This document shows positions 1 to 64,000 of a stretch of 64,000 nucleotides of DNA, one piece after another; within the stretch, counting starts at the first letter, position 1, and every line of letters starts with the position of its first letter. Source of the stretch: Gammaproteobacteria bacterium (GTDB lineage Bacteria > Pseudomonadota > Gammaproteobacteria > S012-40). Position numbers and translations under genes: made by a program. The notes under the pieces are model-generated. The model did no database searches, was not told the origin of the DNA, and saw nothing but the letters and a program-made list of their open reading frames with translations. Where the stretch lies: the NCBI GenBank assembly GCA_029884425.1, contig JAOUHV010000002.1, positions 1 to 64,000 on the forward strand, in the 5' to 3' direction.

Positions 1-248
1 ACTGGCTTTCTCATCATATTGCCCCCCTTAATGACAAAAACATACCTTTCATACACAACTTGTAATGACCATAATATATATGCGCCTAACAAATGTTCCC
101 AGTATCGAACAGAGCGCTCCTCATTATGTATTTCATTCATAACTCTAGCTAATTCTACAACTAGCGTCTCATATGAACAATAACACTCCTCCGCTGCAAG
201 ATCTTGAGCATTGAAGCTCTCTCTGAATTTATACACCTTACGCTCGCA
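1..248 (-). CDS. LIC12162-family-like putative transferase, N-terminally truncated and cut by window edge
   Basis: A frame stays open on the minus strand from a stop at 249-251 to the left edge; the first usable start is GTG at 234-236. The translation contains SVRYWEHLLGAYILW and VVYERYVF, which resembles the conserved RYW..L.GPWL...DRY block near the N-terminus of LIC12162-family putative transferases, found in nonulosonate and O-antigen loci. From memory of that family, roughly 50 residues expected before this block are missing, and a cassette-type recombination site lies about 20 bases upstream. The gene may therefore be broken, or may use the GTG to make a shortened protein. Family assignment is by recognition only. 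Confidence 0.5.
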
Positions 249-268
249 TTATTAGAAACAATCTAATC

Positions 269-355
269 TCTTAACGTTCGCCATAACCGGCAGCAAAAAG
301 TGGCGCGACGAAGGAGCCACGTTTTTTGATGTCCGCGTTCATGGCGTTGTTAGGC
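269..355 (-). repeat. attC-like recombination site closing the second cassette
   Basis: In minus orientation the site runs from GCCTAAC (355-349, R'' box) to GTTAAGA (275-269, R' box, one mismatch to GTTRRRY), 87 bases in all. AACGTTCGCCAT near one end pairs imperfectly with ATGGCGTTGTT near the other. The centre holds a GTGGC...GCCAC hairpin at about 301-320 inside CAAAAA/TTTTTG arms. This is the folded bottom-strand architecture expected of an attC site. The stop codon of the neighbouring gene lies inside the site, as is usual in gene cassettes. Confidence 0.6.
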
Positions 356-872
356 AATATTTCACTCGATGCCCCCCCAGCTTGTGCGCGGTTGCCAGCA
401 AGATGATTGTCTTGTCGAGCTCTGATTTCATGATCTTCGACAAGTCTTTACTCAGGATCTGGTGAAGCCGCCAAAACTGCGTCATTGTTCCGACGTTAAG
501 CGCGAATGACTTCTGAATTTCATGCTCAACTATTTCGCGTCTGGATTGAACGAGCACCATTGACAAGAGAGGATACTTCTCGATGAGAACGGAGAAGTAT
601 GGATGCGCCACCAAATTTTGAAGCTCTTGGAGAATAGCTTTCAGCTCTTCCACGTACATTTTCTTTGAAGTGGCATCCTGTTTGATTTGGTTTGTGCCTT
701 GGTCGGACGCATTCAGAACGTTGAGGAAGTAACGGCGAACAAGTTCTAGCAGCCGAAGACGGCCATGGCTGGACTCGCGACGAAAGGCGTAAATTGCAGT
801 GCAGTATGCTACTACGACGGAAACAAGGATTGAGGCAATCGGAATGAGAATGTCTTTTGTCTCGTCATACAT
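339..872 (-). CDS. Cassette-borne hypothetical protein with one N-terminal membrane helix (177 aa)
   Basis: I do not recognise the family. Residues 8-28 form a hydrophobic helix (ILIPIASILVSVVVAYC) followed by positively charged residues, so the protein is probably anchored with a cytoplasmic, mainly helical body. The ATG at 870-872 follows an AGGAG ribosome binding site and lies only 16 bases from the recombination core at 889-895. Its last codons run through the GCCTAAC box of the downstream attC-like site. A single ORF packed between two recombination sites with almost no untranslated sequence is the gene-cassette layout. No function is proposed. Confidence 0.7.
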   Translation of the reverse strand: MYDETKDILIPIASILVSVVVAYCTAIYAFRRESSHGRLRLLELVRRYFLNVLNASDQGTNQIKQDATSKKMYVEELKAILQELQNLVAHPYFSVLIEKYPLLSMVLVQSRREIVEHEIQKSFALNVGTMTQFWRLHQILSKDLSKIMKSELDKTIILLATAHKLGGHRVKYCLTTP

Positions 873-888
873 GCCACGTTCTCCTATT

Positions 889-969
889 GCCTAAAGTGTT
901 AATAAGGGTCGCGAATGAAAGGAGCGTCCCAGTGAGCGATAGCGAACGATCTTGATTTTCTTGTTAGGC
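889..969 (-). repeat. attC-like recombination site closing the first cassette
   Basis: In minus orientation it spans GCCTAAC (969-963, matches RYYYAAC) to TTTAGGC (895-889). The latter matches GTTRRRY except for the first base. The outer GCCTAA/TTAGGC arms are complementary and the 81-base interior is imperfectly self-complementary. The stop codon TAA of the upstream gene (964-966) is embedded in the R'' box, a common trait of cassette genes. The mutated first base of R' might lower recombination. Confidence 0.55.
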
Positions 970-1236
970 ATTTGATTTACCCCAATCATCTAAAACTTCT
1001 TGAAAACCTTCAGTATCAGTTATTTCAATACAAGAGCATCCATAATCGTTTTTCTCTAATTCTTCCTGGATTGCCTTGATTTTATACCAGTCCTTATCGA
1101 TCACCATTCCGTTCTTTGCGCCATAACCTTTAATAAGACAATGCAACTGGTGAGTTTCATTTCCCACTCTAATTGTGAATGGTGACTCAATATCTAAGTT
1201 ATATTCTTCTTGTAATTGTTTAAGGATTGAGTCCAT
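964..1236 (-). CDS. Cassette-borne small acidic hypothetical protein (90 aa)
   Basis: No family is recognised. The protein is soluble and acidic, with no signal peptide or membrane segment, a GCSC pair near residues 67-70 and an acidic C-terminal tail. The ATG at 1234-1236 begins 10 bases after a GTTAGGC core (1252-1246) and the stop lies inside the next attC-like core. No clear Shine-Dalgarno is present, so translation may be weak or coupled. Base composition is AT-rich. The role is unknown. Confidence 0.65.
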   Translation of the reverse strand: MDSILKQLQEEYNLDIESPFTIRVGNETHQLHCLIKGYGAKNGMVIDKDWYKIKAIQEELEKNDYGCSCIEITDTEGFQEVLDDWGKSNA

Positions 1237-1245
1237 TTTTTACAT

Positions 1246-1252
1246 GCCTAAC
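1246..1252 (-). other. Cassette-boundary core site (GTTAGGC on the minus strand)
   Basis: GTTAGGC on the minus strand is a perfect GTTRRRY core. It sits between the pseI stop (1282) and the first cassette gene. The other half expected of a full attC is not visible on the pseI side. It could be a simple secondary insertion site or the remnant of a deleted site. Confidence 0.45.
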
Positions 1253-1281
1253 ATGAAGATAATTCCAAAAGTCTAAATACT

Positions 1282-2340
1282 CTAACAACGAATAAAAGAG
1301 TCGCGTAAAACTGGCTGCCCTTTTTTTACAGCTTTAATCATAGTCCCACCGAGAACCTCATCCAAATACTTTGGTGCAAGACCAAACCCTGGTCGAATAC
1401 TCCGAACATGTTCAGGCTTTATAATCTCCCCCACACCAACATCCTTCACAAAGTACAAGGAACGCCTAAATTTAACATTACCTACCTCACTAGACTTTTG
1501 CCCATAATCAACATGACCTACCGCCTGCCAAGCTATTTTGGAATCTCGACACAAAGCTTCCAATTCATTTGGCTCGAGTGAAAAGCTGTCATCAGGACCT
1601 CCCCCATTGCGATCTAGCGTAACGTGTTTTTCAACTATGCACGCCCCCAATGAAACTGCCGCTATGGCTGTAACATTACTAATAGTGTGATCAGATAACC
1701 CTACTAGCACACCAAAATGCTCCCTCATATCTACAAGTGTTTTTAAGTTATAATCACCGGACGGAGCGGGATAACCACTCACACAGTGCAAAATAGCTAA
1801 CTGCTTACACCCTCCCTCCCTTGCCGCCTCAATAGCCTCTGCTATTTCTTCTCGATCAGCCATGCCCGTCGAAATAATCATCGGTTTACCTGTAGAGGCA
1901 ACGTATTTAATTAGCGGTAAATCAATCGCTTCAAATGAAGCAATTTTATATGCAGGAGCATTCAGATCTTCAAGCAAATCTACTGCAGTATTATCGAATG
2001 GAGAGCTGAACATAGTAATGCCAACTTTTCGCGCATATTCGAAAAGTGGCTTATGCCATTCCCATGGAGTATGTGCCCACGCATACAAATCATACAATGA
2101 CCTTCCTGCCCATAATCCTTCGGTCAACATGAAGTCCGGCCCATCACAATCAATTGTTATCGTATCTGGGGTATAGCTCTGAATTTTTATCGCATCCGCG
2201 CCTGCTGACTTTGCAGCATCCATGATTTTAAAGGCCCGTTGAATATCACCATTATGATTTGCCGATAACTCAGCGATAATATACGGAGGATAGACCCCAC
2301 CAATATTGCGCCCATTAATAGCAATTGATTCGCTCATCAT
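1282..2340 (-). CDS. pseI: Pseudaminic acid synthase PseI
   Basis: Condenses 2,4-diacetamido-2,4,6-trideoxy-L-altrose with phosphoenolpyruvate to give pseudaminic acid in the cytoplasm. The protein has the NeuB-type TIM barrel (ELSANHNG, KIQSYTPDTIT, SSPFDNTAVDLLE, ISTGMA, LSDHT, EKHVTLDR) and a C-terminal SAF domain (VGVGEIIKPEHVRSIRPG). PDTITIDCD and LYDLYAWAHTPWEW are typical of PseI rather than sialate NeuB. The start is taken at adjacent ATGs (2338-2340 or 2335-2337), just past the end of the upstream gene; a longer frame reaching 2433 would overlap that gene without support. It is last in the pse gene series, and the cassette genes follow directly. Confidence 0.93.
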   Translation of the reverse strand: MMSESIAINGRNIGGVYPPYIIAELSANHNGDIQRAFKIMDAAKSAGADAIKIQSYTPDTITIDCDGPDFMLTEGLWAGRSLYDLYAWAHTPWEWHKPLFEYARKVGITMFSSPFDNTAVDLLEDLNAPAYKIASFEAIDLPLIKYVASTGKPMIISTGMADREEIAEAIEAAREGGCKQLAILHCVSGYPAPSGDYNLKTLVDMREHFGVLVGLSDHTISNVTAIAAVSLGACIVEKHVTLDRNGGGPDDSFSLEPNELEALCRDSKIAWQAVGHVDYGQKSSEVGNVKFRRSLYFVKDVGVGEIIKPEHVRSIRPGFGLAPKYLDEVLGGTMIKAVKKGQPVLRDSFIRC

Positions 2341-2353
2341 GCATTTCTCATAT

Positions 2354-3298
2354 TTATTTATCATCAACAGGTACGAACAACTCGACTTCGCCCGATATAC
2401 AACACTGATCATCTTTATTGCTAATACTAACAAACGCCAACAATTTTCGCCCTACTCGACTAAGTACTTTAACATTTAGGCTACACAATGAATTAGCATA
2501 AACCGGCTTATGAAAACTATATTTCTGTGCTAACAAAATAGTTCCATTTCCAGGAAATTCAGTTCCAAATACAGTAGCTACAAGGGAGCAAAGTAATTGT
2601 CCATGAGCAATCCTGTCTTCAAAGCCCACAGATATTGCATAATCACTGTCAACATGGATAGGATTATCATCCCCTGTAAGTTTAGAAAAACTATTAATAT
2701 CATCACATGTAACAAAAAAATCTTTGCTAAATGTTGAATTCACTCGATATGAATTGTTCATTTTGGAGTCAATTTGAGGCCGAATATATTTTACCCATTC
2801 AATCTTGAACAATGCCAACCTGTAGACATCAAACAACTCACCTTCAAATTGGTGTTGCTTTCGGAATATTCCTTCGACACTAAAACCATGCTTTCGATGA
2901 AAGCGTATCACTGATTCATTGTAAGACAGAACTTCACAGTATAGTTTTCCCATACCTAGTTCATTAAAGGCATAATTGATTGCGTAATACTCCATCAATG
3001 AGCCGACACCTCTAACAGCAGTATTTCCGGAATAAAATGCCCAACTACAACATTTACTTGATAAATTGATATCCACATAAGCAATCACACCGACAGGGAC
3101 ACCCTCGATCTCAAAAATAAAATACTGTTTACTACTATCTGACTGAACCCTATCGAACCAAGCCAGATGTTCTTCCGCAGTAATTTCGTGACTGGTATAC
3201 ATATTCTTTCTTGTTTCAGGAGAATTGCGCCATACCAGCACATAATCCAAATCGCTATTTTCCATTCTCCTCATGCTGCATCGCTTAGACTCCTTCAT
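2354..3298 (-). CDS. pseH: PseH N-acyltransferase fused to a MaoC-type (R)-hydratase domain
   Basis: Residues 1 to about 172 are a GNAT acyltransferase of the PseH type (LDYVLVWRN, SWAFY, GVGSLMEYYAINYAF, EVLSYNESVIRFHRKHGF), which acylates the 4-amino group of the UDP-altrosamine intermediate. Residues about 185-314 are a hot-dog MaoC domain with the (R)-specific enoyl-CoA hydratase motif TGDDNPIH (catalytic D210 and H215 intact) and DRIAHGQLLCSLV. Usual PseH proteins are about 160-200 residues and lack this domain. A strong GGAGGA ribosome site precedes the ATG, which overlaps the pseG stop by one base. Inference: the hydratase may supply a 3-hydroxyacyl-CoA to the acyltransferase. Confidence 0.88.
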   Translation of the reverse strand: MKESKRCSMRRMENSDLDYVLVWRNSPETRKNMYTSHEITAEEHLAWFDRVQSDSSKQYFIFEIEGVPVGVIAYVDINLSSKCCSWAFYSGNTAVRGVGSLMEYYAINYAFNELGMGKLYCEVLSYNESVIRFHRKHGFSVEGIFRKQHQFEGELFDVYRLALFKIEWVKYIRPQIDSKMNNSYRVNSTFSKDFFVTCDDINSFSKLTGDDNPIHVDSDYAISVGFEDRIAHGQLLCSLVATVFGTEFPGNGTILLAQKYSFHKPVYANSLCSLNVKVLSRVGRKLLAFVSISNKDDQCCISGEVELFVPVDDK

Positions 3299-4383
3299 TA
3301 TTCCTCCTTCAATAAAGCATCAAGCACTCGATCAACTCCACCACCATCAACGACTCCTAAAGATTTCTTTCGCATGAGCTCTAGACGACGTGGATTCATA
3401 CTCAATTCCTTAAAAATATTTCTATAATCCATATCTCTTAGATCTTCACAATTTCCTATATAGATTTGCGTACCTCTTTTCTGCATTTCAATTGCCACTT
3501 TCCTCTGATTGCTAGCAACAACCGTCACAACAGCTGGCACTCCGAGACAACATCTCTCCCATGTAATACTTCCACCAGCACAAAATAACAAATCAGCACC
3601 AACAAGAATCTCTGCAATGTTATTTACATTATAATGAAGCGTTACACCATCATAATGATCACACCAAGCTTCAATATCAACTTTATAGGGATTTGCGGCA
3701 CCAATGATTACATCAATTTCAAGACCTTTATTTAAATATTCTACAAGTGAAAATAGTACCTTTCTGGTTTCATTTACCAGATCAGCCCCCCCATAAAATA
3801 TTGCCACTCTCTTCAAACAAGATATTTTTTCCTTAGGGTCTGATTGTCGAAACTCATCCCTTAGCAATACATATCGTGGTCCGAGTAGCCGAATAGTTGA
3901 ATCTGGAACCAATGAATCATAACGAGTAAAAAAATGCTCACATAAATTTTGATCCAATATCACATCACAATCATGCATTCGATTAGCCAAATCATCGATA
4001 ACCAATATTCGTGAACAGTACTCTCTTAGAGCCTTTTCCCACCGATAATCAATCGCATAATGATCAACAATCAACCAATCCACAATATTACCATCTAATG
4101 CAGATATAGTTTGAAGCACATCTTCTTGCCAACTGCAACCAAGCCAGCTTGCATGAGCCAAAAAATCTATATCATCGGACACATACTGTTTATCAGGTTG
4201 ATTAATTATATTTAGCTCAAAACCCTCTCCTTCGATCACCGCACAGAGGTTACCTTCCAATTCTCGACAGATGAAAGAGCAATTAGCTCCCCGATGACTC
4301 AATGCATGCGCCAAAGTCAAGCAGCGCATAACATGACCTGTTCCAATCAATTGCGATGCATCAACTCTAAAAATAACGTTCAT
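3298..4383 (-). CDS. pseG: UDP-2,4-diacetamido-2,4,6-trideoxy-beta-L-altropyranose hydrolase PseG
   Basis: Removes UDP from the bis-acylated altrose nucleotide to release the substrate of PseI. The N-terminus (FRVDASQLIGTGHVMRCLTLA) carries the conserved glycine-rich loop and histidine of PseG, a GT-B fold relative of MurG. FYGGAD and LFCAGGSITWERCCLGVPAVV are the C-terminal nucleotide-binding segments. At 361 residues it is near the usual family length. It starts 2 bases after pseF and overlaps the start of pseH, so translational coupling is likely. Confidence 0.92.
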   Translation of the reverse strand: MNVIFRVDASQLIGTGHVMRCLTLAHALSHRGANCSFICRELEGNLCAVIEGEGFELNIINQPDKQYVSDDIDFLAHASWLGCSWQEDVLQTISALDGNIVDWLIVDHYAIDYRWEKALREYCSRILVIDDLANRMHDCDVILDQNLCEHFFTRYDSLVPDSTIRLLGPRYVLLRDEFRQSDPKEKISCLKRVAIFYGGADLVNETRKVLFSLVEYLNKGLEIDVIIGAANPYKVDIEAWCDHYDGVTLHYNVNNIAEILVGADLLFCAGGSITWERCCLGVPAVVTVVASNQRKVAIEMQKRGTQIYIGNCEDLRDMDYRNIFKELSMNPRRLELMRKKSLGVVDGGGVDRVLDALLKEE

Positions 4384-4385
4384 AA

Positions 4386-5084
4386 CTAAATTTCATTCAT
4401 TTCTAACAAGGCACGATACATTGCCTCTGCTCGTTTCCAATCATCCATATTATCGATGTCTTGAACACGATAGCTCGGTACACTAAGAGCCCATGTATCA
4501 GAAGAAAAAATTGGCTTCTCAGCCAACCAAGCGTCTGCCATTCCCCAATAAAATTGTCCCGCATCATGCCATGATTCTTCAAGATCCTGCGACCGAGTAT
4601 TAAAATTTTCTGGAAAAAACATTTCAACGCGACCACGCTCATTGATTTTTACTGCTCGCTGAATGGGAAATCGATATCGCGTAAATGGAACCGAATATAA
4701 TAAGTCACCCTGTTCAAGCTTTTCCAAGGCAGACAAAATATCTAATTCCCTTACAAAAGGAGCGGTAGCATAAACACAACAAACATATTCATACATCAGA
4801 CCACCAGACCGAAAATATTCAATCGCATGCTTAATAACCGGAATAGTTCCAGAAAAATCATCGGCTAAACTTTTTGGTCTAATAAAGGGCACCTCCGCAC
4901 CACAGCCACTAGCAATACTTGCAATTTCATCATCATCCGTACTTACAATAATTCGATCAAAACAACCGGTTCGTTTCGCAGCATCGATTGAATAGGCAAT
5001 AATCGGCTTTCCGCAAAATAATTTAATATTTTTCTTCGGTATTCGCTTACTCCCACCTCTTGCTGGAATTACACACAACCTCAC
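4386..5084 (-). CDS. pseF: Pseudaminic acid cytidylyltransferase PseF
   Basis: Activates pseudaminic acid to CMP-Pse. The N-terminal nucleotide-binding motif IPARGGSKRIPKKNIKLF, then IVSTDDDEIA and YATAPFV, are typical of CMP-nonulosonate synthetases; 232 residues is the normal length. The start is a GTG (5082-5084) whose GTGA overlaps the pseC stop, preceded by GAGGTG at suitable spacing. GQFYWG near residue 180 is typical of PseF. Confidence 0.93.
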   Translation of the reverse strand: MRLCVIPARGGSKRIPKKNIKLFCGKPIIAYSIDAAKRTGCFDRIIVSTDDDEIASIASGCGAEVPFIRPKSLADDFSGTIPVIKHAIEYFRSGGLMYEYVCCVYATAPFVRELDILSALEKLEQGDLLYSVPFTRYRFPIQRAVKINERGRVEMFFPENFNTRSQDLEESWHDAGQFYWGMADAWLAEKPIFSSDTWALSVPSYRVQDIDNMDDWKRAEAMYRALLEMNEI

Positions 5085-6238
5085 TTTATCACCTCAGAAA
5101 GCGCTCGAACCACATCATTTTGCTGTGAAACTGTCATCGAATTGAAGATCGGGATACTTATCTCTCTAGAATAATAGGATTCAGATACTGGAAAATCGCC
5201 ATAGGAAAACCCCCTAGATCGATAATACGGCTGGGCATGCACAGGAATATAGTGCACATTAACACCGATTCCTTTGTTACGAAGCTCATCAAATATCTCA
5301 GCTCGATCTCTACTCAACTGATCTGTCTTCAATAAAATCGGATACAAATGATATGCCGAAAACGCCCAGCTCGACTGAAATGGAAGAAGCACCGGGACAT
5401 TAACAAGCATATCATTATATCGACTAGCCAATTGGTGGCGCTGTCGAACAAACGCGTCAAGGCGTGATAACTGACTTAGCCCCAGCGCAGCTTGCATCTC
5501 AGTCATACGGTAATTAAATCCTAAATCTACCTGCTGATAGAACCACCCACCCTCCGAGGAACCAATCATCTCATTGGGATCTCGGGTTATACCATGACTC
5601 CGAAGAAGCAACATTTTTTTATACAACAACTCATCATTTGTTGTTGCAACTCCACCCTCAGCCGTTGTTATTATCTTTACTGGGTGAAAGCTGAATATCG
5701 TAATATCCGAATATTCACAACCACCTACAGGGCGGCCTAGGTATTTACCACCTATAGCATGCGAAGCATCTTCAATAACTTTAAAGCCGTACCGATCACC
5801 CAATCGCCTTATTTCTTTCATATTGCATGACTGCCCCGCGAAATGAACAGGAATAACCACTTTAGGCAATCTATTTTCTTTCTCAGCTAGAATTAGCTTT
5901 TTTTCCAACTCAATAGGACACATATTATAGGTAAGAGGGTCGATATCAACGAAATCAACATCAGCACCACAATACAATCCACAATTTGCAGAGGCCACAA
6001 ATGTGTTTGGTGACGTCCACAGCCAATCACCTTTACCCAAGCCTAACGCCAAACATGCCACATGCAGTGCTGATGTCGCGCTATTTACTGCAACTGAATA
6101 GTTTACATTGCAATATTCCGCTAGATTTTTTTCAAATCGGGGAACCGTCGGCCCCTGCGTCAAGTATTCAGACTTCAACACATCGACAACAGCATCTATA
6201 TCTGCCTGACTTATATCTTGTTTACCATAAGGAATCAT
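5081..6238 (-). CDS. pseC: UDP-4-amino-4,6-dideoxy-N-acetyl-beta-L-altrosamine transaminase PseC
   Basis: PLP-dependent aminotransferase of the DegT/DnrJ/EryC1 class that aminates C4 of the PseB product, with glutamate as likely donor. Visible motifs are GKQDISQADIDAV and LTQGPTVPRFE at the N-terminus, NSATSALHVACLALG for phosphate binding, EDASHAIGG for the ring aspartate, and FSFHPVKIITTAEGG with the PLP lysine. YRMTEMQAALGLSQL and the C-terminal VHYIPVHAQPYY are also typical. The 385 residues fit PseC. It lies 3 bases from pseB. Confidence 0.93.
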   Translation of the reverse strand: MIPYGKQDISQADIDAVVDVLKSEYLTQGPTVPRFEKNLAEYCNVNYSVAVNSATSALHVACLALGLGKGDWLWTSPNTFVASANCGLYCGADVDFVDIDPLTYNMCPIELEKKLILAEKENRLPKVVIPVHFAGQSCNMKEIRRLGDRYGFKVIEDASHAIGGKYLGRPVGGCEYSDITIFSFHPVKIITTAEGGVATTNDELLYKKMLLLRSHGITRDPNEMIGSSEGGWFYQQVDLGFNYRMTEMQAALGLSQLSRLDAFVRQRHQLASRYNDMLVNVPVLLPFQSSWAFSAYHLYPILLKTDQLSRDRAEIFDELRNKGIGVNVHYIPVHAQPYYRSRGFSYGDFPVSESYYSREISIPIFNSMTVSQQNDVVRALSEVIK

Positions 6239-6241
6239 AAG

Positions 6242-7252
<1,011 letters not shown>

Positions 7253-7291
7253 TTAAGCTAAGTATTACCCATGAATAAACGAATATGCGAA

Positions 7292-8152
7292 TTACAAAGA
7301 ACGTAGCAATTTCCCAAGCATCTTTTTTAACACCAATTGCCAGTGATGAAGCAGTGGACCATCCTTCATTTTCTTATCTAGCACCCCAAACGACGGCCGA
7401 CGAGCAGGAGTAAAATACTCGCTAGCAGCAATAGGCTTGATTACGATTTCTTTACTCAACAAGCCTATTGCTAAGGCCTCTTGCTGTATTGCCACCGCGA
7501 AATCATACCAGCTCGCCACCCCCGCATCAGTATAATGATAAATACCTCGCAACTTCGGCCGATCAGCCATTTCCCATATCGCCGATGCCAATGAGCCTGC
7601 CCACGTTGGCGTACCAATTTGGTCACATACCACACTCAATTCATCACGCTCACGCATCAAACGCAGCATGGTTTTTACAAAATTATTGCCGTGAACAGAA
7701 TATACCCAAGCAGTGCGGATAATCACCGCATCAGGGCATTCTTCAGCCACCAGTCTTTCGCCTTCCAACTTTGATGCGCCATATACATTCAGAGGGTTGG
7801 GCTTGTCTTCTGGCGTATAGGGCGTAGATTTTGCTCCATCGAACACAAAGTCAGTCGATATATGAATTAATCGAGCACCACTTTTTTTTGCACTCGCCGC
7901 AAGATATCCTGCACCATACGCATTCACAGCATAGGCGGTTTCTTTATCGCTTTCTGCCTTGTCTACTGCGGTATAGGCTGCCGCATTTATGATTAAATCT
8001 GGTTTTATTCGGTCAACAAACGCATTAACTGAAAGTTCATCACGGATATCCAGTTGATCCACATCAACCGCGTATACTTCATACCCATCTGGAATTCTTT
8101 GCTGCAACTCCCAACCAACCTGACCATTCGCTCCAGTAATCAAAACTTTCAT
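7292..8152 (-). CDS. rfbD: dTDP-4-dehydrorhamnose reductase RmlD
   Basis: Reduces dTDP-4-keto-L-rhamnose to dTDP-L-rhamnose. The SDR nucleotide fold begins at residue 3 with LITGANGQVGWELQ. INAAAYTAVDKAESD and the catalytic tyrosine/lysine in NVYGASKLEGERLV are the RmlD signature. WVYSVHGNNFVKTMLRL and IRTAW are also typical. It overlaps rfbC by 4 bases (ATGA) and is last of the rml genes in this locus. Confidence 0.95.
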   Translation of the reverse strand: MKVLITGANGQVGWELQQRIPDGYEVYAVDVDQLDIRDELSVNAFVDRIKPDLIINAAAYTAVDKAESDKETAYAVNAYGAGYLAASAKKSGARLIHISTDFVFDGAKSTPYTPEDKPNPLNVYGASKLEGERLVAEECPDAVIIRTAWVYSVHGNNFVKTMLRLMRERDELSVVCDQIGTPTWAGSLASAIWEMADRPKLRGIYHYTDAGVASWYDFAVAIQQEALAIGLLSKEIVIKPIAASEYFTPARRPSFGVLDKKMKDGPLLHHWQLVLKKMLGKLLRSL

Positions 8153-8697
8153 AAAAAATACTCCGCACGTAAGAATGGCTTTCCATCCATATCTTTTGCA
8201 GAGAGCTTAGGCTCATACCCTTCCGGAATCGGCCATTGAATATTCAGAACAGGATCATTCCATGCTAGACAATGTTCATCTGCAGGTGAATAAAAATCCG
8301 TACACTTGTATACAAACTCTGCAGATTCACTAGTCACATAGAACCCATGAGCAAAACCCTCTGGCACCCACAGCATTTTTTTATTATCCGAGCTAAGATA
8401 CTCACCAACCCATTGTCCAAAAGTTGGGGAAGTTTGGCGCATATCTACCGCTACATCATAAACTTCGCCTGAGATTACACGCACCAACTTTCCTTGCGGG
8501 TTTGGCTTTTGATAATGCAGCCCTCTTAGAATCCCCTTCGAGGATTTGCTATGATTGTCCTGTACAAACTTCAGATCCAATCCCGCTTTTCGGAATTTTT
8601 CCTGGTGATAGGTTTCCAGAAAAAAGCCCCGCTCATCACCAAACACCTGAGGCTCTATTACAATAACATCCGGTATTTTTGTTGGAACAAATTTCAT
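8149..8697 (-). CDS. rfbC: dTDP-4-dehydrorhamnose 3,5-epimerase RmlC
   Basis: Cupin enzyme that inverts C3 and C5 of dTDP-4-keto-6-deoxyglucose. Motifs include [32 protein letters not shown] with the catalytic histidine, [18 protein letters not shown], and [11 protein letters not shown]. The 182 residues match the family. It overlaps both neighbours by 4 bases, implying one translationally coupled rmlBACD unit. Confidence 0.96.
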
Positions 8698-9572
8698 AGC
8701 CTGATTTTCCCTTCGAGCAATCGAAGCAGATATTCACCATAACCACTTTTTTTCAGGGGCTGAGCAAGCTTTTCTAGCTGCTGAGCACTGATATAGCCCT
8801 GTCGATAGGCAATCTCTTCCAAGCAGGCAATTTTCAATCCCTGCCGTTCTTCAATAATCTTGATGTAATTTGCTGCCTCTAGCAAAGAAACATGAGTCCC
8901 AGTATCGAGCCACGCAATTCCCCGCCCCAAAAGCTCCACCTGCAGCTTCCCTCGATCAAGATAAACTTGGTTCACATCGGTGATTTCCAATTCACCCCGT
9001 GGAGAAGGCTTGATCTCTTTGGAAATAGAGACGACATCATTATCGTAATAGTAAAGACCAGTTACTGCATAATTGGACGGCGGATTTTTCGGTTTTTCAA
9101 TCACCTTGGTGACTTTTCCCGTCGCATCAAAATCAACAACTCCGTAGCGCTCAGGATCGTTCACATAATAGGCAAATACCGTCCCACCTTCTTTTTGTGC
9201 TGCAGCCCGAAGTAAGCTATCTGCCAAATGATTGCCATAAAAAATATTATCGCCTAACACCAAGGACACAGGATCATTGCCGATAAATTCCTCACCAATA
9301 ATAAATGCCTGTGCCAAACCATCCGGACTAGGTTGCTCGGCATAAGAAAGGCTAATCCCCCATTGCGAACCATCGCCCAACAAATCGGAAAACCTCGGCA
9401 AGTCCTGGGGGGTAGAGATAATCAAAATATCCCTGATTCCTGACAACATCAACGTGCTCAGGGGGTAATAAATCATCGGTTTATCATACACGGGCATGAG
9501 CTGTTTACTTACCGCCATGCTCAATGGATACAATCGTGTTCCACTTCCCCCCGCCAAAATAATACCTTTCAT
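8694..9572 (-). CDS. rfbA: Glucose-1-phosphate thymidylyltransferase RmlA
   Basis: Makes dTDP-glucose from dTTP and glucose-1-phosphate. The N-terminal [11 protein letters not shown] loop with [18 protein letters not shown] is diagnostic. [10 protein letters not shown] and the metal-binding aspartate region ITDVNQVYL follow. Length 292 is normal. Start and stop overlap rfbB and rfbC by 4 bases. Confidence 0.96.
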
Positions 9573-10645
9573 AATTTTGCTCCCAACCTTTCACGCTGAT
9601 AGCTTCCATCTTGAACACGTCGACACCAATCCAAATTAGCCAAAAACCATTCCACCGTTTTGCGAATACCGCTATCGAAACTTTCGGCCGGTTTCCAGCC
9701 TAATTCCTTTTGAATTTTACTAGCATCGATGGCATAACGAAGATCATGCCCTGGTCGATCCGCCACATAAGTAATCAAATCTTCGTAGCGATTCACTCCT
9801 GGTGGTTTGCGAGGAGCCAACTCTTCCAATAATGCGCAAATTGTTTTAACGACTTTTATATTTTGTTTTTCGTTATGCCCACCAATATTGTATGTTTCAC
9901 CAACATCGCCTTTTTCTGCAACAAGACAAAGTGCCCGTGCATGATCTTCAACATATAGCCAATCGCGAACCTGATTTCCTTTGCCATATACTGGGAGCGG
10001 CTTACCCTCCAAGGCATTCAATATCATCACTGGAATTAACTTCTCAGGAAAATGATAAGGGCCATAATTATTAGAACAATTGGTCAATAAAGTCGGCAAT
10101 CCATAAGTGCGGTTCCATGCCCTAACCAAATGATCGGAACTTGCCTTGCTTGCCGAATAAGGTGAACTTGGCTGATACGGTGTTTTTTCCGTAAACAAAT
10201 CGTCAACACCATGAAGATCGCCGTACACTTCATCTGTTGAAATGTGATGAAAACGGAAGCTAGTTTTTTTATCGCCATTTAGCGATAGCCAATATCGACG
10301 AGCGGCCTCAAGCAAGGTGTAGGTGCCAACAATATTTGTTTGAATAAATTCGGCCGGCCCATCAATGGAACGATCAACATGAGATTCAGCCGCCAGATGC
10401 ATCACAATATCCGGCTGATACTTTTCAAAGATCCGCTGGATTTTTTCCGCGTCACAAATATCAACTTGCTCAAATGAATATCGGTCACTAGCAGAAACCG
10501 ATGAAAGTGATTCCAAATTGCCTGCGTAGGTCAAATTATCAACATTCACCACCCTATGAGGTAATTCGTTGATAATATTTCGAATCACTGCAGAGCCAAT
10601 AAAACCAGCCCCTCCGGTTACAACAATAGTTTTACTAGTCACCAT
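9569..10645 (-). CDS. rfbB: dTDP-glucose 4,6-dehydratase RmlB
   Basis: Converts dTDP-glucose to dTDP-4-keto-6-deoxyglucose. The extended SDR motifs are [32 protein letters not shown], the catalytic STDEVYGD and the pair in [33 protein letters not shown] is typical of RmlB. The ATG at 10645 is chosen because GGAAGG lies just upstream and because the protein then begins close to the Rossmann motif. A longer frame from TTG at 10657 is less likely. Confidence 0.95.
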
Positions 10646-10658
10646 ACACCCTTCCAAT

Positions 10659-11009
10659 CTATTCTAGCCTTGGCTCAAAGCCGTCCAACTGATCCATTTC
10701 TTTCGTCAAAGCCGCAATTTCCAAACGAAGCGCTTCGTATTCGGCTATTTTGAACTTAAGAAACCTCGCGGTTATTTTCGCTTTCTCCTCAATTCCATGG
10801 GGAGTAAGCATATACGCATATCCCCGCTTTGAAGGATTATTCTTAAAGTTTTGAACTTTGACCCAACCTCGGTCAATCAAGGCATTGAGGCAATAGTTGG
10901 TTTTTCCCAAACTAATACCCAGAACTTTGGCCAAATCACGCTGACTCATTTCTGGATCACTTTCGAGCAATCTAAGCACTCGGTAACGAATTTCGTCGAC
11001 CAAAAGCAC
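10659..11009 (-). CDS. EPS-associated MarR-family transcriptional regulator
   Basis: A 116-residue winged-helix protein with [43 protein letters not shown] forming the HTH, then a C-terminal coiled-coil-like helix. It matches the small EPS-associated MarR regulators found inside exopolysaccharide loci. The frame begins at GTG 11009, but GGAGG lies directly against that codon; TTG at 11003 has better spacing, so the protein may be two residues shorter. Perfect palindromes lie immediately upstream and could be its own operators. It heads the rml and pse genes. Confidence 0.85.
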
Positions 11010-11013
11010 CTCC

Positions 11014-11067
11014 GTTCAAGTATTGAACAATAAAGGCAGACACTCTCCAGGATACTTGAAACTCAAG
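11014..11067. promoter_or_regulatory. Candidate operator: paired palindromes upstream of the MarR-type gene
   Basis: GTTCAA-GTA-TTGAAC (11014-11028) is a perfect palindrome ending 3 to 4 bases from the GGAGG ribosome site. CTTGA-AAC-TCAAG (11055-11067) is a second palindrome with its centre about 40 bases away. In addition TTCAAGTAT (11015-11023) and ATACTTGAA (11052-11060) form an exact 9-base inverted repeat. The placement suits autorepression by a dimeric winged-helix protein. The regulator is not proven to bind here. Confidence 0.5.
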
Positions 11068-11092
11068 CCTGCAAGACCGCATTTGACGTAAA

Positions 11093-11923
11093 CTATCTCC
11101 ACTCTCCCGTACCGCTATCAAAACGCAGCAATCCCCTGCGATTAAAGCGTTTTTTTAGTTTTACAGGAAAAAACCAGCCTATCAGCTCAAAAATCGCCCA
11201 CACTGAACACATCCATCCCCCAGGTGCAATTCTATCTTTTTCTAGGATATAATTTTGTAACGCGGAGGATAGCTGATGGGTATGCGTCTTAAAACCACCC
11301 AAAAAAGACTCTACAACACTTAATTCATAACCCGACCTAGAGAAGGAATGCCACAGGTAATAATCTCCAGCCAACCTATATGACGACAAACGCTCTAAAT
11401 CCAAGCACTCATTCAACTCTGAACTCCAAAACGTTGATTCCTGCTGTATATACGGAAGCCGCCTTCCATACTCCCCCGCTAGAATAAGCTTCCGAACATA
11501 TCGAAATGGTAACCGTGCAGCAGTAACTTCGGAATTTTCATTAAAATTTACGTTTATTCCTGTAAGCCATTTAATTTCGGTGTCAAACATAATCCGCTGA
11601 ATTACAGAAAATGCCTTGTGATAATATAAATCGCCTGCATTTATATATGAGACGATATCACCCGTAGCTTTCGCCAAACCCTTTGCCAACGCATGATACA
11701 TACCAGAATCAGGCTCAGAAAAAAGCATGATCGCGGGATGATTTAAGCGTTGGATTTTTTCCACTGTACCGTCATTTGAGCCACCATCACAAATGATATA
11801 CTCAAGCTCAACACTTCCATCCATGACCGCAGATTGATTAATAACGGACTCAACTGTCTCCATGATTAGCGACTCAGCATTATAGCAAGGAGTAATGACA
11901 GAAAATCGTGGACGCCTATCCAT
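11093..11923 (-). CDS. Family 2 glycosyltransferase (WcaA-like)
   Basis: A cytoplasmic GT-A fold transferase that would add a sugar to the lipid-linked repeat unit. Residues 7-100 carry SVITPCYNAESLIMETVESV, ICDGGSNDGT and the FSEPDSGMYHALAKGL...YINAGD stretch, typical of small GT2 proteins such as WcaA relatives. The C-terminus is variable and has no clear membrane anchor. The sugar and linkage cannot be read from sequence. A gap of 75 bases separates it from the preceding GT2 gene. Confidence 0.88.
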   Translation of the reverse strand: MDRRPRFSVITPCYNAESLIMETVESVINQSAVMDGSVELEYIICDGGSNDGTVEKIQRLNHPAIMLFSEPDSGMYHALAKGLAKATGDIVSYINAGDLYYHKAFSVIQRIMFDTEIKWLTGINVNFNENSEVTAARLPFRYVRKLILAGEYGRRLPYIQQESTFWSSELNECLDLERLSSYRLAGDYYLWHSFSRSGYELSVVESFLGGFKTHTHQLSSALQNYILEKDRIAPGGWMCSVWAIFELIGWFFPVKLKKRFNRRGLLRFDSGTGEWR

Positions 11924-11998
11924 AAATAAAATTCTTAATATTATGTAATATTGTGCAAATCAATGTTGTCGATCCAACGCAAAAATATAACTTCAAGA

Positions 11999-12946
11999 TC
12001 ATAAATAACGCCTCAACGCAATACGGCGCAGATAGCTAAACATAACAACCCCAACCGTACACAATAATTTAAAAATTCCCATTCTATTTGGCTCCACTAC
12101 AAACTCCGTCCATATTGAAGAAAAATGACGAAACCGTTTGGCATCTATAATTTCCCTGAGCCACATCTTCACCATAAGCCTCTCTAACAAATGGACTTTA
12201 TTTACTTGTCGACAGTACCACACTTTAGCTTGAAAATACCTCAACCCAAGAATTCCATCCCTATCGGCAACACTTATAGAACCTGGGTGAGCCCTAAAAA
12301 AATTAAGGTTCTGCGCAACAAAACCAACCTTCGCGAATCTTGTTGCCGCCAGCAAATACAACAATAAATCAGGTCCCGCGCCATGATCCATAAAATCCGA
12401 ACATCCGGGGGAGTCGATTTTAATTTTTATATCTCTATTTAAATCACTCAGACGAAACAACGCAGCTCCAGGGGATACTGGCGCAACTCCATCCAGTGCA
12501 TCCAATATATAATCTTTCGTCGCATAAACACCAGTAGACCGCCTCCAATGAAAAAGCTCATCCCCACTCCAAGGTTCGTGTCCATTTATAACCCCTGAGA
12601 ATACAAACGCGACTTTCTCATCCTTTAGTAATGGAACGCATTCAGCAAGCATATCCTCTTTCATAAGATCATCACTGAAAAGAATTTTGCCATATTCACC
12701 TGTCGCCTCCTCGATACATCGCCGCCAGTTTCTTACTGGCCCGATGTTTTCAGAATTTCTAAACACTTTCACTCGACTATCTTTGACAGCATAGCTCTGA
12801 ACAACATTCCAAGTACCATCAGTACTAGCATTATCGACAACAATAATTTCAATATCACCGTAGGTCTGAGCCAATGCAGACTCCATAGTTTCAGCAATCA
12901 GACCTTCACGGTTATAAACAGGTATTAATATGGATACTTTACACAC
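11999..12946 (-). CDS. Family 2 glycosyltransferase
   Basis: GT2 enzyme with SILIPVYNREGLIAETMESALAQ at the N-terminus, VVDNASTDGTW for nucleotide-sugar binding and an FSDD metal-binding motif near residue 90. The start is GTG (12944-12946) with GAAGG seven bases upstream, overlapping the previous gene by 22 bases. The C-terminal basic stretch may associate with the membrane. Donor and acceptor unknown. Confidence 0.88.
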   Translation of the reverse strand: MCKVSILIPVYNREGLIAETMESALAQTYGDIEIIVVDNASTDGTWNVVQSYAVKDSRVKVFRNSENIGPVRNWRRCIEEATGEYGKILFSDDLMKEDMLAECVPLLKDEKVAFVFSGVINGHEPWSGDELFHWRRSTGVYATKDYILDALDGVAPVSPGAALFRLSDLNRDIKIKIDSPGCSDFMDHGAGPDLLLYLLAATRFAKVGFVAQNLNFFRAHPGSISVADRDGILGLRYFQAKVWYCRQVNKVHLLERLMVKMWLREIIDAKRFRHFSSIWTEFVVEPNRMGIFKLLCTVGVVMFSYLRRIALRRYL

Positions 12947-13845
12947 AAGATAGCCTTCTTTAGACTCTTTACTATGAGTTTCTGCAAGAAAGGAAAATAC
13001 TCAAATTGATCAAAACCCACAATCTGCTTCAACGAACCAAAATTCTGGAACAACCCTCGAACCCCCATTACCCTCCTTATATACCTTCTCTTAATTCTTG
13101 CAGAGCAAATAGAATAGTACGGATCAAGCAAATCAAACCACTTAGGGATTTCATACAGCATAATCAGCGGCTTGGACTCGACCCAGGATTTTTCCACTCG
13201 TTTCGAATACACATATGCCTGACTAGACACAACAAGCGATAACTTTTCCTCTTTTTGAGCCCAAGACAAGTAATCAAACACCAAACCACTATACGCGTGA
13301 CTAGTCCCTATATAACGTTTAAAGAATTGCGTTCTGTATGAGTCTGAGTGAATAACAAAACTACCAAATGGCAAATTAAATACATTATCGCAAAAAAAAC
13401 TTAATGCATTATCATATGATCTATCATGATCAATCTTCACCATTTTTTTGTATACGCCGTGTTTTTCATCAAAAATTTCCATATTTAGCAGCAATAGATT
13501 CGGGCATTTATTAACTAAAACATTTTTCACATAGACCAAAGCCCCATCCTTTAACCTATCATCATCACCCAGCCAATAAAAATATTCAGATGTGACACTG
13601 CAAGCCGAAGCAATCATACTTTCATCAATCGACAATAACTTTTCATGGGAAATGACGGTCAAATTCTGATACTTTGACCTCAACTCATCAAGAAGATCCC
13701 CCGTCCCATCATTGGAATTATTATCACTAACAATTAAACTAACACGTTCCTTCTGGCACTCTACAATAAGAGATTCCAAATACTCACTAAGGAGGTGATA
13801 TCTGTTTCGTGTTGGAATGACGATAGTCAAAAGTTTATCTAACAT
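12925..13845 (-). CDS. Family 2 glycosyltransferase (abequosyltransferase-like group possible)
   Basis: GT2 fold: TIVIPTRNRYHLLSEYLESL, SLIVSDNNSNDGTGDLL and YWLGDDDRLK with the DXD-type metal site. The ATG at 13845 is preferred because AAGG lies about nine bases upstream; an upstream ATG at 13866 lacks one. The NRYHLLSEYL and WLGDDD pattern recalls dideoxyhexosyltransferases such as abequosyltransferase. That makes it the most plausible tyvelosyl- or paratosyltransferase here, but this is only a suggestion. Confidence 0.85.
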   Translation of the reverse strand: MLDKLLTIVIPTRNRYHLLSEYLESLIVECQKERVSLIVSDNNSNDGTGDLLDELRSKYQNLTVISHEKLLSIDESMIASACSVTSEYFYWLGDDDRLKDGALVYVKNVLVNKCPNLLLLNMEIFDEKHGVYKKMVKIDHDRSYDNALSFFCDNVFNLPFGSFVIHSDSYRTQFFKRYIGTSHAYSGLVFDYLSWAQKEEKLSLVVSSQAYVYSKRVEKSWVESKPLIMLYEIPKWFDLLDPYYSICSARIKRRYIRRVMGVRGLFQNFGSLKQIVGFDQFEYFPFLQKLIVKSLKKAILCVKYPY

Positions 13846-15157
13846 AAACCGAACCTTTTCGAACATAAAATAGATATTGCAGTGGTGAAATAATTGCTGT
13901 AAGTGATATTGAAATTATGGTGGCCAATATCACACCGGCAACACCAAGATCGGTCTGTGCCAAATAAATACTTAAGGGTATATTGATAGCTGCGGAGAAT
14001 GAGGTTATAAAAACACCGATTTTCAACTTCCCTATAGCGCCTATAAAACAGCTAAAAATTGCATTCCAGAGCATCATTATTGTCAGCACAACAAACAATC
14101 CGACCACATACCGAGGTACATCAACGCCATCACCAACCCAAAGCTGAATAAGCCAATCTGCATTAAAAGAAAAAATGAGAGCCGATAACGACAACACCAG
14201 AAAAACCACCAACTGAGCAGCAGTGTATTTCTTAATCCATGAATAATCGCCACGATGAAATGCTTCAGTATAGGCTGGCAACAACGGGGTCAATAATAAC
14301 GTTTGTATCAAAACAAAAAAACTAAACAACTTTAACACCACTTCATACGGCGTCACCATTCCAGGCCCTAATATCTGAGAAATTATAATCCTGTCCGTCA
14401 TATATATAGACAGCGTCGCCAGTTGGATAATAAAGAACTGAATACCCAGGGTTAATAGCGGCTTTATTTGGAGCAATTTTGGCTTGCTAAAAAAGGGCAT
14501 TAAACGAGGGTGTTTGGCGTGCAAAATTAAAGTCAAAATAAGATTGGATGAGACAAGCGCAAGGCCATACGCGAGCACCATATACAGAATAGATGAATCA
14601 CAGAAAACATATAACGCATATACCGAAAAAAGTGCCAATATGTTTGCCAAAAACTGACTAAAAACGACATAAGATGTTTTCTGCAACCCATGAAAAACTT
14701 GTGCAACAAGGCTAATCCAGAAATTTGCCAAAATGCACATTGCCAATACTATAACAGACTCCCTCAGTGCGACCTCAGATACTATCGTTGTGTTAAATAT
14801 TCTCTGCCAACTGACACTAATGGAGACTATAAGCACAACTAAAAACAATACAACTGCTACAAAACCGACAACCATATACGACGCAGCAACATACTCTCTG
14901 GCACTATTATAGTCTGATGCAGACAATGATTCAGAAACCTTGTTCCTCAATCCATTACCTATACCCAGGTCAAACAACATCACCCATGAAATAAGTGCGA
15001 GCATGGTAGCCCACACGCCAAATAGCTCATTTCCTAAATACTTAATAGTAATCGGCATCGCCACAAAGGTGGCTAAGATAGCAAGTCCCTTAAAAATAAA
15101 AGAGGACTTAACCTGATAAACATAATTAAAACCCCTGGAGCTTGACAATTCAGACAT
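13835..15157 (-). CDS. wzx: Wzx-type O-unit flippase (polysaccharide biosynthesis protein)
   Basis: A polytopic inner-membrane protein of about 440 residues with some 12 hydrophobic segments. Near the N-terminus are [23 protein letters not shown] and [24 protein letters not shown], typical of MATE/PST-fold flippases. It would move the undecaprenyl-linked repeat unit across the inner membrane. The ATG at 15155-15157 overlaps the end of the epimerase gene by eight bases; the frame extends to 15226 but that part overlaps the upstream gene. It overlaps the downstream GT2 gene. Confidence 0.88.
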
Positions 15158-16175
15158 GACCGCATGACAACCATTCAACCATTTTCCGCACTCCCTCTTT
15201 GGCATTAACCCTAGGATTCCAACCAAGCCACTTTTCTGCTTTTGTCACATCAGCCACAAACACCTTTTGGTCGCTAGCACGCACTGGCAACTTTGTATAG
15301 TCAAGCTCCACACCCACTATAGATTCCAATAACGAAAACAACTCTAACAATGACAGGCTCTGCGCAGCCCCACCACCTATATTAAACACTTGTCCCCTAG
15401 CTTTATCCTCATGTGAAACTGCTGCAAAATATAAACTCTTCATATCATCCGCATGCAGCACATCTCTCACTTGCTTTCCATTACCTGATATAGTGAACGG
15501 TTCTTTTAATTTTCCATTTTTTATATCTATCGCCTGTTGACAAAACCAACCAACCCATCCTTGATCATAGGTAGCATATTGCCGACCACCATACATTGAT
15601 GAGTGTCTAAACACCGCGGTATTCAAATCAAAGATCCTTGCATAATCAAGCATGTATTGATCTGCAGCGCCCTTCGAGCAACCATAGGGAGAGTGAAATT
15701 CCATTGGCGTCGTTTCGTCAAAACCTTTTTCATATCCTTTTGCCTCATAACGAGTTTCCGTTTCCAGGTATTCAACCCACTCAAGGTCTCCGTAAACTTT
15801 ATTCGTGGATGAGTAAATGACTTGAGCATAAGGAACATGTGCACGAACAGCTTCTAGCAAATTCAAGGTCCCTAGTGAATTTGTTTCAAAATCTGCCCTT
15901 GGATTTGAAATTGAAGTTGTCATTGCCACTTGTCCTGCCAAATGAAAAATCACGTCTGGCTTATAATTGGCAATTAGGCTATCAACATCATTTGCATTTC
16001 GTATGTCTCCATGAACAAAGAAGAACTTTCCTTTTTCTTTTAGCCACTGATAATTGAGATTACTGCCTGTGCGTGATAAGTTGTCAAAAATACATAACTC
16101 TTCTCCACGAGAGAGCACTTCCTCTGCGAGATTGCTCCCTAAAAATCCACACCCGCCAGTAATCAAATATTTCAT
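15150..16175 (-). CDS. rfbE: CDP-paratose 2-epimerase (CDP-tyvelose epimerase)
   Basis: Epimerises CDP-paratose at C2 to CDP-tyvelose using bound NAD. The sequence closely follows Salmonella Rfb[97 protein letters not shown] and [12 protein letters not shown] are nearly identical as I recall them. The catalytic tyrosine/lysine are in the PYGCSK segment. Its presence indicates tyvelose rather than only paratose or abequose. It overlaps the preceding reductase gene by four bases. Confidence 0.92.
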
Positions 16176-17125
16176 CGATAAATCTCTTTTCGGTTTATAA
16201 ATTCATCCAGCGTGACCTTCAGTCCTTCATCAAGACGGATTGTTTGCCTGCATCCTATCCAGGAAGCAAGCTTTTTTACATTAGCCACAACACTCATCAT
16301 TTCATCAGGGCGGTACTCCCTACCACCCCAATTTAACTCACCCTTGCCTATCAATTTCTGCAGCCGGGATCCAAATTCATGCAACGTGAGTCCTTTACCA
16401 GAACCCACATTTATCACTTCTTGCGATGGAAAATTCTCTAAACTTGCTACATCAACTATCGCTGATGCCGCATCCTTAACAAAGATATAGTCCCGCAACT
16501 GCTTTCCTAGGGTAAGTTCAATTTTCTCATTCGCCAAACATCCCTTTATCAGCATCGGCACAAATTTATGCTCTCCCTCCAAAGGTCCATACATTCCAAA
16601 TGGACGGAGAACGGTCAATTGCTGACCACTGGACTTTGACTGAGCCAATGCAATGAGACTACCTGCAGCTTTCGTTGCCGCATAAACCCCCTGTGGGTTA
16701 AGGCTCGCCATTTCATTAATAGGATAATCATGTGCGCCATACTCATAGCATGTCCCTACATGAATAACGCGCTCAACTTTATGCTGCTTTGCTTCCTCCA
16801 ATATCCATGAAACTGCTTGAACATTACCTAGGATTGCTGCCTCATAATCCTGCTGCCTATAGTCAACACCATACGCTGCACAATTTACAATAACATGAGG
16901 TTGACATTGCTCTATGGCTGCAACAATGGAACTCCTGTCTTGCAAATCAAATGGTATCAAACTCACAACATGCTCAATGCCCAGCCTCTTTAGTCGCCAA
17001 GTATTCGATTCTTGGCGGACAGCACAAAATGTTTCAATACCCCTCTCCACAAATAATGCCGACAAGTGCGCACCAAGAAATCCTGAGGCCCCTGTCACCA
17101 TCACTCGTTTATTTTGCAAGTACAT
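16172..17125 (-). CDS. NAD(P)-dependent reductase, probable CDP-paratose synthase
   Basis: An extended SDR protein with [18 protein letters not shown] for nucleotide binding and the catalytic [40 protein letters not shown] and [14 protein letters not shown] resemble Salmonella RfbS. Position between ddhC and the tyvelose epimerase supports reduction of CDP-3,6-dideoxy-4-keto-glucose at C4 to CDP-paratose. An abequose synthase would have opposite stereochemistry, but the adjacent epimerase uses CDP-paratose, favouring the former. Confidence 0.75.
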
Positions 17126-17127
17126 CT

Positions 17128-18441
17128 TTAGAAATTCACTCCAAAAAAAGCTTCCATTTTTTCAACCACAAAATTCATCATCTCTTTTGAAATACCAGGA
17201 TAAATTCCTATCCAAAAAGTATTGTTCATGACTGTGTCTGTATTGCGCAAATCTCCGCTTACCCGATATTTTCTTCCTGCAAAATAAGGTTGCTTGGTTA
17301 GATTTCCAGCAAACAACAGTCGACTGCCTATCTTATGTTGATCCATAAATTTCAACAGATCGACACGTGAAGCTGGAGCATCGTCTCTCAACGTAATTGG
17401 GAAGCCAAACCATGAAGGATCTGAGTTGGGCGTAGCTTCTGGTAGAATCAGGAATTCTTGTAAAGATGACAGTCTATCTTTTAGATAGATAAAATTATCC
17501 TTTCTTTGCTGCACAAACCCTGGCAACTTGTCCATCTGCGCCAAAGCTACCGCAGCTTGCATATCAGTGATTTTTAGATTGTAGCCTAGGTGAGAATAGG
17601 TGTATTTGTGATCATAGCCCGTTGGTAAATCACCCAACTGCCAGCCAAAACGCTTGTTGCAGGTATTGTCTTGCCCTGGCCCACAATAACAATCCCTACC
17701 CCAGTCACGGAAAGATTCAATAATTTTTTTCAGTTTACCGTTATTAGTAAACACCGCTCCACCTTCACCCATGGTGATGTGATGTGCAGGATAAAAACTA
17801 CAGGTCGCAATATGGCCAAATGTACCTACCATTTTTCCGTCATAGGTTGACCCCAATGCATCACAGCAATCCTCGATAACCCACAGGTCATGCTTCTCCG
17901 CCACTTCCATGACTGCGCGTAAATCAAATGGATTACCCAACGTATGCGCTATCATAATTGCACGTGTTTTGTCGCTCACTGCTGCTGCAATTTTTGCAGG
18001 ATCAATGTTGTATGTTGGAATATCCACATCGACAAAAACAGGCACCATTCCATATTGCAGCATGGGGTTTACCGTTGTGGGAAAGCCCGCAGCGACGGTA
18101 ATCACTTCATCACCTGGCTTCAACGCCTTGTCACCTAGCTTGTACGAGGTTAACGCCGAAAAGGCCAACAAATTTGCTGACGAACCAGAGTTGGTGGTCA
18201 AGACATGCTTCACGCCCACAAATTCAGCAAATCGCTTTTCAAAGGCATCATTATAGCGACCTGTGGTAAGCCAAAAATCCAATGATGAGTCCACCAAATT
18301 CATCATTTCTTCCGCTCCATATACTTTTCCAGATGGAGGAACAGTGGACTTACCAGCGACAAACGCCTTTGGGCCATGTGCTGTTTCGGCATATTTTTTA
18401 ACTAGTGCGAGAATTTCGTTTCGTAATTGCTGTTCTGACAT
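17128..18441 (-). CDS. rfbH: CDP-4-dehydro-6-deoxy-D-glucose 3-dehydrase (E1, RfbH/DdhC)
   Basis: A PMP-dependent [2Fe-2S] dehydrase that removes the C3 hydroxyl on the way to 3,6-dideoxyhexoses. The PLP lysine is replaced by histidine in [13 protein letters not shown] (H220), the hallmark of this enzyme. The Fe-S pattern C193-X57-C251-X1-C253-X7-C261 is intact. [21 protein letters not shown] and [20 protein letters not shown] are conserved. Length 437 is normal. The NAD(P)H reductase partner E3 (DdhD/RfbI) is not encoded in this window. Confidence 0.95.
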
Positions 18442-18463
18442 CGACTTTACCTAACGATAATTA

Positions 18464-19534
18464 CTAATGCTTAACTTCGTAAGCGAGAATTTGATTTATA
18501 GTGAATGACAGCATGTCTTCACCTTGCGAGTACGCCTTATACCAACGCGCAGAATGATCTAACGCCTGCTGAATATCCCAGCGAGGAATCCAACCCAACC
18601 TGGATCGTGCCTTTGATGAGTCCAACTTCAGGTAATGCGCTTCGTGCGGATGATAATCACCATCCAACTTCCAGCTAGCGCCGTCACCCCACGACTTTAC
18701 CAACTCATCTACAATCCAAGAAACTGGTTTGGCATCATATTCCGACGGGCCAAAATTCCATCCCTCTGCGTAAACTTCGCCATCACACCATAATTTCTCG
18801 GCCAACAGAAGATATCCACTTAATGGCTCCAACACATGCTGCCATGGGCGAATAGCATTCGGGTTGCGGATTTGAACTGTTTCATTTCTCATGAAGCAAT
18901 TTATCATATCAGGAATCAGACGGTCTTCTGCCCAGTCGCCGCCACCAATAACATTCCCCGCACGCGCAGACGCAATGGCCACGCCATGCTTTTTCCAATC
19001 GGAAACTGGAAAATATGAATTACGATACGAAGCCGTTAATAACTCTACACAGCCTTTACTGCTACTATAGGGATCATATCCACCCATGGGCTCATTTTCA
19101 CGATACCCCCACTCCCACTCTTTGTTTTCGTAGCATTTATCACTGGTTACCACTACAAATGCACGCACTCCACCCGTGCGTCGTGCGGCTTCCAAGCAGT
19201 TTAGTGTTCCCATCACATTCGTGGAGTAAGTTTCGATCGGTTCACGATAAGACAAGCGAACCAATGGCTGCGCTGCCAAATGCAAAACTATCTCTGGGCG
19301 ACAGTCTGCGTAAACCTTCAGCACACTTGGCAAATCACGAATATCGCCAATTACGCTGTTAATGCGTTTGTTTAATGAAATGACATCAAATAATGATGGC
19401 TCAGATGGTGGAGTCAGAGCAAAGCCTGTTACTTCGGCACCAGCCATGTGTAACCATTGCGATAACCACGCCCCCTTAAAACCGGTATGACCAGTAATTA
19501 ATACTCGCTTTCCTTTCCAAAAATCCCGGTTCAT
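18464..19534 (-). CDS. rfbG: CDP-glucose 4,6-dehydratase (DdhB)
   Basis: Second step of CDP-3,6-dideoxyhexose synthesis. FWKGKRVLITGHTGFKGAWLSQWL is the characteristic N-terminus. HLAAQPLVRLSYREPIETY, VTSDKCYENKEW and the catalytic pair in YDPYSSSKGCVELL are all present, as is RAGNVIGGGDWAEDRLIPD. The ATG at 19532-19534 shares its ATGA with the ddhA stop; a longer frame to 19549 is not supported. About 357 residues, as expected. Confidence 0.95.
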   Translation of the reverse strand: MNRDFWKGKRVLITGHTGFKGAWLSQWLHMAGAEVTGFALTPPSEPSLFDVISLNKRINSVIGDIRDLPSVLKVYADCRPEIVLHLAAQPLVRLSYREPIETYSTNVMGTLNCLEAARRTGGVRAFVVVTSDKCYENKEWEWGYRENEPMGGYDPYSSSKGCVELLTASYRNSYFPVSDWKKHGVAIASARAGNVIGGGDWAEDRLIPDMINCFMRNETVQIRNPNAIRPWQHVLEPLSGYLLLAEKLWCDGEVYAEGWNFGPSEYDAKPVSWIVDELVKSWGDGASWKLDGDYHPHEAHYLKLDSSKARSRLGWIPRWDIQQALDHSARWYKAYSQGEDMLSFTINQILAYEVKH

Positions 19535-20304
19535 CACCAAACCTTCCAAGGGGCTTTTTTCTTATTCCACAAATCTTCCAGGTGATGTTTGTCGCGCAAG
19601 GTATCCATCGGCTGCCAAAAGCCATTATGCTCATACGCAGCCAACTGCCCATCCGCGGCCAATCGATTCAGTGGCTCTTGCTCCCAGGTTGTGTCATCTC
19701 CAGCAATGTAATCCAACACTTTTGGAGATAACACAAAAAAACCACCATTAATCAGAGCACCATCGCCCCGAGGTTTTTCTTGGAATGTTTTCACTAATCC
19801 ATTGTGAATATCCAACGCCCCAAAACGCCCAGGGGGATAGGTAGCCGTCAATGTTGCTAACTTTCCCTGTTGACGGTGATACTGCAAGGTTTTACCAATA
19901 TCTACGTCACCCACACCATCGCCATAGGTAAAGAAAAATGCATCTTCGTTTTTCACATACTCTGCAACTCGACGAAGGCGCCCCCCTGTCATGGACTTTT
20001 CACCTGTATCAACCAGCGTTACCTGCCATGGCTCAGCGCGTTTTTCATGAACCTCCATGCGATTTTCCCGCATGCAAAATGTCACGTCCGATTGATGTAG
20101 AAAATAATTCGCAAAATACTCTTTAATTACATAGCCTTTGTAGCCACAGCAAATAATAAAATCATTCACTCCATAGGCAGAATATATTTTCATAATATGC
20201 CAAAGTATCGGTTTACCACCAATTTCAACCATGGGTTTTGGCTTTAGGTCCGTTTCTTCACTAAGGCGAGTTCCTAATCCACCAGCTAAAATCACTGCTT
20301 TCAC
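19534..20304 (-). CDS. rfbF: Glucose-1-phosphate cytidylyltransferase (DdhA)
   Basis: Makes CDP-glucose from CTP and glucose-1-phosphate. [37 protein letters not shown] is diagnostic. [14 protein letters not shown] holds the metal-binding aspartate and [16 protein letters not shown] follow. 256 residues is the family length. The start is a GTG (20302-20304). It is first of the ddh genes, after a 123-base gap from the polymerase/ligase-like gene that carries a possible mini-ORF. Confidence 0.95.
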
Positions 20305-20308
20305 TGAT

Positions 20309-20395
20309 TCACACTCCGCTTATAACTTCGTCTTTTATTTCGCTTATTAATTTCTGCAAGTTTTCCACAAACTTAAAACACTTCCGACACATCAT
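20309..20395 (-). CDS. Possible 28-residue CxxC mini-protein ahead of ddhA
   Basis: ATGATG at 20390-20395 opens a short frame with CRKC near the N-terminus and a helical, charged remainder ([12 protein letters not shown]), ending four bases before the ddhA GTG. The same frame remains open upstream into the end of the preceding gene. The ribosome site is weak. It could be a real small protein, a translational leader for ddhA, or chance. Confidence 0.25.
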
Positions 20396-20427
20396 ATAAA
20401 GACCATCACTAAAGATATAATTCCCTA

Positions 20428-21672
20428 TCAGGGCCGTGACTGATAATTTATTTGTGCCGCCGAAAAACACATCAACAAAAACAACAAGCCCCCCTTAACC
20501 ATCGCACTACGTGACAACCAACCTTCCGTTAATCCAAACACCGCGAACGCGACCAAAACCATTGACGCCGCTATCAACCAAAGTTTCTCTGCGTCTTTTA
20601 ATCCAGACAAAAGCGAGGCAGGTAAAATAAAAACACCAATCAATAGGGCAGCCACACCCAACATTCCAGTCGTCGCTAGTGCATCGAAATAAATACTATG
20701 CGCATGCTCGTACGGCTTTGGATATTCGGTTAAACCCTGTTCTTTTAGCTGCGCCCTATGTCCTTCGTAGTCACCAATGCCCGTCCCTAACCATGGATTG
20801 TTTTGCCATATCAAAAGCGCATCTTTCCACATCAAGATACGCTCTCCCCACGACGATGGCTGAGAGGGGTCCTGTAACGTGCGATTAATGTCACTAAAAC
20901 CCGACTCAACCCCACCTACAATTCGTTCAGGTTTTAATGCAGCAAGAGCTATGATGGCAAGCAAAACACCAGCAGATGCCATCAGAATTTGTCGTCGTGT
21001 GATTTTCTGCCGATAAAACCACGCTGCTACCACCATGGCTACTGGCAAGAGTATCCACGCACCACGAGTCATCGACAACACCCCTGCATATAAGGCAGCT
21101 ATCGCAGAGCACAACATAAGAATCTTTAATAACCTATTTTTATTCAGTTCAATTGCCATTAGAAAAATTAACACTGCAAGCAATACTGAAAAATCGCCAA
21201 ATATTATTTTATGGTATGCTCCGGACGCTAATTCCTTTCCCAAAACAGCAGTGTCATACCACGCATCAGCGGCATAAATAAATCCCGCTAAGACACAGCC
21301 TATAATTAACGCTCTACCGACATACTCACCGTAGCGTCGCAGTAAAAGATAAATTGGAATAGAAAGCGGAAAATATAGATAGCGCTCCAGCTTGCGAATA
21401 CCCGCAGCCATATTTTCGGTATTTAATAATGAAATTGAGGCAACAATGAAAAAAGCAACGAACCCATATAACATCAATTTTTCTTGTTTACACAGACTTT
21501 TCCAAGCTGGCCAGCCATAAATAATTCCCAGCAGAAATAGCAGCGCAAATACAACGCCACTACCATCCTTGACCGTTGCTGCGACCATAGGAAAAATCAG
21601 CACCAGCAGTGCAATTACGTAGCGCAACCAATCGCGTGTTTGATATTTTTGGTGACGGATATTAATATGCAT
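20428..21672 (-). CDS. O-antigen polymerase/ligase family membrane protein (Wzy_C-type)
   Basis: About 414 residues with around ten to twelve membrane helices and a periplasmic loop containing PWLGTGIGDYEGH and YEHAHSIYFDALATTGMLGVA, typical of the Wzy/WaaL ligase-polymerase superfamily. It either polymerises repeat units or joins the glycan to lipid A-core; sequence alone does not separate the two. The ATG at 21670-21672 lies within the end of the upstream phosphotransferase gene; TTG at 21684 is a less likely start. Confidence 0.85.
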   Translation of the reverse strand: MHINIRHQKYQTRDWLRYVIALLVLIFPMVAATVKDGSGVVFALLFLLGIIYGWPAWKSLCKQEKLMLYGFVAFFIVASISLLNTENMAAGIRKLERYLYFPLSIPIYLLLRRYGEYVGRALIIGCVLAGFIYAADAWYDTAVLGKELASGAYHKIIFGDFSVLLAVLIFLMAIELNKNRLLKILMLCSAIAALYAGVLSMTRGAWILLPVAMVVAAWFYRQKITRRQILMASAGVLLAIIALAALKPERIVGGVESGFSDINRTLQDPSQPSSWGERILMWKDALLIWQNNPWLGTGIGDYEGHRAQLKEQGLTEYPKPYEHAHSIYFDALATTGMLGVAALLIGVFILPASLLSGLKDAEKLWLIAASMVLVAFAVFGLTEGWLSRSAMVKGGLLFLLMCFSAAQINYQSRP

Positions 21673-23062
21673 TCTTGTGCACAAACCCTTTGAAGATTGT
21701 CAGAAAAATAATCTTCAAGTCAAACCACAGCGTCCAATTCTCAATGTACTGTAAATCAAACTCGATGCGCTTATTCAGATCTGTATTCCCTCGCCAGCCA
21801 TTAATTTGCGCCCAACCGGTAATCCCTGCCTTGACCATATGTTTTTTCATATAGTCAGGGATTTCATTTTTAAATTGCTCCACAAATACCGGACGTTCAG
21901 GACGAGGCCCTACAATGGACATATCTCCACGCAGCACGTTAATGAACTGTGGCAATTCATCCAAACTCGTTTTGCGTATAAAACTACCGAAGGCTGTTGC
22001 TCTGTTGTCACCAGATTTTGCCCACACGGCTCCTGTTTTATTTTCAGCATCTACAGGCATAGACCGAAACTTTAGCATGGCAAAAGATTTTCCATTCCAG
22101 CTGACGCGCTCTTGTCGATAAAACACAGGACCTGGGGAGCTAAGCTTTACGCCCATTGCCAAAGCCAACATTAGCGGACTTATCAACAACAAAATCGTCG
22201 ATGCCAAAATTTTATCTTCGATATTTTTTACCATCCAGTTCACCCCGTGCATGGGTGACTCGGAGAGATTGACCACTGGCAAACCTGCAATCGACGTCAC
22301 CGAATGATTGATAAGATTGAAGTTAAAAATATCCGGCACCAAGCGAATATCAATTGTGCTATGCCGCAACATGTGAAGCACATCATTGATACGCCGATCT
22401 GCACTGAGAGGTAGCGCAACCCAAACCTCGGAGATATGATGTTGCTCCAGCAGCTCCGGCAATAAATCCACACCACCCGCAACGATCACTCCATCAATGC
22501 GCTGACCATGAAGTTCACTTTTATCGTCTAAAAACGCCACAACCTCTAAGCCGGTTGCCATTGCTTGGCGCAGACGCAGAGAAATATTTTGCCCTAACTT
22601 TCCCGCACCGATGACCACTACCTGCTTCCGGTTCCATCCTTTCAGTCTGGCAAGCCGTAACGCAATACCCAAGCTGCCTCGAAAACCAACCAGAAAAACC
22701 AGACCCAACACCGCCCAACTTAACAACCACTGCCTGGAGTACAACTCACCCGATTTGGTAATAAAGGCTAAAAACACCAAAATTGCCAGCACGACACACC
22801 AACCAGACACGATGGCCTTCACATGCTGGAGCCACCCCCGCCCCCGCCAGGATGCATAGATACCAAAGCGAGGAAACACCAACAGGCTGAGCAACAAACC
22901 AAGAATAACGGAAAGCTGGTAAATCTCCGGTGCCAAAGGAGCTGGCCAATGTGGGATTGTGAAGGCGAGCCATGCAGACAACGAAATTGCCAACATATCG
23001 CTCAGATGTGCCAACAACGAAATTACGTTTGAATGCTCACGATGGAAGCGCTTTGAAACCAT
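21662..23062 (-). CDS. wcaJ: Undecaprenyl-phosphate glucose phosphotransferase (WcaJ-type initiating enzyme)
   Basis: Starts the repeat unit by moving a hexose-1-phosphate, probably glucose-1-P, to undecaprenyl phosphate. Four N-terminal membrane helices are followed by a CoA-binding-like Rossmann segment (QVVVIGAGKLGQNI). After a further membrane helix comes the C-terminal sugar-transferase domain: FYRQERVSWNGKSFAMLKFRSM, KTSLDELPQFINVLRGDMS, VGPRPERP and the C-terminal GITGWAQINGWRG. 466 residues is normal for WcaJ/PHPT proteins. The start is a clear ATG. Confidence 0.92.
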   Translation of the reverse strand: MVSKRFHREHSNVISLLAHLSDMLAISLSAWLAFTIPHWPAPLAPEIYQLSVILGLLLSLLVFPRFGIYASWRGRGWLQHVKAIVSGWCVVLAILVFLAFITKSGELYSRQWLLSWAVLGLVFLVGFRGSLGIALRLARLKGWNRKQVVVIGAGKLGQNISLRLRQAMATGLEVVAFLDDKSELHGQRIDGVIVAGGVDLLPELLEQHHISEVWVALPLSADRRINDVLHMLRHSTIDIRLVPDIFNFNLINHSVTSIAGLPVVNLSESPMHGVNWMVKNIEDKILASTILLLISPLMLALAMGVKLSSPGPVFYRQERVSWNGKSFAMLKFRSMPVDAENKTGAVWAKSGDNRATAFGSFIRKTSLDELPQFINVLRGDMSIVGPRPERPVFVEQFKNEIPDYMKKHMVKAGITGWAQINGWRGNTDLNKRIEFDLQYIENWTLWFDLKIIFLTIFKGFVHKNAY

Positions 23063-23170
23063 GAAATGACGAACCTAAACCTACGGATGAATTAGGGCTA
23101 ATTCTATCTTATTGATTATGGATTGTCGCCAACGATGCCTGCCGTATATAGGCCCACCCTCAGTAAATCA

Positions 23171-24271
23171 CTACTTACTAATATTTATTTTTTCCCCTAT
23201 CGCAGCCTGAATTTCTTGCTTAAAACGCTCAACCCCATAGGCTTGAGCATGCGCCGAAATTTTGGCTTTCACGAAATCAGCTTGCAGTCCTTCAAATCGA
23301 TGTACCACATCCATAAGCGCCTCGACCGTTTGTTGGTGAAAAAACAGCCCGGTCACGCCATCAATCACCGTTTCAAGCGCCCCCCCTTTGGCATATGCCA
23401 ATACCGGCCGGCCACTAGCCATGGCCTCCAGCGGTACAATGCCAAAATCCTCAACCCCCGGGAAAATTAATGCCTTACATGAAGCATAATACTGCTGTAT
23501 TTTTTCGAACGACTGGCGTCCCAATATCTCAATATTCGGCCCGGCAATACGCTTTAGCTCCTCGTACTGCTCACCCTCACCAATCACCACCAGGCGTTTG
23601 CCCATTTGATTGAATGCCTTCACCGCCAAATCTGCGCGTTTGTAAGCCACCAACTGCCCCAACAGCAGATAGTATTCGCCGTCAACAGCATCCTCGGCGA
23701 GCGAAAAATCCTGTAACGATACCGGGGGGTGAACAACCTGCGCCGACCGACGATAACACTTGGCAATACGCCTAGCGACATATTCAGAGTTGGCGATAAA
23801 ATGATCCACCCTGGCGGCACTGGCGAAATCCCACAGCCTCAAATAATGCGTCAGCGGGCGCATAAGCAACCGCATGAACCAGGATTGGTTCTGCAAATAA
23901 TCCTGGTACATATCCCACAGATACCGCATAGGCGAATGACAATAACAAATATGTACACTGTCAGGAGAGGTAATGACTCCCTTGGCAGGGCCTGATTCAC
24001 TGCTGATCACCAAATCATATTCACGCAAATCCAACTGTTCCAGCGCCAGAGGCATCAGCGGGAGATACTTTTGGTAATGCTTTACCGCGCCCGGCAACTT
24101 GTTAATAAATGTCGTATAAATTTGATGTTTGCGCAGTTTAGTCGAAAGGGAATTTTGATCGACAACGTGAGTAAAAATATCCGCTTCAGGATATATATCA
24201 CACAAAGCTTCCAATACTTTTTCACCACCGCGCATGTTGACTAGCCAATAGTGAACTATCGCAACTTTCAT
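23171..24271 (-). CDS. Family 4 glycosyltransferase
   Basis: GT-B transferase with VAIVHYWLVNMRGGEKVLEAL at the N-terminus, HYCHSP-like CYCHSPMRYLWD, VANSEYVARRI-type FIANSEYVARRIAKCY, and the C-terminal donor site FGIVPLEAMASGRPVLAYAKGG. The GGEKV glycine loop and E-x7-E pattern are typical of GT4. The ATG at 24271 is preferred over a TTG six bases upstream. Substrate unknown. Confidence 0.88.
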   Translation of the reverse strand: MKVAIVHYWLVNMRGGEKVLEALCDIYPEADIFTHVVDQNSLSTKLRKHQIYTTFINKLPGAVKHYQKYLPLMPLALEQLDLREYDLVISSESGPAKGVITSPDSVHICYCHSPMRYLWDMYQDYLQNQSWFMRLLMRPLTHYLRLWDFASAARVDHFIANSEYVARRIAKCYRRSAQVVHPPVSLQDFSLAEDAVDGEYYLLLGQLVAYKRADLAVKAFNQMGKRLVVIGEGEQYEELKRIAGPNIEILGRQSFEKIQQYYASCKALIFPGVEDFGIVPLEAMASGRPVLAYAKGGALETVIDGVTGLFFHQQTVEALMDVVHRFEGLQADFVKAKISAHAQAYGVERFKQEIQAAIGEKINISK

Positions 24272-24329
24272 TCTCAATAAATCTCTTCAATAAAATCAGT
24301 CACATAATCAGCTAAAAGCAATGATTGCA

Positions 24330-25436
24330 TTACGACTCATCCAGATAAACCATCTTTGTTGCATTGGCCATTTTATCCACCGAATAGTGCAACGCATGCC
24401 ACTTCCGAGAATTTTCGCCTAAACTGCGCACTTCCTCCAAGTGATGTGACCAATAATCAAGCTGTTTACATGCGACATCTATCCTGCCTAACGGGTAAAG
24501 CAATCCATTAACACCTGTACGCACAAGATCCTGATTCCCCACAACATCACTTAGCAAAAGAGGTATTCCTGCCGACATCGCTTCCAGCGCTGCCAGCGAC
24601 ATCCCCTCCCATCGCGATGTGGATAAATATACATCTGATGCCTGTAGGTACGGACGGACATCTGCCACATTTCCAACAAAAATAACATTATTAATTTTCC
24701 TGGCACGAGACTCCGCCTCCAGAACAGTGCGTTCTGGTCCATCACCAAGCCAGACAAACAACATATGAGGGAGTCTTTCAGCAATACGCAGAGCCTCACT
24801 CATATTTTTGGCGTAATCAAAGCGAGACACACTAAGCACAATAAAACTTTTCACATCAAAACCAAGCGACGCTCGAATTTCAGGTTTCTCTTGACGTGAA
24901 GACTCAATCTTAGCCGTACCATTTTGGATAACCGTTAGTTTTGCAACTGGCCATAACCTCAAAGACAGCCCTGTTGTCTTCTCTCCCTCTGAAACATGAA
25001 TAACACATCGAATGAAAAAACCGGCTAAGCGTTCGTAAAAAATGTACATTTTCTTTTTCAGCCAACCGTACTCACCCACATGAATCCCATGGGGTGTATG
25101 CACCCAATCTAGTTTCACTAGAAAAGATAAACATAAAGCATATGCCCCAGCACCTTTCCCATGAGAATGAATACGACGAATACCCTGCGCCTTAATCCAT
25201 TTGGCTAAACCAAATATTCTTGTGACATCAAATTTTCGATGTGGAATCTGAAATAAACGACTCGAACCCAGCAAAGATTGATAGCGCTGCCAATACGGAA
25301 AGTCTTGTGGACAAGCAATATACGACTCCACTCCCATATCCTGAAGCTTTCTGCAAAGCTGATATAAATGTTCAGGCCCCCCCCCCACATCAGCACGGGC
25401 AGAGATGTGCAGCACCCTTAAATCGCCATCAGCCAT
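24330..25436 (-). CDS. Family 4 glycosyltransferase
   Basis: GT-B fold with VLHISARADVGGGPEHLYQL, IHSHGKGAGAYAL, FIVLSVSRFDYAKNMSEALR and STSRWEGMSLAALEAMSAGIPLLLSDVVGN, the GT4 donor-binding E-x7-E region. It overlaps the preceding GT2 gene by eight bases, so the two are probably translated together. Acceptor and donor are not determined. Confidence 0.9.
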   Translation of the reverse strand: MADGDLRVLHISARADVGGGPEHLYQLCRKLQDMGVESYIACPQDFPYWQRYQSLLGSSRLFQIPHRKFDVTRIFGLAKWIKAQGIRRIHSHGKGAGAYALCLSFLVKLDWVHTPHGIHVGEYGWLKKKMYIFYERLAGFFIRCVIHVSEGEKTTGLSLRLWPVAKLTVIQNGTAKIESSRQEKPEIRASLGFDVKSFIVLSVSRFDYAKNMSEALRIAERLPHMLFVWLGDGPERTVLEAESRARKINNVIFVGNVADVRPYLQASDVYLSTSRWEGMSLAALEAMSAGIPLLLSDVVGNQDLVRTGVNGLLYPLGRIDVACKQLDYWSHHLEEVRSLGENSRKWHALHYSVDKMANATKMVYLDES

Positions 25437-26241
25437 TATTTTTCTTCATGATAGAAAATTTTTTTCTATACCAACGGACAATAACTGAAAGACCTGTATT
25501 CATCAGAATATCTCTAACATGCCGCCTAACTATTTGCTTGTAGTAATAAATATCTGAAGACAGATACAACGCCAGATGATTCTTTTTTATTTGTCGAACC
25601 TCATCGTACGCCTTTTTCCAATTTTGATCAGAAACCCCATCCAATCGCATATTAGAAATTTTTTTATTCAAAAATGAAAACATCGCTCCATTCGTCAGAA
25701 GTCGCAATAGCAAATCATAGTCCATCGCAAACTTCCGATTTACATCAAACCCCCCAAAGCGAGCATAAAGCAGCCTACGAATAAATGTTGATGAATGATT
25801 TAGGCTCATTTCATCTCGAAGTTTTGAATGATCAGGAAACCAGACACCTTCACTTTGGTTCTTTTTCCAAAACTCGGTCAATCCGTATACAATGTCAAAT
25901 TTGGGCATTGCCGCAACCACACTCTCAACCGCGTCATTCTCAAACCAATCATCCGCATTAATCATCCCGACAATTTCGCCCTTACATTGCGCTATGCCTT
26001 TATTAAAAGCGTCACTAATCCCTTTGTCTGGTTCACTGCTCCAATAGGCTATTTTGTCAGCGTATTTTCTAATGATATCCAACGTGCCGTCTGTAGAACC
26101 ACCATCAATAATCACATACTGAATATTTGGGTAGGTCTGAGCCAAGACGCTATTGATGCACTGTTCGAGATGAGCTTCGCCGTTTAAAACAACGGTGACG
26201 ATACTCACTAATGGCAATTCTTCTTTATTCATATTCAGCAT
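25429..26241 (-). CDS. Family 2 glycosyltransferase (WcaA-like)
   Basis: GT2 enzyme with VSIVTVVLNGEAHLEQCINSVLAQ, IIDGGSTDGTLDII, SEPDKGISDAFNKGI and GMINADDWF, a standard WcaA-type set including the DD metal site. ATGs at 26241 or 26232 are the likely starts. An open frame reaching 26289 would run back through a transcription terminator and is rejected. It is the first glycan gene downstream of mucD, with almost no space for its own promoter. Confidence 0.88.
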   Translation of the reverse strand: MLNMNKEELPLVSIVTVVLNGEAHLEQCINSVLAQTYPNIQYVIIDGGSTDGTLDIIRKYADKIAYWSSEPDKGISDAFNKGIAQCKGEIVGMINADDWFENDAVESVVAAMPKFDIVYGLTEFWKKNQSEGVWFPDHSKLRDEMSLNHSSTFIRRLLYARFGGFDVNRKFAMDYDLLLRLLTNGAMFSFLNKKISNMRLDGVSDQNWKKAYDEVRQIKKNHLALYLSSDIYYYKQIVRRHVRDILMNTGLSVIVRWYRKKFSIMKKNNG

Positions 26242-26248
26242 TCTATCG

Positions 26249-26280
26249 AAAAAAGCAAAAGGGCCGCTACTGCAGCCCTT
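26249..26280 (-). terminator. Intrinsic terminator after mucD
   Basis: On the minus strand AAGGGCTGC-AGTA-GCGGCCCTT (26280-26259, one T-G wobble) is followed by TTGCTTTTTT. It lies 28 bases after the mucD stop and ends about eight bases before the first glycosyltransferase start, forming the border between the core stress operon and the glycan locus. Confidence 0.8.
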
Positions 26281-26307
26281 CGCTCTCAAATTTCACTGAG
26301 AAAAAAC

Positions 26308-27756
26308 CTACTCCTCACCCACCCGCAGCGCCAGGAAAATTGGGCTGCCGCGACGGCTGACTAGCAGTGGTACCACTCGTCCGTCTTCCAGTTTATCAAC
26401 AATCGCGATAAAGCCTTCCAGGTTTTTGACATTTTGTCTGTCAATTTTCAGTATGACATCGCCGCGACGAACACCTGCCTGACGGGCAGCACTGGATTTT
26501 ACATCGGCGACCAGCACCCCACCCTTGGCACTCAACTCCAGGCGGGAGCGCATTTCATCATCAATATCCTTGAGCTCCAGCCCTAATCGCTGCTCACCGG
26601 CGTCTTTGTCACCGCCTTTTTTGCTGACACGGGCGGGCTTTTCCTCTTCTTCTGGCAGTTCACCGATGGTGACGCTGACGGTGCGTTTTTTACCATCACG
26701 GATAATCTCCATCGGCGCACTCTTGTTCACTTCGGTTATACCAACCATCGGAGGCAAGTCAGAGGAATGATCAATTTCGTGGCCATTGAAACTGAGCACG
26801 ATGTCGCCCACTTGCAGTCCAGCCTTTTCTGCCGGACTGGAGGGTAACACTCGCGCAACCAGCGCACCCTGAGGCTTGTCCATCTTGAATGACTCGGCCA
26901 GTTCACGCGTCACATCCTGGATCAACACGCCCAACCAGCCCCGCGTCACGTGCCCTTTGGATTTGAGCTGTTCGACCACATTCATCGCAACATCAATGGG
27001 AATCGCAAACGATAATCCCATGTAGCCACCCGTACGGCTGTATATTTGCGAGTTGATGCCCACCACTTCGCCTTGCAGGTTAAACAGCGGTCCACCGGAA
27101 TTTCCAGGATTGATGGCAACGTCCGTTTGAATGAAGGGCACGTAACTTTCTCTGGGCAGCGCCCGTTTTTTTGCGCTAACAATTCCTGAGGTCACGGAAT
27201 AATCAAAGCCGAAGGGAGAGCCGATAGCCAACACCCATTCGCCCACTTTCAAATCTTTGGAGCGACCAATTTTCACCACACTCAGGTTATTGGCTTTGAT
27301 TTTGAGCAACGCCAGATCGGCACGCGGATCCGTTCCCACCAACTCGGCCTCCAACTCGCGTCGATCACTCAGGCGCACAATAATTTTGTCGGCGCCATCA
27401 ATGACGTGATTATTGGTCAGAATATAGCCATCTTTGGAAATCACAAATCCGGAGCCCAGCGACTCGGAACGAGGCATGCCGCCATCCCCACCTGGAACAC
27501 CGTCTTCACCAAAATAATGTTTGAACCAGTCGTCGTTAGGACCATTTTCAGGAAAATTCGGCGGCAGCCGGCGATTGGATTTGGCCTGTGCTTTCTGCGT
27601 GGTACTGATGTTAACAACGGCCGGGCCATTGTCTTCAACCAGTTTGGTGAAATCCGGCAACTCAGCGGCATTGCTTATCTGCGGCAACAATATCAAACCC
27701 ACAAGCACCAACAAAAAGGAAACTCGACACCAACCTATACTGCGCAATATGTTCAT
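26308..27756 (-). CDS. mucD: Periplasmic DegP/MucD-type serine protease with two PDZ domains
   Basis: A signal peptide (hydrophobic to about residue 31, cleavage after SNA) is followed by a trypsin-like domain with the triad His in LTNNHVIDGADKI, Asp in DPRADLALLKI and Ser in NPGNSGGPLFN, then two PDZ domains (GWLGVLIQDVT...; LGLELKDID...). It degrades or refolds misfolded envelope proteins and is typically part of the sigma-E response. The ATG at 27756 has GGAG at good spacing; an upstream frame to 27783 is unlikely. Last gene of the rpoE unit. Confidence 0.94.
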   Translation of the reverse strand: MNILRSIGWCRVSFLLVLVGLILLPQISNAAELPDFTKLVEDNGPAVVNISTTQKAQAKSNRRLPPNFPENGPNDDWFKHYFGEDGVPGGDGGMPRSESLGSGFVISKDGYILTNNHVIDGADKIIVRLSDRRELEAELVGTDPRADLALLKIKANNLSVVKIGRSKDLKVGEWVLAIGSPFGFDYSVTSGIVSAKKRALPRESYVPFIQTDVAINPGNSGGPLFNLQGEVVGINSQIYSRTGGYMGLSFAIPIDVAMNVVEQLKSKGHVTRGWLGVLIQDVTRELAESFKMDKPQGALVARVLPSSPAEKAGLQVGDIVLSFNGHEIDHSSDLPPMVGITEVNKSAPMEIIRDGKKRTVSVTIGELPEEEEKPARVSKKGGDKDAGEQRLGLELKDIDDEMRSRLELSAKGGVLVADVKSSAARQAGVRRGDVILKIDRQNVKNLEGFIAIVDKLEDGRVVPLLVSRRGSPIFLALRVGEE

Positions 27757-27810
27757 AGCTTCTCCGTACTCACGTGATCTCATCGGGGAGATTAGAGTTT
27801 ATTGTTATAA

Positions 27811-28299
27811 TCAGAATTCGATTTTCTGAGAAGGCACAAAATGTACCGGTGACTCGCTGCGACGTAACACAATCATTTGATAAGCTGAATTTTCCGCAAT
27901 GCGTCGTGAAAAACGCGCCAGCCCCCAAAATCCGGCAGCCAAGCCTGCCAGCGAGCATATCACTCGCCAACCTTCGACGTATTCTCGCTCCAGCAGAAGA
28001 AAAACCACTCCGCCGAACAAAGCACCAACCAACAGACCCAACAGCGGAAGAAGATAGACGATCAGACTGCCACGCACCAGCGCCTGCGGCTGAATGCCAA
28101 CAATCACCTGATCACCCCGCTTGGCATTGGCACGATTGATCGCACGCACCCGCGTCAGCTTGTTGCCGATCGCTTTACCCACGACCGCCGTACCACAACC
28201 TTTGTTCGCCGCGCAGCTACCGCAGGCGGATTGACGCTGCGTTTGCACCCACGCAAAATCGCCCTCCACGTCAACAACAACAGCGGTTTCTTCCAGCAT
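27811..28299 (-). CDS. rseC: SoxR-reducing system / sigma-E regulator RseC (MucC)
   Basis: Inner-membrane protein with a cysteine-rich N-terminus (SACGSCAANKGCGTAVV), two membrane helices around residues 80-120 (GSLIVYLLPLLGLLVGALFGG and a second) and a short C-terminal tail. This is the RseC/MucC architecture. The ATG at 28299 is chosen since the protein then begins MLEETAVVVDVEGD as in relatives; the frame extends to 28344. The role of RseC in sigma-E control is modest in known species. Confidence 0.88.
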   Translation of the reverse strand: MLEETAVVVDVEGDFAWVQTQRQSACGSCAANKGCGTAVVGKAIGNKLTRVRAINRANAKRGDQVIVGIQPQALVRGSLIVYLLPLLGLLVGALFGGVVFLLLEREYVEGWRVICSLAGLAAGFWGLARFSRRIAENSAYQMIVLRRSESPVHFVPSQKIEF

Positions 28300-28350
28300 A
28301 GATATTCCCAAATCTGAAACCACAGGGCCATCCCTGTGGCTCACACCAGG

Positions 28351-29055
28351 TTATTGTGCCCTATTTTGACCAAAGCTGGCTACATGCGCCATCGGAGCAG
28401 AGGGGGCCACAGCACCAGGTGCCACGGAAAACTCGTTGGTCGGACTCAGGTAGGGACTGAATTGCAGTTGCTCTACATCTAATCGATTCCAGCTGCCATT
28501 GGGCACCGGATTCTGCTCAGCCAAAATAACGGCTGGAGCAGGTTTTACCACGGGACGATCGATACCCGCTACCATCACCACCTGAGGAACAGCCGTGACA
28601 GGCGACGCCGTAACCACCATCGGCGCCGATTGCATTTCCATCGGCGCACTCGCAAGCACTGTTTCCGAAGGAGTATTCATCTGCAAACCTAACAGGCCAA
28701 CCAGCGCAACCGAAGCCGCCAGACCAGCTCCCCACGCAAAACGCGCGGATGATTTTGCTGTCACGGGCTGCGCTTGCGCCACTATCGGCGCGACATTATT
28801 GCTGGACTCTTCGATCGGTTTCAGCGCGTTGGGCGCAAAAAGCGTTGGCTCATTTTCCAGCGACAAACGCACCCGCTCCGCCAAAGACGACGACAGCGAA
28901 GCTGGCAATTCCTTGCGCATGGCATCACCAATGAGGTGATAGCGTTCCCATGTCTTGCGCGCCTGCGAATCACGCATTTGTTTAATCAAGTGAGCGGACT
29001 GCTCCGCATTCGTCTCGCCATCGAGAAACTGGGATAGTTGTTCTTCTAATTTCAT
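28351..29055 (-). CDS. rseA: Anti-sigma-E factor RseA (MucA-like)
   Basis: N-terminal cytoplasmic domain (EEQLSQFLDGETNAEQSAHL, TWERYHLIGDAMR) that would bind RpoE, one membrane helix near residues 108-126 (FAWGAGLAASVALVGLLGL) and a periplasmic region rich in Ala, Pro and Val. It holds RpoE inactive until proteolysis on envelope stress. It lies 17 bases after rpoE. The usual next gene, rseB/mucB, is absent. Confidence 0.9.
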   Translation of the reverse strand: MKLEEQLSQFLDGETNAEQSAHLIKQMRDSQARKTWERYHLIGDAMRKELPASLSSSLAERVRLSLENEPTLFAPNALKPIEESSNNVAPIVAQAQPVTAKSSARFAWGAGLAASVALVGLLGLQMNTPSETVLASAPMEMQSAPMVVTASPVTAVPQVVMVAGIDRPVVKPAPAVILAEQNPVPNGSWNRLDVEQLQFSPYLSPTNEFSVAPGAVAPSAPMAHVASFGQNRAQ

Positions 29056-29072
29056 GTCTGCCTACCTCTGCG

Positions 29073-29645
29073 CTAATCCAGTAAGGGCGCAAGTTTTTTG
29101 TCTATCGCTTCTCGAGCACGAAAAATTCGCGAGCGAACCGTTCCAACCGGACAATCCATCGCCACTGCAATTTCCTCATAGCTCAAGCCTTCCAGCTCGC
29201 GCAACGTCACTGCAGTGCGCAATTCTTCGGGCAACTGCTCAATGGCGCTAAACACCGTGGCCTCGATCTCATCTTTGAGCAGCAACCGCTCCGGCGAAGC
29301 CAGTTCATGCATGGCAAACGCGCCTTCATAGGTCTCAGCCTCATCAGCTTCCACATCGGCATCCGGGGGTCGACGCCCCTGGGCAACCAGGAAGTTTTTG
29401 GCGGTATTGATCGCAATTCGATACAGCCAAGTGTAAAACTCGCTGTCACCACGGAACCGAGGTAAAGCCCGATATGCTTTGATAAAAGCTTCCTGGGCCA
29501 CGTCCAGCACCTCGTGCTGGTCGGCAATATAGCGACCAATCACCTTCGCAATCTTGTGCTGATACTTAAGCACCAGCAAATCAAAGGCTTTTTTGTCACC
29601 ATTCTGAACTCGTTTCACCAGTTCATAGTCGGCGCCGTTAGACAT
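29073..29645 (-). CDS. rpoE: RNA polymerase sigma factor RpoE (AlgU/sigma-E)
   Basis: ECF sigma factor with region 2 ([52 protein letters not shown]) and region 4 ([33 protein letters not shown]). The start at 29645 gives about 190 residues, the same as Escherichia coli RpoE. In-frame ATG 29696 and TTG 29702 also exist, but a sigma-E-like promoter overlaps them, so they may lie upstream of the transcript start. Followed by rseA, rseC and mucD. Confidence 0.93.
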   Translation of the reverse strand: [190 protein letters not shown]

Positions 29646-29694
29646 AGGCACCTGCACCGTTTCTGGCTGATGAGCATTGCCACTCGCCAATTTC

Positions 29695-29721
29695 ATAGAC
29701 AACTCGCATCAAATTTAGTTC
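29695..29721 (-). promoter_or_regulatory. Candidate sigma-E promoter for rpoE
   Basis: On the minus strand GAACTA (29721-29716) and GTCTAT (29700-29695) are separated by 15 bases. The known consensus is GGAACTT and GTCTAA with about this spacing. This would allow autoregulation, as known for rpoE in other species. Two mismatches leave the assignment tentative. Confidence 0.35.
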
Positions 29722-29782
29722 TTTAAATTAGTCGATCGGTATCGGAACACGTTGTTTAAACTCCTAACAAAGACGCCGATAA

Positions 29783-29790
29783 AGTATACT
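29783..29790. promoter_or_regulatory. Palindromic AGTATACT, possible shared -10 element of rpoE and nadB
   Basis: AGTATACT contains TATACT on both strands and lies between the divergent genes. It fits a sigma-70 type -10 box in either direction, though no strong -35 box is seen for either. Listed as weak evidence. Confidence 0.22.
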
Positions 29791-29861
29791 CGGTTTTTTT
29801 CCAAGACTAATACTTACGTCCTGAGATCCAAGTTTAAACTCGACCCTGACGACCGACATCC

Positions 29862-31457
29862 ATGGCTGACCAATACCATCACGACGTTCTTATCATCGGC
29901 GCTGGCGCTGCAGGACTCACTGCCGCCCTGAGGCTTGCCGACCATTGTCGCGTCGCTGTTCTGGCCAAGGGGCCCCTCAAAGAAGGGAGTACCCTCTATG
30001 CTCAAGGTGGCATCTCCGCCGTTTTGGACGGCGATGACACCATCGAATCTCACATTGAAGACACGTTGCGCGCCGGCGCCGGACTATGCGACCAGGCGGC
30101 GGTCCGCCATACGGCAACCCACGGGAAACAAGCAGTAGAATGGCTGGTTAAACAAGGTGTCATGTTTACCCGCAAAGATGACGACTCCGACTACCACCTG
30201 ACCCGCGAAGGCGGCCACAGCCACCGCCGCGTCGCCCATGCCGATGACGCGACCGGCAGAGCCATAGAGACCAGCCTGGAAGCTCGCGCACGCGCTCATG
30301 CCAACATCGATTTGTTTGAGCACCACATCGTCGTAGACCTGATTACCGGCAAAAAAGTTCAGCAAAACCATGGAAATTGTTTGGGTGCCTACGTTCTAGA
30401 CAAAGACCAGCAAGTCGTCCAGGTCTTCCGCGCACGCAATGTGATTCTCGCCACCGGCGGGGCCAGCAAGGTGTATCTGTACACCTCCAATCCCGACGTT
30501 TCCACTGGCGACGGCGTAGCCCTTGCCTGGCGCGCCGGCTGTCGCGTCGCCAACATGGAGTTCATCCAGTTCCACCCGACCTGCCTGTACCATCCCAAGG
30601 CCAAGAGCTTTTTGATCACCGAAGCCATTCGCGGCGAAGGTGGCAAACTGCGGCTACCCAATGGTAAACCGTTCATGCACAAGTACGATGCTCAGGGCGA
30701 ACTGGCCCCGCGCGACATCGTCGCCCGCGCCATCGACCACGAAATGAAGCGCGTCGGGGTCGACTATGTGCTGCTGGACATCAGCTACAAATCGACAGAA
30801 TTCATTCAGGGACATTTCCCCAATATTTATCAGCGCTGCCTGGAATTCGGTTACGACATGACCAAGGAAGCCCTGCCCGTCGTACCCGCAGCGCATTACA
30901 CCTGCGGTGGCGTCGTCGCCGACTTGCACGGCCGCACCGACATTGCCGGCTTGTACGCCATCGGCGAAGTAGCCTACAGCGGACTGCACGGTGCCAACCG
31001 TCTAGCCAGCAACTCACTGCTGGAGTGTATTGTGTTTGGTTTTGCCGCCGCTGACGACATTGTACAAAACCTGCAACATCGCCCCATGCCGGCACCGCTG
31101 CCCGAGTGGGACGAAAGCCAAGTCACGGACTCGGACGAAGAAATTTCCATCGCCCACAACTGGGATGAACTGCGTCGCTGTATGTGGGACTACGTTGGCA
31201 TTGTCCGCAGCAACAAACGTCTGCAATGGGCGCAGCGACGGGTGGATTTGATCAAACAGGAAGTGGCCGATTATTACGGTAATTTCCGCGTCACCAACGA
31301 TTTACTGGAATTGCGTAACCTGCTGCTGGTCGCCGAACTGATCATTCGCTGCGCCCGCGAACGCAAAGAAAGTCGCGGTCTGCATTACACCCTGGATTAC
31401 CTGGACACCGACCCCGCCCAAGCCTGCCCGACCATACTTACACCGGATCAAACCTGA
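29862..31457 (+). CDS. nadB: L-aspartate oxidase NadB
   Basis: FAD enzyme that oxidises L-aspartate to iminoaspartate, first step of de novo NAD synthesis. [19 protein letters not shown] binds [60 protein letters not shown] and ARGGEGG-like [12 protein letters not shown] belong to the substrate site, and [19 protein letters not shown] plus [15 protein letters not shown] are conserved. 531 residues is normal. The gene diverges from rpoE, a conserved gammaproteobacterial arrangement. Its stop codon lies in an inverted repeat shared with ygfX. Confidence 0.96.
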
Positions 31458-31462
31458 TCCGG
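31443..31462. terminator. Perfect palindrome at the convergent nadB/ygfX stops
   Basis: CCGGATCA-AACC-TGATCCGG is an exact eight-base stem with a four-base loop spanning the end of both genes. There is no clear T-run on either side, so it could be a weak bidirectional terminator or an RNA-stabilising hairpin. Confidence 0.5.
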
Positions 31463-31912
31463 CGAGAGTGTTTGCACCGCAGCCAAACGCAAGCGCACTC
31501 GCAAACGTCGTTGAACATCGTCTTCACGCTTGCCGATGATCAACGCCACATGACGCAGGCGCTTCGTCTCCACGCAGAAATTCAAAATTAACAAGCCAGG
31601 ATGAACCAGGCTGTCGTTGGCCAGAGTGGCCGCCAGCCGCTGACCATCACGCCGCAACAGCCACCATTGATCATGCTCGTCCCAGGTCAATGCCCGCACC
31701 GACCAAGGAAATCGGCGTAGCCCATAATTCAGCGCGCAATAAACCCCGCTGAGCAACAAGCCGGCGCTCAGCAGTATTTTGATCGACAACGACAAGGTAG
31801 TTGGCCAAATCACCCCCATCGCCAGCAAATGCAAACCAGCGAACAGGGAGAATAAAAACCTGGAAGGCGTTAACTCAAGACTTAACGGCGAGGCGTATTT
31901 TTTCGATGACAT
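31448..31912 (-). CDS. ygfX: YgfX (CptA)-like inner-membrane protein
   Basis: 154 residues, two membrane helices near residues 19-62, with [20 protein letters not shown] at the N-terminus and a cytoplasmic C-terminal domain ([17 protein letters not shown]). This is the YgfX layout. The gene overlaps the end of sdhE, its conserved partner. In Escherichia coli the pair was described as a toxin-antitoxin system (CptAB), but sdhE is now known as the flavinylation factor, so a toxin role is uncertain. Confidence 0.8.
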
Positions 31913-32144
31913 CCTGTAACTCGTCGGATTCGGCCTGGACTTTCCCCAGGCACAATTCCAACAGTTCCTGGTCAGGAAAATCCAGCAATTGCTGAAAAAC
32001 CAGCTTTTGCTCCATGCTCAGCCGAGCATAGCCCTTCTCCAAAAAACTCTCCAGCAGAATGTCCAGCTCCAGCATGCCGCGGCGACAAGCCCAGCGCAGA
32101 CGGCCGGGCGATAACAGCATTGGTTCGTCGATAATCGTATCCAT
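31875..32144 (-). CDS. sdhE: Succinate dehydrogenase assembly factor SdhE
   Basis: A small soluble protein of 89 residues that promotes covalent FAD attachment to SdhA. The RGMLELD motif at residues 22-28 is the defining SdhE signature and LLDFPDQELLEL follows. It begins right at the sdhB stop, in one operon with sdhCDAB, which fits its role closely. Confidence 0.93.
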   Translation of the reverse strand: MDTIIDEPMLLSPGRLRWACRRGMLELDILLESFLEKGYARLSMEQKLVFQQLLDFPDQELLELCLGKVQAESDELQDVIEKIRLAVKS

Positions 32145-32845
32145 CAGATGATGTGCTTAACCATTTTCTTTTTGATTTCACCGATCGCCTTGCTGGGATT
32201 GAGCCCTTTGGGACAAACATCGGTGCAATTCATGATGGTGTGACAGCGGAACAAACGGTATGGTCCTTCCAGTTCGGTCAGACGCTCAGACGTTGCCTGA
32301 TCGCGACTGTCCTCAAGAAAACGCGCCGCCTGCAACAATGCCGCCGGCCCACGGAATTTGTCCGGATTCCACCAGAATGACGGGCACGAAGTCGAGCAAC
32401 ACGCACACAGAATGCACTCGTACAAGCCATCGAGCTTGTCACGGTCTTCCGGACTTTGCAGACGCTCGATTTCAGGCTCCGCATCATGGGTGATCAAATA
32501 GGGTTTGACCGATTTGTACTGATGGAAAAACTGACTCAGATCCACAATCAAATCGCGAATCACCGGCATTCCTGGCAGTGGACGGATTTCCACATGATTA
32601 CCTAGTTCACTGACCTGGGTGATGCACGACAAGCGATTACGACCATTGACGTTCATCCCGTCCGAACCACACACCCCTTCACCGCAAGAGCTGCGAAAAC
32701 CCAGGGTTTCATCCTTGAGTTTGATCTTGTTCAATACTTCCAGCAACATCGTGCCGGGTGGAACCTCGGCATCATCCAGTTCAAAGTCCTGCATGTAGGG
32801 TTCTTTGTCAGTTTCTGGATTGTAGCGATAGATGGAAAAGCGCAT
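32144..32845 (-). CDS. sdhB: Succinate dehydrogenase iron-sulfur subunit SdhB
   Basis: Electron-transfer subunit with the [2Fe-2S] ligands in RSSCGEGVCGSDGMNVNG and LSC, and the [4Fe-4S]/[3Fe-4S] ligands in CILCACCSTSCPSFW and CHTIMNCTDVCPKGLNP. About 233 residues. The ATG at 32845 follows GGAGTG; the frame extends to 32884 over the sdhA end but this is not the likely start. Confidence 0.95.
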   Translation of the reverse strand: MRFSIYRYNPETDKEPYMQDFELDDAEVPPGTMLLEVLNKIKLKDETLGFRSSCGEGVCGSDGMNVNGRNRLSCITQVSELGNHVEIRPLPGMPVIRDLIVDLSQFFHQYKSVKPYLITHDAEPEIERLQSPEDRDKLDGLYECILCACCSTSCPSFWWNPDKFRGPAALLQAARFLEDSRDQATSERLTELEGPYRLFRCHTIMNCTDVCPKGLNPSKAIGEIKKKMVKHII

Positions 32846-32873
32846 CGTCACTCCTTTGTCTGTTCGGCAGGGT

Positions 32874-34637
32874 CTAGTACACACGTTCTTTAGGTGGAAA
32901 ACTTTCCACCGTTAGCGGCTGGGTGCGCACAGGTTTGTAGCTCATCCGCTGTCCGTCCATAAAATACAGGCTGTGTTTCATCCAGTTTTTGTCATCACGC
33001 GTAGGGAAATCCACCCGGCTGTGTGCGCCGCGACTTTCCTTGCGGTACAGCGCAGAATGCACCGTCGCCAGCGCCACTTCCATCAAGTTTTCCAGCTCCA
33101 GCGCCTCTATGCGCGAGGTATTGAAAATCCGACTGTGATCCTGCAGACGCACATCCTTCATCCGATCGCGCAGGGCCTGCACGCGGCGAACGCCTTCGGC
33201 GAGAATATCCTCGGTGCGGAACACGCCGCAGTGATCTTCCATTTCCTTTTGCAATTGCGCGCGCAAGCCACCAACTGTCTCGCCATCGCCTTTTTGATCC
33301 CAACGGGTAAGGCGTGCCATGGCCTGATCCACACTGTCCTGATTCAGCGGACGGTGATAGCGATGATCTTCTAAAAACTCGACAATGTGATTTCCTGCGG
33401 CACGACCAAACACGATGATGTCCAGCAGCGAATTACCGCCCAGGCGATTCGCGCCATGCACTGACACGCATGCACATTCACCGATGGCATACAAACCAGG
33501 CACGGGTTCTTCGGCAACACTACCAAACGGTACCACCACCTGACCAAAACGATTGGTCGGAATGCCCCCCATGGTGTAATGCGCAGTAGGATAAATCGGA
33601 ATCGGTGCCTCAGCGGGGTCAATGCCGACAAACGTCCGCGCCGTTTCGGAAATCCCCGGCAGGCGTTTGTGCACAACCTCTTTGCCCAAATGATCCAGCT
33701 TTAGCAGCACATGATCCGCATTGGGACCACAGCCACGACCTTCTTTTACCTCAGTGTAAATCGCACGACTGACCACATCGCGACTGGCCAGATCTTTGGC
33801 ATTGGGCGCATAACGCTCCATAAAGCGTTCGCCATCTTTGTTCAGCAGATAACCGCCTTCGCCACGCGCACCTTCGGTGATCAACATACCTTTGCCGGCA
33901 ATGCCGGTGGGATGAAACTGAAAAAACTCCATGTCCTGCAACGGCACACCGGCGCGCAGCGCCATGGCCATACCGTCACCGGTGTTAATTTTGGCATTGG
34001 TGTTGGTGCGATAAATTCGCCCCGCACCGCCGGTGGCCAGCAACGTGGTCTTGGCCTCGATAATCAGCGGCTCACCGGTTTCAATTTCCATCACCAGCGC
34101 CCCCAGAATGGCGCCGTCTTTATCACGCAACAAATCGATGGAAAAATATTCGTCAAAAAAATGCGTCTTGGCGCGCAGATTTTGCTGATACAGAGAATGT
34201 AAAATCGCATGACCGGTACGGTCTGCCGCCGCACACGTCCGTGCCGCCTGTGCGCCACCAAAATTCTGGCTCTGACCGCCAAACGGACGCTGATAAATTT
34301 TGCCATTGTCCAGACGTGAAAACGGCACGCCGGCATGTTCCAGTTCATACACCAGATGCGAAGCCGCCCGACACATGTACTCCACTGCGTCCTGATCAGC
34401 CAGATAATCGCCACCTTTGATAGTGTCGTACATGTGCCAATGCCAGTTATCCGGCAGCACGTTGGCCAGCGCAGCATTGACTCCGCCCTGTGCCGCCACC
34501 GTGTGCGACCGGGTAGGAAAGACCTTGGAAACCACCGCCACATTGGCCTCGGCCTGTGCAAGCTGCAACGCGGCCCGCATACCAGCACCACCGGCGCCAA
34601 TCACAAGGGCATCAAATCGACGTCTTGGAATATTCAT
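32874..34637 (-). CDS. sdhA: Succinate dehydrogenase flavoprotein subunit SdhA
   Basis: Oxidises succinate to fumarate. FAD binding: [17 protein letters not shown]-type N-terminus. The covalent FAD histidine is in [39 protein letters not shown] and [13 protein letters not shown] hold active-site residues, and [17 protein letters not shown] binds FAD. 587 residues is standard. Second-last catalytic gene in the sdhCDABE order. Confidence 0.96.
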
Positions 34638-34640
34638 GGA

Positions 34641-34973
34641 TTAGATCACCAATAGTATGCGTAAAACCCAGATCAACATGGCCAATAAAAACATGCCCAG
34701 CAGACTCAACAACGCGACGCGCAACCCATCGGGATGCACATAATCCATGATCACGTCGCGGCCTCCTACCCAGGCATGGCTGATTGCCGCCAACCAAAAC
34801 AATGCCACCCCAACCACAATCACCGGCTGTTGCAAAAATGCCATCCAGGCGATGTAATCCGTCGGCCGAACCACCAGCATACACACCGCAAATGCCACGA
34901 TGAAAAATGCCAGATAAACCGCACTGACACGTTGCAACACGAACGGCCGAACACCCCCAGCGCGCCAGCTCAT
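34641..34973 (-). CDS. sdhD: Succinate dehydrogenase membrane anchor SdhD
   Basis: 110 residues with three membrane helices. RVSAVYLAFFIVAF is the quinone-side helix, and SHAWVGGRDVIMDYVHP carries the heme histidine and quinone tyrosine/aspartate region. It overlaps sdhC by four bases and is followed directly by sdhA. Confidence 0.92.
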   Translation of the reverse strand: MSWRAGGVRPFVLQRVSAVYLAFFIVAFAVCMLVVRPTDYIAWMAFLQQPVIVVGVALFWLAAISHAWVGGRDVIMDYVHPDGLRVALLSLLGMFLLAMLIWVLRILLVI

Positions 34974-35359
34974 AACACCACCCCAATGACCAGTAATGCC
35001 ACAATCACAACCTCAGCAACCAGCACCCAGCCGGCCGCTCGCCGTGCCGAAGCCTTGGACGTCGCAACATCCAAATCAAATAACAGAAACCGTATACCCG
35101 CAAAAAAATGATGTGCTATCGCCCAGCACAACAATACCGTCACCACCTTGCCCAAGGGATGCGACAAAATCGCCTCCGCCTGGGCATAGCCCGCGCTATT
35201 GCTCACCGACAATTGCAATAGATAAATGAAAAACGGCAGCGCCAGCAACAATAACACCCCTGAAATGCGGTGCAAAATCGAGACAACTCCCGTGATGGGC
35301 AATCTGATCTTGGTGAGATCCAGATGCTTGGGTCGAGGGGGCTTGCGTAAAGTTTCCAT
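34970..35359 (-). CDS. sdhC: Succinate dehydrogenase cytochrome b556 subunit SdhC
   Basis: About 129 residues and three membrane helices; RPKHLDLTKIRLPITGVVSILHRISG-type N-terminus, with SILHRISGV (quinone serine and arginine) and HHFFAGIRFLLFD (heme histidine). Either ATG 35359 or GTG 35371 could be the start; the ATG is taken by family length. It heads the sdhCDAB-sdhE-ygfX operon and faces ygfZ across a 153-base spacer. Confidence 0.92.
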   Translation of the reverse strand: METLRKPPRPKHLDLTKIRLPITGVVSILHRISGVLLLLALPFFIYLLQLSVSNSAGYAQAEAILSHPLGKVVTVLLCWAIAHHFFAGIRFLLFDLDVATSKASARRAAGWVLVAEVVIVALLVIGVVL

Positions 35360-35524
35360 TTTATCGTTCACTCAGCTCAATGATCGCGAATTTTCTGTAA
35401 GCGCCAATTAACCCACAATTCAGCAAGTTCTATACCGAGCAGTCGCCATGCACATAACATGGTATTTAACTCCCCGGAAATTGATTACAATTTTAGAGTT
35501 TAAACATCGCAGGTAATTTTCAGT

Positions 35525-36541
35525 ATGATACAGGCATGGCAAACCTTTCTAAAACAGCAAGGTGCAAAAATTGAGCAGGATCAGGTCGTCGGTTTCGAAT
35601 CCGCCACTGGTCAAGCGGGCATTTGCCCCCTCAACCGCTGGCAGTTATTCCGCATCTCCGGTGCTGACGCCGCTACGTTCATGCAGGGCCAATTCAGTAA
35701 CGATGTCCGCCAGCTTAACGGCAGCAACAGCCAACTGAGCAGCTACAACAGCCCCAAAGGGCGGATGTACAGCTGTTTTGTTCTTTTCAAACACCAGGAA
35801 AATTTCTATCTGCGACTCCCTGGCGAAATTGCTGCGCAAGTCATCAAACGACTGCGAATGTTTGTGATGCGCTCAGCGGTGGTCATTGACGATGTCAGCG
35901 AGCAATTTGTCCACCTGGGAATCATTGGCAGCACCAGCGAACTGCAGCACGCCGGCCTACCTGCGCCAACAGATGAGCGTGGTTTTCAGGAGCATCAAGG
36001 CATCCTGATTCTGCGCGCAGCGGGAGCATCGCCGCGCTTTGAACTGTTCGTTCCTGTGGATCAGGCGCAAACCATCTGGTCACAGCTAACGCCGCATTTA
36101 TCCCCTGCCGCCGAACAACAATGGGAGCTAGCGGAAATCCGTGCAGGTCAACCGGACATTTATCAAACCACACTGGAAGCGTTTGTACCACAAATGGCCA
36201 ACCTGGATCTGATCGGCGGCATCAGCTTCAACAAAGGCTGCTACACCGGCCAGGAGATCGTGGCGCGCACCCATTACCTGGGAAAACAAAAAAAGCGCAT
36301 GTACCTGCTTCGCACCAGCAGCACCGCCGTTCAGACTGGCGACAAATTGTTTGAACACAACAGTGACAATACTCAAAGCATTGGTGAAATAGTTCGTGCG
36401 GCAACCAACGAACAAGGGGGCCAGGATTTTCTCGCCGTCATGCAGATAAAAAGCTGCCAGGCCGATTTGCGTTTACACAGCATCGAAGGCGAGGCGTGCA
36501 CCTTGCTACCTCAGCCCTATGAACTGCCGTTAGGCGAATAA
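35525..36541 (+). CDS. ygfZ: tRNA-modifying / Fe-S assembly protein YgfZ
   Basis: Folate-binding GcvT-like protein that assists Fe-S cluster enzymes and tRNA modification. The signature KGCYTGQEIVARTHYLG, with its essential cysteine, begins at residue 237. FMQGQFSNDV and YNSPKGRMYSCF fit the N-terminal GcvT fold. 338 residues is typical. Near sdhE as in other gammaproteobacteria. A convergent hairpin follows the stop. Confidence 0.93.
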   Translation: MIQAWQTFLKQQGAKIEQDQVVGFESATGQAGICPLNRWQLFRISGADAATFMQGQFSNDVRQLNGSNSQLSSYNSPKGRMYSCFVLFKHQENFYLRLPGEIAAQVIKRLRMFVMRSAVVIDDVSEQFVHLGIIGSTSELQHAGLPAPTDERGFQEHQGILILRAAGASPRFELFVPVDQAQTIWSQLTPHLSPAAEQQWELAEIRAGQPDIYQTTLEAFVPQMANLDLIGGISFNKGCYTGQEIVARTHYLGKQKKRMYLLRTSSTAVQTGDKLFEHNSDNTQSIGEIVRAATNEQGGQDFLAVMQIKSCQADLRLHSIEGEACTLLPQPYELPLGE

Positions 36542-36548
36542 CTGGAAC

Positions 36549-36575
36549 GCGCGGGAAACTAACTGTTTTCCGCGC
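36549..36575. terminator. Convergent terminator hairpin between ygfZ and the hybrid kinase gene
   Basis: GCGCGGGAAAC (36549-36559) pairs with GTTTTCCGCGC (36565-36575) with one G-T wobble and a short loop. It overlaps the kinase stop codon. It can serve both directions; T-runs are short. Confidence 0.6.
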
Positions 36576-39240
36576 TCATTTCGGTCAGCAGTACTGCGAT
36601 ATTTTCTTTGGCCGCCGATAAGCGTGCTGACAGGTTGTCATACTTCATTTGCAACAAATCCAGCTCCAGCGACTTTATCTCGGCATGCAATGACTGTAAG
36701 CGGAAGTAACCCGCCAAACCATTTAGCTTATGCACACTCGAATGCACTGCAGCCATGTCTTCCCGCTCGCAAGCTTCAATCGCTTGAGAAATATGCAGCG
36801 GCAACTCCTGCTTCAACTGAGGCAACAAACTTGCCGGAACATTGACCTGCTGTGCCATCACAAATGTTTGTTCTGCCGAACCGGCTTTCAATCTATCCAA
36901 GGCCAACCATTTCCCCAGGGTTTTCCACAATTGCTGTTCAGTGATCGGTTTAAATAAAATATCATCCGCACCTGCGCGCAACAAACGCTGCTCATGATCG
37001 GCAAAAACATCAGCCGTCAGTGCAATGATCGGCACTCTTTTCTGCGGAAAATTTTGCCGCATCTGTCGACAGGCTTCGATACCATCCACACCAGGCATGT
37101 GAACATCCAACAACACCACATCCACGTCCTCAGTGCCGAATTTTTGCACCGCCTCAGCGCCATTTCTTGCCTCAATCACCTGCACCGAGCGCTGCTTCAA
37201 CAGCGTGGACACCAGCATCAGATTGAAATCATTATCATCGGCCACTAAAACACGGAAGTTCTCCATGGGAAGATCATGCCCAACCTCTGCAACACCATCA
37301 GCATAATTGACCTCCCCTTCACCATTAAGCAATTGCGAAACGCAACGGTAAATACTCATACGACGCGCAGGTTTGGAAACAACCATCAAGTGATTGTCCG
37401 AATTCAACGGCGCAGGTAATGAAAATTCCTCAACATTAGGCAACAGCAATATCGGGCCAGCATAAACCTCGCGCACGCGACTGATCATCGACTGCAACGA
37501 GCGCGATTGAGCCTCTTCCGAATTCAAACCCAACAACAGCAAGTCCACCGAATTAACAAGCATGTGTTCGAGCTTTGTAACATCACCAGTATTAAGCACC
37601 CGCATTTGCCAACCAACCAAGGTATTTCGCAGCGAACGTCGCGCCACGGGATGTGCGTCATAAACCACCGCATTGCGGCCGGCAAATATCGGCGAAACAT
37701 CATCCGGCAAGACATTTTTCTGCTTGCCTAATCGCACTTCAAACCAGAATGTTGCTCCCATGCCTGGCTCACTGGTAACGCCAATCGAACCATCCATCAG
37801 CTCAACAAAACGACGAGCGATCGATAATCCCAAACCAGTTCCTCCAAAGCGACGGGTAATCGTATTGTCGGCCTGAGAAAACGCCTTAAACAGACCTCGC
37901 TGTTCAACAGGATTTAAGCCAATGCCTGTGTCACGAACTTCCACCCGAACCGACACATAGTCTGTACCATTTTCCATCAGTGACAACTGCGCAGTAACGC
38001 CACCCTTGCTGGTAAATTTCACCGCGTTATTCAGCAGATTAGAGAATATTTGATTCAGGCGCATCGGATCTCCCGTCACTTTCACGGGCACATCCGAATC
38101 TATCAGCAATACCAATTCCAAACCTTTTTCATGCACCAGCGGACAACACATACTGATCGCATCTTCCAGACTGTCGCGAATATCAAAATCGATGTTCTCC
38201 AACTTCACATCACCGAATTCCAATTTGGAAAAGTCCAAAATATCATTGATGATAAATAGCAACTGCTCTGCCGCACGAGTTGCCGTCTGAGCATATTCGG
38301 CATTTTGATCTTTTTCACGAAGGTTCTTTTTCAGCAGGCGGGTGAACCCAAGAATGGCATTCACTGGCGTGCGGATTTCGTGACTCATTTTTGCCAGGAA
38401 ATCCGTCTTCGCCATACTAGCCAGCATCGCCTGGCGACGCGCATTTTCAAGCTCGATATTTTTTCCTTCCATGTCCTGCAGTGTTTGCTGCAGTTCACGA
38501 GTTGCCTCCTGCACACGATTTTGCAATTCGGAATGGGCTTTTTGCAGTGAATCCACCATTGAATTAAAGCCCGTCTGCAAACTCAGCAGTTCCCCAGACG
38601 CATCTTCTTTTACCCGAATATCGGATTCACCACGCTCCATGCGCTTAACCGAGCGAGTCAGGGCCATCAGCGGCATCGCCACCCCTTGCCCCATGCGCAA
38701 TCCCAGCATCAAACTGGCAAACAATCCTACCAACATAATCGCCAGCGCATTCAACCACTCGTTTTGCTGGCGCTCAATACTGGCCTCCTTGGACAGCACC
38801 ACCTCTACCCACCCCATCGTGAGCGCCGGGGCATCGCCACTCGAATGATGCTCTTCGGCGAAATCGCTCACCTGCATACCTGTTCGATAGATCTCCTGAC
38901 GAAAATACAACAATTTTCCATCACTCTCTGCCGGGCGACCGATAAAATTGTCCCGATAGGAATGCCAAACAAATTCACCCTTGGCGTCAGTCACCGCCAC
39001 AGACAAAACGTCATCCTCACGCAACGTTGCTTCGCATGCATTGCGCAATATATTTTCATTTCCGGTGAACAAACCATATTCCGCCACCGGCAACAAACTT
39101 TTCACCAGAATTTTTCCACGCGCATCCAGCTCATTACGAACATCATCGATACGTGAAGATGCAATGTAGAAACCCAATATCAACGTTACCAGCAGCACTG
39201 GCAACACCGCCAACATCACCAGACGGACACGCAAATTCAT
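36559..39240 (-). CDS. BarA-like hybrid sensor histidine kinase (893 aa)
   Basis: Membrane helix at 5-27, a periplasmic sensor, a second helix at about 162-182, then HAMP and coiled coil to about 270. HisKA carries phospho-acceptor H287 (KMSHEIRTPVNAIL), and the ATPase has NLLNNAVKFT, DTGIG and GGTGLGLSI. A receiver-like domain at about 520-640 has no acceptor aspartate (LLLLGLN), a true receiver follows with D712 (LLDVHMPGVDG), and a C-terminal Hpt domain has H837 (SSVHKLNGLAG). The layout is that of BarA/GacS. The ATG overlaps the stop of the binding-protein gene, so the two are made together. Confidence 0.92.
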   Translation of the reverse strand: MNLRVRLVMLAVLPVLLVTLILGFYIASSRIDDVRNELDARGKILVKSLLPVAEYGLFTGNENILRNACEATLREDDVLSVAVTDAKGEFVWHSYRDNFIGRPAESDGKLLYFRQEIYRTGMQVSDFAEEHHSSGDAPALTMGWVEVVLSKEASIERQQNEWLNALAIMLVGLFASLMLGLRMGQGVAMPLMALTRSVKRMERGESDIRVKEDASGELLSLQTGFNSMVDSLQKAHSELQNRVQEATRELQQTLQDMEGKNIELENARRQAMLASMAKTDFLAKMSHEIRTPVNAILGFTRLLKKNLREKDQNAEYAQTATRAAEQLLFIINDILDFSKLEFGDVKLENIDFDIRDSLEDAISMCCPLVHEKGLELVLLIDSDVPVKVTGDPMRLNQIFSNLLNNAVKFTSKGGVTAQLSLMENGTDYVSVRVEVRDTGIGLNPVEQRGLFKAFSQADNTITRRFGGTGLGLSIARRFVELMDGSIGVTSEPGMGATFWFEVRLGKQKNVLPDDVSPIFAGRNAVVYDAHPVARRSLRNTLVGWQMRVLNTGDVTKLEHMLVNSVDLLLLGLNSEEAQSRSLQSMISRVREVYAGPILLLPNVEEFSLPAPLNSDNHLMVVSKPARRMSIYRCVSQLLNGEGEVNYADGVAEVGHDLPMENFRVLVADDNDFNLMLVSTLLKQRSVQVIEARNGAEAVQKFGTEDVDVVLLDVHMPGVDGIEACRQMRQNFPQKRVPIIALTADVFADHEQRLLRAGADDILFKPITEQQLWKTLGKWLALDRLKAGSAEQTFVMAQQVNVPASLLPQLKQELPLHISQAIEACEREDMAAVHSSVHKLNGLAGYFRLQSLHAEIKSLELDLLQMKYDNLSARLSAAKENIAVLLTEMSAENS

Positions 39241-40154
39241 TGCTGCCCCCTCGGACTTTGTTGATCAATTCTCCGAAGAATCTCGTCCGAATCGGGAACA
39301 TCAAGTAACATCGATTTCGCAACCCAGCGATTTATAGCAACATCATAATATTTCGGATAACTTCCCCGGCCTCTCATTGGAATATTTTTTTGAAAATATC
39401 CGGTCAGCCATTCATTGGCCTGTCGTGACAAGTCATCAGGGGATGAGTACACCGCCGCCAATGCACCAGCCTTCACATAGGCCTGCGAAAAACCAATGAC
39501 CGGAACGTTTTGCTGATAGGCCATATACAACAACCACTTGGCAGTATTGGATTGCATCACCAGTGCATCCGGCAACGCCACAATGCCTTCACTATCTTCC
39601 AGCAATTGATTAATCGCCGTAGCGGCGACATCCTCTCTAGCGATGAATGCGGATTCAGCACGAATCCCTAATTGGATTGCAGCCTGCTGGTACGATGGCT
39701 CAACAGAGTTTTCTTTGTTTCCGGCTAACAAGCCTATGTTTTTCTTCTCTGGCAACAACACTTTGGCCAGCGCCATCACCCGCTGCGGCGATTGATCGAC
39801 GTAAATCGCACTGAAATGCCCATGTCTGGCCTGCATTACCTGATACGCAGATCGCGTAATCATCACTGACAATAATAACTTGCCTGGCGCACGCTCCAAC
39901 ACGGATTGAGTTGCCTGGCCTCCGATAGCAATGTAATTTTCCGCGCCGCCCAATGCTTCCGCTGACCATTTTTCCAGAGTCACCGTCTCAACCCGGCGTT
40001 GATACGACTGCATATTTTCAGTCAACAGTTGCGCAACCTGCTCATAGGCAGGACTTCGCAACGACATCACAATGACCGTCTGCCCCTGGTCAGCCAGTAC
40101 GTTTGTCGTCAAAAGCATCAACAGCCAAACAAGCTGCGATATCGCGCGCTTCAC
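39237..40154 (-). CDS. ABC-type substrate-binding protein (PF04392-like), likely sensory
   Basis: Signal peptide to about residue 21 (VLA-DQ), then a periplasmic binding protein of the uncharacterised ABC_sub_bind type (VIVMSLRSPAYEQVAQLL, IAIGGQATQSVLE, GLLAGNKENSVEPSYQQAA, FSQAYVKAGALAAVYSSPDDLSRQA). No permease or ATPase gene is adjacent. Its stop overlaps the hybrid kinase start by four bases and a TonB-dependent receptor gene lies 18 bases upstream, so it probably presents a ligand to the kinase rather than to a transporter. Confidence 0.8.
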   Translation of the reverse strand: MKRAISQLVWLLMLLTTNVLADQGQTVIVMSLRSPAYEQVAQLLTENMQSYQRRVETVTLEKWSAEALGGAENYIAIGGQATQSVLERAPGKLLLSVMITRSAYQVMQARHGHFSAIYVDQSPQRVMALAKVLLPEKKNIGLLAGNKENSVEPSYQQAAIQLGIRAESAFIAREDVAATAINQLLEDSEGIVALPDALVMQSNTAKWLLYMAYQQNVPVIGFSQAYVKAGALAAVYSSPDDLSRQANEWLTGYFQKNIPMRGRGSYPKYYDVAINRWVAKSMLLDVPDSDEILRRIDQQSPRGQQ

Positions 40155-40172
40155 ATCAACTACTCCGGCACA

Positions 40173-42428
40173 CTAAAAGGAAAAATTTCCCTGAAGATAC
40201 GCGTGCTGTCCAAATTTATTTTCCACTCTAAACTCCTCGTAATCCTTCTCAAGGTTTTGCACAACCAACGCCACCCTGGCTTTTAAATTATCTATTTTGA
40301 ACGTTTTTCCTAAACGGGCATCAATACGACGATAGGCGGGAAGAAGATCACCATCCCCAAACCAGCGCATTTCAGTAATACGATACACACCACCACTCAG
40401 TTCCCATTTATTGCGAAACTGGTAGCTGGCCAACAAACTGGAGGTATGATAGGGGACACCATTACTCACATCACGAAATTTATTTTTTGCAGTCACGCCC
40501 TGATAGTTAATAAAACGCAACTGGGTGGCTTCTGGATCGATATAACTGTACTGCAACCCAACAAAGGTATGTCGCTGGGGTCGATACTGCAATTGCACTT
40601 CCACACCATTCAGGTTCGCATCTACGCCATTAAGGTATACAAACGGAAAGTTATCTACGGGCGCATCGGCCACACCACTTGGACTATTGTTATTCAGCGC
40701 CCCACTATCAACAATGACGGGACGATCAGCATAACCGTGATCTGTTGCATCAAAAATGGCATCGCGCAACTGTTCGCGGAACAATTTGACATCCAGCGTT
40801 GTATTTAAGCGTTCAAATTTTTCCACAAACCCGACTTCAATCGTACCGAGCTTTTCAGTCCGGGCATCGTCCGCAGCAACGCGATTAACAGTAATAACCT
40901 GACCATCTTCAAGAACTATACTGTGGAGCACATTGGCTTCGAGCAGAGACGGGGAACGCTCACTATGAGAAAAACTCATGCGCACAGCGCGGGTATCCGT
41001 TAACGAATAATTCATCCCCAGGCGAGAGGAGTAAAATGCACCAACAATATCGTTATGCTCCACCATGTTACCAACATTGACATGCATAGAATCGCCAACA
41101 TGCAAATTCACATTGGCAAACAAACGAACACTCAGATCATAAATAGTTTTGTCACTCGTCAACATTAACTGACTGCGATAACTGTCCTGCCTAACCCCAG
41201 CTCCAAGCACCAGCTCATATGCCTGACTGGCCCGTAACAATCGTTGTGCCTCAACGTCGTAGCGCTCTGCCTCACCATCCAGGTATCCAACAATCATATT
41301 TTTATCCGTGATTCCCGGAAAAATGATATCCACATCTGCCGAGGTCATTGGCGTTCCCAGCTCATGACTCAGCGCCTGCGAAAGTTTCCCATAGATATGC
41401 GTATCATTTTGATAGTAGTAATTGTGGTAAGCATGAACAGTGAGTTCATCACCACCAGTCAACGCCCGACTCCACGCCAATGATTGATAATTCATTCGAG
41501 TGGATACATCGCGCACCGGGTTTCCGATATCCATGGGATCATTTTCATAGCCAACGCCAGTTCGCCCTTCACTAACCCCCAATTGCACGTCTAACTGGCT
41601 ATGATTTCCTAAATCCCCCACCGCGCGAGTAAAAACATTGCGAATATATTTACTGTCATGCACACCGGAAAATCCCTGATCTTCACGATAACTGGCTGAC
41701 ACTCGCATGTCCCAGTTGCGCACAAAAATACCTTGCCGCACGAAAATTTCCCGTGCATCCAACGCTCGCCAGGTCTGATCTGCACTTTGATTTCTCAATC
41801 CTTGACGAACGTTACCGGCATACAGCGAGCCAGAAACTACTTCAACCGTGGTCCCTGGATCCTGAAATGGTTGACGGGTAACAATATTGATTACGCCTAA
41901 AAATGCGTTGGAACCATTGACTGAGTTATTTGATCCACGCACCACTTCGATGCGCTCAATATCGTCCAGCGCCACACCCAAGTAATTCCAATCGACGCTG
42001 GAAAGCATGGGCAGATAAACCGAACGACCGTCAACCTGAACCAGCATTCTCCGCGGAAAATCATCCACCAAACCGTGATAGGTCGGCACAAAATAATTCC
42101 CACTGCCATGCGCCACTTGAAAGCCTGGCACCAAACGCAATACATCCACCAACTCTCGAAAACCTGACGCACGAATCATATCGCGATCAATAATCGTCAT
42201 TGACGCGGGAGTTTCAGTCACAGGTTGAGAAATTCGTGTCGCCGTCAACACGACAGGCATCGCTGCAAGAAAACCACTCTCGCCGGCAAACGCCATTTCA
42301 TGGATGGGAGAGTTTTCCATTGCCAAAACAGGCATGCCTGTCAGCGACAGGGAAAGCGCGACAAATCCGTTGAGCGCATTAAACCGTTTACAAAACACAT
42401 TAACCTCTACGCATCGGATTTGCGACAA
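40173..42428 (-). CDS. TonB-dependent outer-membrane receptor
   Basis: Signal peptide to about residue 36, plug domain with VVLTATRISQPVTETPASMTII as TonB-box-proximal segment, ELVDVLRLVPGFQV, GVALDDIERIEVVRGSNNSVNGSNAFLGVINIV, and a long barrel ending in the terminal phenylalanine of QGNFSF. 751 residues is typical. The plug sequence is of the colicin/vitamin type rather than clearly siderophore-specific, so the ligand is not known. Organised with a binding protein and kinase genes. Confidence 0.9.
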   Translation of the reverse strand: MSQIRCVEVNVFCKRFNALNGFVALSLSLTGMPVLAMENSPIHEMAFAGESGFLAAMPVVLTATRISQPVTETPASMTIIDRDMIRASGFRELVDVLRLVPGFQVAHGSGNYFVPTYHGLVDDFPRRMLVQVDGRSVYLPMLSSVDWNYLGVALDDIERIEVVRGSNNSVNGSNAFLGVINIVTRQPFQDPGTTVEVVSGSLYAGNVRQGLRNQSADQTWRALDAREIFVRQGIFVRNWDMRVSASYREDQGFSGVHDSKYIRNVFTRAVGDLGNHSQLDVQLGVSEGRTGVGYENDPMDIGNPVRDVSTRMNYQSLAWSRALTGGDELTVHAYHNYYYQNDTHIYGKLSQALSHELGTPMTSADVDIIFPGITDKNMIVGYLDGEAERYDVEAQRLLRASQAYELVLGAGVRQDSYRSQLMLTSDKTIYDLSVRLFANVNLHVGDSMHVNVGNMVEHNDIVGAFYSSRLGMNYSLTDTRAVRMSFSHSERSPSLLEANVLHSIVLEDGQVITVNRVAADDARTEKLGTIEVGFVEKFERLNTTLDVKLFREQLRDAIFDATDHGYADRPVIVDSGALNNNSPSGVADAPVDNFPFVYLNGVDANLNGVEVQLQYRPQRHTFVGLQYSYIDPEATQLRFINYQGVTAKNKFRDVSNGVPYHTSSLLASYQFRNKWELSGGVYRITEMRWFGDGDLLPAYRRIDARLGKTFKIDNLKARVALVVQNLEKDYEEFRVENKFGQHAYLQGNFSF

Positions 42429-42440
42429 GCATAACTAACA

Positions 42441-43079
42441 CTACACAGAGATGGGTAACAACCCCAGCCGTTTGGCTTCGATAACAGCCTGGGTTCGATT
42501 GGTGGCACCTAGCAATTTCAATATCGCGGTGACATGAATTTTGATGGTGTATTCTGAAAGACCGAGAGAATTAGCGATTTCTTTGTTGGTTCGCCCTTCG
42601 CCCAACAAGCCCAGCACCTGTTTTTGTCGCCCGGTAAAATGCAGATCATGCTTGGCTGCACCGTGTGAAATTGTGACAACACCACTGGAATAAGTCTGCG
42701 TGGGCACATAAATGCCCCCCTGCAACACTTCCTCTAGCGCCGCCAGCATTTCGCCTTCGGATGCGGATTTTGGAATATAGCCCGACGCGCCCCAATCGAT
42801 TGCCTTGCGCACATGATGTACATCTTCAGATGCCGACAGAATCACGACCAGCAAGTCAGGAAAGTTTTTGCAAAGCAACGCCAGCAAGGCAAATCCATCG
42901 GTTTGTGGCATGAACAAATCCAGCACCAGCAGGTCCACATCCCTGTTTTGTTGCATCTGCTGTAAAACTTCGTCACCACTGGTCGCCTCAATGATTTCGA
43001 CCTCGCGGGACAACTTCCCCAGGGTAAGCTTAATGCCTTCCCGAACCAAGCCATGGTCATCAGCTACCAAAATTTTCAA
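42441..43079 (-). CDS. LuxR-family response regulator (REC-HTH)
   Basis: Receiver with acceptor D54 (VLDLFMPQTDG, counted from the TTG start) and a C-terminal LuxR HTH (LTGRQKQVLGLLGEGRTNKEIANSLGLSEYTIKIHVTAIL). The likely start is TTG at 43077-43079 with GGGGGGA upstream; an ATG frame to 43136 would put non-conserved residues ahead of the receiver fold. It sits between the phosphatase-regulator and receptor genes, and may be a phosphorylation target of the hybrid kinase. Confidence 0.9.
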   Translation of the reverse strand: MKILVADDHGLVREGIKLTLGKLSREVEIIEATSGDEVLQQMQQNRDVDLLVLDLFMPQTDGFALLALLCKNFPDLLVVILSASEDVHHVRKAIDWGASGYIPKSASEGEMLAALEEVLQGGIYVPTQTYSSGVVTISHGAAKHDLHFTGRQKQVLGLLGEGRTNKEIANSLGLSEYTIKIHVTAILKLLGATNRTQAVIEAKRLGLLPISV

Positions 43080-43236
43080 AATTCCCCCCGGGCCTTCTGT
43101 GGTCTGCAGAAAGCGCCAGATTATATGTAAAAGCATTGAAATTGTCGCCTTATCGACGACATTTAGGCAGCTATATGGCTAGATTTCTAGGATGAAAATA
43201 GGAAATGACAAGATATTCAATGAGATGAGACAAAGA

Positions 43237-44916
43237 CTAACTATTTTTCCACAGATATGTGGCCTTAACTGCATTACCAGCTTGAGAAAATTCCAACTTA
43301 CTACACAGCGCAGCAACCAGCGCCAACCCCCTGCCTGCCATAATGGTGCCGTCACCCTCAGCAAGATTCAGTTCGTGCTCATTAAACCCCTTACCTGAGT
43401 CCCACACCAGGATTTCCAGGTATCCCCCCATTTCAACCGGAATATTCTTCAACTCGATCCGGATAGCCCCTTCTTTCAGGTTGCGCAAACGCTTTTCACG
43501 TTCTTCATAATAGTGCGCAAAGCCTTCTTCGGAATTTTTCATCCCCGAGGTCAAACCCAACACGCCATGCTCGAGCGCATTGTTAAACAATTCTGACAAA
43601 ATGGTAAACAAATGCACGCGATGTGAGGATTGCCCCTGCAGCTCTGCCACCATTTGCAACAAAATCGGCAGTGGATCGGTGTCACGCAATGCATCGTGCC
43701 CCAACTCCATACTGGTTTTCCAGGCTGACATCGGCCGCAACCTATGGGGAGAACTGTTTTCACTAGCATTCATTTTTTCCGGTTCACAATGGATGCAGGT
43801 ATACGTCACGTCATCGGCCTGCGGTGCCAAACCGCGAAAGCTCGCCAATTCAGCCTGCAATTCACTTGCGTAATTTGTTTGTGGACGCTCAATCAGGGCT
43901 TCCAGTTGCTCCTGACCATACATTACCCCAGCCTCATTCACCGCCTCAATCACACCATCGGAATACACATGCACCCGATCACCTGGCGCAATCTGCAGTA
44001 CATCTGGCTCCCTGCAGAGCGAAGCTGTTGGCTGCACACCCAGCGGTAATTGATTGGATTCGATGCGCTGCACAATTCCTTCATTGCCGCGCGTAATCAA
44101 CACATCAGGCAAACCGCCATTCCACACTTGTAATCGCCGACAATCGGCATCCACTTCCAATAAACATACTGCCAAAAAGCGGCCGGCCGGCAATAAATCG
44201 CGGAGCTTGCTGTTAATCTCCGGCACAATTTCACCAATGGAAAAACCCTTATTGGTCATTTTGTAAAACACATCGGACACGGGTAGTGCACCAATCGCCG
44301 CAGCCAAACCATGACCGGTAAAATCGCCTACCAGTACATTAACCCCACCCGATGGATTACCCGCAGCCAACACCAGGTCGCCGTTAAATGCTTCTGCGGA
44401 TTGACGTAGTGTTTGGGCGCATTCAACCTTGCGATTTTTGCCATACACCATGACATTTTCGAAAATTTTTTCTGCCACCTCATGTTCGCGTATGGTGTGT
44501 TCCTGAAATGCCTGCAACTCCAGATTTTGCTTGTGAACAGTATTGTACAGTTCACGAATACGAGACAAGGCGGAGATTTTCGCCTGAAGGATATTTCTAT
44601 CGTAGGGTTTGCGCAGGAAATCGTCGCCACCATGTTCAATACAACTGACCATGGCATCTTCACCGCTCAGAGCCGTGAGAAAAATGACTGGGACAAAAGC
44701 GTCACCGCAAATTGACTTGATGATTTTCGTCGCCTCATAGCCATCCATGACAGGCATCATAATGTCCATCAGCACCATTTCAGGAGAGTTTTCACGAAAA
44801 CGCTCCACTGCCTGCGCTCCATCCTCGGCGACGATCACACTGTGACCGTCTTTTTCCAACATGCCTTTGAGCACCAAGCAATTGGTATTTTCATCATCGA
44901 CGATAAGAATCTTCAT
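43237..44916 (-). CDS. Response regulator with PP2C phosphatase and RsbW-like kinase domains (HsbR-like)
   Basis: N-terminal receiver with D51 (MVLMDIMMPVMDGYEA), a linker, a SpoIIE/PP2C domain at about 150-375 (VLVGDFTGHGLAAAIGALP, WNGGLPDVL, LPLGVQ, GDRVHVYSDGVIEA, DDVTYTCI) and a C-terminal GHKL ATPase domain (ILSELFNNALEHGVLG, IMAGRGLALVAALC). The REC-PP2C-HATPase order matches HsbR of Pseudomonas, which controls phosphorylation of the STAS protein HsbA. Here such a STAS gene lies directly upstream. Confidence 0.9.
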   Translation of the reverse strand: MKILIVDDENTNCLVLKGMLEKDGHSVIVAEDGAQAVERFRENSPEMVLMDIMMPVMDGYEATKIIKSICGDAFVPVIFLTALSGEDAMVSCIEHGGDDFLRKPYDRNILQAKISALSRIRELYNTVHKQNLELQAFQEHTIREHEVAEKIFENVMVYGKNRKVECAQTLRQSAEAFNGDLVLAAGNPSGGVNVLVGDFTGHGLAAAIGALPVSDVFYKMTNKGFSIGEIVPEINSKLRDLLPAGRFLAVCLLEVDADCRRLQVWNGGLPDVLITRGNEGIVQRIESNQLPLGVQPTASLCREPDVLQIAPGDRVHVYSDGVIEAVNEAGVMYGQEQLEALIERPQTNYASELQAELASFRGLAPQADDVTYTCIHCEPEKMNASENSSPHRLRPMSAWKTSMELGHDALRDTDPLPILLQMVAELQGQSSHRVHLFTILSELFNNALEHGVLGLTSGMKNSEEGFAHYYEEREKRLRNLKEGAIRIELKNIPVEMGGYLEILVWDSGKGFNEHELNLAEGDGTIMAGRGLALVAALCSKLEFSQAGNAVKATYLWKNS

Positions 44917-44931
44917 GCCAACCGGGCGATA

Positions 44932-45228
44932 TTATTTAACGTTAAATAATTTCTGGAAATTGGCAATCGTCAGTATTTTCTTTATTTCCGGTCTGCAACT
45001 AGAAATCGTAATACGTGAATCATCACCACCCGCATGTTCGCGCAACAGCAACAGCATGCCCAATGCAGAGCTGTCCATATATTCGGTATCCGCCATATCG
45101 ACGATGTAATTTGCGCTGGGTGGCGCATCGCGGTAGGCCTCACGGAATGAGGTGTGATCGTTAAAGTCAAAACGTCCACGGATGGTCACCGTTACGTTGT
45201 TTCCCTCCAACTTGCTTACTACAGGCAT
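44932..45228 (-). CDS. STAS anti-anti-sigma factor (HsbA-like)
   Basis: 98 residues, one STAS domain (VTVTIRGRFDF, YIVDMADTEYMDSSALGMLLLL). S53/S54 in the DSSALG motif is the expected phosphorylation site. It is followed by the REC-PP2C-kinase gene 15 bases later, forming a partner-switch module. In Pseudomonas the HsbA switch links surface and swimming behaviour; the downstream partner (FlgM or a diguanylate cyclase) cannot be identified here. Confidence 0.88.
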   Translation of the reverse strand: MPVVSKLEGNNVTVTIRGRFDFNDHTSFREAYRDAPPSANYIVDMADTEYMDSSALGMLLLLREHAGGDDSRITISSCRPEIKKILTIANFQKLFNVK

Positions 45229-45328
45229 ACGTTCCTCTCCTGGTTGTTTAAATGTAAAAAATGGAGTCTGTACCAGTATCGGCAGATAACATGACGAATA
45301 TACTGTAAAAAAAATATGACTGCTGAAG

Positions 45329-46501
45329 CTAAAACAGTTCCACTTCGCCTTGATCCATGGATGTCTGCTGAACCTTTACAAAATGGTCGCCCTTGCGCGT
45401 TTCAGCCAGCTGTTTTTTCTCCTGCGCCAAGCGTTGCAGGATTTGCTCTTTTTCCTCGTGCGAACTCACCGCAGCCACATCATTCAGTAACGAAGATACT
45501 ACCGACACCCGGCTTTCGACGTACTCCAACAGTTGCCGCACCACATCCTCAAATTGCATAGCACGCACAGCATCATTCACATTTTGGCCAATTTCACTGG
45601 ACATCCCCGACACCCGGGTCAAACGTTCTGAAATAAACTGATTGAGTGTGCTTACCTCAGTCAGCATGTGATCCACCCGTTCTTTCGAGGTAATGGCAAA
45701 CGTCATATCTTTTGAGGCAATCTTGCTGGTCGTCTGTTGAACCTGGGCAATATCACGCATGGCCTGATCAACCACCTGGCGGATTTCACCGCCAAACCGG
45801 TTGGAACTCTGTGACAAGGCACGCACCTCGTCAGCCACCACCGCAAATCCCCGTCCCGCCTCTCCGGCTCGTGCGGCTTCAATCGCCGCATTCAATGCCA
45901 GCAAGTTGGTCTGATCGGCAATCGATTGAACACCGCCGATCAACTTTACAACGTGTGCCATTTTCGCCGACAAATCATTCACCGCATGGACAATATCCAT
46001 GCTGTCCTTACTGCTGGAAACGATTTGCTCGACAAACACTTCCAGCACGTCATTGGTTTCTTCGGCAAACTGGCTAAAACTAATGGACTTGCCATCAGCC
46101 ACCGAATCCGGTGCACTTTTTTGTACCAGTTCCGTGACCAGACTCACCTGGCTTTCCGCCTGAGCACTAAGACCACGAAAACTGGCCTGTAACCCACCTA
46201 CCGCCTCAGACAACAATTCGCGAGCCCGCAACAAATCCTTATCCACCGCCTGATTGGTTTGAACAATCAACGGCATGGCTTCCCGCATCACCTGATTGCA
46301 AATCGGTTCTTCCTTGTGAGCAACCAGCTGTGCCTGCAATTCAGCCAACCGTTTGTCTCGCTGCCCAATACCCCGATAATAAACCGCCGCCCACGCCGCC
46401 AACGCCGCCACACTGCAAACAACAGTATAGAGTTGTGCTGGTACCGTCACTAACATGACCACCGCTGTCGTACTCAACAGAATCACGAACCAAATTGTCA
46501 T
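45329..46501 (-). CDS. Methyl-accepting chemotaxis-type transducer with short sensor
   Basis: Two adjacent membrane helices at the N-terminus (residues about 3-20 and 25-45) with almost no periplasmic loop, then a signalling domain with the conserved tip [36 protein letters not shown] and a C-terminal tail ending GEVELF. No clear ligand domain. It may sense a membrane or cytoplasmic signal. The ATG at 46501 is preferred over GTG 46570. It precedes the STAS and HsbR-like genes. Confidence 0.85.
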
Positions 46502-46762
46502 ACTTTTTCGGGGCTTTTTGGGGTTATTTCCATAGAAAAACAACTTATTTGTTAGACCAATAGCGCACACCTGACAAAAACCTTTAGTTCAGTGGTTACT
46601 GTGTCTCAAGCCCGCAATTTGTGAGACCTCGGTCATAGAAACGCTCCAAAGTGTGACTCGCTAGACATCGTACATCTACAAAACCAAGGTTATTGATCGC
46701 TAAGAATGCCGAGGCGTTGCAAGATTGCCCAACGCTTTAACTATATGATTGCTGGGGGAATG

Positions 46763-48052
46763 ATGATCACGGTTAGAATACAGGTCTTGGCGCCAACACT
46801 CTTGCTATTGCTGAGTTCCACCGCGCATGCGGTTGACTCTCCACAATTGGCACAAGCAAACACGCTACTGGCCCAACACCGCCCCGTGCAAGCGCTGGCA
46901 CTATTAGAAGAGACCATGGCAGCCGATGCCGGCGACCCTCAATACGATCGTCTGCTGGGCCAGGCAGCACTGGCCGCCAACAAACCCAATTTAGCCGTTT
47001 TCGCCCTCGAACGGGTCGTACTGACCCAGCCTGACGATACTGACGCCCGCCTGGCCTTGGTGCGTGCCTATATCGAACTGGGCGAATTCCGCCAAGCTAA
47101 AACCGAATTAACCCAACTGCCAGTGTCCCGCGATCCGTCCCTGTACCACATTGCCCAACAGTACATGCGGCAAATCAATTACGGCATACGTCAGCAACAG
47201 CGAGACTTCGCCCTGGTGGTATCGATGGGCGCAGGCCGCGACAGCAACGCCAACAGCGCCACTGACATTGACCAATTCCTGGGCGCCAATTTGTCAACCA
47301 ATAGCCAGGCAACCGCCTCGGATACCAGCAGCCTGCTCCTCAGCGCCGCTGCGGCATTACCCCTGAGCAAAAAATGGCGCAATGAAACCTCTGCGCAGTT
47401 TTTCCACCAGGAATTTAGCGATGCCAGCTTCGTCAACACCGACAGCGTCAGCCTCACCAACAGTTTGAACTATCAGTCCAGCCGTCGCAGCCAGGAGCAG
47501 TGGGTGTTGCAAGCCATGCATACCGAGGTGGATCAACAGCTAAACAACCGCCAGGCCAGCGTACAGTTCAACCACGCCTACACCCTGGACACCGGCTCGC
47601 TGACCCTGACGGTCAAAACCGGCCAAACCCGTTATGACGACAAATACGCCATTCGCAACATCCAGCAGCACAGCGGTGGGCTGCGCTACGCCTATCAATT
47701 GGGAAGCCTGAGCGGCAACGTGGCCTTACTGACTGGTCAGGATCGCCCCATCGACAACCAGTCCCCCTATAGCCGCCAATTTAACGCAGCCCAACTAGGT
47801 TTTATGTGGAATCAGGGCAAAACCAACACAATCGCCTCGATCAATTATGTCCAAAGTGTGTACGACAGCACGTTTTTTGGCATCGATCGGAACGATAACA
47901 ATGTAGGAGCGTCACTGCGTTTGAACTACAAGTTAGGCGCTAAATGGACTGCAGGCCCCAGCCTGACCATTATGCGCAATCAATCCAGTGTCGACCTGTA
48001 CGACTACGATCGCAATCAGGCGATGGTTTTTATCAGTCACCAAATCATCTAA
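46763..48052 (+). CDS. TPR plus outer-membrane beta-barrel protein, Slam-like (DUF560)
   Basis: A signal peptide (VRIQVLAPTLLLLLSSTAHA) leads to about 110 residues of TPR-like helices (LLGQAALAANKPNLAVFALERV, ALVRAYIELGEFRQAKTEL), then alternating strands forming a C-terminal barrel (GYENDP-like motifs, ending FISHQII). This TPR-plus-barrel layout matches Slam, the type XI translocator of surface lipoproteins; from memory, at about 430 residues it is on the short side for the family. Upstream in-frame ATGs at 46706, 46745 and 46760 exist. It starts a four-gene plus-strand operon. Confidence 0.72.
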   Translation: MITVRIQVLAPTLLLLLSSTAHAVDSPQLAQANTLLAQHRPVQALALLEETMAADAGDPQYDRLLGQAALAANKPNLAVFALERVVLTQPDDTDARLALVRAYIELGEFRQAKTELTQLPVSRDPSLYHIAQQYMRQINYGIRQQQRDFALVVSMGAGRDSNANSATDIDQFLGANLSTNSQATASDTSSLLLSAAAALPLSKKWRNETSAQFFHQEFSDASFVNTDSVSLTNSLNYQSSRRSQEQWVLQAMHTEVDQQLNNRQASVQFNHAYTLDTGSLTLTVKTGQTRYDDKYAIRNIQQHSGGLRYAYQLGSLSGNVALLTGQDRPIDNQSPYSRQFNAAQLGFMWNQGKTNTIASINYVQSVYDSTFFGIDRNDNNVGASLRLNYKLGAKWTAGPSLTIMRNQSSVDLYDYDRNQAMVFISHQII

Positions 48053-48063
48053 GGAGGTGACCC

Positions 48064-49233
48064 ATGTTGTCCTACAAAGAGATTATTCGCCACACCATGA
48101 TCCTGAGCATTATTGCTCTGCCCATTAACGCGTTTGCCGAAGCAGGCAAAGCCATTTTCGTGTTGGGCAAGGCGCACATTGAATCTGCAGATGGCCGCAG
48201 TGTGGAAATGAAACAGGGAGCCCTGTTCAACTCTGGCGACACCATTGTCACCAGCGAACGTGGTCAGGTGCAGCTACGCATGGCAGATGGAACCTTGATT
48301 GCTGTGCGTCCCAACAGTCGTTTTGTGATTGAAAAATTCCAGTACGACAAAAACAAACAAACCGATCAGAGCATTTACAACCTGGTGAAAGGCGGCTTCC
48401 GCTCCATCACCGGCAAGATCGGCCACGACAACAAAAAATCCTATGGCGTTACCACCGTGGTGGGCACCATTGGAATTCGTGGTACCGACTTTAGCGCTTA
48501 CTTGTGCGACACCAACTGCAACGGCAACCAGGCCGGTCTGTATGTTGGCGTCATGGATGGCGGCATCACCGTCAGCAACAACGTAGGCCAGGTCAATCTG
48601 GATCCAGGTGAATACGGCTACGTGCAGGACATCACCACCCAGCCTGCATCACTGCCAGCCGCCCCTGGTGATTTGTTGTTTGCCAGCACCGGCACAGGTA
48701 CTGACGACACCGCCCTTGCCGACAGCAGCACTACCTCAATGGTGGTCGCCGACAGTGGTCTGGCCGTACAGCAAACCTTGTTGCAGCCCGAAGTTCTGGT
48801 TGCCAGCACCGGTACGTACGACTTGAGCTCAGGCACCATTAGCGACGGCCTCAACAACAGCGGTGTGTTAAGCAGTGGTTCGATGAATATCGACTTTATC
48901 GCCGCCACGGTCAGCACGTCCTTCAGCGGCAGCATCAACAACGCTTCCAGTGGTTTCGATTGGGTAGCCAGTAGCACCAGCGGCACCTTGGACATCGCCA
49001 GCGGCCAGTTCTCTGGTTCGTTGGACGGCAGCGTCGGCATCACCGACTTCGCCTTTGGTGGAACGGCGCAGGAAGCTGCTGCTGGCACATTCAGCGGCAC
49101 TCTCGGCACAACCACCAACACCGTAGGGATCGCTACCGACGCCAGTTACAGCTACAACATGACATCTAGCACTGCTAGTGCGTCAGGTGACGCTAACTAC
49201 ACGTTGGCTTCCTATACCACCCAGGTTAAGTAA
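48064..49233 (+). CDS. FecR-domain secreted protein with TbpB-like C-terminal barrel
   Basis: A cleavable signal (ALPINAFA-EAG, no lipobox) is followed by a FecR domain (SGDTIVTSERGQVQLRMADGTLIAVRPNSRFVIEKF, TTVVGTIGIRGTDFSA) and then a Gly/Ser/Thr-rich repeat region. FSGSINNAS, ASGQFSGSLDGS and FGGTAQEAAAGTFSGTL resemble the GxF..GxxAxExGGxFSG pattern of TbpB-type barrels, the usual Slam substrates. FecR here is not next to an ECF sigma gene. An AGGAGG ribosome site precedes the ATG, 12 bases after the Slam-like gene. Confidence 0.78.
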   Translation: MLSYKEIIRHTMILSIIALPINAFAEAGKAIFVLGKAHIESADGRSVEMKQGALFNSGDTIVTSERGQVQLRMADGTLIAVRPNSRFVIEKFQYDKNKQTDQSIYNLVKGGFRSITGKIGHDNKKSYGVTTVVGTIGIRGTDFSAYLCDTNCNGNQAGLYVGVMDGGITVSNNVGQVNLDPGEYGYVQDITTQPASLPAAPGDLLFASTGTGTDDTALADSSTTSMVVADSGLAVQQTLLQPEVLVASTGTYDLSSGTISDGLNNSGVLSSGSMNIDFIAATVSTSFSGSINNASSGFDWVASSTSGTLDIASGQFSGSLDGSVGITDFAFGGTAQEAAAGTFSGTLGTTTNTVGIATDASYSYNMTSSTASASGDANYTLASYTTQVK

Positions 49234-49264
49234 TCGGTGAAATTTCAGGCCAGGAGTTTTGGAC

Positions 49265-49672
49265 ATGAAACCTATCAAGACGTTAACCGCCACATTCGCT
49301 TTACTCGCGTTTTCATCGGCCGGCGCTGTTGAACAAGTTTCAGTGTCACACCGTGTGGTTGCCACAGGCAACCACGGGGTGTACTCGTCCATCACCCTGG
49401 CCCTTACTGTCAGCAACGTTGGCAGCAGTGATTTGCACAATGTGAAGATTTATCCCGGTGGCGATGAATTCGCGCTGGACGAGCGCAACCAAGCAGTTAA
49501 TGTTGGCTACTTGCCGGCAATGGGGCAAACAGTTCTGTACCTCACCGCCGATACCCCACTGGCCAAGGAGTATTTCAGTTCACAACTGCCAGTCTTGTTC
49601 CTGCTCAACGGCAAATTGCCTGGCGACAAGAACATTGAACTGCCGTTGCACAGCCAAGGGGGGAACCAATAA
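49265..49672 (+). CDS. Small secreted protein with beta-sandwich-like fold (136 aa)
   Basis: Signal peptide (LTATFALLAFSSAGA) then a single domain with alternating hydrophobic residues (ITLALTVSNVGSSDLHNVKIYPGG), as in CARDB/DUF11-like sandwiches. No firm family. An AGGAG at 49252-49256 fits ATG 49265; a TTG two codons earlier is less likely. It overlaps the start of the giant HYR protein by one base and may act with it. Confidence 0.75.
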   Translation: MKPIKTLTATFALLAFSSAGAVEQVSVSHRVVATGNHGVYSSITLALTVSNVGSSDLHNVKIYPGGDEFALDERNQAVNVGYLPAMGQTVLYLTADTPLAKEYFSSQLPVLFLLNGKLPGDKNIELPLHSQGGNQ

Positions 49673-52600
49673 TGCGTAAGCCAACTTTTGCACGCAGCGC
49701 CGTCGCTGCGGCCATTGCCATGGTTTGCTTCAACGCGCAGGCAAGCCACACCGAATGGGTCAGCACGATTAACAACCAGAGCTTTGCCGGCAAGAGCAAC
49801 GTGCCGGACGTCAGCGGCGATGGCAACATTGTGGTATTCACCTCCACCGCCAGCGGCCTGTTCAATGGCACCGGCACTATCTTGTTCCACGCGCTGATGA
49901 AGAATTCGCAAACAGGCCAGATCACCCTGTTGGCCACCAATGCCCAAGGCGTGGCCGCCAACGGCCACAGCAATGATCCGCGCGTCAGCGCCAACGGTCG
50001 TTACGTGGTGTTTGAAAGTTTTGCCACCAATCTGGCCCCAGCGGACACCAACGCAACCACCGACGTTTATCTGCGCGACTTGCAAACCGGCACGATCAAA
50101 CTGGTCAGCTCCAACGCCAGTGGCCAGGTCAGCAATGCCCACAGTCACGATGGCGTGGTCAGCGACGACGGCCGCTACGTAGCTTTTGCCAGTATGGCCA
50201 CCAATCTGGTCAGCACCAACACCAACAACAAGCGCCAAATTTATCTGAAAGACCTGGTCACTGGTACCGTTGAGCTGATCAGCAAAAATGCCGCTGGCCA
50301 GGCCAGCGACAATGACAACCTCAGCCCGGAAATCAGCACTGATGGCCGCTATGTGGTGTTCAACAGTATCGCCAGCAACCTGGACGGCCAAAGTCCAGCC
50401 GACCAGTACGACATCTACCTTTTCGATCGTCTGGACAAAAGCGTCAAGCGCCTGGCTGGTATGAAAAACAGCCACACTGGCAAAGTTAGCATCAGCTACG
50501 ACGGCCGCATCGTTGCCTTCGTTTCCCAAGCCACTGACGTGGTTGCCAACGACACCAACGGCTTTGTCGACGTTTTCGTGCTGGATCGTAAAACCGGCAA
50601 CATTGAGCGCATCCAGGGCAGCGCTGCTCCCAATGGTCGCAGCCTGTCGCCTCATGTCAGTGGTGATGGCCGTTTCGTCACGTTTACCTCGGATGCCTCC
50701 AACCTGGTGGCCAGCGACAGCAACGGCGTCGCCGATCAGTTCGTCTACGACCGCTTTACCAAGCAAATACAGTTGGTCAGCGTCGGCGTCAACGGCCAAC
50801 AGGGTACGCAAAGCGTGGTCGATTGGGCCGACATCAACAAAGACGGCACCGTGGTCGCCTTCACCAGTTCAGATGCGCTGCACAGCAGCGACACCAATGG
50901 CCAGATGGACGTGTACGCCCGTCACCTGGATCCTGCGCCCAACGTCGCGCCCGTGGCCAAGGCCACACAACCGATCGACCAGGCCTGCAGCAACGGCGGC
51001 GCTTATGTCAGCCTCGACGCCAGCCAGTCTTATGATCCAGACAACCAAAGCCTGACATACAGCTGGAGCGGTCCGTTTGGCACACTCTCCGGCAGTGCAA
51101 TTAACGCCTTCTTCGGCGTAGGCAGTCATACCGTGACGCTCACCGTCACTGATGCCTCCGGCACCAGCAGCACCGACAGCATTATCGTCAACGTTGTCGA
51201 CAACCAGGCCCCCACCGTATCAGCCGGGGCGGATGTGGTGGTGGAAGCGACCTCTACCCAGGGCGCACAACACAATGTTGCTTACACTGCGGCGGACAGT
51301 TGCTCCCTCAACGGCGTAACCGTGAACCCCACGCCGCAATATTACCCACTGGGCAACACCACTGTGACCGTGACTGCGTTTGACAAGGCCAATCACTCGG
51401 CCTCTGACAGCATGGTCATCACCGTGCGTGACACCACGCTGCCCAGCCTGACCATTCCGACCGACAAAGTGATCGAAGCCACTGCCCTGCCCATGAGCGT
51501 CAACATCGGCAACGCCCAGGCCAGCGACATTTTCCCGGTTACCGTGGTCAACAACGCCCCTGCGACATTCCCGCTGGGACAAAGCCTGATCACCTGGACC
51601 GCCACCGACGCCAATGGCAACAAGCGCAGTGCGCAACAAAAAATCACCGTGCGGGATACCATCGCTCCCAGCCTGCTGATCACCCAGGGTGACGCGGTGC
51701 TCGAAGCCACTTCCCGTGGCGGCGCGCCCTATAGCATTGGCTACAACGTCAGCGACAGCTGCGTTGGCTGCGGCACCATCAACGTGCTGCTGATCCCCAG
51801 CCTGAGCATTTACCCACTGGGCATCACCCCGGTCAGTGTCACTGCCACCGATCACGCTGGCAACAAAACCAGCAAGCAGGTCAGCATCAAGGTGCAGGAC
51901 ACGATCGCACCCACCCTGACCATTCCTGCAGATGTCACCCGCGAGGCTAACGACATCAACAGCAGCATCAACATCGGCAGCGCCACCGCGACAGACATTT
52001 TTGATGTCACCATCAGCAACAACGCGCCCATCGTTTATCCCCTGGGGCAAACACAAGTGCGGTGGACTGCCACTGACAGCAATGGCAACAGCCGCAGCGC
52101 CACCCAGCGCGTCAGCCTAGTTGACACCACTGCGCCCGTGCTGACCCTGCCAGCCGATATCAGCGTTGAGGCCAGCGCCATTCTGACCTCAGTCAACATC
52201 GGCAACGCCATTGCCAAGGATATTTTCGGTATCAGCCTCAGCAATGATGCGCCCAGCGCCTTCCCCTTGGGCAGCACCATCGTCAACTGGCTGGCCACCG
52301 ACGACAGCGGCAACATCGCCCGTGGCAAACAGACCGTGCGTGTGGTTGATACCACTGCGCCTGCGCTGACCCTGCCAGCTGACATCAGTGTTGAGGCCAG
52401 CGCCCGTCTGACTCCGGTCAGCATCGGTAACGCCATTGCCAAGGATATTTTCGGTACCACACTCAGTAACGATGCGCCCAGCGCCTTCCCCTTGGGTAGC
52501 ACCATCGTCAACTGGCTGGCCACCGACGACAGCGGTAACATCGCTCGTGGTAAACAGACCGTGCGCGTGGTTGATACCACCGCCCCTGTGCTGACCTTGC

Positions 52601-53676
52601 CTGCGGATGTAGTTATCGAAGCGACGGGAGCACTTACTTCCGTGGTTCTTGGCCAAGCTACAGCAACCGATATTTTCAACGTCACTATCAGCAACAATGG
52701 TCAATCCGGCTATGCGCTGGGCAGCCATTCCGTGCTGTGGACCGCGCGCGATGAAAACGGCAATGTCAGCCAAAAATCGCAGTCAGTAAAAGTCATCGAC
52801 ACCACCGCGCCGGTGGTCACTGCAGGTATCGACATGGTGGTTGAAGCCACCAGTGCTGCCGGTGCCGCGTTTGTTCCCAGCTATCAGGCCAGCGACATCT
52901 GCGACTGTGGTGCGATGAATATCCAGATCGTACCCTCATTGCCCGTGTACCCATTGGGACAGCATGTCATCACCGTCAACGCCAGCGATGCCAGTGGCAA
53001 CACCGGCAGTGACAGCATGCTGCTCAAAGTGGTGGACACCACCAAGCCTGTGCTGAATGTGCCCGCCGACCTGGTGGTCGAAGCCAGCGGTGAACTAACC
53101 ACCATCAACATTGGCCAGGCCACTGCCAGCGACCTGTTCGCGGTCAACATGCGCAACAATGCGCCTGCGGCCTACCCACTGGGCACCACCCTGGTGGAAT
53201 GGGTAGCAACCGATGCCAACGGCAACAGCCGCATTGGAGTCCAACGCATCACCGTGGTCGACACCACCGCGCCCAGCTTTGCGCTGAACGTGTTGCGCGA
53301 CCGCTTGTGGTCACCCAATCACAAGTTGGTGCTGGCTGCCAAAGTGCAAAACATTCGTGACTTGGTGGACGGCAAGCCCAAGGTCGATATCCAGATCAGC
53401 AGCAGCGGCAACCAACCTGGCCGTGGCCACGACCGTGATCGCGACTGGCTGGTGGAAGAACGCAACGGCGAATGGCTGATTTATCTGCGTGCCGAAAAAG
53501 ATCACAAAGGCAAAGACCGTCTGTACAACATCAGCGTCAATGTCAGTGACTTCTCCGGCAACATGAACAGCCAGAGCGCCCAAGTCAGCGTCGACAAAGA
53601 TAAACATGACGAGCGCGACCACGATCGTCGCGATGACAAAAAGTCAGACCGTAAAGACGACAAACGCTCCAAGTAA
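49672..53676 (+). CDS. Giant secreted beta-propeller / PKD / HYR-repeat protein (1334 aa)
   Basis: Signal peptide to about residue 24. Residues about 30-430 are seven or eight TolB/WD40-like blades (S-DGRYVAFAS...NLV style). A PKD-like domain spans about 440-545. Then nine HYR-type repeats of about 75 residues, most opening with D-T-T-A-P-x-L-T-x-P, and some carrying paired cysteines. The C-terminus is highly charged and ends in Asp/Lys/Arg-rich sequence. Two central repeats are near-identical. It is probably exported and surface-bound, with a structural or adhesive role; secretion through the Slam-like protein is an inference. Confidence 0.85.
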   Translation: MRKPTFARSAVAAAIAMVCFNAQASHTEWVSTINNQSFAGKSNVPDVSGDGNIVVFTSTASGLFNGTGTILFHALMKNSQTGQITLLATNAQGVAANGHSNDPRVSANGRYVVFESFATNLAPADTNATTDVYLRDLQTGTIKLVSSNASGQVSNAHSHDGVVSDDGRYVAFASMATNLVSTNTNNKRQIYLKDLVTGTVELISKNAAGQASDNDNLSPEISTDGRYVVFNSIASNLDGQSPADQYDIYLFDRLDKSVKRLAGMKNSHTGKVSISYDGRIVAFVSQATDVVANDTNGFVDVFVLDRKTGNIERIQGSAAPNGRSLSPHVSGDGRFVTFTSDASNLVASDSNGVADQFVYDRFTKQIQLVSVGVNGQQGTQSVVDWADINKDGTVVAFTSSDALHSSDTNGQMDVYARHLDPAPNVAPVAKATQPIDQACSNGGAYVSLDASQSYDPDNQSLTYSWSGPFGTLSGSAINAFFGVGSHTVTLTVTDASGTSSTDSIIVNVVDNQAPTVSAGADVVVEATSTQGAQHNVAYTAADSCSLNGVTVNPTPQYYPLGNTTVTVTAFDKANHSASDSMVITVRDTTLPSLTIPTDKVIEATALPMSVNIGNAQASDIFPVTVVNNAPATFPLGQSLITWTATDANGNKRSAQQKITVRDTIAPSLLITQGDAVLEATSRGGAPYSIGYNVSDSCVGCGTINVLLIPSLSIYPLGITPVSVTATDHAGNKTSKQVSIKVQDTIAPTLTIPADVTREANDINSSINIGSATATDIFDVTISNNAPIVYPLGQTQVRWTATDSNGNSRSATQRVSLVDTTAPVLTLPADISVEASAILTSVNIGNAIAKDIFGISLSNDAPSAFPLGSTIVNWLATDDSGNIARGKQTVRVVDTTAPALTLPADISVEASARLTPVSIGNAIAKDIFGTTLSNDAPSAFPLGSTIVNWLATDDSGNIARGKQTVRVVDTTAPVLTLPADVVIEATGALTSVVLGQATATDIFNVTISNNGQSGYALGSHSVLWTARDENGNVSQKSQSVKVIDTTAPVVTAGIDMVVEATSAAGAAFVPSYQASDICDCGAMNIQIVPSLPVYPLGQHVITVNASDASGNTGSDSMLLKVVDTTKPVLNVPADLVVEASGELTTINIGQATASDLFAVNMRNNAPAAYPLGTTLVEWVATDANGNSRIGVQRITVVDTTAPSFALNVLRDRLWSPNHKLVLAAKVQNIRDLVDGKPKVDIQISSSGNQPGRGHDRDRDWLVEERNGEWLIYLRAEKDHKGKDRLYNISVNVSDFSGNMNSQSAQVSVDKDKHDERDHDRRDDKKSDRKDDKRSK
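52120..52570 (+). repeat. 225-bp tandem duplication inside the HYR gene
   Basis: Copies begin with GTTGAYACCACTGC at 52120 and 52345, and the next related unit begins at 52570. The two first units are nearly identical along their length (for example the stretch beginning AACGCCATTGCCAAGG in each), so the duplication is recent or homogenised. The period is exactly 75 codons, so the reading frame is kept. Confidence 0.9.
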
Positions 53677-53684
53677 TCCAATCC

Positions 53685-53719
53685 CGGCAGTGAGGTAAGT
53701 CCTTCCTCACTGCCGCTTT
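53685..53719 (+). terminator. Rho-independent terminator after the HYR gene
   Basis: CGGCAGTGAGG (53685-53695) and CCTCACTGCCG (53705-53715) make a perfect 11-base stem with a nine-base loop, followed by CTTTTCC. It separates the Slam-like/FecR/HYR operon from the cyclase gene. Confidence 0.9.
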
Positions 53720-53774
53720 TCCGTTCAAGAACAGCCACAAAAATGCCGCCAAAGGGTCAATCCCGTAACGTGGC

Positions 53775-56006
53775 ATGGTCATGAACCGCACCCGCCTTAT
53801 TCGTCAACTCATCAGTCTGGTGATTCTGTCGCTGTTTCTGGCGCACGCTACGCACGTTTTCCAATTGCCACTACTGGGAACGCTGGAGAAAAAATCCTAC
53901 GATTTTCGCGTTAATCTCTATCCCGCCACCGAGCCAGACCAACGCATTGTCATTGTCGATATCGATGAACGCAGTCTGGAGCAGGTCGGACGCTGGCCAT
54001 GGAGCCGCAATGTTCTCGCTGAACTGGTGAACAACCTGTTCGACCATTACCACGTTTCTGTCACCGGCTTCGACGTGCTGTTCGCTGAAGCCGACACCAG
54101 CTCCGGGCTGGGCATACTCGAACAATTTGGTCAGCAGCAACTGCACAACAATCCAGACTATCAGCACGCACTCGCCCAACTGCGTCCTCAGCTACAGTAC
54201 GACACCATCTTTGCCAACGCGCTGCAAAACCGCAACGTGATCATGGGATACTTTTTTGCCAATACTTCCTCGGCCGACAACGCCGAAATCGCCAAGGGCG
54301 AATTGCCTGCGCCCATCGCCACCCTCAGCGAAGCCAACAAAAATATTCCCTTCGTCCAGGCGCTGGGCTTTGGCGCCAGCCTGCCCGTATTGCAACAGCA
54401 CGCCGCTCATGGGGGCTTCATTGATCTGCCCACCGTGGACAGCGACGGCGTGATTCGCGCCGTACCCATGCTGCAGCGCTATGGCGATGATTTGTACGAA
54501 GCCTTGTCACTGGCGATGGTGCGCAGCCTGATGCAATTCCCACCGCTCGGCATGACAGTCAACGACGCCACCCAAGCCGATGGTTTGAATCTGGGACTGG
54601 AGCAATTGCAAGTCGGCGCCTTCACCATTCCGGTAGATGAACGCGGCGCAGCGCTTGTGCCCTATCGCGGCAGCTCTGGCAGTTTTGTCTACGTTTCTGC
54701 TGTCGACGTGCTAAACAAAACCCTGCCCACCAAAACACTGGAAGATGCCATCGTGCTGGTCGGCACCACCGCAGCGGGCTTACTGGATGTGCGTTCCACA
54801 CCGGTGCAAAATTTATATCCCGGAGTAGAAGTTCACGCCAATTTGATCGCAGGCATTCTGGACGGCACCATTAAACAAAATCCCGCCTACCTGCAGGGGG
54901 TGTTATTCGTCAGCCTGATTGTCAGCTGGATTTTGCTGAGTACACTGTTCCACTTTGCCAACGTCCCCATCACCATTCTGGGTGCTACACTGTTATTTTC
55001 CGCCACCTTCGCTGGCGGCTTGTATGCGTGGCATGAAATGAACATCGTATTGCCCGTCGCCACGCAAATGATGTTCATCGCCGTCGTGTTTTTTTTCAAC
55101 ATGACTTACACCTACTTCGTTGAAAATCGCTCCAAGCGACAAATGGCCAAAGTGTTCCGCCAATATATTCCACCAGAACTGGTAGACGAACTGGACAACG
55201 AAAACGACTACGGCATGGAAGGCGAAACCCGCGAGATGTCGGTCATGTTCACCGACATTCGTGGCTTTACCAATTTGTCAGAATCGCTGGCGCCAAAAGA
55301 ACTGACGCGCATGATGAATTATTACTTCAGCGAAATGACCCAGGCGCTGCAAAACCACCGTGGCACCATCGACAAATACATCGGCGATGCCATCATGGCT
55401 TTTTGGGGCGCGCCCTTGCGCGATGAAAAACATGCGCAGCACGCGATGGAAGCCTCGCTGGAAATGATTGAGCGTTTGCAAAAAATGCGTCTCGAGCTCA
55501 AGCGTCAAGGCTGGCCAGAAATCAACATCGGCGTTGGCATCAACAGCGGCCCGATGTTCGTCGGCAACATCGGCTCCCAGTTTCGCATGTCCTATACCGT
55601 GCTGGGCGACTCGGTCAATCTGGGATCGCGACTGGAATCATTAAGCAAACGCTACGGCGTTAACATTATCGTCAGCGAAACCACCCGTGCAGGCTGCCCG
55701 GATTACACCTTCCGCGAACTGGATCTGGTCACCGTCGTCGGCAAGACAGAACCTGTGACCATTTATGAACCGCTGGGTAAAAAAACGCAGTTGAGCATTG
55801 AGCAAAAAACCGCACTGGATGATTACCAGCAAGCGCTCAATGCCTATCGTCAACGCCAATGGCAACACGCCAAACAACAATTTGCAGCGCTATACGCCAA
55901 AGAGCCACGTAAACTCTACAGCATCTACATGGAACGCTGCCAAACTTTCATCGACAAGCCCGCCGAACCTGACTGGAATGGCGTGTACAACCACGACAGC
56001 AAATAG
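53775..56006 (+). CDS. CHASE2-domain adenylate/guanylate cyclase
   Basis: N-terminal membrane helix, a large periplasmic CHASE2 sensor (IVIVDIDERSLEQVGRWPWSR, FDVLFAEAD, SLRVPLL-like VPMLQRYGDDLY, LVGTTAAGLLDVRSTPV), three membrane helices around residues 370-450, then a class III cyclase domain (MFTDIRGFTNLSESL with D493, YIGDAIMAFWGAP, LGDSVNLGSRLES). Both metal aspartates are present. The C-terminus is a short helical, TPR-like tail. Product (cAMP or cGMP) is not determined. Confidence 0.92.
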   Translation: MVMNRTRLIRQLISLVILSLFLAHATHVFQLPLLGTLEKKSYDFRVNLYPATEPDQRIVIVDIDERSLEQVGRWPWSRNVLAELVNNLFDHYHVSVTGFDVLFAEADTSSGLGILEQFGQQQLHNNPDYQHALAQLRPQLQYDTIFANALQNRNVIMGYFFANTSSADNAEIAKGELPAPIATLSEANKNIPFVQALGFGASLPVLQQHAAHGGFIDLPTVDSDGVIRAVPMLQRYGDDLYEALSLAMVRSLMQFPPLGMTVNDATQADGLNLGLEQLQVGAFTIPVDERGAALVPYRGSSGSFVYVSAVDVLNKTLPTKTLEDAIVLVGTTAAGLLDVRSTPVQNLYPGVEVHANLIAGILDGTIKQNPAYLQGVLFVSLIVSWILLSTLFHFANVPITILGATLLFSATFAGGLYAWHEMNIVLPVATQMMFIAVVFFFNMTYTYFVENRSKRQMAKVFRQYIPPELVDELDNENDYGMEGETREMSVMFTDIRGFTNLSESLAPKELTRMMNYYFSEMTQALQNHRGTIDKYIGDAIMAFWGAPLRDEKHAQHAMEASLEMIERLQKMRLELKRQGWPEINIGVGINSGPMFVGNIGSQFRMSYTVLGDSVNLGSRLESLSKRYGVNIIVSETTRAGCPDYTFRELDLVTVVGKTEPVTIYEPLGKKTQLSIEQKTALDDYQQALNAYRQRQWQHAKQQFAALYAKEPRKLYSIYMERCQTFIDKPAEPDWNGVYNHDSK

Positions 56007-56011
56007 CCCAG

Positions 56012-57472
56012 CTAGACTGTCAGCAAAAACCGCCGCGTACTCTCATGCAGAATTTTTTCAATATCGAACAACTCGTTCGGCTTGGCGCGTGGCTGACGCA
56101 ACACAAATCCGCCGTCGTCATCCAGACGATATTTATCACTGTATTCCGCAATATTATTGGCAATCTGGCACAGAGCATCAGCCAATGCTTCCACATCTTC
56201 GCGCTGGGTGTACAAGCCAAAGCTGGCGCGCACCATACCGCGATGCGCTGAGGCATAATACTCCAACTGCTGCGGAGTCATGTCACCAAAATCCGTATCG
56301 ATTAAATCATCGAGCAACATGGTATGCACATAGGGGTGGGCACAGAAACATTGATTGCGAACGGCGATTCCGAAAAAATCATTGAGTACCGCCGCCACCA
56401 GGCCGTGCTCGATGCCCCGCAAATTAAATGACAGCGATCCCAACCGTTCGCAGTTAGCGCTATCACCATAAATGCGTATCGATGGACAACGCTCACGCAA
56501 CAACTGACAGGCCCAGCGATGCAGTTCGTACTCGTTATCGCGGATTTTCTCCATACCGTACTGCATTAAAATGTGCGTCACACATCCAAGCAACACCGTG
56601 CCAAAAATGTTCGGCGTGCCCGCGTGTTCACGATCGACCAAATCGTCCACCAGATCGTAATGATGCACACTCACCTTATCCACCACACCACCACCGACCT
56701 CGCGAGGCAGCATGTGTTGCAGCAATTCGGCGCGCGCCACCAATATTCCCGGTGAACCGGGCGCATAAATTTTGTGACCGGACAACATGACAAAATCCAC
56801 GTCCCATTCGCTTACTTTCAATGGTGCATGAGCCGCCATTTGCGCCGCATCCACCACCAGATAAGCACCGTGGGCATGGGCTAGGCACGCAATTTCCGCT
56901 AGCGGATTCGCAATTCCGGTCACATTACTGACACCGGTAACCGCAACGTAATTGACCTGCTGCCGATATTTTTCCAGCAAGGCCGCCAGCGCCTGTAAAT
57001 CCACCGCCCCCGAATTCGCCCCCGCACCGCACAGTGGAATATGCTCCACTTGTTGCGCATGCAATCGATGCGGCAAATCATTGGAGTGATGCTCCATACC
57101 CGACACCAGCACCACACCACGCTCTGGCCGTAATGTTGCCAGACCTGCGGCCAATCGATTCGCGACACCTGTGGTGCCACTGCCCTGGCTGATGCAGATA
57201 TAGTCAGTCGTCGACGCACCGACAAAATTCAAAATCTGCTGCTGCGCCCAGCGCAACGTGTAATCGGTGATGTGTGCCGAAGTATGCACTGTCGAATGCG
57301 TATTGGAATAATGCTCCAGATAAGCCTGTGCAGCCTCCAGCGCGGGCTTCATCATCAAGGTAGACGCCGATGAGTCCAGATAAATTCGGCGACTGATACG
57401 GCCATCGGCCAGGGGATAGTGGGTATTGAGACCATAAAATGCGGTTTCAGAAAAACTTGGCTTAAGTGCCAT
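56012..57472 (-). CDS. Class V PLP aminotransferase, cysteine desulfurase/selenocysteine lyase-like
   Basis: About 486 residues. IYLDSSASTLM, NTHSTVHTSAHITDYTLR, SGMEHHSNDLPHRL, VTGVSNVTGIANPL, VVDAAQMAAHAPLKV (PLP aspartate), MLSGHKIYAPGSPGILVAR (PLP lysine) and RNQCFCAHPYVH (a candidate active cysteine) are all SufS-type features. The ATG at 57472 is chosen because a terminator lies inside the longer frame that reaches 57640. The C-terminal extension of about 40 residues is longer than in SufS. No suf genes are adjacent. Confidence 0.85.
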   Translation of the reverse strand: MALKPSFSETAFYGLNTHYPLADGRISRRIYLDSSASTLMMKPALEAAQAYLEHYSNTHSTVHTSAHITDYTLRWAQQQILNFVGASTTDYICISQGSGTTGVANRLAAGLATLRPERGVVLVSGMEHHSNDLPHRLHAQQVEHIPLCGAGANSGAVDLQALAALLEKYRQQVNYVAVTGVSNVTGIANPLAEIACLAHAHGAYLVVDAAQMAAHAPLKVSEWDVDFVMLSGHKIYAPGSPGILVARAELLQHMLPREVGGGVVDKVSVHHYDLVDDLVDREHAGTPNIFGTVLLGCVTHILMQYGMEKIRDNEYELHRWACQLLRERCPSIRIYGDSANCERLGSLSFNLRGIEHGLVAAVLNDFFGIAVRNQCFCAHPYVHTMLLDDLIDTDFGDMTPQQLEYYASAHRGMVRASFGLYTQREDVEALADALCQIANNIAEYSDKYRLDDDGGFVLRQPRAKPNELFDIEKILHESTRRFLLTV

Positions 57473-57594
57473 GCAGCGACTGCCTTTCGTAGCTAATTGC
57501 CTTCTAATCAGCCGGGCATTCTCGCAGCTCGCCTCACGTCTATAAAGCATTGCAAGAAAATCGTATAAGCTAAATTCATATTTCGCATAAGCAC

Positions 57595-57620
57595 AAAGGG
57601 CCGCCTGATGGCAGCCCTTT
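57595..57620 (-). terminator. Terminator hairpin after the lipoprotein gene
   Basis: On the minus strand AAAGGGCTGCC-ATCA-GGCGGCCCTTT (57620-57595, one T-G wobble) is an 11-base stem with a four-base loop. Little of a T-run follows. It sits 26 bases past the lipoprotein stop and before the class V aminotransferase start. Confidence 0.65.
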
Positions 57621-57645
57621 GAAAATGACTTGCTGATCAATCAAA

Positions 57646-58533
57646 TTATTGCAGCGGAGGTGCGGCACTGTTCGCCAACGTCGCATCCCAGTAGACCCAG
57701 TTCACGCCAACTGTGTTGGGACTCTTTATACGCCCCACTTTGGTTAAATGATTCCATTCAATTTCAGTCAAATTATTCTGACCTTTGTTGAAAATATCAA
57801 AGTTGCGATCATAGCCCGGCAACAATTGCGGCGTGGTGGAATCATAGTAAATGTAGCCGCCATTTTCCGCATCACCCACCTTTATGTTGGTGTATTTAAT
57901 CGATCCTGTCGCCGTGACTGGATCGCGCGTCCAGTCAATCTGCAGCAACTCTACGGTAGGATTAGCGGCACTCTCGTACATCACCCAACTGCCACTGGTG
58001 TAAGCCAGATCGTGAGTACCGGTGTACCACTTGAAGTTGCTGATGGTTCCGTCGTTTTTGGAAATATACATTTCCCAATGCACTTGTGAATTTTGTACAT
58101 AGCCCACCAAACGAGCGGTATACACCAGGCCAAATGGGTAATTCCACACCCAGTGATCATTCTCGTCCTTCACTGGCTTGTGGCTAAATGCTGAAATAAA
58201 GGCTAAACGCGGCACCAACAAACCAATGTCAGTAATCGCCTTCCAGAAAATAACCTTGATCGCCGCCTCGGAAAAATAACCTGAGGGAGTTGGCGCCATC
58301 GCTGCGTAGGTCTGCTTCAGCGTATCCACAGAGGAGGTGGAAAAATCGTATTGCGATACTGAATTGTACGCTGCCTTGGCCGGTGCATCTGGCGGAAAAT
58401 CATCGTAGTTCACCACCATAGACAACCTGGGTGGAAGATCTATCGGTTTTTCCTCATCAGATTTTGATTTGCAACCGGCGACGCCAAGAGCCACCACCAA
58501 TAAACTCAATACTGCTTTGCTCGCCAGTTTCAT
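57646..58533 (-). CDS. Exported lipoprotein of unknown function (295 aa)
   Basis: The sequence MKLASKAVLSLLVVALGVAGC is a clear lipobox signal (LGVAGC) with the lipidated cysteine at residue 21, then SKSDEEK, a retained-type charged segment. The rest is a beta-rich domain (HWVWNYPFGLVYTARLVGYV, GSWVMYESAANPTVELLQI) that I do not recognise. The ATG at 58533 has GGAGTG upstream; longer frames to 58743 overlap the adjacent alkylation-repair gene and are unlikely. Confidence 0.85.
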   Translation of the reverse strand: MKLASKAVLSLLVVALGVAGCKSKSDEEKPIDLPPRLSMVVNYDDFPPDAPAKAAYNSVSQYDFSTSSVDTLKQTYAAMAPTPSGYFSEAAIKVIFWKAITDIGLLVPRLAFISAFSHKPVKDENDHWVWNYPFGLVYTARLVGYVQNSQVHWEMYISKNDGTISNFKWYTGTHDLAYTSGSWVMYESAANPTVELLQIDWTRDPVTATGSIKYTNIKVGDAENGGYIYYDSTTPQLLPGYDRNFDIFNKGQNNLTEIEWNHLTKVGRIKSPNTVGVNWVYWDATLANSAAPPLQ

Positions 58534-58615
58534 AGCCACTCCGATAGAATATTGACCGTCTACCATTTGATATCGGAACGCTGGACTCATTATTGACGAA
58601 GAAATGTCAACTGGG

Positions 58616-59335
58616 TCACACTCTTCCCTGCAAATAGGCTTGGCGCAATGACTCGGGAAAATGTTCAATCGCGTAACGCAGCATGGTCCTGGGCATCTGC
58701 TGATAGTGGCGTTGCAAAAACCCGATTTCCACCTCGAGGTCACGCTTGCCTATCTCACGCAGCATCCAGCCTACCGCCTTGTGCATCAGATCGTGTTCGT
58801 CTTGCAACAACAATTCTGCGATCGTTACAGCCGAAGAAAATTCACCACGTTTGATGTCAAAAAAACAGGCAATCATGGCAATGCGCCTATCCCAAAGGAT
58901 TTTTGATTGTGCCAGCTGAATCAGTATCGATTTTTCCTGACCATGCAGATATGCGCCGACAACATGATGGGCTGAGCTATCCACCAGATCCCAGTTGTTC
59001 ACGTATTTGCGATGCTGAAGATAGGCTTGATAAATAGCTTGCTGGGTAGCGGCATCGCCGCGTTGAAAACTATCCACCATGATTAGCAGCGCCAGTAAAC
59101 GCGCCTCATGATATGGCGATTGCAGCAGCGCAACACTTTGCGCCAATGCAATCCCCCGATAGTGCTTGACCATTTTTCGCAGCACCGGCACGCGGATACC
59201 GAGAAAAACATCGCCTTCGCCGTAGTCACCTGCGCCGGTTTTAAAAAAACGCTGCAGGTTTTTTGCGTCCTCGGCATCAGACTGGACTTGCAAGTCCTGC
59301 AAGACATTCTGCGCACTAAACAGAGCTGCGCTCAT
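58616..59335 (-). CDS. DNA alkylation repair protein (AlkD-like)
   Basis: HEAT-like helical repeat protein of 239 residues, with FFKTGAGDYGEGDVFLGIRVPVLRKM, WDLVDSSAHHVVG and AVGWMLREIGKRD as in AlkD-family glycosylases, which remove bulky or positively charged alkylated bases. Fold and length fit well. It is followed by the lipoprotein gene in the same direction. Confidence 0.92.
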   Translation of the reverse strand: MSAALFSAQNVLQDLQVQSDAEDAKNLQRFFKTGAGDYGEGDVFLGIRVPVLRKMVKHYRGIALAQSVALLQSPYHEARLLALLIMVDSFQRGDAATQQAIYQAYLQHRKYVNNWDLVDSSAHHVVGAYLHGQEKSILIQLAQSKILWDRRIAMIACFFDIKRGEFSSAVTIAELLLQDEHDLMHKAVGWMLREIGKRDLEVEIGFLQRHYQQMPRTMLRYAIEHFPESLRQAYLQGRV

Positions 59336-59378
59336 TTTTCCTCACTCGCCCCAACAACAGAAGCACTGCGGCACAGGG

Positions 59379-59501
59379 TTAATCCTTAAAGCCAAAATGC
59401 AAAAACAGCAGGATAAACGGCCCTGCAACAATGATCAGGCCCAATAGCGCGATAACAATCTTTCGCCCCAGAGATAAATCCGCAAAGTCACCTAGCATCA
59501 T
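59379..59501 (-). CDS. Small single-pass membrane peptide (40 aa)
   Basis: ATGATG at 59496-59501 opens a 40-residue frame ending TAA at 59379-59381. The sequence has a short soluble N-terminus (GDFADLSLGRK) and one strong hydrophobic helix (IVIALLGLIIVAGPFILLF) with a basic/aromatic end. It fills the gap between the ABC-transporter ATPase gene and the alkylation-repair gene. No family is recognised; it is too hydrophobic and well-formed to be obvious noise. Confidence 0.5.
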   Translation of the reverse strand: MMLGDFADLSLGRKIVIALLGLIIVAGPFILLFLHFGFKD

Positions 59502-59519
59502 CCATATCCCAACAATGTT

Positions 59520-61547
59520 TTATTGTTTTGAATTTGCCGGCGACGCGTACAGATAACAGCGCACCACATGACCATCACCCAGATTCGTCATCGCCGGATA
59601 AGACTGTGAACACTCAGGCTTGGCTTCCGCACAACGAGGATGGAAATGGCAACCCTGTGGTGGCTGAATGGGCGAAGGTGGATCGCCCTGCAACTGCACC
59701 TTTTCGATTTTGCTTTCCTGATCCACCACCGGCACCGCCGACAGCAATGCTCGCGTATAGGGATGCATGGGCCGCTCAAGAATGGTTGCCACCTTGCCTT
59801 GCTCGACAATTCGCCCCAGGTACATCACGGCAACTTCGTCTGCCAAATACGCAACCACCGAAATATTGTGCGTTATGAACAAAAAGGTGAGACCTAATTC
59901 GTTCTGCAATTTTTTCAGCAGATTGAGAATTTGCGCCTGCACCGACACATCCAGTGCAGACGTTGGCTCATCACAAACAATCAGCTTTGGATTCACCGCC
60001 AAGGCACGCGCAATACAAATTCGCTGGCGCTGACCACCAGAAAACTCGTGCGGATAGCGGAATTTATGCGCAGGTGACAAGCCAACCTGATTCAACAATT
60101 CATCCACTCTGGCCATACGCTCATCGCGGTTGGCACCAATATTTTGCGCCAACATACCTTCTTCGATGATGTCACCCACCATCATCCGTGGATTCATGGA
60201 TGAAAATGGGTCCTGGAAAATAATCTGAAAATCGCGTCGCGCCTTGCGTAGTGCTGCGCTTTTTAGCTGGGTCAATTCGACACCATCAAACACCACCGAA
60301 CCGGCCGTAGGACGAGTTAATTGCAGCACACTCTTGCCCAAGGTGGTCTTGCCACAACCCGACTCACCCACCAACGCCAATGTCCGGCCTTTCTCCACTT
60401 GCAGGCTGACACCATCCACCGCATAGACATAACCTGCGGTGCGCTTGAACAAGCCTTTGGTGATGGGGAAGTGAACTTTCAGGTCGGTAATTTTTATCAG
60501 CGTTTCCGCAATGCGTGATTGAGGCGTATACGTAACAACCTCTGTATCATGCTTTACCACCTGATGACCGCCATATGTCGGATCATGTAAAAAGCATCGA
60601 ACACCTTCATGCCCGACGCCAGCAATCCAGGCAGGCACCTGCTGATTACATACTTCCCAGGCATACGAACAACGCGGTGCGAAACGACAACTATGGAAGG
60701 TTTGATCCAGCGATGGAACGCGTCCAGGAATTTGCGCCAATGCCTGATCGCGCTTTTTCATGCTCGGCAGCGCTTCAAATAATTTTTGGCTGTACGGATG
60801 CTGGGGATTGGTGAAAAAGTTGTGGCGCGTTGCAGTCTCGACTATCTGGCCGGCATACATCACCGCGACCTGATCAACCATTTCCGACACCACGCCCAAG
60901 TCATGGGTAATCAACAGCACAGCCATACCGGTCTTGCGCTGCAAATCCTTGAGCAAATCCAACACCTGCGCCTGAATGGTCACATCCAGCGCAGTGGTCG
61001 GCTCGTCGGCAATCAATAAATCCGGCTCACATGCCAGCGCAATGGCAATCATCACCCGCTGCTTCATCCCGCCAGAAAGCTGATGTGGATATTCATCCAC
61101 GCGAGATTCCGGCGCGGGAATGCCCACCGCTTCCAACAATTCGATAATGCGTTCGCGCGCAGCGCGGCCACTCAGATTTTTGTGTCGCTTAAGTACCTCG
61201 CCAATCTGGGTGCCCACCGTCAACACCGGATTGAGCGACGTCATCGGCTCCTGAAAAATCATCGCAATCCGGTTGCCACGCACATTGCGCATGGCAACCT
61301 CCGGCAGACAGAGCAAATCTTCACCATCCAGCAACACTTCACCGGAAAAATTGGTTGAAGCCTGTTGCGGCAGCAGTCGCATAATCGACAAGGCCGTCAT
61401 CGATTTTCCGCAGCCGGACTCTCCCAGCAGCGCGAACGTCTCGCCCCGACGGACTTGAAAACTGACACCGTCAACAATCGTGGCTACACCGTTGCGGGTA
61501 TCAAACCAGGTTTTGAGATTCTTTACTTCCAGCAGCACATCACTCAT
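59520..61547 (-). CDS. yejF: Fused oligopeptide ABC transporter ATP-binding protein (YejF-like)
   Basis: 675 residues with two ABC modules. First: [41 protein letters not shown]. Second: [41 protein letters not shown]. Each is followed by an oligopeptide-type C-terminal tail with cysteines ([17 protein letters not shown]). This is the Opp/Dpp double ATPase arrangement of YejF. It follows the two permease genes, whose order B-E-F matches yej. Confidence 0.93.
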
Positions 61548-61561
61548 GGCATCACTTTCAA

Positions 61562-63064
61562 CTATTGCTTGCGAATGCGTGGATCAAAGGCATCACGCAC
61601 TGCATCAGAAAACAGATTGGCTGCCAGCACCAGCACGAACATAAAAATAAATGCCGCCAGCAACGACCACCAAACGATAGGTTCACGCGCCATTTCCAGA
61701 CGCGCACCGTTGATCAAATTTCCCCAGCTATGCATGGACGGATCAACACCCACGCCCACATAACTTAAAACGGCTTCGGCCAACACCAGGCCAGAAAAAT
61801 CGAGCACCACAGCAATCAACACCAGGTGCATGACATTGGGCTGAATGTGGCGCTGAATGATTTTAAATTTTGATACGCCAAATGCTTCCGCCGCCTGCAC
61901 AAACTCCATTTCGCGCAGTTTCAATGCCTCGCCCCGCAACAATCTGGCCAAACCCGTCCAGGAGGTAATACCCAAAATCACACACAGGAAAAACAGCCGT
62001 AAATCGGCGCGATGGGTTTCGGTTTCAAACAGCTCCGGATGGTTGCTCATGTAAACCTGCATCATCAACACTGCCGCAGCAATCAACAGCACGCCCGGAA
62101 TGGAATTGAGCGTGGTGTACAAATACTGGATCACATCGTCGACCCAGCCCTTAAAATAGCCTGCCATAATGCCCAGCATGACCGCAAACGGCAGCATGAT
62201 CAGCGTCGTCAGCGTACCTATCACCAAGCCGGTGCGAATACTTTTTATCGCCTGATACAACACATCCTGACCAACTTTATCCGTGCCCAGCACGTGATAT
62301 TTAGGCGCATAGACTGCAATCATTGCTATCAGGACAAACAAAATGCCCATCGTTAAAAAAATCACATGCCAGGCCACATCGGATTTGCCAAACACAACAT
62401 CCTTCAGCGCCGCGCTAAAGCTTTTTTGCCAAAGCTGCGACAAGCGCACTACAACCAAGCTAACCAGCAGCAGCCAGCAGCCTATGCCCCATAATGCGCC
62501 TTGCATTCCCAGCGAACCAATATCCTCAGCCCAATCCTCGTCAGGATTTTGCAAATGCGCACCACCGAACTGCAAGCGGGGGTACACGCGCATTTTCTGA
62601 CCATCCTCTCCTTCGACGGTTTCTTTGGCATACAGATGCGTCGCAAATGGTGCTGAATAGGTTTTTTCTTCCTGTTCGCGCATTGGCCCCAACACCAAGT
62701 CCAATACGCTGAGCACATCGGCAGAATAATGCTGCTCCTGGCTTTGTTCCTGCGCTTGCGCCGGCAAACGAAAATGCACCGAGTCCAGCAAGCCCACCAG
62801 CACATACGCCAGCAATATCACCAGCGAGGCCATCCCCAGGCGACTGCGCAACACCTGACGCCACGGGTCACGATAATGTTCGCGACCACGTGCGTACAAC
62901 ACGAAGCCGGTAATCGCCAGCAGCAACAAATAAACCAGCGCATCGGTCCACAGCACCACGGGTTTGGCGTCCGCCGTCAGCATCGCGCTGACATAAGCCA
63001 ATAACACAAGCAACGCCACGCCGCCCAGCCAAATGACACTGCTATGCCGTTTTACTTTGTCCAT
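61562..63064 (-). CDS. yejE: Oligopeptide ABC transporter permease with long N-terminus (YejE-like)
   Basis: The C-terminal half is a standard OppC-type permease (LGTDKVGQDVLYQAIKSIRTGLVIG, and the EAA loop EFVQAAEAFGVSKFKIIQRHIQPN). The N-terminal half is longer than usual: 500 residues against about 340 in Escherichia coli YejE, with an extra pair of helices and a large periplasmic loop containing EQSQEQHYSADVLSVLDL. The ATG overlaps the stop of the adjacent permease. The loop may contact a binding protein. Confidence 0.9.
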   Translation of the reverse strand: MDKVKRHSSVIWLGGVALLVLLAYVSAMLTADAKPVVLWTDALVYLLLLAITGFVLYARGREHYRDPWRQVLRSRLGMASLVILLAYVLVGLLDSVHFRLPAQAQEQSQEQHYSADVLSVLDLVLGPMREQEEKTYSAPFATHLYAKETVEGEDGQKMRVYPRLQFGGAHLQNPDEDWAEDIGSLGMQGALWGIGCWLLLVSLVVVRLSQLWQKSFSAALKDVVFGKSDVAWHVIFLTMGILFVLIAMIAVYAPKYHVLGTDKVGQDVLYQAIKSIRTGLVIGTLTTLIMLPFAVMLGIMAGYFKGWVDDVIQYLYTTLNSIPGVLLIAAAVLMMQVYMSNHPELFETETHRADLRLFFLCVILGITSWTGLARLLRGEALKLREMEFVQAAEAFGVSKFKIIQRHIQPNVMHLVLIAVVLDFSGLVLAEAVLSYVGVGVDPSMHSWGNLINGARLEMAREPIVWWSLLAAFIFMFVLVLAANLFSDAVRDAFDPRIRKQ

Positions 63065-64000
63065 CAGCCCAACCTAATCCGCGGATCAACCAACGTGTAG
63101 GAAATATCGGTCAATGTCAGACCGATGATGTACAACACCGATCCCAAAAACACCATCGAGCGCACAATCGCAAAGTCCTGGCTGTTAATCGCATCAATGG
63201 TGTAACTACCCAGCCCTGGAATACCAAAAAACGATTCGACAATCAGGCTACCCATGAACAACAGCGGCAGCACCACGACTGCGCCGGTCAAAATTGGAAT
63301 CATCGCGTTTTTGAGCACATGCTTGAACAGCACAACATTTTCGCCCAAACCTTTGGAGCGCGCCGTGCGAACATAATCACGATTTATTTCTTCGAGGAAA
63401 ATGGTGCGATACCAGCGTGTTCCCGAACCAATCCCGCCAATCACACCGATAATCACCGGCAGAATAATAAACTTGAACGCATCACTTCCAGTTTCGTAAC
63501 CGGAGATAGGCACTAGATGCAGCATTTTGCCCACTAGCCATTGACCACCGATGATGTAAAACAGACCTGAAATAGACATCAACACCACGCACAACACCAC
63601 GGCGCTCACATCCAGATAACTACCACGGAAAAATGCAACCAGTAACGCAAAGGTAATGTTAACCAGCAGTCCAATGATAAAGGTAGGCAATGCAATGGCC
63701 AGACTGGGCCACATTCGTTCACCGATGTCTTGGGCAATATCGCGACCTGCGTCCGACAAACCAAATTCAAAGGTGAATAATTTTTCGCTGTTCTGGTAAA
63801 AGATGGTCTCGGTAACAACTCCCAGCCCCACCTCATCATCGTTAAACAACAAGGGCTTGTCGTAACCGTGCTCCACCTTCCATTGCTGCACAGCTTCAGG
63901 AGTGACACGCTTCTCACCCAAATGCATTCTCGCCATGTCATCTGGCGAGTTGACCACAAAGAACAGCACAAAGGTAATCAGATTCACGCCCAACAAAATC
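63064..64000 (-). CDS. yejB: Oligopeptide ABC transporter permease (YejB-like), N-terminus outside window
   Basis: Reads in frame to the right edge, with LLGVNLITFVLFFVVNSP at the start visible here, FIIGLLVNITFALLVAFFRG and the EAA loop NRDYVRTARSKGLGENVVLFKHVLKNAMIPI, ending in SYTLVDPRIRLG. The true start lies beyond 64000, so only the C-terminal portion is covered. Next in order is the YejE-like gene, four-base coupling being typical of such transporters. Confidence 0.9.
   Translation of the reverse strand, partial: ILLGVNLITFVLFFVVNSPDDMARMHLGEKRVTPEAVQQWKVEHGYDKPLLFNDDEVGLGVVTETIFYQNSEKLFTFEFGLSDAGRDIAQDIGERMWPSLAIALPTFIIGLLVNITFALLVAFFRGSYLDVSAVVLCVVLMSISGLFYIIGGQWLVGKMLHLVPISGYETGSDAFKFIILPVIIGVIGGIGSGTRWYRTIFLEEINRDYVRTARSKGLGENVVLFKHVLKNAMIPILTGAVVVLPLLFMGSLIVESFFGIPGLGSYTIDAINSQDFAIVRSMVFLGSVLYIIGLTLTDISYTLVDPRIRLG

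Follow-up and report, generated by a model that had tools for sequence, protein, structure and literature searches.

A PseH acyltransferase fused to a MaoC-type hydratase domain in a pseudaminic acid operon, a probable in-built source of (R)-3-hydroxybutanoyl-CoA

Where does a cell obtain the (R)-3-hydroxybutanoyl group that it places on a pseudaminic acid? Most of the variation among sialic-acid-like bacterial sugars lies in the N-acyl groups, which contribute to antigenicity and to recognition by phages. Which genes determine the acyl group is often unclear, and we found no account of the origin of the (R)-3-hydroxybutanoyl donor. Acinetobacter baumannii makes Pse5Ac7R with psaABCGHF, where psaG/H take the place of psaD/E (PMC9676051, PMC6586298), and in K42/K93 the R group is (R)-3-hydroxybutanoyl or acetyl (PMC9676051, PMC6586298, PMC8092837), with Pse5Ac7RHb assigned by NMR in K93 (PMC8092837). 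Pse5Ac7RHb is also the product of the psb genes of Shigella boydii 7, with Psb5 as the predicted acyltransferase (PMC3628348). The first-pass annotation of a 64,000-nucleotide stretch of gammaproteobacterial DNA (hereafter the window) reported a PseH protein fused to a MaoC-type hydratase domain and proposed it as the source of this group. Its premise that known pseudaminic acids can carry 3-hydroxybutanoyl was borne out by the Pse5Ac7(3RHb) of A. baumannii and S. boydii 7.

The pseH::maoC gene (2354..3298, minus strand), defined by its open reading frame, family matches and structure model, encodes 314 aa in one unbroken frame with an ATG start, a stop at 2354 and no internal stops. The PseH (GNAT) domain at aa 9-161 (2816..3274, minus strand) scored 163.9-165.9 bits against NCBIfam TIGR03585 (curated cut-off 93.1) and showed the fold of 4ri1. 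The MaoC/PhaJ-type hot-dog domain at about aa 190-278 (2465..2731, minus strand) scored 56.4 bits against Pfam PF01575 (MaoC_dehydratas, cut-off 27), showed the fold of 1iq6 and contains D210 and H215 in a motif that is present in all three fusions found. It also matched HadB/HadA weakly, and its nearest solved sequences were 3ir3 (3-hydroxyacyl-thioester dehydratase 2), 5cpg ((R)-specific enoyl-CoA hydratase) and 1iq6 (Aeromonas caviae PhaJ). The fusion and both domain identities named in the first-pass annotation are thereby confirmed, with a single ORF, both domains above their cut-offs and matching folds. From M180, an ATG codon, 135 aa remain in the fusion and A. caviae PhaJ is 134 aa long; M180 could be the former start of a free-standing hydratase, and the fusion would have formed when the stop between two genes was lost.

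An AlphaFold model of the fusion, built from 31 sequences, had a mean pLDDT of 93.7, mostly above 90 in the MaoC part, and a pTM of 0.71, with a relative placement of the domains that is not reliable. Residues 5-178 of the model matched Helicobacter pylori PseH (4ri1) with a Z score of 23.9 and 1.5 Å over 169 residues at 24% identity. The match to the A. caviae (R)-hydratase (1iq6) gave a target TM of 0.88 and 1.6 Å over 128 columns. FdhC (5ktc) was also matched, with a Z score of 20.2 over 174 residues, as likewise happens with many GNATs. The catalytic residues D210 and H215 had been called intact, and their numbering was correct; they align with the D-x-N-P-x-H of PhaJ from A. caviae (1iq6) and Pseudomonas aeruginosa (5cpg).

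We searched for PseH in genomes sampled from the class and the phylum, and from a Vibrio-like genus together with the family and order to which it belongs. This search for further PseH-MaoC fusions, which had been recommended, returned two more, so that PseH::MaoC was present in three (the window, L129 and L193) of about 83 genomes with PseH above the cut-off. The protein of L129 (genome G596) has 304 aa and scored 138.7 bits against TIGR03585 and 69.3 bits against PF01575, and that of L193 (genome G1102, from another family) scored 66.0 bits against PF01575. Both operons run pseB-pseC-pseF-pseG-pseH::maoC-pseI as in the window, and three families are represented in all. A sequencing artefact had been named as a result that would undo the fusion. 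A lost stop or frameshift of this kind is ruled out by the same fusion in two other assemblies, and because these come from two other bacterial families the fusion is real and conserved. The three proteins share about 40% identity (for the window's protein against the others, over their length). They formed one clade in the PseH-domain tree (support 92/73) and one clade in the MaoC-domain tree (support 96/86, with a long-branch warning on the tree). A single origin of the fusion followed by spread is the simplest reading, although it is not proven.

In the regions flanking the PseH loci that we examined, no unfused pseH had a separate maoC gene beside it. No relative turned up among the viral contigs searched, and no plasmid record searched covered 80% of the fusion. 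The E. coli pse clusters showed a separate pseH or PseG::PseH, and no MaoC was annotated in the stretches inspected.

Other arrangements of pseH were seen along the way. PseG::PseH fusions of about 512-545 aa were observed directly in L167-L169, L174, L180, L182 and L183. The E. coli O136 and O165 loci (L147:6465-8003, L150, L152) have a 1539-bp gene that is annotated pseG and lack a separate pseH, from which PseG::PseH was deduced. The pseG-pseI stretch of L146 is covered by one 2580-bp gene that bears the annotation pseI. L145 (NZ_CP010428.1) is a 3045-bp circular plasmid of Allofrancisella guangzhouensis with just two annotated genes, rep and a pseH whose product, about 256 aa long, is extended at its C-terminus.

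The pathway context claimed for the window gene, pseudaminic acid biosynthesis, also held, as all of its pse partners scored above curated cut-offs. The genes are closely packed in the order pseB-pseC-pseF-pseG-pseH::maoC-pseI, and all lie on the minus strand. They are pseB, the inverting UDP-GlcNAc 4,6-dehydratase (6242..7243; TIGR03589, 556 bits), pseC, the aminotransferase whose 4-amino product is the substrate of PseH (5081..6238; TIGR03588, 563 bits), pseF, the CMP-pseudaminic acid synthetase (4386..5084; TIGR03584, 324 bits), pseG, the UDP-sugar hydrolase (3298..4383; TIGR03590, 292 bits), and pseI, the pseudaminic acid synthase (1282..2340; TIGR03586, 493 bits), whose ORF extends to 2433 and whose start was placed at the ATG near 2337-2340. 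GC content was 0.38-0.43 in the pse genes and 0.38-0.46 in the measured pse and rml genes (1282-10657), with a window mean of 0.48; third-position GC was 0.22 in the MaoC part versus 0.38 in the PseH part. The low GC of the pse genes and the MaoC part would fit acquisition from outside.

Beyond the pse genes lie rhamnose-type genes and glycosyltransferases, then, all on the minus strand, a Wzx-like flippase belonging to this polysaccharide locus (13835..15226; PF01943), a Wzy/ligase-type polymerase (20428..21684; PF04932) and an initiating sugar-phosphate transferase (21662..23062; PF02397 and PF13727), with degP-rseA-rpoE-like genes after them. Because rhamnose-type, glycosyltransferase, Wzx-like, Wzy-type and initiating transferase genes are all nearby, the locus looks like one for a Wzx/Wzy surface polysaccharide rather than a flagellar island. 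Further along the window, the 1334-aa product of 49672-53676 strongly matches the HYR domain (PF02494), and a TPR protein is encoded close by at 46706-48052.

We consider the fusion to be, more likely than not, a bifunctional pseudaminic acid enzyme whose MaoC domain makes (R)-3-hydroxybutanoyl-CoA and whose PseH domain uses it. The MaoC/PhaJ-type domain would form (R)-3-hydroxybutanoyl-CoA by hydrating a short trans-2-enoyl-CoA, for which crotonyl-CoA from beta-oxidation is the likeliest candidate. The PseH domain would then move the acyl group to the 4-amino group (N4) of UDP-4-amino-4,6-dideoxy-N-acetyl-beta-L-altrosamine. PseG, PseI and PseF would take the product on to CMP-Pse5Ac7(3-hydroxyacyl), and this sugar would be built into the Wzx/Wzy-dependent surface polysaccharide. 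The fusion, its domains and their catalytic residues, the operon and the conservation of the fusion were observed directly; the hydratase activity, the identity of the acyl group, its use by PseH and the destination of the sugar are what we infer.

The active site of the MaoC domain was compared across the three fusions and 90 other MaoC domains. D210, N212, P213, H215, H232 and G233 did not vary among the three fusions and hardly varied in the other domains. At residue 244 each of the three fusions has Phe, which none of the 90 other domains has there; A. caviae PhaJ has Leu and P. aeruginosa PhaJ has Ile. Leu65 of A. caviae PhaJ is the equivalent position and governs acyl-chain length in that enzyme. 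As Phe244 is bulkier than Leu or Ile at this position, the sequence offers a lead towards a pocket for short-chain substrates. Residue 241 is Ala in the window fusion and Ser in PhaJ, L129 and L193.

The acyl group might be a different one under the same logic of a tethered hydratase, and the donor would then be another (R)-3-hydroxyacyl thioester, such as 3-hydroxy-3-methylbutanoyl (as in anthrose), a C5-C6 acyl or an ACP-bound acyl. Some weight is given to this alternative by the weak HadB/HadA scores and by the breadth of the MaoC family, whose domains act on acyl chains of various lengths bound to either CoA or ACP, as well as by the precedent of anthrose biosynthesis, where an enoyl-CoA hydratase gene is paired with an amino-sugar acyltransferase. 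We nevertheless rate it as rather unlikely, since the Phe244 of all three fusions suggests a short and narrow pocket. The pseudaminic derivative of this type that we found in the literature is, moreover, the 3-hydroxybutanoyl one (PMC9676051).

The acetyl-contacting residues of H. pylori PseH (PMC4363471) were mapped onto the PseH domain. The mapped contacts W86, C121, E122 and H134 were identical in the fusions and their nearest unfused PseH relatives, and the comparison of these contacts with those relatives showed no change pointing to a larger acyl group, though it does not speak against one either. The residues typical of the PseH domain of the fusions were C7, V95, F133, R135, I144 and Y159. 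As a separate observation, PseH proteins fall into types with E, Q or R at the position of aa 122 in the window fusion, which maps to Glu126, one of the acetyl-contacting residues of H. pylori PseH; A. baumannii L143 has Q. This type could track acyl specificity.

The unchanged acetyl contacts agree with another explanation, in which the MaoC domain does not work as a hydratase and is an appendage for oligomerisation or CoA binding, while PseH moves acetyl to give ordinary Pse5Ac7Ac. A dimerising role is conceivable, as PseH crystallises as a dimer and so do PhaJ-type enzymes, and the MaoC domain is absent from most PseH genes. Set against this, the three copies have diverged deeply, to about 40% identity, and all retain D210, H215, N212, P213 and H232-G233; such retention is hard to explain without selection for catalysis. 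We regard a non-working MaoC domain as improbable.

For the bifunctional enzyme the donor should also be within reach. A fadE - thiolase - fadJ operon on contig C40 contains the genome's one crotonase-type match and its one match for acyl-CoA dehydrogenase. Because of this operon an enoyl-CoA source is present and trans-2-enoyl-CoA should be available in the cell. Hydration by FadJ-type enzymes yields the S isomer. The fused domain was the sole PF01575 match in the genome. No PF07167 match for the PHA synthase PhaC was found at E <= 0.001 in the genome, which is 98.4% complete, so a PHA role for the (R)-hydratase is unlikely. That the two domains are independent, the hydratase being a general beta-oxidation or lipid enzyme joined to PseH by chance and uncoupled from the sugar, is very improbable: as the only MaoC match it could serve other needs, but in three families the fusion sits at one and the same position of the pse operon, there is no PHA synthase match in this genome, and the fadE-thiolase-fadJ operon suffices by itself for S-specific beta-oxidation.

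The hydratase domain was one of several modules found attached to PseH. A PseH::FkbH fusion of about 735 aa (TIGR01686, 257 bits) was present in the Vibrio-like genus and its family (L157-L162, L184-L186 and L212). At L212:6112-9038 (genome G784) it is followed by a gene with a VOC-like domain and, as read from its sequence, an ACP-like C-terminus. FkbH enzymes load a three-carbon acyl unit onto ACP, and PseH::FkbH with the ACP-like gene suggests a putative glyceryl-type acylation of pseudaminic acid. Like PseH::MaoC, PseH::FkbH places a C-terminal acyl-donor module in a pse operon, but with FkbH of the glyceryl-ACP type and an ACP-like gene in place of MaoC and CoA.

The first-pass annotation had called the PseH-MaoC fusion an arrangement not, to its knowledge, described before, and no earlier description turned up in our literature searches. 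The nearest published note concerns Vibrio sp. B9-25K2, whose authors remarked on a PseH with an extra domain that is linked to lipid metabolism and has no assigned function (PMC7371886). Its cluster contains PseB, PseC, a cytidylyltransferase-aldo-keto reductase, a dehydrogenase, PseG, the bifunctional PseH, a VOC-like protein and a synthase (PMC7371886). We considered this protein as a prior description of PseH::MaoC and rejected it: the gene content of the cluster matches that of L212, where the second domain is FkbH, and for this reason the B9-25K2 note most likely concerns PseH::FkbH.

A third kind of module was a formyltransferase. The ORF length at L092 had suggested a further MaoC fusion, but the added domain proved to be a formyltransferase, and L092:1495-2712 encodes PseH::formyltransferase. 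A separate formyltransferase-like ORF was found near pseH in L003 (5563 onwards), L004 (1666 onwards) and L125, directly after pseH in L003 and L004. Such PseH-linked formyltransferases suggest a candidate N-formyl substituent somewhere in the sugar. With FkbH and formyltransferase domains likewise joined to PseH in other genomes, the addition of acyl-chemistry modules to PseH looks recurrent. We tentatively extend this, with slightly less than even confidence, to a view of PseH as a platform on which the attached module (MaoC for 3-hydroxyacyl-CoA, FkbH with ACP for glyceryl, or formyltransferase) determines what pseudaminic acid carries at N7; in the MaoC version, a single protein would both make and use (R)-3-hydroxybutanoyl-CoA.

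A tethered hydratase that supplies (R)-3-hydroxyacyl-CoA is the reading with the best support, because the sugar is known, the short-chain signature and beta-oxidation genes are present, a PHA synthase match is absent and PseH has other acyl-module fusions. The exact acyl chain could differ. The TIGR03585 equivalog model, which names an acetyltransferase, counts against the proposed reading, as do the Ala at residue 241 of the window fusion and the small share of PseH-positive genomes, three of about 83, that carry the fusion. A fusion of the donor-making and donor-using enzymes provides a testable source of the donor and a marker by which genome sequences could be used to predict the acyl group.

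Among known systems, Acinetobacter psaABCGHF and the psb genes of S. boydii 7 yield the same pseudaminic derivative that is predicted for the fusion, and we came across no mention of a hydratase domain on PsaH or Psb5 in the papers on these sugars. As these two organisms have another route to Pse5Ac7RHb, the fusion may be dispensable for this sugar. PseH of H. pylori (4ri1) and Campylobacter jejuni (4xpk/4xpl) has the fold of residues 5-178 and the same operon position, but the solved proteins are single-domain acetyltransferases without a hydratase domain. PhaJ (1iq6, 5cpg) shares the hot-dog fold and the D-x-N-P-x-H and H-G motifs with the fusion; it feeds PHA synthase, whereas the fusion has no PhaC match in its genome, a sugar acyltransferase as partner and Phe instead of Leu or Ile at 244. 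For FdhC (5ktc), also a GNAT, the entry title gives a 3-[(R)-3-hydroxybutanoylamino] sugar as the product bound to it, but this enzyme acts on a nucleotide 3-amino sugar and consists of a single GNAT domain without a hydratase. The bifunctional enoyl-CoA hydratase/phosphate acetyltransferase of the PRK08190 type, which was the best NCBIfam match of the MaoC part at a score far below its cut-off, also joins MaoC to an acyl-handling enzyme; unlike the fusion, its partner is a phosphotransacetylase, its MaoC domain is N-terminal and it has no sugar link. We found no published description of PseH::MaoC, nor a paper with both PseH and MaoC, in a search that most subscription papers lay outside. The parts are each known, and their combination and its logic are, as far as we could check, new.
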